The notes under the pieces were generated by a model. That model did no database searches. It saw only the letters and a list, made by a program, of their open reading frames with translations, and was not told where the DNA came from. Source: an uncultured Saprospirales bacterium (GTDB lineage Bacteria; Bacteroidota; Bacteroidia; Chitinophagales; Saprospiraceae). Taken from it: a stretch of DNA of 46,647 nucleotides. Within the stretch, counting starts at the first letter, position 1. Each line of letters starts with the position of its first letter. Shown one piece after another: positions 1-46,647 of this stretch. The translations under genes were made by a program, and so were the position numbers. The stretch covers positions 1-46,647 of the forward strand of contig CALCCH010000559.1 of the NCBI GenBank assembly GCA_937899855.1, written 5' to 3'.

Positions 1-649
1 AGCCGATGACGCCCAAAGAGGTAGCGGTCAAATCGAGCCCCCCACTACGAATATCCTTCAGGGTAAAGGTCGACAATTTCCCGTAGCCCCCATTGATGAT
101 CGTTACGTCCCGCGTAAAGACCTCCCCAACGTAAGCGCTGCGATTGACCGAGTTGACATCGATAATCGACAGGGCGGGATAAATAATATTGTAGGCCGAA
201 CTTTGTCCCGACTCAGCACTGCCGCTACCATAATTAACGGTAATCGAATTGCGAAAGACCGACCCACCCTTGTGGCGGCTCATGGCCGTAAAATCCGCCG
301 AGGCCGAAAAGGTAAAGCTGATCGTCTGGCCCGCGGGCAAGGGGTTGGCAGTAAAGGTCAGGGCCCTGGAATTACTAGTACTCTGCGCCTGTACGTTGAA
401 GGCACTGGATTCGCTAAAATCGCCTTCGTAGACCAAACCGTAGGGCAGTGCGATATCGATGCTCTGATTGCTCAGTGGCGTACTCGCTTCGTTGGTAAAA
501 CTGAATCCAAAGGTGGCTTGGTCGCCGCAGACTTCGACATCGGTGGGCACCGATAAACTAAAACTAAAGTCCTGACCGGAAGTACTAAATGGGTTAAGGT
601 AAAGCAGCAGGCATAACAAGCCTGGCCACAGTGTAGAGTTTCCCTCCAT
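1..649 (-). CDS. Secreted surface protein, N-terminal fragment (runs off the window)
   Basis: The reading frame opens with ATG at 649 and stays open to base 1, giving 216 codons of a longer protein. The first 25 residues form a signal peptide (MEG start, hydrophobic WPGLLCLLLYL core, cleavage plausible after FSTSG). The rest is beta-rich, Ser/Thr/Asn-rich and low in charge, with phrases such as FSFTNEASTPLSNQSIDIALP and ADFTAMSRHKGGSVFRNSITV. That resembles the DUF11/CARDB-like Ig modules found in large Bacteroidota surface proteins that are secreted by T9SS; the C-terminus that would show a sorting domain is outside the window. It lies 134 bases downstream of the last exopolysaccharide gene on the same strand, so it may be co-transcribed or have its own promoter. 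The family assignment is an inference from composition; export is well supported. Confidence 0.75.
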   Translation of the reverse strand, partial: MEGNSTLWPGLLCLLLYLNPFSTSGQDFSFSLSVPTDVEVCGDQATFGFSFTNEASTPLSNQSIDIALPYGLVYEGDFSESSAFNVQAQSTSNSRALTFTANPLPAGQTISFTFSASADFTAMSRHKGGSVFRNSITVNYGSGSAESGQSSAYNIIYPALSIIDVNSVNRSAYVGEVFTRDVTIINGGYGKLSTFTLKDIRSGGLDLTATSLGVIG

Positions 650-783
650 GGTGGTTTTTGTGTTTTATGTTGGTGTAATCAGTCGCCGTACTTGGCGTAC
701 TCAATGGAGGGTAGTATATGGTAACCAAAGATCACTCCCGTTTTTGCAAGACCCTTGTTTTTACAGCGGGATTTGTGACCTTA

Positions 784-1899
784 CTAGACGGATACCTGAC
801 GTTTTTTTGTCATGGGATACACCGAAAGCAGTACCGTTTCGACCCCTTTGAGCAGCTCCGCATTGGAAAAATCGGCTGCGCGCCGCTGGGCCGTCTGCGC
901 CATGATTCGGTACTCCTGGGGGTGCTGGGCCAAGTGATTGATCGCCGTTACTAGCGCCGTCAAATGTCGTTGGTCAATGAGGAAGCCTTCCCGGCCGTCG
1001 CTGACGATTTCGGCGGGGCCACCCACGGGTGGGGCGATACAGGGCAAGCCGTAGTGCATGCCTTCCAGGAGGGTCATCCCAAAGGTCTCGATCCACTGTT
1101 CGGGATGTGAAAGGTTGAGCAAGAGGTGAGCCGATCGGTAGAAAGGGTGGACGTTCGACTGTCGAGCATGACAGTGCAGGTTGCGCGGTAAGGTATGTTC
1201 CGCAAAGTACTCAGCGATTTCCGGCGCCTCGGCGTTGAGCACCAATTCAAAGGTGTGTTCGGGCAACTGACGCGCCAAATCCACAAAAACGTCGACTCCC
1301 TTGTAAGCTTTGAGCGAGCACAACATCAGGACGCGCAAGGCCTCAGTTTCACCGGGCGCCACTTCCACCACCTGCGCCGCCGCCTTAAACTTTTCCGACA
1401 GCGCATTCGGTACCACCGCATCCGCTACGCCCACCAGGGCCTCTTCCTCCGCCAAGTAATGCGATACAAAAATGACCTTGCTTGCCGTCAGTCGCGCCAC
1501 CCAGCGTAGGAAGCGCTTCAGCAGGCGGGGCCTTACCGATACTTCGTGCAGGTGATAGACCACCGGCTTGTCCATCCACCAAGCCGCCAACGCCGCGCCA
1601 AAGGGCAAGAGCGTATTGATGTAGATCATTCCCAACTCCCGTCGCCGCGACCGCAGCAACCAAAACAACTGCCACTGGCTCCACAAAAACAAAACCAGCC
1701 GCCAGTAGCGATTGCCCACCCAGGGATAACTAAAGTGTCGGTAAGTAACCGGAAGGTTGGACAGAAAGCCCTCGCGATCCGCGCTGGTATACATTTCACA
1801 ATCGTAGCCTTGTCCCGCCAAGCCTTCCACCACGGTGGAAAAAATCAGTGGGCTGCCACTGTAATCATTGAGTAGGTGAACACAAGCAATTTTTTTCAT
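784..1899 (-). CDS. GT4-family glycosyltransferase (GT-B fold)
   Basis: This 371-residue protein has the two-domain GT-B layout. The N-terminal acceptor domain begins MKKIACVHLLNDYSGSP. The C-terminal donor domain carries the EX7E motif at Glu271-Glu279 (ETFGMTLLE), followed by the Gly-rich PPVGGPAEIV segment that contacts the sugar nucleotide in GT4 enzymes. It has no signal peptide or clear membrane span, so it should act at the cytoplasmic face on a lipid-linked repeat unit. Its start overlaps the stop of the preceding glycosyltransferase gene by 4 bases (1896-1899), which indicates translational coupling. It is the last glycosyltransferase of the cluster. Donor and acceptor sugars cannot be read from the sequence. 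Confidence 0.88.
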   Translation of the reverse strand: MKKIACVHLLNDYSGSPLIFSTVVEGLAGQGYDCEMYTSADREGFLSNLPVTYRHFSYPWVGNRYWRLVLFLWSQWQLFWLLRSRRRELGMIYINTLLPFGAALAAWWMDKPVVYHLHEVSVRPRLLKRFLRWVARLTASKVIFVSHYLAEEEALVGVADAVVPNALSEKFKAAAQVVEVAPGETEALRVLMLCSLKAYKGVDVFVDLARQLPEHTFELVLNAEAPEIAEYFAEHTLPRNLHCHARQSNVHPFYRSAHLLLNLSHPEQWIETFGMTLLEGMHYGLPCIAPPVGGPAEIVSDGREGFLIDQRHLTALVTAINHLAQHPQEYRIMAQTAQRRAADFSNAELLKGVETVLLSVYPMTKKRQVSV

Positions 1900-3164
1900 C
1901 CGACGGGAATTTCAATTTTGGAAGGACTATTTTCGGCCGCTAGCATTTCGGCGTAGAGCACTCTGAGGATTTCCCCCTTGCGCTCCCAGGTAAAGGTGGT
2001 GGCGTGTCGCTGACGGGCGCCGAGCGCCAATTGCGCCCGCAGGGGCCGGTCGTGGTACAGCAGCCGCAACTGCTCCGCCAGGGCTGCCACCGTAGTTTCG
2101 TAACTGGCGTAGGGAACCTTCCGGCCACAGGTCGCATCCACAAATTCGCCCGGCCCGGGATTGTCGAGGCAGAGGATGGGCAGACCCGCCGCCAGGGCTT
2201 CGGGGACCACCATGCCGGCCCCCTCGTGCGAGGGAAAGCAAAACAGGGCCGCCCGTCGGTAAATGTCCCACAAGTCCTTTTGCTCAATCCACTCAATCCA
2301 CTTGATCCCCGCCTCTACGGACAGCTCCCGAGCCAGGGCCCGCAGGCGTTCGCGCTCGGGCCCCTTGCCCACCAGCGTCAACTGCACCTGGCCCCGCTCC
2401 GCCGCGGACAAACCGCGGTAAAACTGAGCAAAGGCACGAATGGTCAGGTCAAAACCCTTCAGCGGTACGAAACGTCCTACCGACAGGATTTCAAAATCCA
2501 CCAAGGGGGTTACCGTACGCTCGGGGAGAGAATTCGCCCCTACCGCGGGCAAGCGGCGTACCTTGGTGGCCAGACGCGGCGAACGACGGGCCACTTGGCT
2601 GTTGATCGCCAGAACGTGTTGGGCTTGGTTCTGGGCACGGCGTAGGAAGGGATCATAGCGCCAGAAGCAGCGCTTGGTCCACCACTTGAGGCGGTGTAGC
2701 CAGAGGGCGCGCCAGCCGTAGGGCCCGCGGATAAATTCGGCGGGATAATCGGGATGGTGTCCCACGGGGCCCCACACCAGGGGCTTGCCCAGTTGGCCCA
2801 GAAAAGTGGGCGTCCAATCGTTGTGGAAATTGAGGTTGTGCGCCAGGTCGAAGGCAATCTGGCGGCGGCGAATAAAGCCGGGGATGCTGGCTTGCCAGAG
2901 GTAGAAGTACAACAGTGCGCCCCGATTTTTTCGCTTCCAAAAACGCAGGTAGTACGGCCAATCAAAATAGTAGAATTGTAGGTTGTCGCGACCGGGGAAT
3001 CGGTGCTCGGCGAGGTAGCGCGCGATGTCCGCTTGGTTATTTTCTCGGGTGATCGCCACGACGCGGTGGTGGCGAGCGATTTGCAAAAGCATGTTCCAGG
3101 CGGTACCGTCTTCGGATCCTTTGTAGGGATTGACGGCGTAGCAAGTGAGGAGGATGGTTTTCAT
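1896..3164 (-). CDS. GT4-family glycosyltransferase
   Basis: A 422-residue GT-B glycosyltransferase. The start is MKTILLTCYAVNPYKGSEDG, with the Gly-rich acceptor-side loop. The donor domain opens with SVGRFVPLKGFD (residues 228-239), and the EX7E motif is at Glu314-Glu322 (EGAGMVVPE). A long Trp/Arg-rich stretch at about 145-175 is suited to peripheral contact with the inner membrane. It overlaps both neighbours by 4 bases (acyltransferase at 3161-3164, next glycosyltransferase at 1896-1899), so the three are one translationally coupled block. It probably adds one sugar to the exopolysaccharide repeat; substrate unknown. Confidence 0.88.
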   Translation of the reverse strand: MKTILLTCYAVNPYKGSEDGTAWNMLLQIARHHRVVAITRENNQADIARYLAEHRFPGRDNLQFYYFDWPYYLRFWKRKNRGALLYFYLWQASIPGFIRRRQIAFDLAHNLNFHNDWTPTFLGQLGKPLVWGPVGHHPDYPAEFIRGPYGWRALWLHRLKWWTKRCFWRYDPFLRRAQNQAQHVLAINSQVARRSPRLATKVRRLPAVGANSLPERTVTPLVDFEILSVGRFVPLKGFDLTIRAFAQFYRGLSAAERGQVQLTLVGKGPERERLRALARELSVEAGIKWIEWIEQKDLWDIYRRAALFCFPSHEGAGMVVPEALAAGLPILCLDNPGPGEFVDATCGRKVPYASYETTVAALAEQLRLLYHDRPLRAQLALGARQRHATTFTWERKGEILRVLYAEMLAAENSPSKIEIPVG

Positions 3165-3901
3165 AATTCAACGCTCATTTCGGTGGGTAGGGAAGGAGGT
3201 TTGGCATTGGTCTGTGGCAACTGGCGTAGGACGCGGGCCGGTACACCCGCAACTAGCGAGTGGGGCGGTACCGAACGGGTCACCACGGCACCAGCGGCAA
3301 TGACGCAGTGTTCGCCAATGCTCACCCCATCGAGGATGGTCACCTTGGCCCCAATCCAACAATTTTTCCCAATCCGAATGCCCCGTCGCCGCACGCCCTG
3401 CAAACGGATCGGAACATCCGGCAATTCGTAGCGGTGGTTTTCGGGATGACAACTCAGGTACTGCCCGATGATGCAATCCTCCCCAATCTCCAATCCCCCC
3501 GCGCCACCGAGGTAGGCAAATTCTCCCAACCCCACATTGTTGCCAATCCGAATGCCCTCCCCCACTTGATTGAAAGAGGTGGAGACGACCAAGCGGCTAA
3601 ACGCGCCAATGCGCACTCCGTCACCCAGCACGAGTTTACTGCGCCCTAGGGCGCTGAGGTACACCTGGTCTTCCAGTTGCACCCAGCGCCCCAGCTGCAT
3701 GTTTCGGGCGTTGAATAAGCGGACGCCAGTCCCGAAAAAACGACCCCAGGGAGCGTGGCCCCACCGGAGTAAACGCAGTGCTCTCCATTGCCCCCACAAC
3801 TTTGACCACAGCAATTCGAGGAGCAAACCATTCGATACCTGAGCATCGAATTGGAAGTTGGGATTCTTCCGACGAATCCAATAGATTAATAATGCTTTCA
3901 T
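3161..3901 (-). CDS. Hexapeptide-repeat (left-handed beta-helix) acyltransferase
   Basis: I chose the ATG at 3901 (MKALLIYWIRRKNPNFQ) because it overlaps the stop of the preceding gene as ATGA. A start at 3928 is open but would reach 31 bases into that gene. The protein has 246 residues. The second half is a run of imperfect hexapeptide repeats ([LIV]G-x4) such as VRIGAFSRLVV, IRIGNNVGLGEFAYLGG, LEIGEDCIIG, IRIGKNCWIGAKVTIL and VSIGEHCVIAAGAVV. It ends in SVPPHSLVAGVPARVLRQ, the usual C-terminal signature of the NodL/WcaF/maa group. The family uses acetyl-CoA (or another acyl-CoA) to O-acylate sugars, so it most likely decorates the exopolysaccharide repeat. Confidence 0.87.
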   Translation of the reverse strand: MKALLIYWIRRKNPNFQFDAQVSNGLLLELLWSKLWGQWRALRLLRWGHAPWGRFFGTGVRLFNARNMQLGRWVQLEDQVYLSALGRSKLVLGDGVRIGAFSRLVVSTSFNQVGEGIRIGNNVGLGEFAYLGGAGGLEIGEDCIIGQYLSCHPENHRYELPDVPIRLQGVRRRGIRIGKNCWIGAKVTILDGVSIGEHCVIAAGAVVTRSVPPHSLVAGVPARVLRQLPQTNAKPPSLPTEMSVEL

Positions 3902-5196
3902 AGTTGAACCTTTTTGTAATGCTGCCAAATAAGTTGGAGGGTGTCCGCTTTTTCTTCGTTCTCAATGGCTAGGTAATATTCTCCGGTCCCTCCCCGCTCT
4001 TGTCCAAGTTGGTCAAAGAGCTGTCGGTACCGATCGGTGAGTTGTTGGATGTCCTCCCGGGGCAGTTCCTGTTTACGCGCCCGAATCACTTCGGGACGGG
4101 CGTAGAGAAAAAAGTTCAGTTGGGGCTTGTGGATAAAACGGTAGAGGAAACGCGGCAGCCGATCATCGAGTTGCAAGTTCGACCGCCGACCGTCGACGAT
4201 AAAGTCAAAGTAGTAGCGATCGTACAGGACGATGTAGGAGCGCAGGTGGTAGCGAAAAAAGATGTAAAACTGGCCCAGCAAATAATCGGCGTAGTAGTAG
4301 CCAAAGCGCAGCGCGGACGACCAGCCGCTGCGGTTTTGACCCTGCCGGGGCAGCCGCGTGGCCGCCCGTTGCTCCGCCGCCCGTTTGCCGTAGCGGTAGG
4401 CACTCAAGATGGGAATGAGCGAAGGCCGGTGACGCAGCACCACGACCTTACGGCGGTACTTGCGCTGTAGCGTCGCCCGTACGGCCTCGATGATCGTACT
4501 CTTACCCGCACCATCTACCCCGCTAAAGCTGATGCTCATCCCCCGATTTTGACCAAAGCCCACCAGCACTCCACAGTAATGGCGCAGCCAGCGCCCCGTA
4601 CGGCGCAGCCAGTGATTGGCACGCCGCGCGTGCAGACCGTCGATGATCCGCCAACGCCACTCCGGACGGTATTCGCCCAGTTCACTCCAGGCACCGACCC
4701 ACAGTCCGTACCGTTCTTGGAGCTGGCGCTTCATGGAGGCCTGTACCGTGGGACTCAAGCTTGCGAAGTAATCCAAATATTTTTCGGGAATGGGGGCGTA
4801 GTTGAGCCAATTGAAGAGCAGCAGGTGTTCGATCAAATGCTCCGGACTACACACCCGCAAACCCGCCGCATTGACGCGGGCCCCGGATTGGACCACTTCG
4901 GTGGACAGGTAGCGCAGGGACTTTCGAAAAAATCCAAATAGAAAATCGACCTGTAAAAAGGTATCGTCGTGGAAGTACAAAAACAGTTGCCACATGGTTG
5001 CTTGGCGACGGACTTGGTAGTTGTCGATACCCCGCCCTTGAAGCAGGATGGGCAGGATCTCCGCCGTTTGCGGCCGACTCAGCAGCAGGTCGATATCCGC
5101 ATCCTCTTCTTCCGCTCCGGTGTGTTTGAGCAATACGTAGTCCCGACCATCTAGCTGGCCAAAGAGGTGTTGGATCCATTGTGTCTTAAGTGTCAT
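3898..5196 (-). CDS. Nucleotidyltransferase-like domain fused to a thymidylate-kinase-like P-loop kinase
   Basis: The start at 5196 (MTLKTQWIQHLF) sits one base after the preceding stop codon; the frame is open further upstream but would overlap that gene by more than 110 bases. The protein has 432 residues. Residues 15-90 contain DADIDLLL (32-39), matching the acidic DxD strand of the nucleotidyltransferase fold. A basic linker (about 185-215) follows, then a P-loop kinase with Walker A GVDGAGKST (226-234), the strand VVVLRH and the DRYYFDFIVD segment (326-335), where thymidylate kinases carry DRY. Such kinases recur in surface-polysaccharide clusters and are thought to act on a sugar, alditol or lipid rather than dTMP. 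Real thymidylate kinases are about half this length. Function in the pathway is unproven. Confidence 0.72.
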   Translation of the reverse strand: MTLKTQWIQHLFGQLDGRDYVLLKHTGAEEEDADIDLLLSRPQTAEILPILLQGRGIDNYQVRRQATMWQLFLYFHDDTFLQVDFLFGFFRKSLRYLSTEVVQSGARVNAAGLRVCSPEHLIEHLLLFNWLNYAPIPEKYLDYFASLSPTVQASMKRQLQERYGLWVGAWSELGEYRPEWRWRIIDGLHARRANHWLRRTGRWLRHYCGVLVGFGQNRGMSISFSGVDGAGKSTIIEAVRATLQRKYRRKVVVLRHRPSLIPILSAYRYGKRAAEQRAATRLPRQGQNRSGWSSALRFGYYYADYLLGQFYIFFRYHLRSYIVLYDRYYFDFIVDGRRSNLQLDDRLPRFLYRFIHKPQLNFFLYARPEVIRARKQELPREDIQQLTDRYRQLFDQLGQERGGTGEYYLAIENEEKADTLQLIWQHYKKVQL

Positions 5197-5197
5197 G

Positions 5198-6484
5198 TCA
5201 ATTGGTTTGGGTAGTTGTGGAAGCATCCTGCCGAGGGATGACCCGCAGCGTAAAAAAGAGGATGATGAATTGGTAAAACAAAATGCCGTAGTTCGATTCG
5301 CCAAAAATGCCAAACTCCGTGGTGGAGTTGATGATGAGCGGAATCAGCATGGCCCCGGCCAGTAGTCGGAGGGCGGCATCCTTACTGGTGGCCAGGGCCT
5401 GAAAGGTGAGGAGCATTTGTAGAAAAACGATAAAGGCTCCCACCAGGCCGAGATTGATCAGGACCTGGACAAAGGTATTGTGCGTCATGGAGGCGGCGTA
5501 GGCGTGGATGCTGTCAAACTTGTTGCTAAAGGTATTGGGGCTGATGCTCATAAAGCCAAAGCCCAGCAGGGGGGCCCGGGGAAAACCCATGCTGATCAAG
5601 TCACTCCAAAAAGGCAGACGGCCCGTCATACTCATCACCTCTTCCACGTCGCCCTGCTTCAGGATGATGGTTTGGATCACTATCGGCAGGGCCAGCACCG
5701 CTCCGGCGATGGAGCCAAATTTGACCCAGTAGTTTTTGGACAGCAAAACAAAAATACCACTCACCAACACGAAGGCCCCCAGTGAAGACCGCGACTGCGT
5801 CAGCAAGAGCACCGCCACGCCCGCCACAAAAGCTAGGGCGTTGTAGATCAAATTGCGGCGCTCCAAAAATTCGAGGTACACCATCACCAAGCCCAGCACC
5901 GCCAGCATGCCCAGCTCGTTGGGGTTAATGATAAAGCCTCCCAAGCGGTGTACTTCCCCACCGTGGGTACCGCGAAAAAACGTTTCGGGCGCCACCACGA
6001 TTCCCCCCATAAATACCAAACCGATGACGAAGATCGACCGGTTGTTGATCCAGCTGAATACCGAGGTGCCATTGCCGTGGCGCACCTCGTAGTAACACAG
6101 GACCTGGTAGAAGAGCAGTACAAAGACCAGACTCTCGCAAGTCATGGCCAGTTGGATCAGGGTGAAGGGAACGTTGGTGGTCCAAAAAATGGACAGGATG
6201 CCCAGCCACAAGTAAAGGGCGTAAAAGCTAAAGGGCAGCAGCCGTTGGTACTGGACCCGCCAGGCCCCCGACTGGCTTTGCAGCACTTTGAGTAGGATGA
6301 GGGACAGGCCCGTCATCGCAAAGCGCAGGCCCACCTTCACCACTTGGGTGATGGCTACCGATCCGGGAAAAAGCGTAAAGTAGCTGCTGATCCGTATTCC
6401 CATCATCAACAGGAGCAGGTACAGTAGCCAGCGGCCGGAAGGGCGCGCAGCATTTGGTTTTATGGCTGGACGGAGCGGTGTCAT
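5198..6484 (-). CDS. Wzy-like O-antigen/exopolysaccharide polymerase or ligase (multi-pass membrane protein)
   Basis: A 428-residue integral membrane protein with about ten to twelve hydrophobic segments. A larger soluble loop sits between residues about 265 and 320 (MSMTGRLPFWSDLISMG to NKFDSIHAYAASMTHNTFVQVLINLG). That loop pattern, with TGR-x-FW and a later H-N-T-F-x-Q element before a membrane span, matches the Wzy_C/O-antigen ligase superfamily. It would polymerise the undecaprenyl-linked repeat units at the periplasmic side after flipping. It overlaps the upstream glycosyltransferase gene by 4 bases (6481-6484) and is separated from the downstream kinase gene by one base. Sequence alone cannot separate a polymerase from a ligase; the Wzx/Wzc/Wza context favours polymerase. 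Confidence 0.83.
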   Translation of the reverse strand: MTPLRPAIKPNAARPSGRWLLYLLLLMMGIRISSYFTLFPGSVAITQVVKVGLRFAMTGLSLILLKVLQSQSGAWRVQYQRLLPFSFYALYLWLGILSIFWTTNVPFTLIQLAMTCESLVFVLLFYQVLCYYEVRHGNGTSVFSWINNRSIFVIGLVFMGGIVVAPETFFRGTHGGEVHRLGGFIINPNELGMLAVLGLVMVYLEFLERRNLIYNALAFVAGVAVLLLTQSRSSLGAFVLVSGIFVLLSKNYWVKFGSIAGAVLALPIVIQTIILKQGDVEEVMSMTGRLPFWSDLISMGFPRAPLLGFGFMSISPNTFSNKFDSIHAYAASMTHNTFVQVLINLGLVGAFIVFLQMLLTFQALATSKDAALRLLAGAMLIPLIINSTTEFGIFGESNYGILFYQFIILFFTLRVIPRQDASTTTQTN

Positions 6485-7626
6485 GAAAGGCTGGGCATCG
6501 GCTGGTCCACTTTGTTATTTTCCGTATACACCTCGTACAAACGACGGGCGATGTCTTCCCAATTGAATTGCTCGGTCACCATGAGGCGGGCATTCTTACC
6601 CATGCGGCTCAACTGCCCATTCCGGTGCGCCTGCTCCAGTCGACCCAGGGCCTCGGCGATCGCCGAAGCGGTATTTTCCATCAGCACCCGACCGGCGCGG
6701 TAGTCCCCAATGTAGGAGCCCATATTCGTCGCTTCGCTCACCAGACAGGGCAGGCCCATGCCCGCCGCCTCGAGTACCGCCATCGGAAAGCCTTCCATCC
6801 GCGAGGTGCGGAAAAAAACATCTCCCCGCCGGATGAATTGAAATTTTTCCGCCCCAAAACGCGCCCCGTAAAACTCGACGGCCGCCCCAATGTCCAACTG
6901 TCCTACCAAGCGCTCCAAGAAAGCACGATCCTTGCCATTGCCGATCAAACCGACCCGTCCCTTTCCACCCGCCCGCTGGAACTGGGCAAAGCCCTCCAGG
7001 AACAAATCGAGCCCCTTGTGGTAGCGGTCCAGCCGCCCACAAAAAACGAAGTGAACACAGGCGTTGTCCGGTGCCGGCAGCTCGGGCAATTCGCGGAGGT
7101 CCTGCCCGTTCGGAATCAGAATGCGCTGGCACTGGGGTGCCAAGCGGGCCGCATTCTCAAAACCGGACCAACCCAGCAGTTGTACCACGCGGGCCCGCCG
7201 TAGCAAGCTGCGCTCAAATAGGCGGAGGTAGAAGGCCTTGAGGTAGGGGCTTTGCTGCATGGCACCGGGCGCCAGGGCCCCGTGGGGCGTCATGACGTAG
7301 GGCAGGCTCCGCTTCACCAATTGCCGATGAACGCTGTAAAAAGTTGGGATAAAGGCACCGTGCAGGTGAAAAATTGCGGGGCGCTTCAGTTGACCGATGG
7401 CGGCAACCAATTTGCGATCCAGAAAACCTTGGAGGCGGTGTTGGAGAAACAAGCGGGTCGTAAAATTGCGCTCCGGATAGTTGTGTTCCAGGTCATTGCT
7501 GAGCCCCCAGACCTCCACGTCGATCCCCTGATCGTGTTGGACGCTGGCGAGCTTGTGGACCACCTTATTGACGCCATTCATCCGCTCCGGATTGGCTTTA
7601 CCGAGTACCAAGTGAATAACTTTCAT
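6481..7626 (-). CDS. GT4-family glycosyltransferase
   Basis: A 381-residue GT-B enzyme. The acceptor domain has MNGVNKVVHKLA near residues 16-27 and the MTPHGALAPG signature at 112-121 that is common in Bacteroidota GT4 proteins. The donor domain has FCGRLDRYHKGLD (195-207), and the EX7E motif is at Glu278-Glu286 (EGFPMAVLE). The start overlaps the end of the flippase gene by 29 bases and its stop overlaps the polymerase gene by 4 bases, so it is inside the coupled operon. It probably transfers one sugar of the repeat unit; donor not determinable. Confidence 0.88.
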   Translation of the reverse strand: MKVIHLVLGKANPERMNGVNKVVHKLASVQHDQGIDVEVWGLSNDLEHNYPERNFTTRLFLQHRLQGFLDRKLVAAIGQLKRPAIFHLHGAFIPTFYSVHRQLVKRSLPYVMTPHGALAPGAMQQSPYLKAFYLRLFERSLLRRARVVQLLGWSGFENAARLAPQCQRILIPNGQDLRELPELPAPDNACVHFVFCGRLDRYHKGLDLFLEGFAQFQRAGGKGRVGLIGNGKDRAFLERLVGQLDIGAAVEFYGARFGAEKFQFIRRGDVFFRTSRMEGFPMAVLEAAGMGLPCLVSEATNMGSYIGDYRAGRVLMENTASAIAEALGRLEQAHRNGQLSRMGKNARLMVTEQFNWEDIARRLYEVYTENNKVDQPMPSLS

Positions 7627-8863
7627 AAAAGAATTTTCTTTTCCATAAAAAAAACAAGTACACCAACAGGGCCGCCACCTGCGTACACAGGAGGCCCAGC
7701 AATACCCCGTACAAGGACCAGGTACGGACCAGTGGATAGGCCGTCAGCAAACTAAAACCGCTGCCCCACACGTAGGCCCAAAAGATCGGACGGGTATCGC
7801 CGAGCGTGCGCAGAGCATAGCGCAGGGGGTGGGTCAGAAAGACAAAAACGTAGATCAAGCAACAGCCCAGCACCACCTCGTGGTAGCTGCTTTGCTCGGT
7901 GCCGTAAAGAAAGCCCAGCAAAGGCTCGGCAAAAATGGCGATCAGGGCGAGCAGCAGGGCGGTGAGTCCCCCCAACTTACGGGTGATCGCGGCGAGGTAT
8001 TTTTTTAGGGCCGGTAGTCCCTCCCGTTCGTATTGTTGGGCGGCGCGTAGCGGAATGAGGTTTTCCATGGCCAAAAAGAGTACGTGTAGCAGTCCCATCA
8101 GATTCTGAACCATTCGAATGGCCCCCAGCGCCACGGGCCCCAACAAAGCCGCCGCCGCCAGTAAGAAGTAATTGCCCGACCACCACTGGAGCAAGGCCGT
8201 TCCCACCAACCACTTGGCGTAGTCAAAGTGCTGTCGCCAACAAGCGCGCCAGCGCTGCGCCTCCCAAGTCCGCCACAAGTTCGTCCGACCAATCCCCACC
8301 AGTAGCACCAGCAAGTGGATCACCAGCAGAGTTTGTAGAAAAACCGCCACGCTCAGTTGGCCCCAAAAGTACTGTAGCCCCAAACTACCAAAGAGTAAAA
8401 TGGCGTAGGTGGCGTCCAGTAACAAGGGCAGCCAAAAGTCCGACCGCAAGAAGTGGTACTTGCGGCAAAAGTCATACAGTGGATGCAGCACCGCCAGCAG
8501 GGAGACGATCAAAGTCGTGGCCCAGTCTCCCTCCCAGTACCCCAATTGGATGGCCAAACGCAGCAGGACCAAAAGCAAGCATCCCAGAGCGGTGCCAAAC
8601 ACCACTTGCAATTGAAAAACGCCACGTGGATAATCCGCCTCCGTTTGTCGGGGGGCCAGGCTGAGGAGGGGTTTGGTAATCAGGGCCTGACTGAGGCTGA
8701 GGGCAAATAGGACCACCATCCACCACAGGCTGTACCGACCAAAGGCTTCCAGCCCGAGGGCCTGGGTCACGGCGATGGCCAGCAGAAAATTGCTGCCGCT
8801 GACGATCAGTTGATCGAACAGGACGAGGGCACTTTGCGGAATTTTGGACCAGATTGCTTTCAT
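7598..8863 (-). CDS. Wzx-like polysaccharide flippase (MOP superfamily)
   Basis: A 421-residue protein with about 12 predicted membrane spans. It starts MKAIWSKIPQSALVLFDQLIVSGSNFLLAIAV; the phrase FDQ-x3-SGSNFLL is typical of the first helix of the polysaccharide_synt/MATE-like MOP flippases. The family translocates undecaprenyl-diphosphate-linked repeats across the inner membrane. The last about 28 bases overlap the following glycosyltransferase, and it begins 6 bases after the Wzc-like gene, so it belongs to the same transcript. The length fits the family. Confidence 0.82.
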   Translation of the reverse strand: MKAIWSKIPQSALVLFDQLIVSGSNFLLAIAVTQALGLEAFGRYSLWWMVVLFALSLSQALITKPLLSLAPRQTEADYPRGVFQLQVVFGTALGCLLLVLLRLAIQLGYWEGDWATTLIVSLLAVLHPLYDFCRKYHFLRSDFWLPLLLDATYAILLFGSLGLQYFWGQLSVAVFLQTLLVIHLLVLLVGIGRTNLWRTWEAQRWRACWRQHFDYAKWLVGTALLQWWSGNYFLLAAAALLGPVALGAIRMVQNLMGLLHVLFLAMENLIPLRAAQQYEREGLPALKKYLAAITRKLGGLTALLLALIAIFAEPLLGFLYGTEQSSYHEVVLGCCLIYVFVFLTHPLRYALRTLGDTRPIFWAYVWGSGFSLLTAYPLVRTWSLYGVLLGLLCTQVAALLVYLFFLWKRKFFYESYSLGTR

Positions 8864-8869
8864 GTAGCC

Positions 8870-11086
8870 TTAGCGTAGGGTATTGAATCCATTGAGGACG
8901 GTGAAGACATTTTTGATTTTGAAGGCGGCCAGGTATTCCTCCATTTTCCCCATGTCCCGTAGCCAGGTCCGGTGCTTGCGCAGCACCAACAGGTTGACGT
9001 CGCCGTACTGGAGGGCGGATAGCCCAAAGGAGTTTTTGGCCAGTGGGGCGGCGTCGATCAGGAGGACGTCGTAGCGTTGGCGCAGCTCGGCCAGGAGCTG
9101 GGCACTTTGGGGAGAGCAGAGGTCGACGGCGCTGGGTCGGTGTTGGCCACGGCCCAGCAAGTCGGCCGTTCCCAGTACGTAGGGGTGGATGGGGGCCTGG
9201 CTGCCGTCGGGTTGGAGGAGGAGATCGGAAAAACCGGTCTGTCCCCCCTCGGGGAGGTAGCGCGGTGGTGGCGAAACGTAGTCCAGATCGATGAGCAAGG
9301 TCCGCTTGCCATAGCTGGATAGCAACTGGGCCAGCCCCGCCGCAATGGTGGACTTGCCCTCCTTCTTCCGACTGGAACTGATGGCGATCACCTTCCCCCC
9401 CCGCAGCATGTCCAGGTCCTGCAACTTGCGGTAGAGCGGGAGCAATTGCTCCTCCATCTGGTCCTGCTTCTTGGGAATGGACGCAACGGTGGACAGGAGG
9501 GGAAGGGTTAACTTCTCTTCGTATTCTTCGATAAACGTGAGCTTGGCCATCAGGAAGTTCCAGACAAAGGACAGGAACAGTCCCAGCAGGAGCGCGACCA
9601 TCAGGGCTCCACCTACGATCAGGCCTTTGTTGGGGGCAATGGGGTGGTTGGGCACTTCGGCGTAGTCGATGATTTTGTGGAAGATGACGTTGGACGATTG
9701 GGCCACGCTCAGCTCGGTGCGCTTTTTGGCCAGCAGTCGGTAGGTTTGTTCTTCGAGTTGGAAGTTGCGTTCGAGGGCCAGGAGCTTGCGTTCCTTATCG
9801 GGCAGGAGTCGGAATTCGCGGTCGAGATCGATGACGGCGCGGTACAGCTCTTCGCGCTTATCGGCGATGTTGACCATTTTCTTGCGTACACTTTCGAGGG
9901 TAAAGTCCTTGAGCTCGCGCAACTTTTCGTCCAGCGCGGCCACCTCGATGCTTTGTTCCGAAAAACGGGTCAACAAATCGGTACGCTCCAATTCCAGGTT
10001 TTTCATTTTCCGAAAAGTCCCCTCCAGCACCTGATCGTCGAGGGCGCTAAAGTCGGAAGAAAAGCCGGCGATGGATTGATCGGTAATGAGAAAGTCGTAG
10101 ACGTTTTTCAACTCCACCTCCTGAATGTCAAAATGCAGTTGTTGTTCGCTGATCTGATTGGATTGTCGCAGCAGGGCATCGGTTTCCTGCCGCAGGTCGA
10201 CCAATCGGTTGCGCTTGCGGGAGCGGGCCAGCCGGCGTTCGGCACGGTCGAGGCGTTGTTTGACTTCCCCGATTTCATCGTCGATAAACTGCAGGGTGCT
10301 GGCTGCCTTGCGATTGCGGTTGTCCCGATCCTGGGCAATGTAAGCATCGAGCAAGGCATTGACAAAGAGCGCGGCCTTATCCGGGATTTCGTGTTGGTAG
10401 TAGGCCTTGACGACGTAGACTTCCTTGTCGAGGGGTTTGATAAACAGGTTCTTATCGCTGATGCCTTTGACCAAGGTCTCCACGGAGTTGAAGCGAATGG
10501 CAAAACGGTCGCCCGCATTGAGGGTGTGGGGGTTCTCCGCCAACCACTCCTCTTCCAACGCCAACTCCAGCCACAAATGCTCCGGTGCTTCCCAACGTTC
10601 TCCCGGAGCAATTCCGCTAGTGGGAATGGCTTCCGCCTCCGTACTGATGCCAAAGTGACCGTCCGCCAGATAGGTGAGGTAGTACAACTTACCGTACACC
10701 GCTTCGTCGTATATTTCGTAAGCGATTCGAAAGGGAAGATCGTGGTACAATTCCGTGCGTTTCACCTTGCCAAGACGGTAGTAGGAGACCTCAAAGTTCA
10801 ATTGCTCAAAAGTGCGTCGCAAGAGGGCAGCCGAACGAAAGAGTTCTACCTCGGTCAGAAAGTTATTGCTAAAAGCGGAGCCTTTGCCCGTTTCAAAAAT
10901 TTCAAAATTTTGTATGCCCAAATCCCGACTGTCGAGCTTAATCGAAGCCGAAGCCTGGTACAGCGACTGGGAATAGTTGATGACCCGGCGCGCCAGTAAA
11001 AAGGCGATCACCAGTAATAGTGCGATGACGGGTAGCCCCCGCAGCACGGGCAAAATCAGATTCCGATATTCCTTTTGCAAATTCAT
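8870..11086 (-). CDS. Wzc-like polysaccharide copolymerase with BY-kinase domain
   Basis: A 738-residue inner-membrane protein. Spans at about 14-34 and 488-510 flank a periplasmic Wzz-type domain with a long charged coiled coil (about 255-460). The cytoplasmic kinase domain follows: Walker A SSRKKEGKST (571-580), Walker A' LLIDLD (597-602) and Walker B VLLIDAAP (674-681). Known Wzc/CapB kinases autophosphorylate a C-terminal tyrosine cluster. Here the protein ends LNGFNTLR with no such cluster, so its regulation may differ. It is 15 bases downstream of the Wza-like exporter gene, the usual partner that forms the envelope-spanning export channel and controls chain length. Confidence 0.9.
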   Translation of the reverse strand: MNLQKEYRNLILPVLRGLPVIALLLVIAFLLARRVINYSQSLYQASASIKLDSRDLGIQNFEIFETGKGSAFSNNFLTEVELFRSAALLRRTFEQLNFEVSYYRLGKVKRTELYHDLPFRIAYEIYDEAVYGKLYYLTYLADGHFGISTEAEAIPTSGIAPGERWEAPEHLWLELALEEEWLAENPHTLNAGDRFAIRFNSVETLVKGISDKNLFIKPLDKEVYVVKAYYQHEIPDKAALFVNALLDAYIAQDRDNRNRKAASTLQFIDDEIGEVKQRLDRAERRLARSRKRNRLVDLRQETDALLRQSNQISEQQLHFDIQEVELKNVYDFLITDQSIAGFSSDFSALDDQVLEGTFRKMKNLELERTDLLTRFSEQSIEVAALDEKLRELKDFTLESVRKKMVNIADKREELYRAVIDLDREFRLLPDKERKLLALERNFQLEEQTYRLLAKKRTELSVAQSSNVIFHKIIDYAEVPNHPIAPNKGLIVGGALMVALLLGLFLSFVWNFLMAKLTFIEEYEEKLTLPLLSTVASIPKKQDQMEEQLLPLYRKLQDLDMLRGGKVIAISSSRKKEGKSTIAAGLAQLLSSYGKRTLLIDLDYVSPPPRYLPEGGQTGFSDLLLQPDGSQAPIHPYVLGTADLLGRGQHRPSAVDLCSPQSAQLLAELRQRYDVLLIDAAPLAKNSFGLSALQYGDVNLLVLRKHRTWLRDMGKMEEYLAAFKIKNVFTVLNGFNTLR

Positions 11087-11101
11087 TGTCCCCCTGCTGA
11101 T

Positions 11102-11851
11102 TTATTGCCCATCAAAAACGGAAATCAAAACTGCTACCCCAGTCAGGATACTCACGATGGGGACGGCCCGTTGGAGCACCTCCTCGCTTTGCTTCTTGCC
11201 CTTGGCCGGAATGTAGACGATATCGTCGGGCTGAAGGGTGGTTTGGCCTTCGGTCAGGGCATCAAAAGTACTGAGGTCGACCAGTAAGGACAGCGACTGA
11301 CCCTCGTGTTGGCGAATCAGTTGTACCTGATCGTACTGGGCGTAATCCGTCAGCCCACCCGCATCACCGAGTAGGCCGAGCAGCGTAACCTTTTCGCTAT
11401 CGATCTGGTATTTGCCCGGTCGGTTGACCTCCCCCAAAATGGTCACGTAGTGATTCAGCACCCGTACATTGACGACCGGATTCTGCAGGTGTTGCTCGTA
11501 CTGCTTTTCCAAAAAATAAGCCGCCTCTTTCAGGTTAAAACCACTCAATCGTACGCGGCCGATCTTGGGCAAGTTTACCTCGCCTTCCTTGTCGAGTACC
11601 ACCCAGCGCCCCGTGGCCTCGCTGCTGCTGTAGGGGCTGTTGAGCGAGCCGATACTCAAGTTGTCGTGGCCCCAAATACTCATGGTGATCTTATCCCCGG
11701 GCCGGAGTACGGCTTCGGTTGGGCTAGCCAGTACGAAGGCTTGCAAATCCGCGGGCGTCACCCCACCGTTGTTGAACATCCGGGGCGTTGCACAGGACGT
11801 CCAGGCAAAGACGAGGTAGCCCAGCAGGCTCCAAATCATTATTTTTCTCAT
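11102..11851 (-). CDS. Wza-like polysaccharide export outer-membrane lipoprotein
   Basis: A 249-residue protein. The N-terminal lipoprotein signal has a lipobox ending at Cys20 (AWTSC). It is followed by a Poly_export domain with the hallmark LRPGDKITMSIWGHDNLSIG and an SLBB domain (about 130-200) containing ILGEVNRPGKY and LLGLLGDAGGLTDYAQ. The last 25 residues are hydrophobic (AVPIVSILTGVAVLISVF) and could form the amphipathic outer-membrane helix seen in Wza. The protein should form the octameric outer-membrane exit for the polysaccharide. It lies between the APH-fold kinase gene and the Wzc-like gene on the same strand. Confidence 0.92.
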   Translation of the reverse strand: MRKIMIWSLLGYLVFAWTSCATPRMFNNGGVTPADLQAFVLASPTEAVLRPGDKITMSIWGHDNLSIGSLNSPYSSSEATGRWVVLDKEGEVNLPKIGRVRLSGFNLKEAAYFLEKQYEQHLQNPVVNVRVLNHYVTILGEVNRPGKYQIDSEKVTLLGLLGDAGGLTDYAQYDQVQLIRQHEGQSLSLLVDLSTFDALTEGQTTLQPDDIVYIPAKGKKQSEEVLQRAVPIVSILTGVAVLISVFDGQ

Positions 11852-11888
11852 AGTAGCGTTTATCGAATGAACTAACGGGCATCGTGCG

Positions 11889-13337
11889 CTAGGGCGCCGA
11901 TACCGTCGCAGCGTCGGCCTCGGGGGCCAGTGCTACGGGTATTTCTTTCCACTCGGACAAGGCCCGTTCCCAGCACTGCATCAACCAAAACGCTTGGGGG
12001 TGAAGCGGTTGCTGGTGAAGATACTGAGGCAGGTAGTGTGTCGAGATAAAGAGCAAATAGAATTTTAAGTGCCAATCAAAATCAAGGGGACCGCGTCGCT
12101 GCCACCGTTGTACCCAGTCGCTGGATCGCAAGACAGCCAGCTGGGTTTTGAGTTGTGACCAGGAGTGGCGGTGGATGAGAATTCCCGTTTGAAAAATAAA
12201 GTGAAAGGCGTCAACCAGCAGGGGCAGTTCGCATTGCGCCAATTCCCAGTCGTACAGGTAAAGGCCGGAGCGCCCGAGGTACATGTTCCAAGGCGTGAAG
12301 TCACCGTGGGCCCGTGCCACCGTCCAGGTCTTTTCCAAAGGCAAAGTCCGCCAGTGGTACAGCTGGAGCACCAAGAGTCGGTTGGCTTGCTGGCTCAGGG
12401 TACTGTCGGGAGTCGGCGCCAGGTCGGTAACCAGTTGGCTCAGCGAAGCTTCTATCTTGGTCAGTGCTTGCAAATCCCCGAGGGGCATTTGCCGCTGCGT
12501 TTGGGTGTACATTTCGTCCAAGGCTTGCGCGTGTTGCCATTGCCAGCGGGTGCTGTTCCGCGCCCCCGAAGGCGTGTTGTTTTCCAAGGCGATTCCCCGC
12601 GCCAGCGGATGCACGCGTGGTAGTTGTAAGGTTGGCCAATCCATCCCATCCAGCTGTTGGAGCTGTTCCCGTTCGTTGCGTAGCAAAGCGTCGGCGCCCT
12701 GGAAGATCGGTAGCTTGACGAAATAGCGCGTCCGCCCCCCCCGACTCAGGGCCACGATGGCCTTGCGGGTGGTGCTGACCGTCCCAGTAAAGATGGCGAG
12801 CTCCTCGTAGTCCAGGGTCGCCAGGTTTTGAAAAAAGACGGACTCGGTTTTGCTGTGCAGGCTGAGTCGCCCCGTGTACAAATAAGCGGCCCTCCCCAAT
12901 CGAAAAGCCAATCGGCTCAGGCTGCGGTACCCTTTGGCTTTCCAACCCGAAGCATTGTACAAGTCGAGGTGTACGGGGTGGCTATTGGTCCTTGGAAAAA
13001 TCCAACGCAGGGTGGTATCGGGATTGTTGATGCTGGCCAGTTGGTGGCAGTAGGGGGCGGTGGAAAACGGCTGGCTTTGCAGCAGGGTATTGATCTTGGG
13101 GTGGTCAAAAAGCGAGGCGAGCGAAGTCGCCGCGGCATTGAGTAGGAAGACGGTGGGCGGAGTGGTATTTAAATCCAGCCACTGGCGCAGGCTGTGGAGA
13201 TCGGAAAAAATGGGATAAAACAATGGGGCGTCCTGACGCAGGGTACGATGGGGATCGTAAACCACAATCTGGTGATGCTCCCCGGCGAATAAACGGGTGA
13301 GCACCAGTACGTCACTGGCGTGAAGTGTTTTATGCAT
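11889..13337 (-). CDS. APH-fold (aminoglycoside/choline kinase-like) phosphotransferase, first gene of the polysaccharide cluster
   Basis: I take the ATG at 13337 (MHKTLHASDVL); a GTG three codons upstream is also possible. The protein has 482 residues. The C-terminal half shows the Brenner motif HGDFTPWN (344-351) and the metal-binding YDWE (362-365) of the APH/choline-kinase fold, with a possible ATP-contacting lysine in RYFVKLP (Lys208). The N-terminal about 170 residues have no motif that I recognise. It has no signal peptide. Position at the head of the polysaccharide genes suggests phosphorylation of a sugar or lipid intermediate or of the product, but the substrate is unknown. The start codon overlaps one arm of a 9-base inverted repeat. 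Confidence 0.75.
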   Translation of the reverse strand: MHKTLHASDVLVLTRLFAGEHHQIVVYDPHRTLRQDAPLFYPIFSDLHSLRQWLDLNTTPPTVFLLNAAATSLASLFDHPKINTLLQSQPFSTAPYCHQLASINNPDTTLRWIFPRTNSHPVHLDLYNASGWKAKGYRSLSRLAFRLGRAAYLYTGRLSLHSKTESVFFQNLATLDYEELAIFTGTVSTTRKAIVALSRGGRTRYFVKLPIFQGADALLRNEREQLQQLDGMDWPTLQLPRVHPLARGIALENNTPSGARNSTRWQWQHAQALDEMYTQTQRQMPLGDLQALTKIEASLSQLVTDLAPTPDSTLSQQANRLLVLQLYHWRTLPLEKTWTVARAHGDFTPWNMYLGRSGLYLYDWELAQCELPLLVDAFHFIFQTGILIHRHSWSQLKTQLAVLRSSDWVQRWQRRGPLDFDWHLKFYLLFISTHYLPQYLHQQPLHPQAFWLMQCWERALSEWKEIPVALAPEADAATVSAP

Positions 13338-13376
13338 TTTGTGCACTTTGTTTGAGTACTACAATTATGCACAAAA
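13337..13376. repeat. Inverted repeat over the start of the polysaccharide cluster
   Basis: TTTTGTGCA at 13337-13345 is repeated as its exact complement TGCACAAAA at 13368-13376, with 22 bases between. One arm touches the ATG of the kinase gene. It may be an operator or an mRNA structure at the head of the cluster. No clear TAnnTTTG element was found beside it. Confidence 0.4.
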
Positions 13377-13455
13377 AGCAGAGGGCAGCGGACAATTAAA
13401 ACGCATCCCCTGTGACGGGTAAAAAAAGGCTAGTAGCCCTCCAAAACCGCCGCCA

Positions 13456-14142
13456 TTACAGGAGTCGGTCCAATTTTTTTTGAATTTTTCCCCCGATCCA
13501 TTCCTTTAGTTCTCGCTCCAAATACGGAAAACTTTCGCGGGGATAGGATTGCTGGATACGGCCGTCGCGTAAAAAATGTACCCGATCGGCAATGGCGGTG
13601 AGCGATTGGATGAGGTGGGAGGACAGGATGATCAATTTTCCCCGATCGCGCAGCCGCAACAAAATCTGGAGCAGCTTTTCGTTGCTCTCCACATCGACGC
13701 CATTAAAGGGCTCGTCCAACAGCAGGATGGGACGGTCCAGGGAAAGGACACCGATAAAGGCCAGTTTTTTCCGCATTCCGGTGGAGTAGCCATCGATGAG
13801 TTGATCTAGGGGCAGCTCAAAAATATCGTTCCACCGATCGATCGAAAAATCGGGATTGCTTTGGGACAGCAGTTCGAGGTATTCGCGGCCCTTGAGGTAG
13901 GGGTAGAAATAATGCTCGGTTTCCTGAAAGGCGATGTGCTCGGGCAGCAAGGCCCGGTGCTGCCAACGACAGTCTCCCGCCGTGGGGACGAGACGCTGGT
14001 ACAGCAGGTGGAAGAGGGTCGTTTTTCCCGCCCCATTCATCCCCAGGATTCCGTGAATCTGCCCCACCGGCAATTCCAAATCGACGCCGCGCAGCACTTC
14101 TTTTTTCCCGTAGCTAAAAGCCAAGTCTTTAATCGTCACCAT
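13456..14142 (-). CDS. ABC transporter ATP-binding protein
   Basis: A 228-residue nucleotide-binding subunit. Walker A is GMNGAGKTT (34-42), and the signature region is YSTGMRKKLAF, a TGM variant of LSGGQ typical of ABC-2 type exporters. Walker B with the catalytic Glu is ILLLDEPFNGVD, and the switch His is in LSSHL. It overlaps the permease gene by 14 bases and is translated after it, so the two form a one-ATPase/one-permease ABC-2-like exporter. The substrate is not evident. It is separated from the polysaccharide genes by 119 bases, so it is probably not part of that system, although it is on the same strand. Confidence 0.92.
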   Translation of the reverse strand: MVTIKDLAFSYGKKEVLRGVDLELPVGQIHGILGMNGAGKTTLFHLLYQRLVPTAGDCRWQHRALLPEHIAFQETEHYFYPYLKGREYLELLSQSNPDFSIDRWNDIFELPLDQLIDGYSTGMRKKLAFIGVLSLDRPILLLDEPFNGVDVESNEKLLQILLRLRDRGKLIILSSHLIQSLTAIADRVHFLRDGRIQQSYPRESFPYLERELKEWIGGKIQKKLDRLL

Positions 14143-15070
14143 AATAATACGCGATATTGGCCCGGGCCTTTCGGTAAAAAACCCAAGCGTAAAACAAACT
14201 GGCCGGAGCCAAAAAGGGAACCACCAAGCCCGCCACGTACAGCCCCAAGGCCGTCTGCTGATAGGCCCGCAACTGACCGGGGCGCCACTGGCTGTATTTG
14301 TAAAACAGACTGAAACACAAAATGGACTGGGCGATCAAGACGGCCGCCAGCAAGAGGTACCAGAGAGGACCGTGCCAATACAAAAACAGCAGGTAAGCCG
14401 GCAACAACAAGACGTGGAAACAGTAGGCCTGCCAGTACAGTTTGCGGCCGAGAAAGCCCCGGTGGGGCAAAAAGGCCTCCAGCAAATCCTTGCCTTCCAG
14501 CTCCTCGTAAAAACCCGCCACCACCAGCGCCGTCAGGAGGATGAGGCCCAGCAGGCTCCCAACAAAGCGAGCGGTGAGCAGTCCCAATCCGTAGAGCAGG
14601 GCCAGTAGCCAGGCGCGCTGGCGCAGTCCGGCCCGCCATTCCAAAGCCTCGCGGGGCAGCAGTCGCAGCGACCACGTCCCCCAGAACGAACGCCGCCGCC
14701 CCCAGGACGGCAAGGCCGCGATGGGAACCACTCCCAGTAGCCAGGGCAGATCACCGGTCGCCCCCACCAGCAGTAGGGCCGGTACCAAGGGCAAGGCCAA
14801 CATACCGTAATCCAACTGACGCAGCAGCCAGGGCGAGGGGCCCAGCCGACTCAAGAAATCGCGATCGCCCCGCTGGATTTGAAAACTCAGGGCGAGGGCC
14901 AGGACCAGCAGGGCCGTCGCCGGAAATCCATCCCGACTCAGCTCCAGCAAGCGAAACAGGCTCACCAGAAAAAAGGGCGCCAGAATCAATACGTAGCCCC
15001 AACCCGCATCCCGTAAAAAACGGAAGGCTTGTAGGCAACGGATACGCAAGTAAGTCGGGATCGTGGACAT
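14129..15070 (-). CDS. ABC-2-like transporter permease
   Basis: The start is taken at ATG 15070 (MSTIPTYLRIRCLQAFRF); the upstream open frame lacks protein-like sequence. The protein has 313 residues and is very hydrophobic, with roughly eight membrane segments. A cytosolic patch WGRRRSFWGTWSLRLLPREALEWRAGLRQ lies mid-protein, and the C-terminal tail is AWVFYRKARANIAYYYGDD. It pairs with the overlapping ATPase gene. I recognise no specific subfamily, so the substrate remains open. It is divergent from the SPFH lipoprotein gene, with 223 bases between the two starts. Confidence 0.8.
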   Translation of the reverse strand: MSTIPTYLRIRCLQAFRFLRDAGWGYVLILAPFFLVSLFRLLELSRDGFPATALLVLALALSFQIQRGDRDFLSRLGPSPWLLRQLDYGMLALPLVPALLLVGATGDLPWLLGVVPIAALPSWGRRRSFWGTWSLRLLPREALEWRAGLRQRAWLLALLYGLGLLTARFVGSLLGLILLTALVVAGFYEELEGKDLLEAFLPHRGFLGRKLYWQAYCFHVLLLPAYLLFLYWHGPLWYLLLAAVLIAQSILCFSLFYKYSQWRPGQLRAYQQTALGLYVAGLVVPFLAPASLFYAWVFYRKARANIAYYYGDD

Positions 15071-15293
15071 GGCAAAAGGCTTGCGGCAAATAACGCCAGA
15101 TCTTATTGTTTTCCCACGATGGTTTAGACCAGCAGCTCCTGTGGTTCTACGAGCGACGGACAAATACTACGCGGGGCCCAACGAATCCTCACCCAGCCCC
15201 CGCAGATAGTCATTCCCCGGGAGGCGGTGGCCCTTTCGCCCCGATATTGGGAAAAGATCTTTTAACCTCACTACCATCACAAGCATCAGAACA

Positions 15294-16316
15294 ATGAAAA
15301 TCAAACTCGCATTTTTCCTCTTTGGCCTCCTCCTCCTCGGTACGGCCTGTCAGCAACAAGAAAATCCCATTCTGGTCGATACGCCCCCGGCCTATCCCTA
15401 TTCCTGGTCGCGCTACCAGGTCCACCCCAATACCCTGCACCAGGTGCGACTGGGCGATGGCGTGCCCCTCCGGCTCAACGTCTCCATCCGCTGGCGGATC
15501 CAGGACCCCGCCCTTTTTCAACGGCAGTTTGCCAGTATCGATACCTTCAATACCCTCATCCTCAAACCCCGGGCGCTGGAGCTGAGCCGCCAGAGTTCCA
15601 ATGCCTTCGCCAGCGTCGACTCCGTCTTTTCGACCCAGCGCAACCGCTACATCAGTACGATCAAGGACCGCTTGGCGGAGGGCCTGGGCGAGCGGGGCAT
15701 CGAAATCCGCGAAATCATCCTGTCGGACGTGGGCTTCCCCCAGGGCTACACCAAGGCCATGGAGGAGGCGAGCTTGCGGCAGCGGGAATTGGAGCGGATT
15801 CGCTTGCAGCAGGTGGTGGATGTGGAGCAGGCTTCGGCCAACCGGGCCAAGGCCGAGGCGGACGGCAAGGTGGCCATTGCGCGGGCCGAGGCCGAAGGGC
15901 GCTTGCAAAAAATTCAGGCCAAGATGGAGGGGAGCCGCCGGCAAAGCGAGCTGGCCAAGGCCGAAACGCAGGCCCAGGTCGAAAAGTTACAAACCGCCGC
16001 CACCGCCGAGAAGCGCCGCTTGCTAAACGAGGCGGAATTGGACAAGGCGCGCCGGTTTAAGGACCTGGACATCCAACGGCAACGCGAATTGGATCAGCTG
16101 GTGGTGGAGAAGCAGAACGCCCTGGCCGAACGGGAGCTGGAGCGGCAGGCGCGCTTCGCCCAAATTTGTCGGGACCATCCCGCCTTTGCGGACTACCTCG
16201 TCGACAAGGAGCTGGCCTCCAAGGTAGAAGTCGCTTTTCTACCCACCGGCACGGACGCCAATATTTTTACCAACCTGATTAAGCAAAGACTGCCCCAACC
16301 GGGCACCCGAGAATAA
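15294..16316 (+). CDS. SPFH/Band 7 (prohibitin-like) lipoprotein
   Basis: A 340-residue protein. A lipoprotein signal peptide ends at Cys19 (LLLLGTAC), followed by an SPFH domain (about 30-200) with LRLNVSIRWRIQDP and LAEGLGERGIEIREIILSDVGFP. A long Ala/Glu/Arg-rich coiled coil follows (about 150-300: RAKAEADGKVAIARAEAEGRL and similar), and the tail is LVDKELASKVEVAFLPTGTDANIF. Prohibitin-like SPFH proteins are normally held by an N-terminal membrane helix. A lipobox instead would place this one on a membrane by acyl chains, facing the periplasm. A strong terminator follows at 16351-16388. Confidence 0.85.
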   Translation: MKIKLAFFLFGLLLLGTACQQQENPILVDTPPAYPYSWSRYQVHPNTLHQVRLGDGVPLRLNVSIRWRIQDPALFQRQFASIDTFNTLILKPRALELSRQSSNAFASVDSVFSTQRNRYISTIKDRLAEGLGERGIEIREIILSDVGFPQGYTKAMEEASLRQRELERIRLQQVVDVEQASANRAKAEADGKVAIARAEAEGRLQKIQAKMEGSRRQSELAKAETQAQVEKLQTAATAEKRRLLNEAELDKARRFKDLDIQRQRELDQLVVEKQNALAERELERQARFAQICRDHPAFADYLVDKELASKVEVAFLPTGTDANIFTNLIKQRLPQPGTRE

Positions 16317-16350
16317 ACACCTGGATTGTCCAGAGGCGATTTACTTGATG

Positions 16351-16388
16351 ATCGGTGCGCTTCACTGCGGTGGAGGGTACCGATTTTT
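16351..16388 (+). terminator. Rho-independent terminator after the SPFH gene
   Basis: Outer arms ATCGGT (16351-16356) and ACCGAT (16379-16384) enclose an inner stem CTTCAC/GTGGAG with the tetraloop TGCG. Together they make a near-continuous stem of about 15 pairs, followed by TTTTATT on the plus strand. It lies 34 bases after the SPFH stop codon and faces the convergent L,D-transpeptidase gene. Confidence 0.75.
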
Positions 16389-16419
16389 ATTGATGAGAAG
16401 CATCCGGCTCCCTAAAAAA

Positions 16420-16824
16420 TCAAGCGGGCAAACGGGGGTTTTTCGAGACCACGACTTTGGTACCGATGGGCGTCCAGTTGAATAGCTCCCGAGCGTTAGA
16501 GGATTCCAGTCGCACGCATCCGTGCGACCCAAGTGGATCTTTCTCTTCCAGCCCGAGCTTTTTGAGTACCATCCGGGCGTAAGACATGGGAGCCACCAAA
16601 CTGGACTCGTGGATGGCCTCACCCCGGTGAAAAAACATCGCGTAATTCATCTGGGCATCATACTGACGACTCCGATAGAACTCGTGTTTTCTTCCAATGT
16701 AGTGAGTCCCTAGCGTGGTCTTGTGATCGTTATCACCCGTGACGCAGTCAAATTTACAGAAGAGTTTTTCCCCTTCGTACGCGTACAAAACTTGACAAGA
16801 AGTGTCTACAAAAATGGTTTTCAT
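16420..16824 (-). CDS. L,D-transpeptidase (YkuD) domain protein without signal peptide
   Basis: The start is ATG 16824 (MKTIFVDTSCQVLYAYEG); an in-frame TTG at 16875 would add 17 residues with no signal character. The protein has 134 residues, which is just the YkuD catalytic domain. The active-site motif is SHGCVRL, with His101 and nucleophile Cys103; an upstream conserved-type His is in EAIHES (His72). L,D-transpeptidases make 3-3 crosslinks or attach proteins to peptidoglycan in the periplasm, so they normally carry an export signal. None is visible here: residue 1 enters the first beta-strand directly. A strong hairpin sits in the leader (16856-16893). Confidence 0.85.
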   Translation of the reverse strand: MKTIFVDTSCQVLYAYEGEKLFCKFDCVTGDNDHKTTLGTHYIGRKHEFYRSRQYDAQMNYAMFFHRGEAIHESSLVAPMSYARMVLKKLGLEEKDPLGSHGCVRLESSNARELFNWTPIGTKVVVSKNPRLPA

Positions 16825-16855
16825 GAGGTATGTGGATTGATTGAATTTACGGCCT

Positions 16856-16893
16856 AGCAATACCCACCTTCTCAACTGGGAAGGGGTATTGCT
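16856..16893 (-). promoter_or_regulatory. Stem-loop in the leader of the L,D-transpeptidase gene
   Basis: AGCAATACCC at 16856-16865 pairs perfectly with GGGTATTGCT at 16884-16893; the inner CTTC/GAAG bases can extend the stem. It ends 32 bases before the ATG. There is no T-tract, so a simple terminator is unlikely; it may be an RNA element or an operator. Confidence 0.5.
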
Positions 16894-17101
16894 CCATTCA
16901 CATTATTCCAGAATACGCTCTTTTGATCGAACAGGCAGCAACTTGATGGTGGGCCCCATGCAAGCCGGAACGGTCGCTGCCGGATTTGCTTTTACCTGTA
17001 CGTAACGCTGAATATACGAAAAAAATAGATAAGCAATTACTTGTACCACTGCTTCGGGTGCCCAATACTGATTTTTACCATTCCCGTAGCTCCTCGGCGC
17101 C

Positions 17102-17854
17102 TTACAAACGCTCCAACAAACGAATCACCTCCGGTTTTTTACGGACCGATACCGGTACCTCCGAGCCATCTCGCATCCGCAGGTAGCCTCCCTCCGTCTT
17201 GACGTAGGCCTGGATCAATGCGGCATTGATCAGGTGCGATTGGTGGACCCGGACGAAGCGGTGCTCGTGCAGGAGCTTGTCGTACTCCTTGAGCGTTTTG
17301 GTAACCAGGAGCTTGCTTCCGTCGGTAAAGTAAAAATGGGTATAGTTGCCCGTCGATTCGCAGCGGACAATGTCCGCAATCTCGGCCACCAGGATTTTCT
17401 CCTGGGTGTGGAGGGCCAGGCGGCGGGGCGGTTCGCGTTTTTTGACGGTATCCAGAAGGAGGTCCATGCCCGCGGCCGATTCCGGGAGGCCCCGGTGGAG
17501 CTGGGCTTTGATCTTAGCTACGGCGGCCACGAGGTCGTCGGGGTCGACGGGTTTGAGGAGGTAGTCGACGGCGGAGTAGCGAAAGGCTTTGATGGCGAAG
17601 GCGTCGGAAGCGGTGGTGAAGATCACCCGGTAATTTTTGGTGGGTAGGATTTCGAGGAGGTCAAAACCCGTTCCGTCCTGAAGTTGGATGTCGAGGAAGA
17701 GGATATCGGGGGCTTGCTGGCGCAGGAGCTTGGCGCCGCTCACCACCCCTTCGGCCGTACCGACCACCCGGACCGCTGGACAGTAGGCCTCCAGATCGGC
17801 CTTTAGGTTGGCAATGGCGGCGGGCATGTCGTCGATTATCACGGCAGAGATCAT
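17102..17854 (-). CDS. LytTR-family response regulator
   Basis: A 250-residue protein with an N-terminal receiver domain: acidic pocket IDDM (Asp8/Asp9), phospho-acceptor Asp55 in DILFLDIQLQDG, Thr/Ser switch in VIFTTASD, and Lys in YLLKPVD. The C-terminal LytTR DNA-binding domain (about 145-248) contains ILVAEIADIVRCESTGNYTHFYF and FVRVHQSHLINAALIQAYVKTEGGYLRM. It is transcribed after two histidine kinase genes on the same strand. LytTR regulators typically pair with LytS-type kinases, so the propeller kinase at 20208-23276 is the likely partner, but the adjacent TPR kinase may also feed it. Confidence 0.93.
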   Translation of the reverse strand: MISAVIIDDMPAAIANLKADLEAYCPAVRVVGTAEGVVSGAKLLRQQAPDILFLDIQLQDGTGFDLLEILPTKNYRVIFTTASDAFAIKAFRYSAVDYLLKPVDPDDLVAAVAKIKAQLHRGLPESAAGMDLLLDTVKKREPPRRLALHTQEKILVAEIADIVRCESTGNYTHFYFTDGSKLLVTKTLKEYDKLLHEHRFVRVHQSHLINAALIQAYVKTEGGYLRMRDGSEVPVSVRKKPEVIRLLERL

Positions 17855-17871
17855 AGCGAATTACTTTGCCC

Positions 17872-17879
17872 CAAAGGTA
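17872..17879 (-). promoter_or_regulatory. Possible -7 element of the LytTR regulator
   Basis: On the minus strand the octamer is TACCTTTG, an exact match to the Bacteroidota -7 consensus TAnnTTTG, 18 bases before the ATG at 17854. No TTG is seen at the expected -33 distance, so support is partial. If real, the regulator can be transcribed apart from the upstream kinase. Confidence 0.38.
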
Positions 17880-17913
17880 CTGGTTTTTCTCCAGACGCGC
17901 CCGCTGCCCTAGC

Positions 17914-20001
17914 CTAGCCCATCAGGGCGGGCTGGTTGTTGAGTTCGGATTGGGCAATGGCCTTTTCGGGCAGGGCAATGAAAAAGGTACTGCCGATCCC
18001 CTTTTCCGATTCCACCCAAATCTCCCCCAAGTGGCGATCGACGATTCGTTTGCACGTCGCCAAGCCAATTCCGGTTCCCTCGTATTCTTCCCGGGTGTGC
18101 AAGCGGTGGAACATGTCAAAAATCTTTTCCTTGGATTGCTCGTCGATACCGATGCCATTGTCCTTGACGTAGAGGGCACGCCGGCCCTGGACCATTTGAA
18201 AGCCCACTTCTACCCGCGGCGCTTCCGTATCCACAAACTTGATGGCATTGCTGATGAGGTTTTGAAACAACTGGACCATCTGACTCGGATCGGCCTTGAT
18301 CTTGGGCAAGTCGTGATAATGTACTTGCATATCGACCTGCTTCTCTTCGCTGGCAGCCCGCAGGTTAGACGTCACCATGGCCATGATATCGGTCGCCTCT
18401 ACCCAACGTTGGTTGCCCCCGCGGGTCTCGACCCGGGAGTAGGCCAGCAAGTCATCGAGCAAGGTCTGCATCCGATCCACCGCATCCACGACGTAGTACA
18501 TAAATTCGTGGGCCTGATCGTCAAAGAGTTGATTGTAACGTTTCTTGAGTAAGGTGGTGTAGGAGCTGATCATTCGCAGCGGCTCCTTCAAATCGTGCGA
18601 GGCGACGTAAGCAAACTGCTGCAAGTCTTCATTAGACAATTCCAACTGTTTGTTCTGACGATGAATTTGCTCGTTCTTCTCTTCCAACAAGCCCACCAGG
18701 CGTTTTTGCATCCGAAAGCGACTGAACCAAAGCAGGGCCAGACCGAGGAAGAAAATCAGCGTTCCACCCATGAGGTAAAAATTCAGACTGCGGATTTTCT
18801 GCTCCGTTTCGAGGAGGGCCTTTTCAGTGGTCAGTAGGGCGATTTGATCTTCGCGCTTTTGGACTTCGTAACGCGTCTTGGCCTCGCCCATTTCCCGCAC
18901 CGACGATTCGGTAATGATCGAATCTTTGAGGGCAATGTAATCGTGCAGGTACATATTGGCCAGCCGGTGCTCGCCACTCTTACCGTAGGATTCCGCAAAG
19001 GCTTCGTAAATTTCCATCCGCCGCTGTTTCGACCCGATCTCCGTCGCCAAACCCTTGGCCCGGTGGAGGTACTTCAAGGATTCCGAGTGCCGGTCCAATT
19101 CGTTGAGCACCCGCCCCAGGGCCAGGTACGAACCAATCAAACTCCACTTGTCGCCCACTTCTTCCTTGATCGTAATTGACTCCAGAAAGTAGCGCTTGGC
19201 TTCGGGCAAGTTGCCCATCCCCTCGTAAATCGAGCCAATGATTTGCAGGGCGTAGGATACGCCCGTCCGGTACGACAATTCCTCCGCAATGGCCAGGGAA
19301 TGTTTGCTGTATTCGAGGGCCTTATCGTATTCCTCCGTCTTGATGTACACACTCGCGATCGCTCCCAAACAAGAGTAAACCACCTTCTGATTGCCGATGG
19401 CTTCACAAATCGACAGCGACCGTTGGTAGTAATCAAAAGCGTCCTGATAATTTTGTTGGTAGTACAGAATCGATCCCAAGCCATACAGCGATCCGGCGAT
19501 TTCCAGGGAGTCATTATTACTCTCGTGAATCCGCAGCACCTCAATGTTGTACTGATAGGCCTTGTTGTAATCGCCAAGGTCCTGGTAGATCTTAGCAAGG
19601 TTGTTGTAAGCGTTCGCCACCGAGCGTTCTTCGAAAGCCTCGGTAGGCAATTCTTTCATCTCCATAAATGAGGCCAGGGCATCCTCGTAGTGGTTGAGGC
19701 GATACTGGGCAAAACCCAAGAGCAGCAAGAGATCACCCGAGCGGTAGTTGTGCCCCGCTTCGCGCAAGGCCTCCAGAGCTTGGGTGCACCGCTCCATACA
19801 CTCTTCGTAAGCTTCCAACTTGCGGAGCTGTAGCCCCAACTCGTAAGTGTGGTCGACCAGTCGCTCGATATTCTTGGCCGCCAGGGCCTCCGCGACCACT
19901 TGACGCAAGCTATCCGTTTTTGCTTCCTTTGCCACCGTGAAGTTCAAACCAGATAGAAATAATACGAGAACCAGTAAATATTTCTGGTTGGGGATGCCCA
20001 T
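17914..20001 (-). CDS. TPR-containing sensor histidine kinase
   Basis: A 695-residue protein. A signal peptide at 1-25 (LLVLVLFLSGLNFTVA) is followed by about seven tetratricopeptide repeats (about 50-360; e.g. ANAYNNLAKIYQDLGDYNKAYQ) and a transmembrane span at 408-426. After a coiled coil comes a HisKA domain, with phospho-acceptor His469 in YVASHDLKEPLRM. The HATPase_c domain has an N-box (LFQNLISNAIKF) and G-boxes (DNGIGI, GTGIGLATCKRIV). The TPR region is therefore periplasmic. The nearest regulator gene is the LytTR protein 59 bases downstream. Most HisKA kinases use OmpR- or NtrC-type regulators, so the pairing here is uncertain. Confidence 0.92.
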   Translation of the reverse strand: MGIPNQKYLLVLVLFLSGLNFTVAKEAKTDSLRQVVAEALAAKNIERLVDHTYELGLQLRKLEAYEECMERCTQALEALREAGHNYRSGDLLLLLGFAQYRLNHYEDALASFMEMKELPTEAFEERSVANAYNNLAKIYQDLGDYNKAYQYNIEVLRIHESNNDSLEIAGSLYGLGSILYYQQNYQDAFDYYQRSLSICEAIGNQKVVYSCLGAIASVYIKTEEYDKALEYSKHSLAIAEELSYRTGVSYALQIIGSIYEGMGNLPEAKRYFLESITIKEEVGDKWSLIGSYLALGRVLNELDRHSESLKYLHRAKGLATEIGSKQRRMEIYEAFAESYGKSGEHRLANMYLHDYIALKDSIITESSVREMGEAKTRYEVQKREDQIALLTTEKALLETEQKIRSLNFYLMGGTLIFFLGLALLWFSRFRMQKRLVGLLEEKNEQIHRQNKQLELSNEDLQQFAYVASHDLKEPLRMISSYTTLLKKRYNQLFDDQAHEFMYYVVDAVDRMQTLLDDLLAYSRVETRGGNQRWVEATDIMAMVTSNLRAASEEKQVDMQVHYHDLPKIKADPSQMVQLFQNLISNAIKFVDTEAPRVEVGFQMVQGRRALYVKDNGIGIDEQSKEKIFDMFHRLHTREEYEGTGIGLATCKRIVDRHLGEIWVESEKGIGSTFFIALPEKAIAQSELNNQPALMG

Positions 20002-20055
20002 GTAATAATGGCTTAAGTTTTGAAAAATGTACTCCTTACCGGAGCGATAACATAT

Positions 20056-20088
20056 AGTTAACGCTAATGTAAATGCGCTGGGTTAACT
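20056..20088. repeat. Inverted repeat upstream of the TPR kinase
   Basis: AGTTAAC (20056-20062) and GTTAACT (20082-20088) are exact complements separated by 19 bases, 55 bases before the kinase start codon. They lie in the 206-base gap between the two kinase genes, which otherwise shows no gene. It could be a dimeric regulator site. Confidence 0.35.
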
Positions 20089-20207
20089 TTTGGTTCGCAA
20101 ATTTTATTCCAAACCCCAGGAAAAAAAGTGAATTTCAGCCTAACGACCCATGAAAACACAAAATATACGATAAATCATATTACATTGCATCCAAACGAAG
20201 GATTTAC

Positions 20208-23200
20208 TTATGCGGATTCCGGCCAGGTGGGCATCCGTAATTGGACCCGAGTGCCGGCCGCTCGACCGTCTGTTTCGAGGTCTTCAATCTGTAGGGCGGG
20301 TGCGTCCAAATCCTGTTGGGTCAGCAGTAGGAGCCGCTCCTGAATGACTTGCAGGGCGGTAGATTTGTGTTGGGCCTCGCGTTGGCTACTGAGCTGGCGG
20401 GCGCGGGCGCGGCCGATGCCATTGTCGCTCACGGTACAGCGAAGGTGGGTACTGCTGGCGGTGAAATGTAAGTCGATCTTGCCACGCCGTTCGACCAGTT
20501 GGGCCACGCCGTGGATGATGGCGTTTTCGACAAAGGGTTGGATCATCATGGGGGGTATCCAGAGGGCTTCGGTGTCCAGGTCGGGATCGAAGGTGATGTG
20601 GTAATCGAAGGACTGGCCCCTGCTGAATTGCTCCAGCATTAGGTAGTTATCGAGGCCTTGAATTTCTTGAGCCAAGGTGATGCGGCTGCTGCGGGAATTT
20701 TCGAGGGTATTGCGCATCAGCTTGGAAAACTTGGCCAACTGGTAGCGGGCCTTGCGGTGATCCCGCTCGCCAATCAATTGTTGAATTGAATTGAGGGCGT
20801 TGAAAATAAAGTGGGGATTCATCTGCAATTGCAGGGCTTTTTGCTCAAGCTGCAGCAACTTTTTCTCCAACTCCAAACGCGCCCGCTCCGCCGCTGCGGC
20901 CCGACGGATGCGATTGACCCGCCAACGCGTCAATCCCACCACCACCGACAGGAGCAACAACAGCCCCCCCAGACGGAACCACCAGCGCTGCCAAAAGGGC
21001 GTACGGATGTAAAAGGGCACGGCCAGGGGCAACTCGTTCGTGACCTGGTCCTCGTTGTAAGCACGTACTTTAAAGGTGTAGCGACCTGGTGGCAGATTAG
21101 AATAGTTGACCGAGCGGTTGGCCGTTCGGGGCGACCAATCCGTTTCGTAACCCTCCAACTGCCATTCGTAGGTAACCTTACCCTGGTTGGAGTGGTTGAT
21201 GCCGCGGAAGAAAAAACCCAGGCTATTGGCCGCGTGGGGCAATTGCAAGCCCGGCTGGAGCCCGCCCCAACTGTCGACCCATTCCCCGTAAGGCGTTTGC
21301 CGCAGGGGATCGTAAAAGAGTTGTACCTCCTCCAGGTGTACGCGCGGGGCCACCGTATTTTTCCGACCACTACCGGGCCGGTAATGCGTCAGTCCGTTCA
21401 TGGTGCCAAACCACAAATCGCCCCGCCGGTCGCAAATCACGGCATTGCTACACGTCTCTCCTCCTCTAAAGCCCTCCGCGTAGCCGTAGGGTACGATCTC
21501 CGCAATTTCCCGAGCCGCATCCAAAGACAGGCGATCCACCCCCCGTTCGTGTCCAATCCACAGGTGGCCAACTCGGTCAAAAACCATCTGGTAGATATTA
21601 TTGGAGCTCAGACCCTCGCGGGTACCAAAGGATTGGAGCTCCAGGGAATCGCCCCGCAAGCGCAGCCGGAAGATGCCCCCCCGGGTCGGTCCCCCCCACA
21701 GGTAACCCAGACTGTCGAAGGCTAGGGTCCGTACCTCGTCGTCCGGCAAGCCGAGTTTGGTATTGAAAAGTTGAACGCCTTGGAGGGTATCCAAAAAGCC
21801 TAGCCCCTGGTAACGCGTCGCGAACCAGAGACGCTCCCGGCCCTCCAGCAGCAGGTCGTAGATGTAGTTGGCGAGAAAATCACCCTGGCGGTTGTAGGAA
21901 ACAATGCGGTAGCCCCGCCCCAGGGAATCGGCAGGTTCGGGACTCAGGCAGGTAATGCCACCACCGGTAGTGGCCACCCAGATCCGCCCCCGGGTATCTT
22001 CCACCAGATCGCGAATGAGACCAGTACCGACGCCTTCCACCTCACCGTACAAGCGAAAGGTATCCCGATCGTAGCGCCCCAAACCGCGATTGTCAAAACC
22101 CATCCACAATTGCCCCCGACTATCGTACAACACGGTCCGCGATTTGGTAGCCACCCAGCCCGAATCGCGTCCGTAGTGTACAAACCCCTCCCCATCAAAA
22201 CGGGATACGCCCCGCGAAGTCGACAACCACAGTTGTCCCGTGCTGTCCTCGGCGATGCCGTAAATTTCTTTATCGATCAAGCCATCGGCCTCGTCGTACA
22301 GTACGAACTGCTGCCCCGAATACTTGCTTACCCCACCCCCCGACGTTCCCACCCAGTGGTTGCCCCAGCTGTCCTGTACGATCGCGCGTACGTCGTTGCT
22401 CTCCAGCCCGTCCCGTTCCTGTAGGTAGCGGAGGCTGCTGTCGCGGGGATTCCAAATGTTGATGCCCGCATCGGTGGTCCCCATCCAGATTTCCCCACTG
22501 GCCGACTCGTGAATGGACACGACCCGCTCGCTCGACAGGCCCTCGGCCCGCCCCAGGGCCATCCACAGGCTTTGTCCATCCGAACATTGGACGCCCCCAC
22601 CCTCCGTCGCTATCCAAATCCGTCCCGTTTGGTCCTCCAGTAGTTCGAAGGGCAGAGCACCATTCCAGCCTTCTTCTATACCAAAATGCCGAACGTTCCC
22701 CCGCGGACTGAGCACGAAGATTCCACGACTCCCCCCCAACCACACAAAACCGTGACGGTCGACCAGGCAGCAACGCAGATCGGTATTGCCCAGTAAGGGG
22801 TGAGTGGTGGGATAAGACTGGATAGAGTCGTCCTGAAAATAGTACAGCCCCCGCTGGGTGGCCAACCACAACCGCTGTTCTCGTCCCCGGCTGATGTCGT
22901 ACACCAGCAGGTTGCGCGGACTGGGCCAGGCTCGAAATTGCTGCCCATCGTAGCTACAAAGGCCCTGATCCGTTCCGATCCAGAGATCACCCGCCTCGTC
23001 TTCGCAGATGCTCAGCACGTAATTGCTCCGCAGGCCCTGAGCCTGGGTAAAATTGCGAAATTCGCTGCCGTCATAACGGCTCAGTCCCCCACCCCAGGTC
23101 CCCATCCAGATGAAGGCCCGCCGATCCTCCAGCAGATCGTAGACTTGCGACTGCGCCAGTCCATCTTTTCCCGAGAAATTGCGGATATATTACTCCTGGG

Positions 23201-23276
23201 CCTGCAGGAGCCGACCGACGAGGAGCCCCGCCAGGAAGAGCAGGGCTTGGAGCCAGATGGAAGGGGTGCGAATCAT
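20208..23276 (-). pseudogene. Propeller-sensor LytS-type histidine kinase interrupted by an in-frame TAA after the signal peptide
   Basis: The frame opens at ATG 23276 with a good signal peptide (MIRTPSIWLQALLFLAG, ending LLQAQE). It meets TAA at 23190-23192, then continues in the same frame with YIRNFSGKDGLAQSQVYDLL, a normal start of the propeller sensor. The open part runs to 20208. The next ATG (23105) lies inside the first propeller blade and gives 965 residues. Domains: about fourteen Reg_prop repeats, a Y_Y_Y domain (LPPGRYTFKVRAYN), one membrane span (WWFRLGGLLLLLSVVVGL), a His_kinase domain with the phospho-acceptor in QMNPHFIFNALNSIQ, and HATPase_c (DNGIGRARA). Without readthrough the protein would lack export. 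CAA (Gln) to TAA is one transition away. It is either a recent nonsense mutation, a sequence error, or recoding; the rest of the gene shows no decay. Confidence 0.82.
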
Positions 23277-23300
23277 TGGTAGTAAAGATGCTAAAAAATT

Positions 23301-23318
23301 GGGGAAGCCCCTTTCCCC
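23301..23318. repeat. Small hairpin in the divergent promoter region
   Basis: GGGGAA (23301-23306) and TTCCCC (23313-23318) form a 6-pair stem with loop GCCCCT. It lies between the divergent starts of the propeller kinase (23276) and the esterase (23377). On the plus strand a weak promoter-like pair follows: TTG at 23342 and TATTTTTA at 23362. Confidence 0.3.
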
Positions 23319-23376
23319 TTATTCTTGGGCGACGAAAATTCTTGGACTGATAAAAATCGCTTATTTTTACGCGATT

Positions 23377-24483
23377 ATGAAAGGGTCTACCGCCAGCGAA
23401 GCGACGAGGTTGAGAATTGAGCTCACTACTGCCGAACAGGACGATCGTCCGATCTACATCACGGGCAATTTTAATGCCTGGCGGGTAGATCAGGCCGAGT
23501 TTTGCCTACAACGGCGGGAGGACGGGAGCTACCACCTCGATTTTCCGGAGGAGGTGGCCGTACCCGACCCCATCGAATACAAGTACGTAAAGGGCAGCTG
23601 GGCCAACGAGGAGGTCGATCAATTTGGGAACAAGTTGAACAACCGGCAGGTATTTGGGCCGGAAGGTGTCATTCGGGACCACGTCCCGCGTTGGCGCCGC
23701 AACGGACGGGCTTACCGCGAGGACTTGCTCCCCGAACCTTTTATCATTTCCGAGCATTTCGAAATTCCGCAGCTCATCAAAACGCGGCGCATTACGGCAC
23801 TTTTGCCCCACGACTACCACGAAACCGACCGCCGCTACCCGGTGCTCTACCTCCAAGACGGGCAAAACCTTTTTGACGATTACGCCCCCTTTGGCAGTTG
23901 GGGGGTCGATAAAAAACTGGCCATTCTCAATGAAAAAGGCTTGGGCGACCTGATCGTAGTCGCCATCGACCACGCCGAGGAGAAGCGCATCAAGGAATTT
24001 ACCCCTTCCCAGCAAACGCGCCTGGGAATCGGAAATGGTAAGAAATACGTCCGTTTTCTAGCCGACACCCTCAAGCCCTACATCGACGAGCATTTTCGCA
24101 CCCTCCCCGACGCCATCCACACCGGCATCGGCGGCAGCTCGATGGGGGGACTGATCAGCCTCTACGCCGGGATGATGTACCCCGAAGTATACAGCAAATG
24201 GATGATCTTTTCGCCCTCCCTCTGGGTCGCCCCCGATTTGCCCCTCGACGCCTCCGATATGTACACCGACTTTAATCGCCGCGTCTACCTCTACGCCGGT
24301 GATCAGGAAAGTGCCCACCTCATCGAGCGGGTCGAGCAGCTTCGGAATACCCTACAGGACAATCACGGCCCCGGCGTGGTGGCCGACCTCACGCTTTCCA
24401 TCCGCCCCGGCGGCATTCATAACGAACACCACTGGGGCATGGAATTTCCCAAAGCCGTCGAGTGGTTGTTTTTCCAATCGTAA
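23377..24483 (+). CDS. Esterase D/enterochelin-esterase-like hydrolase with N-terminal carbohydrate-binding-like domain
   Basis: The start is ATG 23377 (MKGSTASEATRLRIELTTAE); the open frame upstream overlaps the divergent promoter. The protein has 368 residues. Residues 10-100 resemble a glycogen/starch-binding (CBM20/CBM48-type) Ig fold, with IYITGNFNAWRVDQ and YEYKY-like strand IEYKYVKGSWANEE. The C-terminal alpha/beta hydrolase has LYLQDGQNLFDD (158-168), the nucleophile elbow GIGGSSMGG (Ser255) and a late catalytic-type His in GGIHNEHHWGMEF. There is no signal peptide. It is 13 bases before the aminopeptidase gene and about 1.6 kb before glgA, so a role on glucans is possible; the substrate is not shown by sequence. 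Confidence 0.85.
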   Translation: MKGSTASEATRLRIELTTAEQDDRPIYITGNFNAWRVDQAEFCLQRREDGSYHLDFPEEVAVPDPIEYKYVKGSWANEEVDQFGNKLNNRQVFGPEGVIRDHVPRWRRNGRAYREDLLPEPFIISEHFEIPQLIKTRRITALLPHDYHETDRRYPVLYLQDGQNLFDDYAPFGSWGVDKKLAILNEKGLGDLIVVAIDHAEEKRIKEFTPSQQTRLGIGNGKKYVRFLADTLKPYIDEHFRTLPDAIHTGIGGSSMGGLISLYAGMMYPEVYSKWMIFSPSLWVAPDLPLDASDMYTDFNRRVYLYAGDQESAHLIERVEQLRNTLQDNHGPGVVADLTLSIRPGGIHNEHHWGMEFPKAVEWLFFQS

Positions 24484-24496
24484 TTCACAATCCGGC

Positions 24497-26008
24497 ATGA
24501 ACCTAAAAGTATCAAAAGCCCTTCCCAAGGGCCCTACCACCACCCTCGTCCCCCTCGTAAAAGACGAGGCGCTTGAGCGCACCCTGTACCAACTGGCCGA
24601 GACCTGGGGCATCCCCGGCAAAGTCCTCACCGCCGATTTTCAGGCCAAAGCGGGACAACACCACTTGGTTTACGACCGAGCCTACGGACGGCACCACCTG
24701 ATCGGGCTGGGGGCGGAAGCTCGGCTTCCCCAAGTGGCCACAATCACCAAGAATTGGATCTTCCGCCACCGCGATCAACTTCCCGCTCACCCCGTGGTGC
24801 AGCTGTGGCCCGGTGCGGCCAAGGACGATCCATCCCTCATTCGGGAACGTTTGGAAGGGCTGGTACAGGGAGCCCTTCAGGGCCGCTACGATATTGGCCT
24901 GTACAAAACGGCTTCGGGAGAGACGCCGCCCTTTCGCAGCGCCAAGGCCAGTTTGAGCTTTTGGGGAGCCGGTGTCGATGCCAAACTACTGCGTCCCGCC
25001 CTCCGCAAGGCCGAGGCCATTGGCCAAGCGCAGCTGGAAATTCTGGACCTGGTCAACGGTCCAGGAAATAAGGTCATCCCCCAAACGCTGGCCGACTGGG
25101 CCAAGGCATCGGGAAAGGCGTACGGATACAAAGTGACGGTGTTCAACAAGAGTCAGTGTCTGAAAAAAGGACTGCACGCCCTGCTGGCGGTCAACCGCGG
25201 CAGCGAATACGATCCGGCTTTTATCATCATGGAGTACCGCCCCGCCAAGGCGGGTCGAAAGAAGCTTCCGGTGGTGGGGCTAGCGGGCAAGGGCGTGACC
25301 TTCGATACGGGGGGCTTGTCGATCAAGGGGGCGACCAACATGCACTACATGAAGAGCGATATGGGGGGCGCGGCGGCCGTCTTGGGCACCCTCGAAGCCT
25401 GCGCCCGGTTGCAATTGCCGGTACACCTCTACGCCATCGTTCCCACCACCGACAACTGCGTCGACGCCAACTCGGTCAAGCCCGGAGACGTGATCGACTC
25501 CTACAGCGGCAAGAGCATCGAGATCATCGATACCGATGCCGAGGGGCGGCTCATTTTGGCGGATGCCCTGTGCTACCTCCACCGCAATTTCCAACCCGAG
25601 ATCCTCATCGACCTGGCGACGCTCACGGGCAGTACGGTGCGTACCCTGGGCTACCACGCCGGGGGCCTGTTTACGGCCAACGATCAGCTGGCGCAGTTGC
25701 TCAGCGAGGCAGGGCAGGAAGTGGGCGAACGCCTCTGGCGCCTCCCCCTCTGGCAAGAGTACTTTGCCGACATGGAATCGGACGTAGCCGACATTCGCAA
25801 TTTCAGCGGCAAGCCCCTGGCGGGCGCCATCACGGCCGCCAAATTTTTGGAGTTCTTTACCGAGGATCATCCAGCCTGGGCCCACCTCGATATTGCGGGG
25901 GTCGCCTTTGGGCAATCGGGCCTGTCGAGCCAAAAAAGTGCTACGGGCTATGGGATCCGTTTGTTGATCCAATTTCTCGAAAAATGGCTACGGCAGAAGC
26001 GCCGTTGA
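24497..26008 (+). CDS. pepA: M17 leucyl aminopeptidase
   Basis: The start is ATG 24497 (MNLKVSKALPKG), 13 bases after the esterase stop; the longer frame upstream overlaps the esterase. The protein has 503 residues, matching the family. The catalytic domain has LAGKGVTFDTGGLSIKG (about 261-277), the metal-ligand strand SDMGGAAAVLG and the diagnostic DTDAEGRLILADAL (about 344-357). These supply the Lys, Asp and Glu ligands for the two metal ions and the catalytic Arg. It removes N-terminal residues from peptides in the cytoplasm as a hexamer. It is probably co-transcribed with the esterase. Confidence 0.94.
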   Translation: MNLKVSKALPKGPTTTLVPLVKDEALERTLYQLAETWGIPGKVLTADFQAKAGQHHLVYDRAYGRHHLIGLGAEARLPQVATITKNWIFRHRDQLPAHPVVQLWPGAAKDDPSLIRERLEGLVQGALQGRYDIGLYKTASGETPPFRSAKASLSFWGAGVDAKLLRPALRKAEAIGQAQLEILDLVNGPGNKVIPQTLADWAKASGKAYGYKVTVFNKSQCLKKGLHALLAVNRGSEYDPAFIIMEYRPAKAGRKKLPVVGLAGKGVTFDTGGLSIKGATNMHYMKSDMGGAAAVLGTLEACARLQLPVHLYAIVPTTDNCVDANSVKPGDVIDSYSGKSIEIIDTDAEGRLILADALCYLHRNFQPEILIDLATLTGSTVRTLGYHAGGLFTANDQLAQLLSEAGQEVGERLWRLPLWQEYFADMESDVADIRNFSGKPLAGAITAAKFLEFFTEDHPAWAHLDIAGVAFGQSGLSSQKSATGYGIRLLIQFLEKWLRQKRR

Positions 26009-26045
26009 GGCCCCTAAAGATTTAAAGCGGAATTAAGAAAGCAGA

Positions 26046-26077
26046 TTGCGGCGATTAAAAAAAAATGGCTAACTTCA
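26046..26077 (+). promoter_or_regulatory. Weak promoter-like element before glgA
   Basis: TTG at 26046-26048 and TAACTTCA at 26070-26077 are 21 bases apart, the right spacing for the Bacteroidota pattern, but the -7 element matches TAnnTTTG at only 4 of 6 fixed positions. An A-run (26056-26065) lies between. It sits in the 120-base gap before glgA. Confidence 0.3.
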
Positions 26078-26128
26078 AGCCTTACAAAACGGAACAACTA
26101 CACGCACCAAACCCCCGCTAAAGCCTCC

Positions 26129-27562
26129 ATGAAAATATTACACGTCAGTGCCGAGTGTTACCCCGCAGCTAAGGCCGGTGGCCTGGGTGATGTCGTAGGT
26201 GCCCTGCCCAAATACCTCCACGCTGCCGGACACGAAACCAGTGTCGTCATTCCCAAATACTACACGCGTTGGATTACCGAACGTCGCTTTGAAGAGGTGT
26301 TTCGTGGAGCGGTGCGGCTCAACGATTATTACGTTCCCTATTTTGTGGAGCGGCTAACGGGAGAAGATCTCGGCTATGCCTTTTACGTCGTACACATTCC
26401 CGGTAAGTTTGACCGGCCCGGGGTATACGCCGATCCCGTCTCGGGCAATCCTTACGGGGATGAAGTAGAGCGTTACCTCTGCTTCCAACAGGCGGTCATC
26501 CACTGGGTGATGGCCATGCCCCACCGGCCGGAGATTCTCCACTGCCACGACCACCACACGGGGCTCTTGCCCTTTATGGTCCAGCACTGCCCAGAATACC
26601 AAGCCCTGGCCACTACGCCCACCATTTTCACGATCCACAATGGCGTTTACCACGGCGCCTTCAGCTGGGATCGCATGTCCTTGCTCCCCTTCTTCGACGG
26701 GCGCTACCGCGGCCTACTCGATTGGGCCAATGCCATCAACCCCCTGGCTTCGGCCATCAAGTGCTGCTGGCGTCTGACGACGGTATCGCCGACTTACTTG
26801 CGCGAATTGCGGGTGAGCTCGGGGCTGGAGTGGCTACTGAGCAACGAGGCGGCCAAATCGGTGGGGATCATCAACGGCATCGACAATGCGGTTTGGGATC
26901 CGGCGGGTGACCAGTACTTGCCCGCTCATTTTGAGGGGGACGTGGTGGCCTTCAAGGCGGGCAATCGCGCGGTACTCCAGGAGCGCTTCGCCATCGATCC
27001 CGACTTGCCCTTGTTCACTTTCATCGGTCGTTTGGTGGGGGAAAAAGGGGCCGAAATCATTCCCAGCATGGTCCAGCAATTTTTGGCGCGCGGACAACGC
27101 GCGGCCTTCGTGGTGCTGGGTACGGGAATGCAGTCGCTGCACCAGCAGTTTGAGCAGATGCGCTATCACTTTCGGGGCTTTTTCGATGCGGCCCTGGAGT
27201 ACAATGAGGGGCTGGCCCATACCCTTTACGCGGGCTCCGACTTTTTGTTGATGCCCTCGCGGGTCGAGCCCTGCGGCCTCAATCAGATGTACGCCATGCG
27301 CTACGGTACCATCCCCATCGTCCGCAAGGTAGGGGGCTTGGTGGATACCGTCATCGACATTGGTGCCCCCGGGGGACACGGCCTAACCTTTAACCATCTT
27401 TCCGCCGACGATGCGCTGATTGCCCTGCACCGCGCAATGGAGGCCTATCAAGATCAAACGTACTTTGCCGAACTTCGGGAGCGCGTGATGGGAGTCAATT
27501 TCTCCTGGCAAAAATCCGCCGAGCAATACCTTGACCTGTACCGACGGGTGGGCATGTCTTAG
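26129..27562 (+). CDS. glgA: Glycogen synthase (ADP-glucose dependent, GT5)
   Basis: A 477-residue protein of normal GlgA length. The N-terminal ADP-glucose-binding motif is KAGGLGD (15-21). The usual start MKILHVSAECYPAAK is present, with IFTIHNGVYHG, the donor-domain opening FTFIGRLVGEKGAEI and the C-terminal MPSRVEPCGLNQMYAMRYGTIPIVRKVGGLVDTV, which is the catalytic EPCGL-type region of GT5. It elongates alpha-1,4-glucan from ADP-glucose in the cytoplasm. The next gene, 45 bases downstream, is glgC, which makes that substrate. No branching enzyme or phosphorylase gene is in this window. Confidence 0.95.
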   Translation: MKILHVSAECYPAAKAGGLGDVVGALPKYLHAAGHETSVVIPKYYTRWITERRFEEVFRGAVRLNDYYVPYFVERLTGEDLGYAFYVVHIPGKFDRPGVYADPVSGNPYGDEVERYLCFQQAVIHWVMAMPHRPEILHCHDHHTGLLPFMVQHCPEYQALATTPTIFTIHNGVYHGAFSWDRMSLLPFFDGRYRGLLDWANAINPLASAIKCCWRLTTVSPTYLRELRVSSGLEWLLSNEAAKSVGIINGIDNAVWDPAGDQYLPAHFEGDVVAFKAGNRAVLQERFAIDPDLPLFTFIGRLVGEKGAEIIPSMVQQFLARGQRAAFVVLGTGMQSLHQQFEQMRYHFRGFFDAALEYNEGLAHTLYAGSDFLLMPSRVEPCGLNQMYAMRYGTIPIVRKVGGLVDTVIDIGAPGGHGLTFNHLSADDALIALHRAMEAYQDQTYFAELRERVMGVNFSWQKSAEQYLDLYRRVGMS

Positions 27563-27607
27563 GAGTACGGCCAAATTTTTTATACCCTTCAACTAACAAT
27601 TCAGATT

Positions 27608-28882
27608 ATGGTCATCAAAATGGTTTGTATGATTTTGGGCGGCGGCGTAGGGTCGCGCCTAAAGCCACTGACGGAAGAACGATCCAAGCCCGCCGTCCCC
27701 ATCGCCGGCAAGTACCGCCTCATCGACATCCCGATCTCCAACTGTCTCAACTCCGGGGTGCGCCGCATGTTTGTACTCACCCAGTTCAACTCCGCTTCGC
27801 TCAACCAACACATCAAAAATACTTACAACTTCGACGCTTTTAGCCACGGCTTCGTCGACATCCTCGCCGCCGAACAAACCCCCAGTGGCAGCAACTGGTA
27901 CCAGGGCACCGCCGATGCCGTCCGCCAGTGTATGCGGCACCTCTACAACCACGATTACGACCTGATCCTCATCCTCTCCGGTGACCAGCTCTACCAAATG
28001 GACCTCGAAGAATTTGCCCGCTACCACATGGAGCAAAAGGCCGACGTCACCATCGCTACCCTCCCCGTAACGGATCGCGACGCCCCCGCCTTCGGCATCA
28101 TGAAGGTGGACAACGCCGGCTACATCAGCACCTTTATCGAAAAGCCCGCCCCGGAGCTGCTCCCCGATTGGCAGTCCGAAGTCTCCCAGGAGCACCGCGA
28201 CGCGGGACGCTTGTACATGGCCTCGATGGGTATCTACATCTTTAGCAAAAACATCATCAAAAAACTCTTTGCGGAAAACGAGGGCTCGATGGATTTTGGG
28301 AAAGAAATCATTCCCGCCGCCATCAACGGTGGCCTGTCGGTAGCCAGCTACTCCTACGACGGCTACTGGGAAGACATCGGAAGCATCCGCTCTTTTTACG
28401 AAGCCAACATCGCCCTGACCGACGACATCCCCGCCTTCAACCTCTTCGACAATAAGGGCATGATCTACACCCGCCCCCGGATGCTGGCCCCCTCCAAAAT
28501 CAAGGGCACCACGCTCGACCACGCGCTGCTCGCCGAAGGCTGCATCATCAGCGCCAAATCCATCGAACGCTCCGTGATCGGCATTCGCTCGCGGATCGGC
28601 GATGGCAGCACCGTCAAAAATATCGTCAGCTTTGGCTCGGAATATTTTGAAACCCTCGAAGACTTTACGCAGGAAGACATCATCCCGATGGGGGTCGGTA
28701 AAAACTGCCACATCGAACGCGCCATCCTCGATAAAAACTGCCGAATCGGCGACGACGTCGTCATCAAAGGACATCCCGATTTGGAAGATACCGAGACGGA
28801 CCAATACCGCATCATCGACGGCATCATCGTGGTCAAAAAGGGCATCATCATTCCCAGCGGATCGAGGATCGGACACGCGTAA
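27608..28882 (+). CDS. glgC: Glucose-1-phosphate adenylyltransferase
   Basis: A 424-residue protein. The nucleotidyltransferase domain shows MILGGGVGSRLKPLTEERSKP and VPIAGKYRLIDIPISNCLNSG, the allosteric/substrate region of ADP-glucose pyrophosphorylases. WYQGTADAVRQ, ILSGDQLYQMD and FIEKP follow, as does GYWEDIGSIRSFYEAN. The C-terminal half is a left-handed beta-helix (GCIISAKSIERSVIGIRSRIGDGSTVKNIV). It makes ADP-glucose for GlgA and is the committed, regulated step of glycogen synthesis. It lies in the plus-strand run glgA-glgC-ATP-grasp with short gaps of 45 and 30 bases. Confidence 0.96.
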   Translation: MVIKMVCMILGGGVGSRLKPLTEERSKPAVPIAGKYRLIDIPISNCLNSGVRRMFVLTQFNSASLNQHIKNTYNFDAFSHGFVDILAAEQTPSGSNWYQGTADAVRQCMRHLYNHDYDLILILSGDQLYQMDLEEFARYHMEQKADVTIATLPVTDRDAPAFGIMKVDNAGYISTFIEKPAPELLPDWQSEVSQEHRDAGRLYMASMGIYIFSKNIIKKLFAENEGSMDFGKEIIPAAINGGLSVASYSYDGYWEDIGSIRSFYEANIALTDDIPAFNLFDNKGMIYTRPRMLAPSKIKGTTLDHALLAEGCIISAKSIERSVIGIRSRIGDGSTVKNIVSFGSEYFETLEDFTQEDIIPMGVGKNCHIERAILDKNCRIGDDVVIKGHPDLEDTETDQYRIIDGIIVVKKGIIIPSGSRIGHA

Positions 28883-28912
28883 TTTTCATTTAACCACTGA
28901 AGTCACCCCATC

Positions 28913-30133
28913 ATGAGTACCCCAAGGCCTCTGACATTTTTGTGTATCTCCAGCTATTTCAAAGGAGAAGCGTTTCTCCGCTCCTGCAAGGAAGCGGGCA
29001 ATCGCGTCTTTTTGGTCACCTCCAAGGGTTTGGAAAAAGAAGCCTGGCCTTGGGATCACATCGACGAGACGTTTTACCTCGAAGAAGACGCCAATCAACA
29101 CTGGAACATGCCGGACTTGATCGCGGGACTGGCCTACTTCATGCGACGCAATAAGGTGGATCGCATCGTGGCGCTCGATGATTTTGACGTTGAAAAGGCG
29201 GCCCACCTGCGCGAGCAATTTCGCATTCCGGGTATGGGACAGACCACGGCCCGCTACTTTCGCGACAAACTCGCCATGCGGGTAAAAGCCGCCGAAGCGG
29301 GGATTGCCGTACCGGCCTTTTGCGATTTGTTTTACGACGAAGACATCAACGAATACGCGCGAACCGTCCGCCCCCCCTGGGTAGTCAAACCCCGTTCGGA
29401 AGCCTCCGCTACGGGCATCAAAAAGGTCCACTCCCCGGAGGAACTCTGGGAGGTGATTCACCAACTGGGCGATCACCGTCCCAACTACCTGGTCGAGCAA
29501 TTCAAACCCGGCGATGTTTACCACGTCGACGCCCTGACCGTGGATGGCGAGGTACAATTTGCGCGTTCGTCGCAGTACCTGAGTACGCCCATGGAAGTGG
29601 CCCACGGGGGTGGAGTTTTTCGTTCCCACACCATTGCCTTTGGATCGGAAGAAGACCGGACGCTCCAGCAGCTCAACGCCCAGGTGATGCAAGCTTTTGG
29701 CATGCAGTTTAGCGCCTCACATACGGAATTTATCCGCTGTCACGAAGACGGCCAATTTTACTTTTTGGAAACTTCCTCCCGAGTGGGGGGAGCCCACCTG
29801 GCGGAGATGGTCGAAATGTCATCGGGCATCAACCTATGGGCGGAGTGGGCCAAGATCGAATCGGCGATGGCGCGTGGTGAGGCTTACACCCTACCCGACA
29901 TCCAAGACGATTACACGGGCATCATCGTTTCGCTGAGTCGCTTTGCCCACCCCGATACCAGCTCCTTTGCGGACCCGGAAATCTGCTGGCGCATGAACAA
30001 GGAGCACCACATTGGAATGATCGTCCGTTCCGGGCAGCGGGAGCGCGTCCTCAGCCTCCTCGATCAGTACACCGAACGCGTCCTGCGGGATTTTCACGCC
30101 AGTGCCCCCGCACCGGACGCCACCAATCATTAG
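28913..30133 (+). CDS. ATP-grasp domain protein of unknown substrate
   Basis: A 406-residue protein. The N-terminal Rossmann-like preATP-grasp domain starts PLTFLCISSYFKGEAFLRSC, with a strand VDRIVALDDFDVEKA. The ATP-grasp core has WVVKPRSEASATGIKKV (Lys159 as the adenine-side lysine), YLVEQFKPGDVYHVDALTVDGEV and the Mg-binding strand FYFLETSSRVGGAHLAEMV. This order fits the carbamoyl-phosphate-synthase-L/biotin-carboxylase type ATP-grasp ligases, which join a carboxylate to an amine or thiol. It follows glgC by 30 bases and ends at a strong terminator, so it is probably in the glycogen transcript. No link to glycogen chemistry is visible in its sequence. Confidence 0.85.
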   Translation: MSTPRPLTFLCISSYFKGEAFLRSCKEAGNRVFLVTSKGLEKEAWPWDHIDETFYLEEDANQHWNMPDLIAGLAYFMRRNKVDRIVALDDFDVEKAAHLREQFRIPGMGQTTARYFRDKLAMRVKAAEAGIAVPAFCDLFYDEDINEYARTVRPPWVVKPRSEASATGIKKVHSPEELWEVIHQLGDHRPNYLVEQFKPGDVYHVDALTVDGEVQFARSSQYLSTPMEVAHGGGVFRSHTIAFGSEEDRTLQQLNAQVMQAFGMQFSASHTEFIRCHEDGQFYFLETSSRVGGAHLAEMVEMSSGINLWAEWAKIESAMARGEAYTLPDIQDDYTGIIVSLSRFAHPDTSSFADPEICWRMNKEHHIGMIVRSGQRERVLSLLDQYTERVLRDFHASAPAPDATNH

Positions 30134-30145
30134 CCGCCAAAAGCA

Positions 30146-30179
30146 GGACCGTATCTCGATCGGTATCGAGATACGGTCC
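30146..30179. terminator. Strong bidirectional stem-loop after the glgA-glgC-ATP-grasp run
   Basis: GGACCGTATCTCGAT (30146-30160) pairs perfectly over 15 bases with ATCGAGATACGGTCC (30165-30179), loop CGGT. It starts 12 bases after the plus-strand stop codon and lies between convergent genes. It lacks a T-tract, so it may act by structure alone or protect the 3' end. Confidence 0.72.
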
Positions 30180-30231
30180 CATTCCGCTTCGGCGCCTCAA
30201 AGCCACCGATCCAAGCACTTGGAACGGGCGA

Positions 30232-30930
30232 CTAGAGCCCGCTGCCGTCGATGTCCCCACCGAGTTCGCTCGACAGGAAGGTCTTGTTGGGATTGCCCCG
30301 GTAGCTGATGTTTCCACCGGTATTGGCATTGGCCTCCAGGTGCTCCGTGGCCATTACTTCGGCTTCGCCGCCGGTGTTGGCTCGTACGTAGGTGCGCTTG
30401 CTCTGTAAGCCGAAAGCCTCCAGGATACCACCGGTACTGGCTCGGGCGGTGAGTTCATCGGTGTAGCCCCGCAACTCCAGCTCGGCCCCTTCGCCGACGT
30501 TGACTTCCAAATCCTCCAACTTAACTTCCAGGTCCGCTTTTGCCCCACTCCCGAAGGACAACCGTAGCCCATCGGCCGTCACGAGCGGGAAGGAACTGCT
30601 TACTTCGGCACCCGCCTCTCCGGTAATGCGACGCAGTTTTTGGTAACTTACCACCACGTCGATCCCCTTCTTGTAATTGCGGGGTTTCCAACGGTCTTTG
30701 CGCTTGACGTAGAGAATACCCGAGCGCACCTCGACCGTTACCTGATCCTCCTCTTCGGGGATGTTTACCGCTCCGACCTCGGCGGGTTCCAGCCGGATAT
30801 TGACCCGCCCCGAGGCTCGGATTTCGTCAAAAGGATCGAGTAGCGTATTTTGGGCCGCAAAGCCGGTGGGGCTGAGGGCTAGCAGACAGAAAAAGAGCAG
30901 ACTAAAGAGCAGAGATTGTTTGTTCATCAT
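30232..30930 (-). CDS. GIN-domain (DUF2807) secreted protein
   Basis: A 232-residue protein. A signal peptide occupies about 1-25 (LLFSLLFFCLLALSPTGFAAQ). The rest follows the right-handed beta-helix head-domain pattern of DUF2807. It opens with LLDPFDEIRASGRVNIRLEP, then VTVEVRSGILYVKRKDRWKPRNYKKG, and continues with short Gly/Ala/Ser-rich repeats (GEAGAEVSSS, GSGAKADLEV, GEGAELELRG, STGGILEAFG, NTGGEAEVMA, NTGGNISYRG). The family is widespread in Bacteroidota with no known enzymatic role and is thought to be an envelope or adhesin-like protein. It is divergent from the acylphosphatase gene. Confidence 0.88.
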   Translation of the reverse strand: MMNKQSLLFSLLFFCLLALSPTGFAAQNTLLDPFDEIRASGRVNIRLEPAEVGAVNIPEEEDQVTVEVRSGILYVKRKDRWKPRNYKKGIDVVVSYQKLRRITGEAGAEVSSSFPLVTADGLRLSFGSGAKADLEVKLEDLEVNVGEGAELELRGYTDELTARASTGGILEAFGLQSKRTYVRANTGGEAEVMATEHLEANANTGGNISYRGNPNKTFLSSELGGDIDGSGL

Positions 30931-31127
30931 GATATTGAGGTTTTCGATTCCGGGGTGATCTCGTCAAAGTACCGTAGACCGGTTGGGGATCCGCCCCTTA
31001 GGGTAAATCGGGTTTAAAAATGCCGCGTAGCGGCGCAAGTACCATTATCAACGACAGAGAAATCTGCGATAGGATGTCTGGACCTTCCTTTTTTTCAAAC
31101 CTTCCTACATTCTCAAATTTGATGTCC

Positions 31128-31403
31128 ATGAAAAAACAGTTGCAATTGCGAATAATCGGCAGGGTACAGGGAGTGTACTACCGCGCTTCGACCCAGCGCA
31201 AGGCCCGAGAGTTGGGGCTCAGTGGTTGGGTCCGCAACGAGGCCGACGGCAGTGTAAGCCTCGTGGCGGAGGGAACGGAGGAAGCCCTCCGGGCCTTGGT
31301 CCGGTGGTGTGGGGAAGGGCCCCCGCTGGCCCGGGTCCAAGAGGTACAGGTCCGGGCCGGCGAGGTAGCACACTGGACGGATTTTTTGATTCGGCGCGAT
31401 TGA
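31128..31403 (+). CDS. acyP: Acylphosphatase
   Basis: I chose ATG 31128 ([19 protein letters not shown]), giving 91 residues, the normal length; an ATG two codons upstream (31122) is equally possible. The catalytic pair is visible: Arg19 in [12 protein letters not shown] and Asn37 in [13 protein letters not shown]. These small enzymes hydrolyse carboxyl-phosphate bonds such as those in 1,3-bisphosphoglycerate or carbamoyl phosphate. It ends 12 bases before the 3' end of the convergent ATP-grasp-like gene. Confidence 0.92.
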
Positions 31404-31415
31404 GGCTTGGTTGGC

Positions 31416-32609
31416 TTACTGCGGGAAGTAGCCAATGCTACCGCCCACCCAGTCTTTGTCCTTGTTGTAGCGGACGCCAATCATCTCGCCCTTACTCAGG
31501 CGGGCCAGGTTGTTGACGATCAAGGGCCGGGGGGCACCGCGCTCCCAGAGCATGAGCATCCGAATTTCGCACTTGGCGGGCTGGTCGGGAGTCTCAACCA
31601 CGGGAGCGTAGTTGACCTTGCGTTGGAGGATGTAATTTTCCCGATCCTTGATAGAATCGAGATCGTAGCGGTTGACGTTGATCAGTACCCCGGTACCGGC
31701 GAAGGAGTAGAGGGGTTTGAGGACGTAGTTTTCCAAATCGTCCGGGAGCGTCTCCAACTCGTGGAGGAAGTAGGTCTTGGGAACGTACTGGCTATCGAGT
31801 AGCGGCAGGGTGTGCTTGCTGATGCGGAAAAACCAGTGGGGGTGCCCAATCCATTGGACGTTGGCTTCTTTGGTAAAGTAGAAGTCCCGCTGGAGATCAT
31901 CGCGGTGGATAAGCTCGTCGAAGATCACGCGATTGTAGATTTTTTCGATGCCCACCTTTTTCCCCGCCTCGTTGAGGTAGTAGAGGTCTTTCCCCGACAC
32001 CTTGATGTCGGTAACGCACTTGGTCTTGAAACCCAGCAGGGCCTCTCCGGCCCAAAAGTCGATCTGGGTGACTTGTTTGTGGGGATCCACTTCGAGCAGT
32101 ACGACTTCTTCGGGCCGGCTATCACCGATGATGATTTTGCGCAGCAGCTCGATGTAGGACTCGGAGTTGAGGCCACCGAGCAAGTGGGTAAAATTGGTGG
32201 GGATGTTAAAGTGCTGGCGGTAGGAACGGGCCAGCAAATCCTGAAAGAAGTAGAGCGAGGGAAAGCCCTGGACTTCGATGAGTTGGGGACTGATCTTTCC
32301 ATGCTCGTCGACGCAGAGGCCGAAGTCCATCTGGAGAAAAGTGGTATGGTCGGTTTCTCCCGGTACGACTTGGCCCTTGAGGATGGCGCTTTGGGAGAGG
32401 TCTTTGAAATCGGGTCGGCAGAGGACGTCGGTAATTTCTTCGCAGGCTTCGAGGAGCATGGCCTTCAGTTCGGGCGGAAGGAATACGGGTGTCTCGGCGA
32501 TGCGGAAGGCGGGTTGGTGCTGATAGGCAGCAGCCACGGGTTGGAGCATGGCCTGGTATTTCTCGGGGGTAAATTCCCGGTTGTACCTGGCGCGAATATC
32601 GGCAATCAT
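31416..32609 (-). CDS. ATP-grasp-like protein (third gene of the amidoligase-type trio)
   Basis: A 397-residue protein, most like an ATP-grasp enzyme with a large N-terminal extension. A conserved-looking acidic segment TTFLQMDFGLCVDEHG...QLIEVQGFPS lies at 90-117. The ATP-grasp-type strand-loop YVLKPLYSFAGTGVLINV is at 295-312, and the late elements CEIRMLMLWE and PLIVNNLARLSKGEMIGVRYNKDKDWVGGSIG would supply Mg/ATP contacts. There is no signal peptide. It lies 48 bases downstream of a class I amidotransferase gene and is transcribed after it. Function unknown; the neighbours suggest an ATP-dependent amide-forming pathway. The fold call is moderately secure, the reaction is inference. Confidence 0.68.
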   Translation of the reverse strand: MIADIRARYNREFTPEKYQAMLQPVAAAYQHQPAFRIAETPVFLPPELKAMLLEACEEITDVLCRPDFKDLSQSAILKGQVVPGETDHTTFLQMDFGLCVDEHGKISPQLIEVQGFPSLYFFQDLLARSYRQHFNIPTNFTHLLGGLNSESYIELLRKIIIGDSRPEEVVLLEVDPHKQVTQIDFWAGEALLGFKTKCVTDIKVSGKDLYYLNEAGKKVGIEKIYNRVIFDELIHRDDLQRDFYFTKEANVQWIGHPHWFFRISKHTLPLLDSQYVPKTYFLHELETLPDDLENYVLKPLYSFAGTGVLINVNRYDLDSIKDRENYILQRKVNYAPVVETPDQPAKCEIRMLMLWERGAPRPLIVNNLARLSKGEMIGVRYNKDKDWVGGSIGYFPQ

Positions 32610-32657
32610 GTTGGGGGAGCAATAGGGTTGGGTTATGAATTAGAGGTTTAGGCGTAG

Positions 32658-33479
32658 TCAGACGTTGACCACCGCCCTCACCGTGGCCTCGATGGCCTGG
32701 CTGATGAAGGTGGGCAACACCGTTTCGTTGGTCAGTTTAATCTTCTTGGGATTGTTGAGGTCCCGAATCATCTTATTGTACTTGTCGTGGCCGTGGGTTT
32801 CGATGACCTTCGTTTTATTTTCTTCTTTTAGGAAGTGGAGCAGCATGCCATCCCGATCGGCTTCGGGGTGAAACTGGGTACCGAAAATTTCGGGGGAAAA
32901 GCGAATCGCCATCACCGCGCGTTCGAGATCGATGTGCGGCCGAATCTTTTCCAGGGCCAGGATGCGCGCGCCCAGCTCCGCAAAACGGTCTTCGCGGGGC
33001 TGGATAAATTGCCAGTGCCGAAAGTCCGCCACAAAGAAGGGGTCGGGCAGGTCCTTGAAGATAATATCGCGACGCCCCTCCGGAGTCTGGTGGACCTTGA
33101 AGGTGCCAAAAGACATCGACTTGCGCTCGGTAATCGAACCCAGTTGCCAATGGTGACACACCATCTGGAAGGAGTGGCAAATCAAGAAGAGGAACTTTTT
33201 ATCTTCCCGCTCCTGATTCCAGGCAAAAATCGAGTCGATCAGCTCAAAGTAAGCCTTGTCCCAGACCCCATCGCCGTCGAGGGGACTACCGGGGCCACCG
33301 GAGGAAATGTAGAGGTCGAAGTCCAGACCCGGCAGTTCGCCTTTGGCCCGCACGTCAAACACCTGGTAGTCCAGTGTCGCCCCAAAGCTCTCGATAATTT
33401 GGCGGATGGCCCGCATGCCTTGGTTGGGCGTGTTGTCGTACAAATCCAGGACTGCCAGTTTCACTACTCGTTGTTCCAT
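32658..33479 (-). CDS. Class I glutamine amidotransferase-like protein
   Basis: The start is ATG 33479 (MEQRVVKLAVLDLYDNTPNQ). The protein has 273 residues. GATase1 features: oxyanion strand DLYISSGGPGSPLDG (about 56-69), nucleophile Cys101 in FLFLICHSFQMVC, and the His/Glu pair in FGTQFHPEADRDG (His204, Glu206). The nucleophile elbow is C-H-S-F-Q instead of the common C-L-G-H-Q or C-G-G-F-Q. A complete triad suggests glutamine hydrolysis to supply ammonia to a partner. Both flanking genes look like ATP-grasp enzymes, which can activate a carboxylate for amidation. A C-terminal extension of about 65 residues is rich in Lys. Confidence 0.83.
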   Translation of the reverse strand: MEQRVVKLAVLDLYDNTPNQGMRAIRQIIESFGATLDYQVFDVRAKGELPGLDFDLYISSGGPGSPLDGDGVWDKAYFELIDSIFAWNQEREDKKFLFLICHSFQMVCHHWQLGSITERKSMSFGTFKVHQTPEGRRDIIFKDLPDPFFVADFRHWQFIQPREDRFAELGARILALEKIRPHIDLERAVMAIRFSPEIFGTQFHPEADRDGMLLHFLKEENKTKVIETHGHDKYNKMIRDLNNPKKIKLTNETVLPTFISQAIEATVRAVVNV

Positions 33480-33513
33480 CGTGAGGTAATTATTATTCAA
33501 AAGGGGCGGCAAA

Positions 33514-33548
33514 CAAATTGCGGTACTCCCTCAGAGTCCTGCAATTTG
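33514..33548 (-). terminator. Stem-loop between the first ATP-grasp gene and the amidotransferase gene
   Basis: CAAATTGC (33514-33521) and GCAATTTG (33541-33548) pair over 8 bases, and the interior GGTACTC/GAGTCC bases extend the stem. It lies 27 bases after the ATP-grasp stop (33576) and 35 bases before the next start. With only a short T-run it may be a partial terminator or an mRNA-stability element that sets unequal expression within the trio. Confidence 0.45.
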
Positions 33549-33575
33549 CTTACCACTTTTGCCCCACTGCCACCG

Positions 33576-34583
33576 CTACTTGCTGGCCGCTTTCTTGCGC
33601 GGCGCCTTGCGGTGAGCGGTTTTGGCCGTTACCACCTTGCCGCTGACGGCCTGGCTAGAAAAGGTACCCCAGGTCAGGTTCATTTTACCATCCTGGTGCG
33701 CCTTGGCCTTTTCGATCGCAAAAAGGGCAGCGTGCTCACCGACCCATTCAAAATTTTCATCACCAACCGAAGTCAGGTCGGCGTCGGGGGCGGGATTGCA
33801 GATTTCTATTGCGTAGGGGATTCCATCGCGGACGGCAAATTCTACCGTATTAAAGTCGTAGCCCAGTCCGTGACAAAGACGTAACACGTAATTTTCAATC
33901 GTGTTCAGTAATTTTTCGGAGACGTCAAATTCCGCTACGTAGCGCAGGTGGTGCGGGTTGCGGGGTTCGTAAGGCATGATTTTGACGTATTTACCACCGA
34001 TACAGTAGCAGCGGAAGTAAGCATCAAAATCGATCGACTCCTGTAGCATCATGACCAAACGCCCGGTTTCGTTGTACGATTCAAAGAGCTGATCGGAATT
34101 GTTGACCTTGTAGACGCTCTTCCAACCGCCTCCCGCGTGGGGTTTCATGTACACCGGATAGCCTCCGAGGTAATCCAGCATTTTGTCCCACTCCATCGGA
34201 AATTTCAGGTTGCGGAAAGAATCGGCATTGGTGTCCTCGGGCATCTCCTTGGAGGGCAAGAGCACCGTTTTGGGAACGGGTACGCCCACTTTCTCGGCGA
34301 GGGCATTATTGAAAAACTTTTCGTCGGCACTCCACCAGAAGGGATTGTTGATGACGGCGGTCCCCGAAATCGCCGCATTTTTCAGATAGGCGCGGTAAAA
34401 GGGAACATCTTGAGAAATCCGATCGATCAGAACGGCGTAGTCCGTAGGAGCCGCTTGCATCACTTCGTCGACCAGGGCCAATTCGGCGTGAATGCCTTTT
34501 TCACCTTTGGCGTTGACGCGATCCACAAAGGCCGGTGGGAAGGTGTTTTCTTGTCCGAATAGAATTCCGATTTTTTTCATCAT
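33576..34583 (-). CDS. ATP-grasp ligase-like protein with basic C-terminal tail (first gene of the trio)
   Basis: A 335-residue protein (start MMKKIGILFGQENTFPPAF; the second Met at 34580 is also possible). Residues 145-160 read VYMKPHAGGGWKSVYKV, the ATP-grasp lysine and flexible Gly-rich loop. LQESIDFDAYFRCYCIGGKYVKIMPYEP is the central strand pair, and FAVRDGIPYAIEICNPAPDADL is the Mg-binding strand with an Asn ligand (E-x-N). This resembles RimK/D-Ala-D-Ala ligase type enzymes. The last about 20 residues are Lys/Arg/Ala-rich (TAKTAHRKAPRKKAASK), an unusual tail that may bind nucleic acid or a polyanionic partner. It is divergent from the esterase gene at 34888. Confidence 0.8.
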   Translation of the reverse strand: MMKKIGILFGQENTFPPAFVDRVNAKGEKGIHAELALVDEVMQAAPTDYAVLIDRISQDVPFYRAYLKNAAISGTAVINNPFWWSADEKFFNNALAEKVGVPVPKTVLLPSKEMPEDTNADSFRNLKFPMEWDKMLDYLGGYPVYMKPHAGGGWKSVYKVNNSDQLFESYNETGRLVMMLQESIDFDAYFRCYCIGGKYVKIMPYEPRNPHHLRYVAEFDVSEKLLNTIENYVLRLCHGLGYDFNTVEFAVRDGIPYAIEICNPAPDADLTSVGDENFEWVGEHAALFAIEKAKAHQDGKMNLTWGTFSSQAVSGKVVTAKTAHRKAPRKKAASK

Positions 34584-34887
34584 GCTGAAGGGAGGTTTAA
34601 TTGGTTTTTTCGATGCCCACCGATCCGGTAGGGTACGCAGTTAAAACTAATGAATTTCTACTTAAAAATGTCTACGTCCAAGTCATTCCAACACCACTAA
34701 ATGTAAAACGAACACAAAGCTACACTTTTCCAGAGCAAAAGAAAAGCCCAAGCTGTTGATTATCAATTAATTATATATCCACCTCGAAATATTTTTCAAA
34801 AGAATAATGGGCTGCAGCAAGGGAATCCGAATAGAATTTTGGAAACTTGCGGACTCTTGCAAAAAAATTGTCCTAAAGCACGGCTCT
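34584..34887. other. AT-rich divergent intergenic region
   Basis: This 304-base stretch separates the divergent ATP-grasp (minus) and esterase (plus) starts and is clearly AT-richer than its flanks. I see no ORF that looks coding. On the minus strand TAGCTTTG (34716-34723) matches the -7 consensus TAnnTTTG, 133 bases before the ATP-grasp start; no TTG lies at the best distance. ATTATCAATTAATTATATATCC at about 34759-34780 is near-palindromic AT-rich DNA. Confidence 0.4.
34716..34723 (-). promoter_or_regulatory. Possible -7 element of the ATP-grasp/amidotransferase trio
   Basis: Minus-strand TAGCTTTG matches TAnnTTTG exactly. The nearest TTG partners are at spacings of 13 and 26 bases, which are off the usual 19-21, so support is weak. 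It is the only such octamer in the upstream gap, and no equivalent is seen before the two downstream genes. Confidence 0.28.
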
Positions 34888-35739
34888 ATGAATTCGGATT
34901 GGTGGCAAAAAATTCGCAATTTTTTTTTCGCGCGGTGGCGCTCCTCCCGGAGAACGCTCCACCAGGAGCGCTTTTCCCTACCCTCCACCCATCTGGACCG
35001 TACCGTTGTCCTCACCCTTTTTTACCCCCAGTCGCACCGGGGCCCACTCGCCCTGCTCCTCCTCAACGACGGCCAGGACATTCCCGCCCTCGATCTGGAG
35101 CCCAGCCTCCACCAGCTGTGGCAAGCGCGGCAGCTGCCTCCGCTCCTGGTCGTCGGCATCCACGCGGGCGATCGCATGCAGGAATACGGCACCATCGGAC
35201 GGGCCGATTATGCGGGACGGGGCAACCGGGCGGCGGCCTACGCCCAATTCGTTTGCCAAGAACTCCTCCCCTACCTCGAAGGGCGCTTCCGTTTGCGACA
35301 ACCAGTCCGCTACCGCGCCCTGGCGGGCTTTTCCCTCGGCGGCCTCTCCGCCCTTGACCTCGTCTGGCAACATCCCGAATACTTTGGCCGAGTGGGGGTA
35401 TTTTCCGGCTCCCTGTGGTGGCGCTCTACGCCCTTCGACCCACAACGACCGGATGCCGATCGCATCATCCACAACCGGATCGCGGCGGGGCCCCGGCGGC
35501 CCCAACTGCGCTTCTGGCTACAGGCGGGCACCCACGACGAAACCGCCGACCGCAACAACAACGGCATCATCGATGCCATCGACGACACCTTGGATCTGAT
35601 CAAAGTACTGGAAGGAGTCGGATACCAGCGGGAGCGGGATATCGTGTACGAAGAAGTGGTAGAAGGAGAGCACCATCCCCGTACCTGGGGACGGGTAATG
35701 CCTCAGTTTCTACGCTGGTGGGTTGCCGGGATGAAGTGA
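34888..35739 (+). CDS. Esterase D/enterochelin-esterase-like hydrolase
   Basis: The start is ATG 34888 (MNSDWWQKIRNFFFARW); the open frame runs 81 bases further upstream without protein-like sequence. The protein has 283 residues. The alpha/beta hydrolase shows LLLLNDGQDIPAL (oxyanion side), the nucleophile elbow ALAGFSLGGLSAL (Ser149) and a late His in GEHHPRTWGRVMPQF. An Asp/Asn-rich segment (DETADRNNNGIIDAIDD) resembles an EF-hand-like calcium loop inserted before the last helix. There is no signal peptide. It is the second esterase of this superfamily in the window but lacks the carbohydrate-binding-like N-terminus. Substrate unknown. Confidence 0.82.
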   Translation: MNSDWWQKIRNFFFARWRSSRRTLHQERFSLPSTHLDRTVVLTLFYPQSHRGPLALLLLNDGQDIPALDLEPSLHQLWQARQLPPLLVVGIHAGDRMQEYGTIGRADYAGRGNRAAAYAQFVCQELLPYLEGRFRLRQPVRYRALAGFSLGGLSALDLVWQHPEYFGRVGVFSGSLWWRSTPFDPQRPDADRIIHNRIAAGPRRPQLRFWLQAGTHDETADRNNNGIIDAIDDTLDLIKVLEGVGYQRERDIVYEEVVEGEHHPRTWGRVMPQFLRWWVAGMK

Positions 35740-35782
35740 GTATCGGACTGACCCGCCATCAGCAGTATTTACCGTAGCCTAC

Positions 35783-37180
35783 CTAGTGGTCCACCGCGTT
35801 TCTCACCGCCTCTACCTCGGCGATGGTTTTGGGGATAGCAGGTCCCAGGACGCGGTAGCCCCTGTCGGTGATCAGGCAGTCGTCCTCGATGCGAATGCCT
35901 CCAAAATTGCGGTAAGCCTCCAGCGCCTCGTAGTGGACAAACTCCGCGCAGTGGCCCTTGGCTCGCCACTGGTCGATGAGTTCGGGAATAAAATAAATCC
36001 CCGGCTCCACGGTCAGTACAAAACCCGTTTCGAGACGGCGCCCCAATCGCAGTGACCGCAGGCCAAATTGTTCGCTCCGCTGAATCTCCCCATCATAGCC
36101 AACCCAGTCCTCCCCCAAATCTTCCATATCGTGGACGTCCAGACCGATCATGTGTCCCAGTCCGTGGGGAAAGAACAGGGCCTGGGCTCCCGCCGCTACC
36201 GCGGCATCCACATCGCCCTTCATCAGGCCCAGGGCACTCAGCCCCGCCACGATCACCCGACCGGCCAACAGGTGCAGGTCGCGGTAAGGCACCCCCGGCC
36301 GCAGCGCTTCGATAACCGCCATTTCGGCATCCAGTACGATTTGGTAAATCTCTTTTTGCTGGGCCGTAAACTGCCGGTCCACCGGAAAGGTCCGCGTGAT
36401 GTCTCCGGCATAACCTCCGGTGCTTTCGGCGCCGTAATCCCCGAGGATGAGCTGGCCACTCCGCAGCGTATTGTGGTGGTGGTGATTGTGTAGGGTTTGC
36501 CCATTGACGGTGAGGATGGCTTGGTAGGCCAGGTCGCCCCCGGCGCTACGGGCGACGCCGTGAACGGCACCGACCAACTGGGCCTCCGTCAGTCCCGGAG
36601 TGGCCATCCGCATGGCGATCCGATGCATCTCCGCCGTGGTGGCCAGGGCTTTTTCCATTTCAACAATTTCCTCCTCACTTTTGTAGGCGCGCAAACGAAC
36701 GATGGCCTGGATCAGTTCGGTAGAGGCCGTGTCCAGTACCGTTGTCACGTCACATTGGAGGTATTCCGCCAGGCGGAGCTGAGTGAGGTGGCGGTAAGGG
36801 GGTGGGAAATGAATGGGGCGTCCCGCTGCCTGTGCCTCCGCCAGTACGTCGGCCAATGCCGCCCGTCCGCGGAGCTGGGCTGCGCCCACTCGGTCGGCCA
36901 AGCTACGCATACTCGGCTGGGGGCCCATCCATACGATGTGGTCCACGCTGACGTCATCGCCAAAAAGCGTACTCTCACCAGATTCCACGTCCAGCACTCC
37001 CGCCAGCCCCGCCTGGTCGAGTCCAAAAAAGTAAAGGAAGTTGCTATCCTGACGGAAACGGTAAGGATTGCCAGCGTAGTTCATTGGGCTGTATTCGTTG
37101 CCCAGGAACAGGACAAGGCCGCGTTTGACGTGCGAGGCGAGGGCCTGACGACGGTCGCGGTAGGTGGTGCTTGGAAACAT
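35783..37180 (-). CDS. pepP: Xaa-Pro aminopeptidase (M24B)
   Basis: A 465-residue protein. The N-terminal creatinase-like domain starts MFPSTTYRDRRQALASHV and contains YPFRQDSNFLYFFGLDQ-type text (YRFRQDSNFLYFFGL). The C-terminal pita-bread domain (about 175-460) has the metal ligands LILGDYGAESTGGYAGDITRTF (two Asp), HGLGHMIGLDVHDME (His), FVLTVEPGIYF (Glu) and GGIRIEDDCLIT (Glu). It cleaves the N-terminal residue before proline using two metal ions. There is no signal peptide, so it is cytoplasmic. It is convergent with the esterase and divergent from the SGNH protein gene. Confidence 0.93.
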   Translation of the reverse strand: MFPSTTYRDRRQALASHVKRGLVLFLGNEYSPMNYAGNPYRFRQDSNFLYFFGLDQAGLAGVLDVESGESTLFGDDVSVDHIVWMGPQPSMRSLADRVGAAQLRGRAALADVLAEAQAAGRPIHFPPPYRHLTQLRLAEYLQCDVTTVLDTASTELIQAIVRLRAYKSEEEIVEMEKALATTAEMHRIAMRMATPGLTEAQLVGAVHGVARSAGGDLAYQAILTVNGQTLHNHHHHNTLRSGQLILGDYGAESTGGYAGDITRTFPVDRQFTAQQKEIYQIVLDAEMAVIEALRPGVPYRDLHLLAGRVIVAGLSALGLMKGDVDAAVAAGAQALFFPHGLGHMIGLDVHDMEDLGEDWVGYDGEIQRSEQFGLRSLRLGRRLETGFVLTVEPGIYFIPELIDQWRAKGHCAEFVHYEALEAYRNFGGIRIEDDCLITDRGYRVLGPAIPKTIAEVEAVRNAVDH

Positions 37181-37284
37181 AAAGGAGGATTCGTTGGATT
37201 ATTTGGTATCTTGGACAATTTCGAAAAATTTGCGAGCAATCGAAAAATAATACTTGAATTATTTCGACCCGGAGTCGGCAAAGC

Positions 37285-38388
37285 ATGATAACAGCAGCAG
37301 CTTCCTTTTGGCGTAAAGGTTTCCCTTCGGTACTGGTGGCGGTGGGGGGGATAGTCCTGAGCGGTTTGATCCTGGAGGTCGCCCTGCGGCTGGCGGGACG
37401 GGGCCCTTTCGTCAGCCAAGCTCCCCAAATTACTTCGGAGCCCGGGGCCGTACTTTGTCCCCACCCCCAGTTGGGACTCGCCCTACGGCCCGGTTCGTAT
37501 ACCGTACAAATCAACGAAGGCCTGAGCTACCACTGCCAGCGCCAGCCCGATTCGCCCCGCTACTGCGGACCGGGGCCCACCGGAGCGGCAGCCCCCGTAC
37601 TTGCCCTCTACGGCTGTTCGCTCACCTACGGGATGGGCGTCGACGATACCACTACCTTTGCCTACCAATTGCAGCGAGCCCTCCCCCATTGGAAGGTGCG
37701 CAATTACGGGGTCCCCGCCTACGGCACCATCCAGTCCTACCTCCAATTGCGTCAGCAGTTGGCCGCTGGCGTCCGACCAACGATAGTCCTGCTCCACTAC
37801 ACGGCCCTGCACGATGCACGCAATAAGTTATCGCCCGTACAGCAAAAGTACTGGCGGGAGGCCTTTCAAAAAATCCCGCTCGACGAGGTGACGACCTGGC
37901 AAAAAGCGCGCTTTCCTCATCTCCCCAAAGTTGCCACCTCCCCCCTGGACATTCGGTGGTTGGCCCTAGCGGACATGCCTCAGCGGTGGACGGCGAGTCA
38001 GCATCTTGCCAGTAGTCAGGCCATCGAAACCTTGGTGGATCATATCTACGACAGCTTCCAAGCCAAGTCGCTGATCAGCCAGCGGCTCCTGTGCGCCTTT
38101 GCGGCGCTTTGCCGGGAGGCGGAAATCCCCCTGCTCGTGGTGGGGATGACCCAGGATCGGGCCACGGCTAGCACCCTGCGCTACGCCCGGCAGACCGGTA
38201 TTTCCACGCTTGATCCGGCCGTTGATCTGGCCGCGGCGGCGTACAATTTACAGCCCTTTGATAGCCATCCCAACGGGCTGGCCCACCGCGCGTACACCCG
38301 AGCCATTCTCCGTACCCTGCGCGATCTTCAGTGGGTCAGTTCGCCGTCAGTATTGCCACGATTTTCCCAGCAAGAGTGGCGCAAATAG
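37285..38388 (+). CDS. Membrane-anchored SGNH/GDSL hydrolase-like protein
   Basis: A 367-residue protein. An N-terminal hydrophobic helix (about 13-33, FPSVLVAVGGIVLSGLILEVAL) works as anchor or uncleaved signal. The SGNH blocks follow: block I LALYGCSLTYGMGVD with the expected nucleophile Ser112, block II Gly in VRNYGVPAYGTIQSY (142), a block III-like HYTALHDARN (about 171-180), and block V DSHPNGLAH near residue 326. The family includes esterases and O-acetyltransferases of carbohydrates. The following gene starts 33 bases downstream. Substrate unknown; acyl groups on envelope glycans are possible. Confidence 0.8.
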   Translation: MITAAASFWRKGFPSVLVAVGGIVLSGLILEVALRLAGRGPFVSQAPQITSEPGAVLCPHPQLGLALRPGSYTVQINEGLSYHCQRQPDSPRYCGPGPTGAAAPVLALYGCSLTYGMGVDDTTTFAYQLQRALPHWKVRNYGVPAYGTIQSYLQLRQQLAAGVRPTIVLLHYTALHDARNKLSPVQQKYWREAFQKIPLDEVTTWQKARFPHLPKVATSPLDIRWLALADMPQRWTASQHLASSQAIETLVDHIYDSFQAKSLISQRLLCAFAALCREAEIPLLVVGMTQDRATASTLRYARQTGISTLDPAVDLAAAAYNLQPFDSHPNGLAHRAYTRAILRTLRDLQWVSSPSVLPRFSQQEWRK

Positions 38389-38391
38389 CGT

Positions 38392-38399
38392 AATTTTGT
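38392..38399 (+). promoter_or_regulatory. Possible -7 element before the small outer-membrane protein
   Basis: TAATTTTG matches TAnnTTTG exactly and lies just after the SGNH stop codon, 22 bases before ATG 38422. No TTG occurs at the -33 distance. It may allow the two outer-membrane protein genes to be transcribed on their own. Confidence 0.35.
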
Positions 38400-38421
38400 T
38401 TCGGCATTGAAGACCGCAATT

Positions 38422-39036
38422 ATGCAGATTCGTACTTTTTTTATTGGCTTGGCGTTCCTGCTCTCGACGGGTGTCGGAGCTCAGACTGGGCTGACCGTCG
38501 ACACGGGCTTGGAGCTGGGTTGGTGGTTGCACCAGATCGGGGCGCCGGAACGGGGCGTGTTTAAAACCCACCATACGGGTTCGCCTTTTGTCCAGGTGAG
38601 TTATCAGTGGCCCCTGCGACGCTGGCGTTTGGGTCTGGGGGTACGGGGCAGCTTATTTTTGGAAGACGACATGCGGGGCCCCACCGATTCGCGCCGCCGG
38701 GCCGAACGTTTGATCATCTCCGATATTGGCTTTATTCCCATGCTGCGAGCGGGGGTCCAGGTGGGCTACGAATTGCTCCGCCGGGGCAATTACGTCTTTG
38801 TACCGTCCCTCCAGTACGGGCCTTTTTTCTTCCAGACCAACCACCCCGATCGCGGTAATTTTGGCTACCAGCATTTTACCGAAATTCTGTTTACCCACGT
38901 GTGGAAACGCCCCAAGCGACACTGGATTTTGCGGATGAACTACAATACCCAGCGAATCTTTTTACGCGAAAAAAACCACCCCAACGAGGGCCACCAGCTA
39001 TTTAGTTGGGGCATCGGTGTGGGGCTGGGATTTTGA
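38422..39036 (+). CDS. Predicted outer-membrane beta-barrel protein (small)
   Basis: The start is ATG 38422 (MQIRTFFIGLAFLLSTGVGAQ), which begins a signal peptide; an in-frame TTG at 38407 would add five residues. The protein has 204 residues. After cleavage near GVGAQ it shows alternating hydrophobic/polar strands with aromatic ends (FVQVSYQWPLRRWRLGLGVRG, FVPSLQYGPFFF, HWILRMNYNTQRIFL) and ends in LFSWGIGVGLGF with a terminal Phe, a typical barrel ending. The specific family is not recognised. It is followed 32 bases later by another barrel-like protein. Confidence 0.75.
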   Translation: MQIRTFFIGLAFLLSTGVGAQTGLTVDTGLELGWWLHQIGAPERGVFKTHHTGSPFVQVSYQWPLRRWRLGLGVRGSLFLEDDMRGPTDSRRRAERLIISDIGFIPMLRAGVQVGYELLRRGNYVFVPSLQYGPFFFQTNHPDRGNFGYQHFTEILFTHVWKRPKRHWILRMNYNTQRIFLREKNHPNEGHQLFSWGIGVGLGF

Positions 39037-39068
39037 TCGCCATCGAACTTTGGATACGCGTACAGCGG

Positions 39069-40253
39069 ATGAAAAAATATTACTTGATTTTCCTTTTGAT
39101 GAGTAGCGGATGGGGACTTTGCGCCCAGTCTTCAAGCGTCGATACATCTGCTTGGCGGGGGGAGACCCAGGAGGACTTCCTGTTTCACTATTACGATCAG
39201 GATGGCATCCATTCGGCGGTGACGGGGGGAGTAGGGACGGAAGAACTCAGCGCTTACGACAGCCAGGTTCAGGTCTACATCCCGATGGACTCGGTCAGCC
39301 AACTCCATATCCGGGGAGGGGTCAATTACTACAGCTCCGCCTCGACCGATCGCATCGATACCAAAATCAGTTCGGCCTCAAGCAGCGATGTTCAGACCCA
39401 GCTGTACATCGATTGGGAGGAGGCGCCATCGGACCAGCGCGTCCGCTACGGGCTGGGAGTAGGAGGGGCGACGGAATCGGACTACCTCTCGGGTTCCATC
39501 AGCGGTTTTCTGGCCTGGCGCTCTCGCGACCGCAGTCGGGAATACCAAATCCAACCCCAGCTTTTTTTCGATCGCTGGCAATTGTTCTTTCCCGACGAGC
39601 TTCGGGGGAGCGTCTCCGTGGATACCGACCAGCGCAATGCCTACAACTTGGGCCTCACCCTTCACCAAATCATCGGCCCGCGCCTTCAGCTTTCCCTTTC
39701 CAGCGATTTGAGCCTCCAACAGGGCCTACTGTCGACGCCCTTTCACCGCGTCTACTTCCCCGGAGAAGAACTGCCCCGCCTCGAACGTTTTCCCAACTGG
39801 CGCTTCCGACTGCCCCTCGGCGGACGCCTGCACTACTACTGGGGCGACTTTCTGATCGGTCGGCTGTTTTACCGCTACTACTGGGATACCTTCGACCTTC
39901 AATCGCATACCATCCAGTTGGGTCTGGCCATCAAGATTGGCGCCAGCCTGACCCTCAGCCCCACCTACCGCTTCCACCACCAACTCGCCTCCCGTTACTT
40001 TGCCCCCTTCCGCGACCAAAGCCCCGATGCCCAATACTACACCTCCGATTACGACCTGGCCACCTTCGACAGCCAGCAGTGGACCCTGGGCATCCAGTAC
40101 AGCCCCCTCTACGGCATCGGCCGCTGGCGCTACGGCAAACACCAGCGCCTCCAAGTCCTCAAAAGCTGGACCTTCCGCATCGGTACCTACCGGCGTAGCG
40201 ATGGCTTGACCGCTTTCATGTTGAGTACGGGATTGGGCTTTAGCTTGTACTAA
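39069..40253 (+). CDS. Predicted outer-membrane beta-barrel protein (394 residues)
   Basis: The start is ATG 39069 (MKKYYLIFLLMSSGWGLCAQ), a clear signal peptide. The mature part is rich in Tyr, Ser, Arg and Asp, with amphipathic strands such as SQVQVYIPMDSVSQLHIRGG, FLIGRLFYRYYWDTF and LQSHTIQLGLAIKIGASLTL. It ends MLSTGLGFSLY with a terminal aromatic residue. The early segment SSASTDRIDTKISSASSSDVQ contains a Ser-rich loop. The pattern suggests a 14-18-strand barrel similar to DUF3570-type proteins of Bacteroidota (a DUF3570 call is tentative). It probably shares a transcript with the preceding barrel gene. Confidence 0.75.
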   Translation: MKKYYLIFLLMSSGWGLCAQSSSVDTSAWRGETQEDFLFHYYDQDGIHSAVTGGVGTEELSAYDSQVQVYIPMDSVSQLHIRGGVNYYSSASTDRIDTKISSASSSDVQTQLYIDWEEAPSDQRVRYGLGVGGATESDYLSGSISGFLAWRSRDRSREYQIQPQLFFDRWQLFFPDELRGSVSVDTDQRNAYNLGLTLHQIIGPRLQLSLSSDLSLQQGLLSTPFHRVYFPGEELPRLERFPNWRFRLPLGGRLHYYWGDFLIGRLFYRYYWDTFDLQSHTIQLGLAIKIGASLTLSPTYRFHHQLASRYFAPFRDQSPDAQYYTSDYDLATFDSQQWTLGIQYSPLYGIGRWRYGKHQRLQVLKSWTFRIGTYRRSDGLTAFMLSTGLGFSLY

Positions 40254-40332
40254 GGAGTGCTGGGAAAATGGATCGCAATCCGGCGACTAGCCGGGGATTT
40301 TGGATAGGGCCTGACGAGGGGTCTTGAGGGGT

Positions 40333-40352
40333 GTCCCGAATCCTTTCGGGAC
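40333..40352 (+). terminator. Stem-loop after the outer-membrane protein genes
   Basis: GTCCCGAA (40333-40340) and TTCGGGAC (40345-40352) form a perfect 8-pair stem with loop TCCT, followed by CATAAATTATTT. It lies 80 bases after the plus-strand stop codon in a 174-base convergent gap. A second inverted repeat, CTTGCAAA/TTTGCAAG (40385-40417), follows. Confidence 0.45.
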
Positions 40353-40427
40353 CATAAATTATTTCAAAAAAGCTTTCCACAACCCTTGCAAACCAGTCAT
40401 TATCAATCCTTTGCAAGATCAAAAAAA

Positions 40428-41054
40428 TCACCAAAAAAAAGGTTTCCACCACCAGCCCGCTACGGGCTGGGGACTGCAAAGGGCACTTTGGTAAGCCGCC
40501 CAACGGTCAATTTTGTGGAGGTACCACTGCTGACCGTGGTAACGGACCACATCGTCCAGTACGCTCACTGTGTCCAGGCCTTCGACAATGCCCGTGCCGA
40601 CGGCCTTTAGAAAGGCTTCCTTGCGGACCCAGATGTTGAAGAAGGCGGACTGTGGATCGGTGGCGGCGTGGTAGTACTCTATTTCGCTGGGGTGGAAGAA
40701 GTGAACGATGGCCTGGCTGTCGATGGTGCCTTCCCGCTCGATGTCGACCCCAATGCCGTGGGGGGCAATGGCCAGGAGGACGAGATGGCCGGAGTGGCTG
40801 ATGTTGAAATAGGGGGCCCGGGGGAGAAAGGGCTTTTTGTAGTGGTCGATTTGCCATTGGCGGAGGTCAACCGCTACGTTTAGGCGACGGAGGTGCTCGC
40901 GGATCATCACCCGTCCCGCCAGCCGACACTTGCGATCCTTCATAAAGCGGTAGCGCTCGATGTCGGCACGCATCGCGGGGGGCAGTTGCGCGAGTTCTTC
41001 GTCAAAACGCTGCTCACTGATTTGGCGGATGTCGGTGTAGAGGAGTTGGATCAC
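40428..41054 (-). CDS. Sfp-type 4'-phosphopantetheinyl transferase
   Basis: I chose GTG 41054 (encoding MIQLLYTDIRQISEQ...) because the alternative TTG at 41069 abuts the T-tract of a terminator. The protein has 208 residues, the Sfp/HetI size. Motifs: YFNISHSGHLVLLA, GVDIERE (102-108) with the Mg ligands, and IWVRKEAFLKAVGTG (141-155) with the W-x2-KEA-x2-K-x2-G signature. It transfers phosphopantetheine from CoA to carrier proteins of fatty acid, polyketide or peptide synthesis. No carrier-protein gene is in the window. The C-terminus is odd (AGWWWKPFFW) because the last codons run over a GC hairpin and an 8-base T-tract (see findings). Confidence 0.9.
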   Translation of the reverse strand: MIQLLYTDIRQISEQRFDEELAQLPPAMRADIERYRFMKDRKCRLAGRVMIREHLRRLNVAVDLRQWQIDHYKKPFLPRAPYFNISHSGHLVLLAIAPHGIGVDIEREGTIDSQAIVHFFHPSEIEYYHAATDPQSAFFNIWVRKEAFLKAVGTGIVEGLDTVSVLDDVVRYHGQQWYLHKIDRWAAYQSALCSPQPVAGWWWKPFFW

Positions 41055-41067
41055 CAGGGAAATGTAC

Positions 41068-41104
41068 AAAAAAACTGTTGGCCTTCCAATCGGTAGGCCA
41101 ACAG
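41068..41104 (-). terminator. Rho-independent terminator after the BlaI/M56-TonB operon
   Basis: On the minus strand CTGTTGGCCT pairs perfectly with AGGCCAACAG (10 pairs, 10-base loop ACCGATTGGA), followed by seven T. It begins 29 bases after the stop codon of the M56-TonB gene (41133). It is a textbook intrinsic terminator and separates that operon from the phosphopantetheinyl transferase gene. Confidence 0.9.
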
Positions 41105-41132
41105 TCCAAAAAGGTAGTTAGGCAGTGAGACT

Positions 41133-43331
41133 TTAGCGTTGTACTAAAACCTTTTGGACAAATACTTTTTCCCCCTGGCGAATCGTCAGCAATAGGGTTC
41201 CGTTGGGAATGCGATCGAGGGGCAGTTGATCTTCGTAGTGACCGTCAAAGTCCGCCAGGTCTTGCTGGAGCAGTTCCCGGCCGTCCAGGGCTCGCAAGGC
41301 GATTTGGGTGGGCGAAACCTCGGCGTCAAAGCGTACGTTGAGGTACTCGTCGGCGGGGTTGGGAAAGGCACTAAAATTGTTCAGGCTGAGCGCGCGTACG
41401 GGATTTTCCACCGCGTCCCGCTCCGTTCCTTCCAAGCGGAACGCTACGGGGAGATTGAAGTAGACGCTAGCACTTTTACCATTGGCAGTTGCGCCGGGGG
41501 TCCAGGGCCCCAACTCCGTCTTCATTTGCTCCACGACCATCAGCACGGCCTCGTCACAGCCGTAGCCCAGCGAGCGCGTCACGCGGGGCTTGCGCAAATG
41601 GCCCTCGCTATCGATGATGAATTTGGTCATCACCATGCCTTCGATGCCACTCTGCTTGGCATCCTCCGGGTATTCGAGGTGCTCCATTAGGAATTCAAAG
41701 AGCTTGGCGTTGGAGCAGGCCTGGTCTTCGCAACCCGGCAGCAAGGGCATCCGGTCGGCCACTTCCAATACCTTTTCCTCCCCCCCGGCCAACTTGAACT
41801 TGACGGGCAGGTGCATCTGCACCGCTACCGGTGCGCCAGCCTGTCGGCCCGGCACCCATTGCGGTAGGTTTTTGACCACGCGCAGCACCTCTTCATCACA
41901 ACCCCCACCGATCGAACGCATGATTTCGGGATCGTGGACCCGACCGTCTTTATCGACAATAAAGCGGGCCACTACTACCCCTTCCAAGCCCCGTTCGCGA
42001 GCGGCTTCGGGATACTGGATATTGGCGTAGACCTCGGATAACATTAATTGCTGGGTACAGGTTTTAAATGCTTCGCCCTCCAGGTCTTCGCAACCCGGCA
42101 GGTGGGGCATCCGATCCACCACGGTAAAGACCGCGCCTTCGGCGGTTTCCATAAAGTAGGCGGTCGTGCCGTTGCCTTTGGACCGGATTTGGATGGGTAC
42201 GCCCCGCTCCGCAATCAATTCCTCCGCTAAGGTCTTGATCTCTTCGGCCCGCTCCGGGTATTGTAATACATAGGTGTCGTACTGCGCCCGGAAGCGCCCG
42301 AAAGCGGCTTTTCGGATGCTAAAATCAGTGGCTTCACTTAGGGATGCCAGTTCCTTTGCCAAGGTGCTTCGCACTTTGGCCGCTTCAAAAGGGTCGGGGT
42401 TGGTCACGACGGCTGGGGGATTCACTTCGGCCGTGGTGTTGTCAAAGTCCGTAGTGGAAAAGGCCAAGAGTAAAAACGCGGCCAGCGGCAACAAACCAAG
42501 GTATTTCACCAGCGCTATACGGCTGGAGGTATTTTTGGTCATCATAATAATGCGTTGTTTTAATTGTGAGTGAAAAATGGAGTGCGCCAAAGCAGGGTGT
42601 TGTCCGGACTGTGCTTGCTTTAGCAACAATTGGCCATATTGTTTTTTAGGGGCAGTATCGTAAACGGCGGCATCCGCCAGATATTCGTGGACATTGCGCA
42701 GGGCAGTTTTGTAATAGTAGATGGGAGGTAAAAACCAAAAGAGAATGCCCAACAATTCCAGCAGCACGATGTCGAGGCTGTGGTACTGACGCAGGTGCGC
42801 CAACTCGTGCTGGAGTACGTAGTTTTCTTCCTCGGCAGCTAGACGCAGGGAACGACTCCAGAACAGGTAGCGAAAAAAGGAAAAGGGCGAGTGGGTCTCC
42901 GAGGTGCGTACCAGTACGTACCCCCGCCGGGGTTCCACCACGCTCCGCTGGTACAAGCGGTAGAGCTGTCCAAAGCCCCAGCCCATCCGCAGTAGGAAAA
43001 AGACGGCGCCCAGCAAGTATGCCAGTGGCAGGATGCGAAACCAAAACGCAAGCCGCTCCGCCGTGGGTTGAACGCTGATGGCCTCCACCGTATACTCCAA
43101 CTGCTGTACCGTGACGGTGACCGGTTCGAGAAAGTATTGCAAACCCTCTCCTTCCACCTCATCGACCGGTTGCCAAGGCAAGTCCAACACGGGAATCAAT
43201 AGCCCGAGTACCAAGGTTCCCAGGAGGTACCAACGGTTGAGCCGAAAAAAGGTCTCCCCCCTCAGGAATAGGCCATAAAGCAATAAGAAAATGCTCCAGC
43301 AAATGCCCACCTGAATTGCGTAGTTAAGCAT
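41133..43331 (-). CDS. BlaR1-like M56 peptidase with two TonB C-terminal domains and a T9SS sorting domain
   Basis: The start is ATG 43331 (MLNYAIQVGICWSIFLLLY), overlapping the repressor stop; the ATG at 43337 is also possible. The protein has 732 residues. The N-terminal M56 membrane domain has about four spans, with zinc motif HELAH (175-179) and downstream HEYLADAA (215-222). A periplasmic linker follows, then two TonB_C domains (VYANIQYPEAARERGLEGVV... and HLEYPEDAKQSGIEGMV...). The C-terminal about 75 residues read FSAFPNPADEYLNVRF...PNGTLLLTIRQGEKVFVQKVL, a type A T9SS sorting domain. BlaR1 homologues sense a signal and inactivate BlaI-type repressors. A sorting domain for outer-membrane secretion on an inner-membrane protein is unusual. 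Confidence 0.88.
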   Translation of the reverse strand: MLNYAIQVGICWSIFLLLYGLFLRGETFFRLNRWYLLGTLVLGLLIPVLDLPWQPVDEVEGEGLQYFLEPVTVTVQQLEYTVEAISVQPTAERLAFWFRILPLAYLLGAVFFLLRMGWGFGQLYRLYQRSVVEPRRGYVLVRTSETHSPFSFFRYLFWSRSLRLAAEEENYVLQHELAHLRQYHSLDIVLLELLGILFWFLPPIYYYKTALRNVHEYLADAAVYDTAPKKQYGQLLLKQAQSGQHPALAHSIFHSQLKQRIIMMTKNTSSRIALVKYLGLLPLAAFLLLAFSTTDFDNTTAEVNPPAVVTNPDPFEAAKVRSTLAKELASLSEATDFSIRKAAFGRFRAQYDTYVLQYPERAEEIKTLAEELIAERGVPIQIRSKGNGTTAYFMETAEGAVFTVVDRMPHLPGCEDLEGEAFKTCTQQLMLSEVYANIQYPEAARERGLEGVVVARFIVDKDGRVHDPEIMRSIGGGCDEEVLRVVKNLPQWVPGRQAGAPVAVQMHLPVKFKLAGGEEKVLEVADRMPLLPGCEDQACSNAKLFEFLMEHLEYPEDAKQSGIEGMVMTKFIIDSEGHLRKPRVTRSLGYGCDEAVLMVVEQMKTELGPWTPGATANGKSASVYFNLPVAFRLEGTERDAVENPVRALSLNNFSAFPNPADEYLNVRFDAEVSPTQIALRALDGRELLQQDLADFDGHYEDQLPLDRIPNGTLLLTIRQGEKVFVQKVLVQR

Positions 43332-43722
43332 GGTCATCCTCTTTTGGTGGATCAAGGTCCTGTAACAGATCGTTGAGCTCTTTTGGGTCGAGCTTTTCCT
43401 TGACGACCAGGAAGGACACCAGGTTTTGCATCGAGCCATCGAAGTAATCCGTCACCAGTTTGCGGAGGGTCCGACTACTGTACTCCTCCTTACTCACCAG
43501 TGGAAAATACTCGTAGGTACGGCCGTAGGCCTTGTGGTCGATAAATCCCTTCTCCTCCAAAATCCGTACGATGGTCGAGATCGAGCTGTGAGGGGGTTTG
43601 TTGCCGCCCTGCTCGGTAGCAATCATCTGCCGAATATCACTGACCGTGCAGCGTTCCAATTTCCAGATCAGCTGCATGATCTCCTCTTCGGCTTTGGTTA
43701 ATCTTTTCTTTTGCATAGACAT
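43324..43722 (-). CDS. BlaI/MecI/CopY-family transcriptional repressor
   Basis: The start is ATG 43722 (MSMQKKRLTKAEEEIMQLIW) or 43716; the frame is open to 43761 but that part overlaps the promoter. The protein has 132 residues. The winged-helix N-terminus has LTKAEEEIMQLIWKLERCTVSDIRQMI and SSISTIVRILEEKGFIDHKAYGRTYEYFPLV, the standard family pattern. The C-terminal dimerisation region is VTDYFDGSMQNLVSFLVVKEKLDPKELNDLLQDL. The operon order with an M56 peptidase matches BlaI-BlaR1 pairs. Two palindromic sites in the promoter suggest autorepression. Confidence 0.93.
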   Translation of the reverse strand: MSMQKKRLTKAEEEIMQLIWKLERCTVSDIRQMIATEQGGNKPPHSSISTIVRILEEKGFIDHKAYGRTYEYFPLVSKEEYSSRTLRKLVTDYFDGSMQNLVSFLVVKEKLDPKELNDLLQDLDPPKEDDHA

Positions 43723-43758
43723 CCGCTTTTTACACCGGGGTGGTGCGCTGGTTCGCTT

Positions 43759-43789
43759 CAAAGGTATAACGTATTTTTTAGCTTATCAA
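43759..43789 (-). promoter_or_regulatory. Promoter of the BlaI/M56-TonB operon
   Basis: On the minus strand TTG (43789-43787) and TACCTTTG (43766-43759) are 20 bases apart, an exact match to the Bacteroidota -33/-7 pattern. Transcription would start near 43752, about 30 bases before the repressor start codon. Confidence 0.75.
43766..43786. promoter_or_regulatory. Operator 2 within the promoter spacer (imperfect palindrome)
   Basis: ATAACGTA (43766-43773), five T, TAGCTTAT (43779-43786). The right arm matches the complement TACGTTAT at six of eight positions. It exactly fills the space between the -33 and -7 elements, so a bound repressor would block RNA polymerase. Confidence 0.6.
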
Positions 43790-43802
43790 CTATTTAGTAC
43801 GC

Positions 43803-43828
43803 TTTATAACGTAAAAATACGTTATAAA
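43803..43828. promoter_or_regulatory. Operator 1, perfect palindrome upstream of the BlaI promoter
   Basis: TTTATAACGTA (43803-43813), AAAA, TACGTTATAAA (43818-43828): 11-base perfect arms with the same ATAACGTA core as operator 2. The two centres are about 40 bases apart. It lies just upstream of the -33 element and is the best candidate site for the BlaI-type repressor. Confidence 0.7.
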
Positions 43829-43930
43829 AACAAAACCACCTCCTAACCAACTGTAAATCAGTACATTTAGAAAGCAAACCCTTAAACAAATAAAAATAAT
43901 TAGTATTTAATAAATACCTTTACAATGGTA

Positions 43931-43961
43931 TTGTCCCCGCTGGGTGGGAACTGTATCTTTG
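43931..43961 (+). promoter_or_regulatory. Promoter of the small transcription unit
   Basis: TTG (43931-43933) and TATCTTTG (43954-43961) are 20 bases apart, an exact match to the Bacteroidota consensus. A transcript would begin near 43968. No annotated-size gene lies downstream on this strand before the terminator at 44293-44327. Confidence 0.72.
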
Positions 43962-44091
43962 TAATGTCTTTAACAAACACCCACACTTCTTTCCCCCCAT
44001 CTACAAACTACGAACATTCCCGACGGCTTAGGAAACCGCGACCACTTACAATACAGATTTTGAGGAAAAACTAGAACATCCACCCACCCGT

Positions 44092-44141
44092 GTCCGCCTA
44101 CAACAAGCGGACCCACCCGGTACGGCCCTAAGTGGCGTACC
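44092..44141 (+). promoter_or_regulatory. Tandem hairpins just before the small ORF
   Basis: Hairpin 1 is GTCCGC (44092-44097) with GCGGAC (44107-44112), loop CTACAACAA. Hairpin 2 is GGTAC plus GCC (44119-44126, one bulged G) with GGC plus GTACC (44134-44141), loop CTAAGT. The second ends 5 bases before the ATG at 44147 and could gate ribosome access. Confidence 0.5.
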
Positions 44142-44146
44142 CATCT

Positions 44147-44293
44147 ATGAGCAAACCACATTGGGGACAGCAAAACACAAGATTAGAACAGACTCTTTTT
44201 ATAGTTCAGACGAAACACGACTTCTCACCCGAGTCGCGCTGGCCAGACATTCAGGTATCCAGCAACAAAAAACTCATGCAATTTATGGATTAG
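44147..44293 (+). CDS. Small ORF of 48 codons ending at the terminator
   Basis: ATG 44147 to TAG 44291-44293; an in-frame TAA at 44129 limits it upstream. The product begins MSKPHWGQQNTRLEQTLF and ends SSNKKLMQFMD, is soluble and mixed-charge, and includes the phrase HDFSPESRWPDIQV. It has no signal peptide or membrane span and I recognise no family. The stop codon overlaps the first base of the terminator stem, an arrangement expected of a real gene end. There is no Shine-Dalgarno sequence, which is common in Bacteroidota. A second short frame-matched ORF (43964-44074, 36 codons) starts too close to the -7 element to be on the transcript. Confidence 0.45.
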   Translation: MSKPHWGQQNTRLEQTLFIVQTKHDFSPESRWPDIQVSSNKKLMQFMD

Positions 44294-44327
44294 GGCTGCC
44301 CGCCAATTTTCGGGCAGCCCTTTCTTT
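44293..44327 (+). terminator. Rho-independent terminator of the small transcription unit
   Basis: GGGCTGCCCG (44293-44302) pairs perfectly with CGGGCAGCCC (44311-44320), loop CCAATTTT, followed by TTTCTTT on the plus strand. On the minus strand there is no T-tract, so it serves mainly plus-strand transcripts, although it may also stop the convergent barrel gene. Confidence 0.85.
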
Positions 44328-44331
44328 GGTC

Positions 44332-45084
44332 TTAATCAATATATTCGTAGCGATTGAGGAAGCGGAAGCCGAGGGTGACCTCCAGGGTCGTATTGTTGAG
44401 CTCGCGGCTGGGCAGGTTGATGAGCATGGAGTTGTAGGGATTGGTCACGTTTTCGATGGGGGGCTGGCGGTACTGATTCGAAAAATCGGGATTGACCGTC
44501 ACCTCCAACAACACGCCGATGAGATCGGTAATACTGAATTCAAAACCTCCCCCCACGATAACACCGTAGTTGAAGCGCTGTACGAAGGCGTCAATCGGGT
44601 AATAGGGAGCCAGGTTGTTGTTGAAGATTTCGTAGTCCCGCAAATTGGTATTGACGGTGTAGTCGCCCCGCAAACCCATAAAATAGTAGACGCTATTGTA
44701 GCTGTCGCCCAGGGGGCGGCGCTGTTTTCCCCCGATGGCCAGGGAGATGTTGCGAAATTCGTAGCGATCGTTGCGACCGGGCAGGTCGCGCAGATTGCCC
44801 GAGTTGTCGCGAATGGTTCGGGTAAAGGTACGTACGGCCCCGCCCCGAACGTGATAGCCCGCCTGGGCAAACACGGCAAACCGCTGGTCCTCCGGCGCCG
44901 ACTCGATAAAGGCAATCCCGTGGTAGGACAATAGCGGATCGCGCTGGTTGCCGTTGCCATTGACGCCTCCCCACTTTTGGAAGCCAATGCTCAACCCCCC
45001 TTTGGCACCGAAGGCAAAGCCTTGTGCCCCCAGGTCGCTGCCCAACAGCGCGATGAATAATAATCCCAGTACATATTTTTTCAT
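44332..45084 (-). CDS. Outer-membrane beta-barrel protein (PorT/OmpA-barrel-like)
   Basis: The start is ATG 45084 (MKKYVLGLLFIALLGSDLGAQ), a signal peptide; upstream open sequence is not protein-like. The protein has 250 residues. The mature chain opens FAFGAKGGLSIGFQKW, the typical first strand of PorT-like eight-strand barrels. It continues with strands RFAVFAQAGYHVRG, VYYFMGLRGDYTVNTNLR, YGVIVGGGFEFSITDLIGVLLEV and the closing LEVTLGFRFLNR. The function is not specified by the sequence. It is 43 bases downstream of the glucosaminidase gene and could be co-transcribed with it. Confidence 0.82.
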   Translation of the reverse strand: MKKYVLGLLFIALLGSDLGAQGFAFGAKGGLSIGFQKWGGVNGNGNQRDPLLSYHGIAFIESAPEDQRFAVFAQAGYHVRGGAVRTFTRTIRDNSGNLRDLPGRNDRYEFRNISLAIGGKQRRPLGDSYNSVYYFMGLRGDYTVNTNLRDYEIFNNNLAPYYPIDAFVQRFNYGVIVGGGFEFSITDLIGVLLEVTVNPDFSNQYRQPPIENVTNPYNSMLINLPSRELNNTTLEVTLGFRFLNRYEYID

Positions 45085-45127
45085 GGTCCGATCGTATTGG
45101 TTCAAAAAAGTCATTTTAGTCCACCAT

Positions 45128-46363
45128 TTACTTGACCCGCAAACGCTGCCCCACGCTGATGATGTTGCTGTCGAGACGGTTGAGGGTCTTGATCTCCTCC
45201 ACGGTCGTCCCGTAGCGACGGGCCAACCCAAAGAGCGTCTCGCCCTTGATCACCTCGTGGTACAGCTCCGCCCCCCCCGCTTCTACCTCTTCCTCAATTT
45301 CGATCACCGGCTCGTTGAAGTCGATCTCAAAACCGGGCGTCTCCGGCTCCACTTCCTCTTCCCATTCCAATTCTGGGCTCTCGGGATCACCCTCGGGGAT
45401 CACTTCGGAACGCAGTGCCGGTGCCTTTTTTACCCGGGTCCAACCCCGGATCTTAAGCTGGCTTCCCGTCGCCGGTTCGGAACCTTCCTCCATCCGGTTT
45501 TTGCGGTACAGCTTATCCAATCGCAAACCGTAACGCTGGGCGATGGAAAACATCGTTTCCCCCGCACGGACGAAGTGGAACTTCTTTTGCCCCCGGTAAC
45601 TCGAGCGCTTGCGCTGGAGGTATACCCGTTCGTTTTTACGCAGGGCCTGATTGGGATCGTTGATGCGCTCGTTGTACTTGAGGATCCGACTGATCGACAC
45701 CCCGGTACGCAGGGCAATATCGGCGGGTGTTTCGTTGGCCACCGCCAAAACCAATTTGACGTCATTGACGCGCTGGATGCCCAGGGCCAAGTCCTCCGGC
45801 GGGCCGGTATCTTCAATCGTTCCCGGCAGCATGCGGTCGTAGCGGTAGAGCTGGTAACGCTCGATGATGTTGATCAAATTCGTCGCGTAGGTCGGGCTCG
45901 TCGCGTAGCCCGCTTTCTTGAGCCCGCGGGCCCAAGCTTTGTAGTCGCGGGGATTGAGGCGGAAGAGAAAACCGTAGCGGAAGTTTTTATTGGGATCGCG
46001 GAGGAACTCGGAATGGGCAACAAAGGAGGCGTCAGCATTGCGGTACACGCGGAAGCAAGATTTGATCAGTTTGCCGTTTTCGTCGTAGTCATCGTCCTCG
46101 CGGTAGAAGGTTTTCCCCTCCCAGCGCGCGCCGCACTTCATCCCGAAGTGGTTGTTGGCCCGCTTGGCGAGCGTACTCGTTCCGGCCCCCGATTCGAGCA
46201 GGCCCTGGGCCAACTTGATGCTTGCGGGACCCCCGGCCCGATCCATCACAGAAATGGCAATATCTATGTACTTTTCGATATAAGCCTCGCGATCGGATTG
46301 CTGTCCAAAGATTTGCCAACCTGCTAAAAGGGCGAGGAAAATAAAAACAGGACGCTTCCACAT
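45128..46363 (-). CDS. Secreted glucosaminidase (GH73) with LysM domains
   Basis: The start is ATG 46363 (MWKRPVFIFLALLAGWQIFGQ), a signal peptide ending near residue 20. The protein has 411 residues. The GH73 domain (about 25-175) contains the catalytic-type Glu57 in LAQGLLESGAGTSTLAKRANNHFGMKC and the family text CFRVYRNADASFVAHSEFL and YATSPTYATNLINIIERYQL. Three LysM-like repeats follow: VKLVLAVANETPADIALRTGVS (divergent), FVRAGETMFSIAQRYGL and VIKGETLFGLARRYGTTVEEIKTLNRL. An acidic Pro/Glu-rich linker lies before the last repeat. It should hydrolyse peptidoglycan GlcNAc bonds in the periplasm, with LysM holding it on the wall. Confidence 0.93.
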   Translation of the reverse strand: MWKRPVFIFLALLAGWQIFGQQSDREAYIEKYIDIAISVMDRAGGPASIKLAQGLLESGAGTSTLAKRANNHFGMKCGARWEGKTFYREDDDYDENGKLIKSCFRVYRNADASFVAHSEFLRDPNKNFRYGFLFRLNPRDYKAWARGLKKAGYATSPTYATNLINIIERYQLYRYDRMLPGTIEDTGPPEDLALGIQRVNDVKLVLAVANETPADIALRTGVSISRILKYNERINDPNQALRKNERVYLQRKRSSYRGQKKFHFVRAGETMFSIAQRYGLRLDKLYRKNRMEEGSEPATGSQLKIRGWTRVKKAPALRSEVIPEGDPESPELEWEEEVEPETPGFEIDFNEPVIEIEEEVEAGGAELYHEVIKGETLFGLARRYGTTVEEIKTLNRLDSNIISVGQRLRVK

Positions 46364-46380
46364 AAGTTCAAGGGGTTTTG

Positions 46381-46388
46381 TACGTTTG
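46381..46388 (+). promoter_or_regulatory. Possible -7 element before the tiny lipoprotein
   Basis: TACGTTTG matches TAnnTTTG exactly, 41 bases before ATG 46429 in the divergent gap after the glucosaminidase start. No TTG sits at the -33 distance. Confidence 0.35.
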
Positions 46389-46428
46389 TGTTGAGAATCT
46401 TTCAATGCTTGGTAAAACGGTTTTCGCA

Positions 46429-46566
46429 ATGTTCAAAATTATTAGCACCGTCGGGCTTTTATTTTTTTTAACGCTCAGTGGTGGGTTCACCGCTTGTAAA
46501 GATACAAACTCCCGCCAAACCACCACCGAGGTATCGCCGGATACTTTGGCTACGGCAGGGCAGTAA
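46429..46566 (+). CDS. Tiny predicted lipoprotein
   Basis: ATG 46429 (MFKIISTVGLLFFLTLSGGFTAC) gives 45 residues; an in-frame ATG at 46405 would add eight. The signal has a hydrophobic core and a lipobox-like end GGFTAC, followed by a short polar tail KDTNSRQTTTEVSPD. It resembles the many small lipoproteins of Bacteroidota, but no family is recognised. It is divergent from the glucosaminidase gene. The stop TAA (46564-46566) lies immediately before the G-rich artefact, so the 3' context cannot be trusted. Confidence 0.5.
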   Translation: MFKIISTVGLLFFLTLSGGFTACKDTNSRQTTTEVSPDTLATAGQ

Positions 46567-46647
46567 GGAGGGGGGGGGAGTGCGGCGGGGAGGGGGGGAA
46601 GGGGGGGGGGGGGGCGGGAGAGCGAGGGGGCGGGGGGGGGAGCGCGG
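46567..46647. other. G-homopolymer-rich end, probable sequence artefact
   Basis: The last 81 bases are almost only G on this strand, with runs of ten or more, unlike anything else in the window. No gene signal is present. It looks like low-quality poly-G sequence at a contig end. Confidence 0.8.

Follow-up and report, generated by a model that had tools for sequence, protein, structure and literature searches.

Does a stop codon that sits exactly at the boundary between a signal peptide and its sensor silence the gene, control it, or not exist in the organism at all? The question is raised by a histidine kinase gene in a 46,647-nucleotide stretch of DNA (the window), which is a whole contig (C559) of an 807-contig draft genome that is 91% complete. 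On the minus strand, the reading frame starts with the ATG at 23276-23274, and translation of the window gave MIRTPSIWLQALLFLAGLLVGRLLQAQE for codons 1-28, a signal peptide with the C-terminal end LLQAQE. Codon 29 is an in-frame TAA (23192-23190) with T as the next nucleotide (context TAA-T), and the start codon, signal-peptide stretch and stop together occupy 23190-23276. After the TAA the same frame resumes with YIRNFSGKDGLAQSQVYDLLEDRRAFIWMGTWGGG and remains open for 993 codons up to a terminal TAA at 20208, so the open remainder lies at 20208-23189. The next ATG, GTG or TTG in frame is the ATG at 23105-23103, which is 28 codons downstream, and its use would remove the signal peptide as well as the first 28 propeller codons. 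The start, the LLQAQE end, the stop and the 993 open codons had all been placed by the initial annotation, and its coordinates were exact.

A family profile search of the remainder matched Reg_prop (PF07494, E 1.5e-47), then Y_Y_Y (PF07495, E 4e-15), and in the kinase part His_kinase (PF06580, E 1.1e-20) and HATPase_c (PF02518, E 3e-5, slightly under the cut-off), with one transmembrane helix in the chain. Relatives with solved structures were PDB 4a2l, 3v9f, 3ott and 6swj, and the architecture of the large periplasmic propeller sensors of Bacteroidota has been described (PMC3243724). As predicted from its domains, the interrupted gene is an ordinary Saprospiraceae sensor of the Reg_prop propeller, Y_Y_Y and LytS-type His_kinase type, and the domain matches and the relatives agree with the identity first assigned to it. 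Downstream on the same strand, domain matches identified a histidine kinase with TPR and HisKA/HATPase domains (17914-20001) and a LytTR response regulator (17102-17854); the latter is a possible partner of the propeller kinase. Elsewhere in the window, the minus strand of 784-11086 carries an exopolysaccharide-type cluster with glycosyltransferases, a Wzy-like ligase, a MatE-type flippase and a GNVR/Wzc-like protein, and the minus strand of 41133-43439 encodes one chain in which a BlaR1-type M56 peptidase is combined with two matches to the TonB C-terminal domain and a weak one to a Por secretion tail.

The closest orthologue (contig CALLVY010000204.1, 62% identity over 959 residues) was found in G001, which is the sole genome of the same genus, and among named relatives, uncultured Saprospiraceae MAGs come nearest. 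The G001 protein aligned without gaps on both sides of the stop (QEYYFNNFSGKDGLAQSQ against QE*YIRNFSGKDGLAQSQ), with 13 of 15 residues identical past the stop, and therefore the continuity across the stop is not due to chance. Opposite the codon-29 TAA, G001 has Tyr (TAT). All 13 relatives with full-length matches had a signal-peptide-like, hydrophobic N-terminus fused directly to the propeller in one open frame, a connection that the TAA severs in the present copy as sequenced. This also means that none of them starts at the internal ATG without a signal peptide, and the earlier claim that starting there would cost the sensor its export is upheld. Among the aligned relatives, the codon-29 site held Tyr, Phe, His, Ser, Asn and others, but Gln or a stop in none. 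The initial annotation had proposed Gln or Tyr as the original residue and a single CAA-to-TAA transition as the origin of the stop; Tyr was indeed found in the same-genus relative, but with TAT in the nearest relative and Gln never seen, that transition is not the likely path. A search of the same genus and of GTDB genomes found no second independent copy of the species near enough for comparison.

Two further propeller kinases of this genome were found to carry a lone in-frame TAG (AIRHGLLN*EGPGQL in C682 and ENKTA*VWQGNAI in C282), so we extended the analysis to the wider genome and surveyed 839 kb of it, with 1.8 Mb of sequence from relatives and related loci for comparison. A lone stop was counted by an objective rule, which required homology to either side of the stop, an ungapped alignment around it and a positive coding score. 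By this rule the present genome had 14 lone stops per 86,275 homologous codons, and four relatives together had 3 per 149,634, an odds ratio of 8.1 (P = 1.5e-4); the single relatives had 2, 1, 0 and 0 in 40,371, 37,002, 36,171 and 36,090 codons. A broader list of 19 candidates adds stops found by coding score or by eye, and these additions rest on judgement. An internal stop was seen in a single ABC_tran match of those listed for 13 genomes, and that match was in the present genome. The genes with lone stops were unrelated and otherwise intact, and each had only one stop even in open reading frames of more than 1,300 codons. Besides the propeller kinases, they included XerD-type recombinase, aminotransferase, ABC, GDPD-like, glycosyltransferase-like, RND adaptor and TonB-type genes (some of these names were read off the sequence and not taken from a family search), and the idea that the stops are a special trait of propeller kinases was rejected for this reason. 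A neatly placed stop in one gene resembles a regulatory switch, but caution is needed, for the survey of the same assembly found the like in unrelated genes.

The excess comprised all three stop codons, and it came almost without frameshifts: against 14 stops there was at most one, a possible case beside the stop in locus L161. A frameshift-aware Viterbi scan was dropped because overlapping genes led it to call many frameshifts that were false. Where the original residue could be guessed, it was Lys three times, Tyr at codon 29 of the present gene, Tyr or Phe twice, Cys twice, Gly once, and others. Sites from which a transition would give a stop (Gln, Trp, Arg) were absent among these guessable originals, a result of small numbers; a uniform error predicts a transition share of 25%, and natural mutation with a kappa of 2-4 predicts 39-57%. 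Of the 19 candidate stops, two fell in the outermost 100 bp of a contig, a zone that holds 1.1% of bases (P = 0.019), and a limit of 300 bp took in three (P = 0.024), but several cut-offs were tried and the enrichment was not significant at 500 or 1,000 bp. Missense changes at invariant columns showed no clear difference from the relatives once the outlying locus L132 was removed.

Some of the affected genes had further oddities nearby. In the XerD-type recombinase gene (C340, about position 295, minus strand), where the stop is 295 bp from the contig end, SPNP*RHSFATH stood against SPHTFRHSFATH in G001, with three neighbouring codons off. The altered codons include that of the catalytic His of Xer proteins, and the triple change resembles a burst of sequence errors. 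In an ABC-type permease gene (C256, locus L159, about 9408, minus strand), the roughly 15 residues after the stop were strongly diverged before normal similarity returned, and an error burst or a compensated frameshift may account for this. A hybrid-kinase gene in C282 (L134/L016), which also has a lone TAG, had SDIMMP directly abutting VILLTARA in its receiver, with about 20 usual residues absent, and this gap may be a deletion or an assembly collapse. A separate observation was made in C247, where a dozen or so tRNA-like matches, several of them low-scoring, were packed into 1.5 kb (351-1816); the cluster resembles a tRNA array from a phage or another mobile element that was binned with the genome. 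The tRNA search gave 44 hits.

Since the same draft genome carries many lone stops in unrelated genes, the codon-29 stop is most likely a base error, or else a fresh mutation that disables the gene. We consider it probable that the TAA reflects an erroneous base in the assembly of a metagenome-assembled genome with thin coverage. The living organism would then make an ordinary exported propeller/LytS-type sensor kinase, with the signal peptide running straight into the propeller. Illumina sequencing errs almost only by substitution (99.5% of errors in one data set; PMC3334598), and an excess of isolated stops with frameshifts nearly absent fits short-read substitution errors and not gene decay or recoding. 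We infer that the excess arose from substitution errors, that coverage was thin, and that the codon-29 stop belongs to this excess. Against a base error, it must be said that the site is in the middle of its contig, with none of the other oddities that surround some lone stops of the genome, that the enrichment at contig ends is weak, and that the implied rate of 4-7e-4 errors per base is high for a polished assembly. The main rival is a real and recent nonsense mutation, which is possible but which we hold to be the less probable explanation. The gene would then have become a pseudogene only recently, either in the strain that was sampled or in some members of its population, and the cell would make a 28-residue peptide, with the rest left untranslated or weakly made, and not exported, from the internal ATG. 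Only one codon differs while the other 993 are intact and aligned throughout, and the genome has several paralogous propeller kinases, so that one of them could be dispensable; both facts suit such a mutation. Pseudogenes normally come with frameshifts, however, which are almost absent from the genome-wide excess of isolated stops, and no functional class escapes this excess. In addition, at least one affected gene is XerD-like, and its catalytic His is changed as well. On these sequence comparisons a sequence error is favoured over a fresh mutation for codon 29.

Recoding or readthrough had been named beside these two explanations in the initial annotation, and of the three it is the one that the analysis did not support. 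The TAA might be read through or recoded under regulation, so that the exported sensor is made under some conditions only. This would agree with the intact frame on both sides and with a stop exactly at the boundary of signal peptide and sensor, but we regard it as very improbable. The stop was conserved in no relative, and among bacterial termination signals UAAU has been described as the most efficient (PMC5289835). The present gene itself ends in TAA, which terminates more open reading frames of the surveyed genome than either other stop (TAA 114, TAG 108 and TGA 81 of 303). Moreover, TAG and TGA are also found among the other lone stops, which lie at sites of Lys, Cys, Gly and Tyr, a spread that no single suppressor or reassignment could serve. 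A change of the genetic code was likewise rejected, given that all three stops end genes and the interrupted sites vary in residue. There is hardly any chance that UAA readthrough decides the export of the sensor, or that the lineage tolerates broad low-level stop suppression in working genes; the latter would be remarkable if true, but the evidence speaks against it. Most likely, the codon-29 stop is not a new kind of gene control. It is just as implausible that the ATG at 23105 is the true start and that the signal-peptide-like reading upstream of it arose by chance. This ATG is the first start codon past the stop, but the 28 codons between the two are strongly conserved with the orthologues (YIRNFSGKDGLAQSQVYDLLED), and the internal start was rejected on this ground; in addition, the relatives without exception begin upstream, and a product made from it could not export the sensor.

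For premature-stop errors in MAGs we found no usable account in the literature. The codon-29 stop resembles the single in-frame stops of draft metagenome assemblies, in which a one-codon break in an intact gene likewise recurs over unrelated genes, and the error origin proposed here would make it one of them. With bacterial stop-codon readthrough and reassignment it shares the frame that is open on both sides of the stop, but here the stop is unconserved, its context is the strongest for termination, and across the genome all three stop codons and many residues are involved. With the hybrid two-component propeller kinases of Bacteroides (4a2l, 3v9f and 3ott), the present gene shares the many Reg_prop repeats, Y_Y_Y, the one transmembrane helix and the cytoplasmic kinase, whereas its kinase half is LytS-type (PF06580) and its chain has no receiver or AraC domain. 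The likeness in the signal peptide is a feature of the present gene's relatives, while the present copy itself has a TAA after the signal peptide.

Follow-up and report, generated by a model that had tools for sequence, protein, structure and literature searches.

A predicted operator-controlled noncoding RNA in the gap between a blaI-like gene and a barrel gene in Saprospiraceae

The gap between a blaI-like gene and a convergent gene for a predicted outer-membrane beta-barrel protein in an uncultured Saprospirales bacterium most likely encodes, on the plus strand, a noncoding RNA some 360 nt long, whose conserved blocks would be mostly unpaired rather than part of a highly structured molecule. 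On balance we favor the interpretation, drawn from sequence comparison, that this RNA is a trans-acting small RNA (sRNA) controlled by a transcription factor, within a regulon that mixes RNAs and surface proteins. The window, by which we mean the whole stretch of 46,647 nucleotides that was analyzed, is contig C559 of genome G000 (6.77 Mb, 807 contigs). The original prediction had described in this gap a promoter TTG-N20-TATCTTTG, two tandem hairpins, a 48-codon open reading frame (ORF), and a terminator, all of which are present; the gap between the two minus-strand genes is real too, and measures about 612 nt rather than 570. What had been missed is the most informative feature, a palindrome AATACC-N8-GGTATT. 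The features discussed below, with their fate in the genus-mate genome G001, are as follows.

43324-43719, minus strand: blaI-like repressor gene, the divergent neighbor (Pfam Penicillinase_R, 6.3e-28)
43765-43830, no strand assigned: probable BlaI operators TATAACGTA ... TATAACGTAAAAATACGTTATA over the blaI promoter, a role suggested by their position; conserved in G001
43913-43932, plus strand: putative palindromic operator overlapping the -33 box; conserved in G001 and recurrent family-wide
43931-43961, plus strand: Bacteroidota-type promoter with -33 and -7 boxes; same boxes and spacing in G001, spacer diverged
43966-44330, plus strand: predicted noncoding RNA, about 360 nt, delimited by its promoter and terminator (ends inferred rather than mapped)
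44024-44038, plus strand: conserved block 1, CGGCTTAGGAAACCG, 15/15 identical in G001
44065-44083, plus strand: conserved block 2, GAAAnACTnnAACATCCAC, 16/19 identical in G001
44147-44293, plus strand: the 48-codon ORF, judged not to be a gene
44160-44194, plus strand: conserved block 3, ATTGGGGACARCAAAAC(A)ACAAGATTnGAACAnACT, 32/36 columns identical in G001, with a 1-base indel that breaks the ORF frame
44267-44327, plus strand: conserved block 4, AAAAAACTCATGCAATTnATGGA and then the hairpin and T-tract of the terminator, 52/61 identical in G001 (blastn E 8.7e-13)
44292-44321, plus strand: intrinsic terminator stem with tail TTTCTTTGG; hairpin read in both the window and G001
44332-45087, minus strand: predicted outer-membrane beta-barrel protein gene, the convergent neighbor (barrel reading by eye)

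The barrel gene has a homologue in 270 of the 298 family genomes, and its product matches no Pfam family. The blaI-like gene is followed by a gene for an M56/TonB_C protein (41133-43334, minus strand), an M56 protein of BlaR1 type that carries TonB_C domains too and has a weak Por_Secre_tail match below the cut-off.

A DNA search of 40 genomes gave matches in two only, the window's own genome and G001, where the unit lies on contig CALLVY010000720.1 of the metagenome-assembled uncultured Saprospiraceae bacterium R3_Bin_METABAT__216_sub, as identified in a GTDB pattern scan. Gene order in G001 is the same as in the window (blaI, gap, barrel, LysM-type protein), and the gap is longer, about 855 nt. 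The two gaps align as a series of islands: the blaI operators, the palindrome, the equally spaced -33 and -7 boxes, the four blocks, and the terminator. In the flanking genes, in contrast, four-fold sites are randomized, only 10/86 being identical (4/30 in blaI and 6/56 in barrel), a figure that may partly reflect a possible difference in base composition between the two genomes; against this background the blocks are 84-100% identical. Nor does the similarity depend on the terminator: without it, the RNA bodies of the two genomes align with a local score of 50, compared with a maximum of 29 in 500 shuffles, and the 5′ half alone scores 34 against a shuffle maximum of 28. Operator, promoter, and terminator are shown at the level of sequence, as is purifying selection on the blocks; block 4 could be kept in part as the terminator of the barrel gene.

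The promoter has the form expected for the Bacteroidota primary sigma factor, with TAnnTTTG at -7 and TTG near -33; the -33 TTG occupies 43931-43933 and, after a 20-nt spacer, the -7 box occupies 43954-43961, so that transcription would be expected to start at about 43965-43968. Such a motif is not rare by itself, TTG-N17-23-TAnnTTTG matching five times in the window on both strands where about 2.5 matches are expected by arithmetic; one of the five, on the minus strand at 43789, is likely the blaI promoter. We nevertheless regard the promoter at 43931 as credible because G001 keeps both boxes and the identical 20-nt spacing despite an unrelated spacer sequence (6/20 identical). The terminator, predicted to have 10 pairs, has 11, and the combination of promoter and terminator exceeds chance because it is conserved. 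It is likely, as originally proposed, that the plus strand carries a transcription unit of about 360 nt with an intrinsic terminator at its end; by sequence, a stand-alone unit with its own promoter and intrinsic terminator is what is expected of a bacterial trans-acting sRNA. The predicted RNA is rich in C and A and poor in G (C 0.31, A 0.33, G 0.17; G 0.13 in the G001 counterpart). Our literature search found no mapped transcription starts for Saprospiraceae within the literature searched.

Conserved blocks could in principle be DNA sites rather than parts of an RNA, that is, operators for several DNA-binding proteins together with a shared convergent terminator, the transcript itself being functionless. 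We consider this unlikely. The region does hold BlaI operators and the new palindrome, and the G001 terminator hairpin, flanked by a T-rich tail at either end, looks bidirectional and is probably the terminator of the convergent barrel gene as well; but blocks 1 to 3, none of which is a palindrome, are located 60-230 nt past the promoter, with this conserved promoter on one side and a terminator of equal orientation on the other, and a 30-nt A-rich stretch like block 3 is rarely needed by DNA operators.

Is the product of the predicted transcript a protein or an RNA? The original prediction allowed for either a 48-residue protein behind a structured, possibly regulatory leader or a structured RNA of about 360 nt, and neither survives in that form. 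The ORF is open to a stop that adjoins the terminator stem, as a genuine gene might be; however, i) the homologous frame in G001 meets a 1-base insertion within block 3, plus a stop, so that the frame conservation in relatives expected of a small protein gene is absent; ii) an ORF of at least 48 codons occurs in 187/1000 dinucleotide shuffles; and iii) the product has no match in Pfam. For these reasons the ORF is not a conserved protein, and a protein with a structured leader strikes us as extremely improbable, the more so as folding provides no signal. The two tandem hairpins (GTCCGC/GCGGAC at 44092-44112 and GTACG/CGTAC at 44120-44140) are indeed there, ending 6 rather than 5 bases before the ATG, and have no sequence counterpart in G001. 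Without the terminator, the window RNA folds no better than shuffled sequence (z -0.03, 47/100 shuffles as good), and the G001 RNA scarcely better (z -1.07, 16/100 shuffles as good); together with a downstream gene that is convergent, these values do not fit a structured cis-regulatory leader or riboswitch. Including the terminator, z is -1.27 in the window and -3.79 in G001 (20 shuffles). A highly structured RNA was rejected, since folding without the terminator is at chance and the G001 value of -3.79 includes the terminator and is based on 20 shuffles only. Thus, the RNA unit stands and its strong structure does not: an unconserved frame, an ORF length expected by chance, and shuffle-level folding together point to a noncoding RNA, neither a protein gene nor a structured leader, and an RNA without a conserved reading frame is what one would expect of a trans-acting sRNA. 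The prediction was to fall if close relatives conserved neither structure nor frame; frame and hairpins are in fact not kept in G001, whereas promoter, linear blocks, and terminator are.

We were unable to trace the RNA body beyond the genus. Rfam gave no match at gathering thresholds in the window, in agreement with the earlier impression that the unit belongs to no known RNA family, and nine relaxed matches, mostly to the terminator, fell far below threshold; Rfam searches of L002, L122, and nine other loci found nothing except two tRNAs, and a tRNA/tmRNA scan found none. The pattern of block 3 occurs in 2/298 family genomes, and by this measure the body is found only in the window's genus. 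Models of the 5′ domain (R1) and 3′ domain (R2), built from G000 and G001 and searched in 248 genomes at E <= 0.1, matched 10 and 15 genomes, respectively; beyond the two training genomes, R1 matched eight others at E 0.02 to 0.1 and R2 matched 13 others at E 4e-4 to 0.1. These outside matches are unconvincing, as none of the 16 loci inspected holds the other blocks together and the best R2 matches are ordinary terminators. The GTDB pattern scan returned five stretches, with other blocks only in the G001 contig; two viral pattern scans and the search of plasmids and phages returned none; and following synteny, the blocks are missing from 28 of the 30 best barrel loci.

The palindrome, unlike the RNA body, leads well beyond the genus. 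Four copies of AATACC-N8-GGTATT are found in G000 and two in G001, with none in the reversed control, and four of these six stand at an equal distance from a -33/-7 promoter (three perfect, one with one mismatch); by eye, the promoter is shifted by one base at the fifth (C327) and none is seen at the sixth (C667). Extended to a combined operator-promoter pattern, ATACC-N8-GGTATTG-N19-21-TAnnTTTG, the search finds 40 sites in 28/298 family genomes and 18/112 genera, where about 0.13 would be expected by arithmetic for random sequence and where reversed controls give 0 throughout. When the inner spacing is freed to 4-12 bases, it is exactly 8 in 38 of 46 matches (7 in three, 6 in three, 9 in one, and 10 in one), in a scan of 278 genomes that are largely those of the 40-site scan and are related rather than independent. 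So strong a preference for 8 bases makes the palindrome look like a dimer-type binding site, putatively for a transcription factor; its half-site spacing presumably recalls NarL/LuxR-type sites. The center of the putative operator lies about 42 nt before the expected start, which fits a class II activator, although a repressor is also possible. The literature searched held nothing pertinent on this operator.

A second unit (C401 in G000 and C628 in G001) shares both operator-promoter and start region with the window unit, and its two members share a 3′ region of their own. A gene with a signal-peptide-like start follows the C401 promoter after about 320 nt, and PKD-type and similar genes in other genera lie 490-580 nt behind the operator promoter. 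This geometry would suit a history in which the window RNA is a copy of a surface-protein leader, separated from the gene it preceded and now titrating, as a decoy (sponge), the binding partner of such leaders, a scenario that we judge quite unlikely, for the C401/C628 and other leader bodies are not significantly similar to the stand-alone RNA. More generally, 15 of 16 shuffle tests of the window RNA body against the bodies of other operator units were not significant, and the single exception (p 0.033) was lost on correction; a more permissive comparison of C720 (G001) with C628 gave p 0.015 for a region that includes the start. Paralogy among the bodies of the operator RNAs was rejected by these shuffles, though their motifs look alike by eye. 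On the minus strand of C628 (L086), downstream of 573, near-copies of a module with GGCTTAGTAGAA and CTCCCACCACCCAT are seen by eye.

In eight of the 39 units other than the window's (L113, L120, L121, L122, L126, L139, L140, and L174), a terminator-like hairpin is reached sooner than any ORF of at least 90 codons, a count made without shuffle control and in which the L174 hairpin lies inside a leader; the G001 counterpart (L124) was missed by the hairpin script because its loop is longer than allowed. L120/L121 (g84, about 86 nt) and L139/L140 (g97, 124-150 nt) are very short stand-alone units with strong terminators, and would be easier sRNAs to test than the window's. In L114-L118 (five genomes of genus g94) the operator-promoter is followed by a long region without convincing open frames, containing islands identical or nearly so in the five genomes (for example TCCTGTGAACATAAACCGGAG, AGCCTTCC, and AAATTTCAAAGCTA), and this region is probably another operator-controlled noncoding RNA, to judge from its sequence. 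Other units precede genes with signal-peptide- or lipoprotein-signal-like N-termini, 50-580 nt behind the promoter; of 15 downstream proteins submitted to Pfam, several had no match and the others included PKD_6, WG repeats, DUF4856, imelysin, and 7TMR-DISM. At G094:C45:154791 and 331054 and at G281:C474:8126, lipoprotein genes of the DUF4856 and imelysin types (assigned by Pfam in L141 and L173, L142 being similar by N-terminus) follow the operator. Such genes are often linked to iron uptake, and their presence may hint at the signal in the genus concerned. An enriched-motif search found, post hoc, AACCGR in 10/29 operator-unit leaders (shuffle mean 2.67, maximum 8 in 200), followed in several leaders by TCCCAT-like strings; AACCGR may represent a common element of the RNA or of the start site.

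In G111, from another genus, L122 has the operator-promoter facing blaI-M56 once more; for about 790 nt behind it no ORF reaches 90 codons, and a terminator comes next. Promoter and location next to blaI can therefore outlast the RNA body. On the other side, a relaxed pattern does not find the operator-promoter in 27 of the 30 best blaI loci, three of these 27 having less than 700 nt of upstream DNA. We also considered a local role for the RNA, since only a few nt separate its predicted end from the barrel stop codon and blaI synteny is kept in both G001 and G111: either blaI would be affected or the barrel gene would be, the latter through read-through antisense or because transcription collides at the terminator that the two units share. 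This seems very unlikely: the neighbor in G111 is, by sequence, not a barrel but a biotin-carboxyl-carrier-like protein, and conservation extends to the promoter and to those blocks that are remote from the junction.

We thus return to a trans-acting sRNA, which is favored because the unit is self-contained and untranslated and has conserved, accessible stretches. Specifically, a transcription factor would bind AATACC-N8-GGTATT near -42, over the -33 box of the primary-sigma promoter; the bound factor, which we infer to be an activator rather than a repressor, would switch on the stand-alone RNA; transcription would end at the intrinsic terminator; and the RNA, untranslated and not strongly folded, would act in trans on presumptive targets as a regulatory sRNA, its conserved and largely unpaired blocks pairing with mRNAs or binding a protein. 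Elsewhere in the family the identical operator-promoter would drive stand-alone RNAs, long leaders, and predicted secreted-protein genes, and the RNA would thus probably be one of the outputs of a common surface-protein program. We tentatively go further, with somewhat less than even confidence, and propose a hitherto undescribed Saprospiraceae regulon, with a factor that recognizes ATACC-N8-GGTAT over the -33 box and with outputs that are in good part noncoding: stand-alone RNAs, lineage-specific and of fast turnover while the operator-promoter stays, and long leaders of secreted or adhesin-like proteins, with the RNA beside blaI as one example. If the reading of the window RNA is right, a gap of the kind that annotation usually leaves empty contains a regulated noncoding RNA, and the operator offers a motif by which a control network can be searched for in this large environmental family, so that the regulon could be tested in any Saprospiraceae genome from its sequence.

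Among known systems, the candidate resembles the RyhB type, a Fur-controlled trans-acting sRNA, in being a stand-alone RNA with a promoter operator, an intrinsic terminator, and a regulon common with protein genes, but it is longer and less structured. It has the same operator-promoter geometry as C401, L174, and L179, the long 5′ leaders of large surface-protein genes; those leaders run into the gene, whereas the window RNA ends at a terminator facing a convergent gene. In Flavobacterium psychrophilum, the sRNA Rfp18 is conserved at genus level, affects mRNAs of secreted proteases, has a secreted adhesin as a predicted target, is described as strongly folded, and was experimentally tested (PMC9723704). 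Compared by description, the window RNA differs in being predicted, not strongly folded, and equipped with a palindromic operator; like Rfp18, it is a candidate regulatory RNA with genus-level conservation from a Bacteroidota lineage with a TAnnTTTG primary sigma factor. Rfp18 is the nearest published kind among the literature searched.
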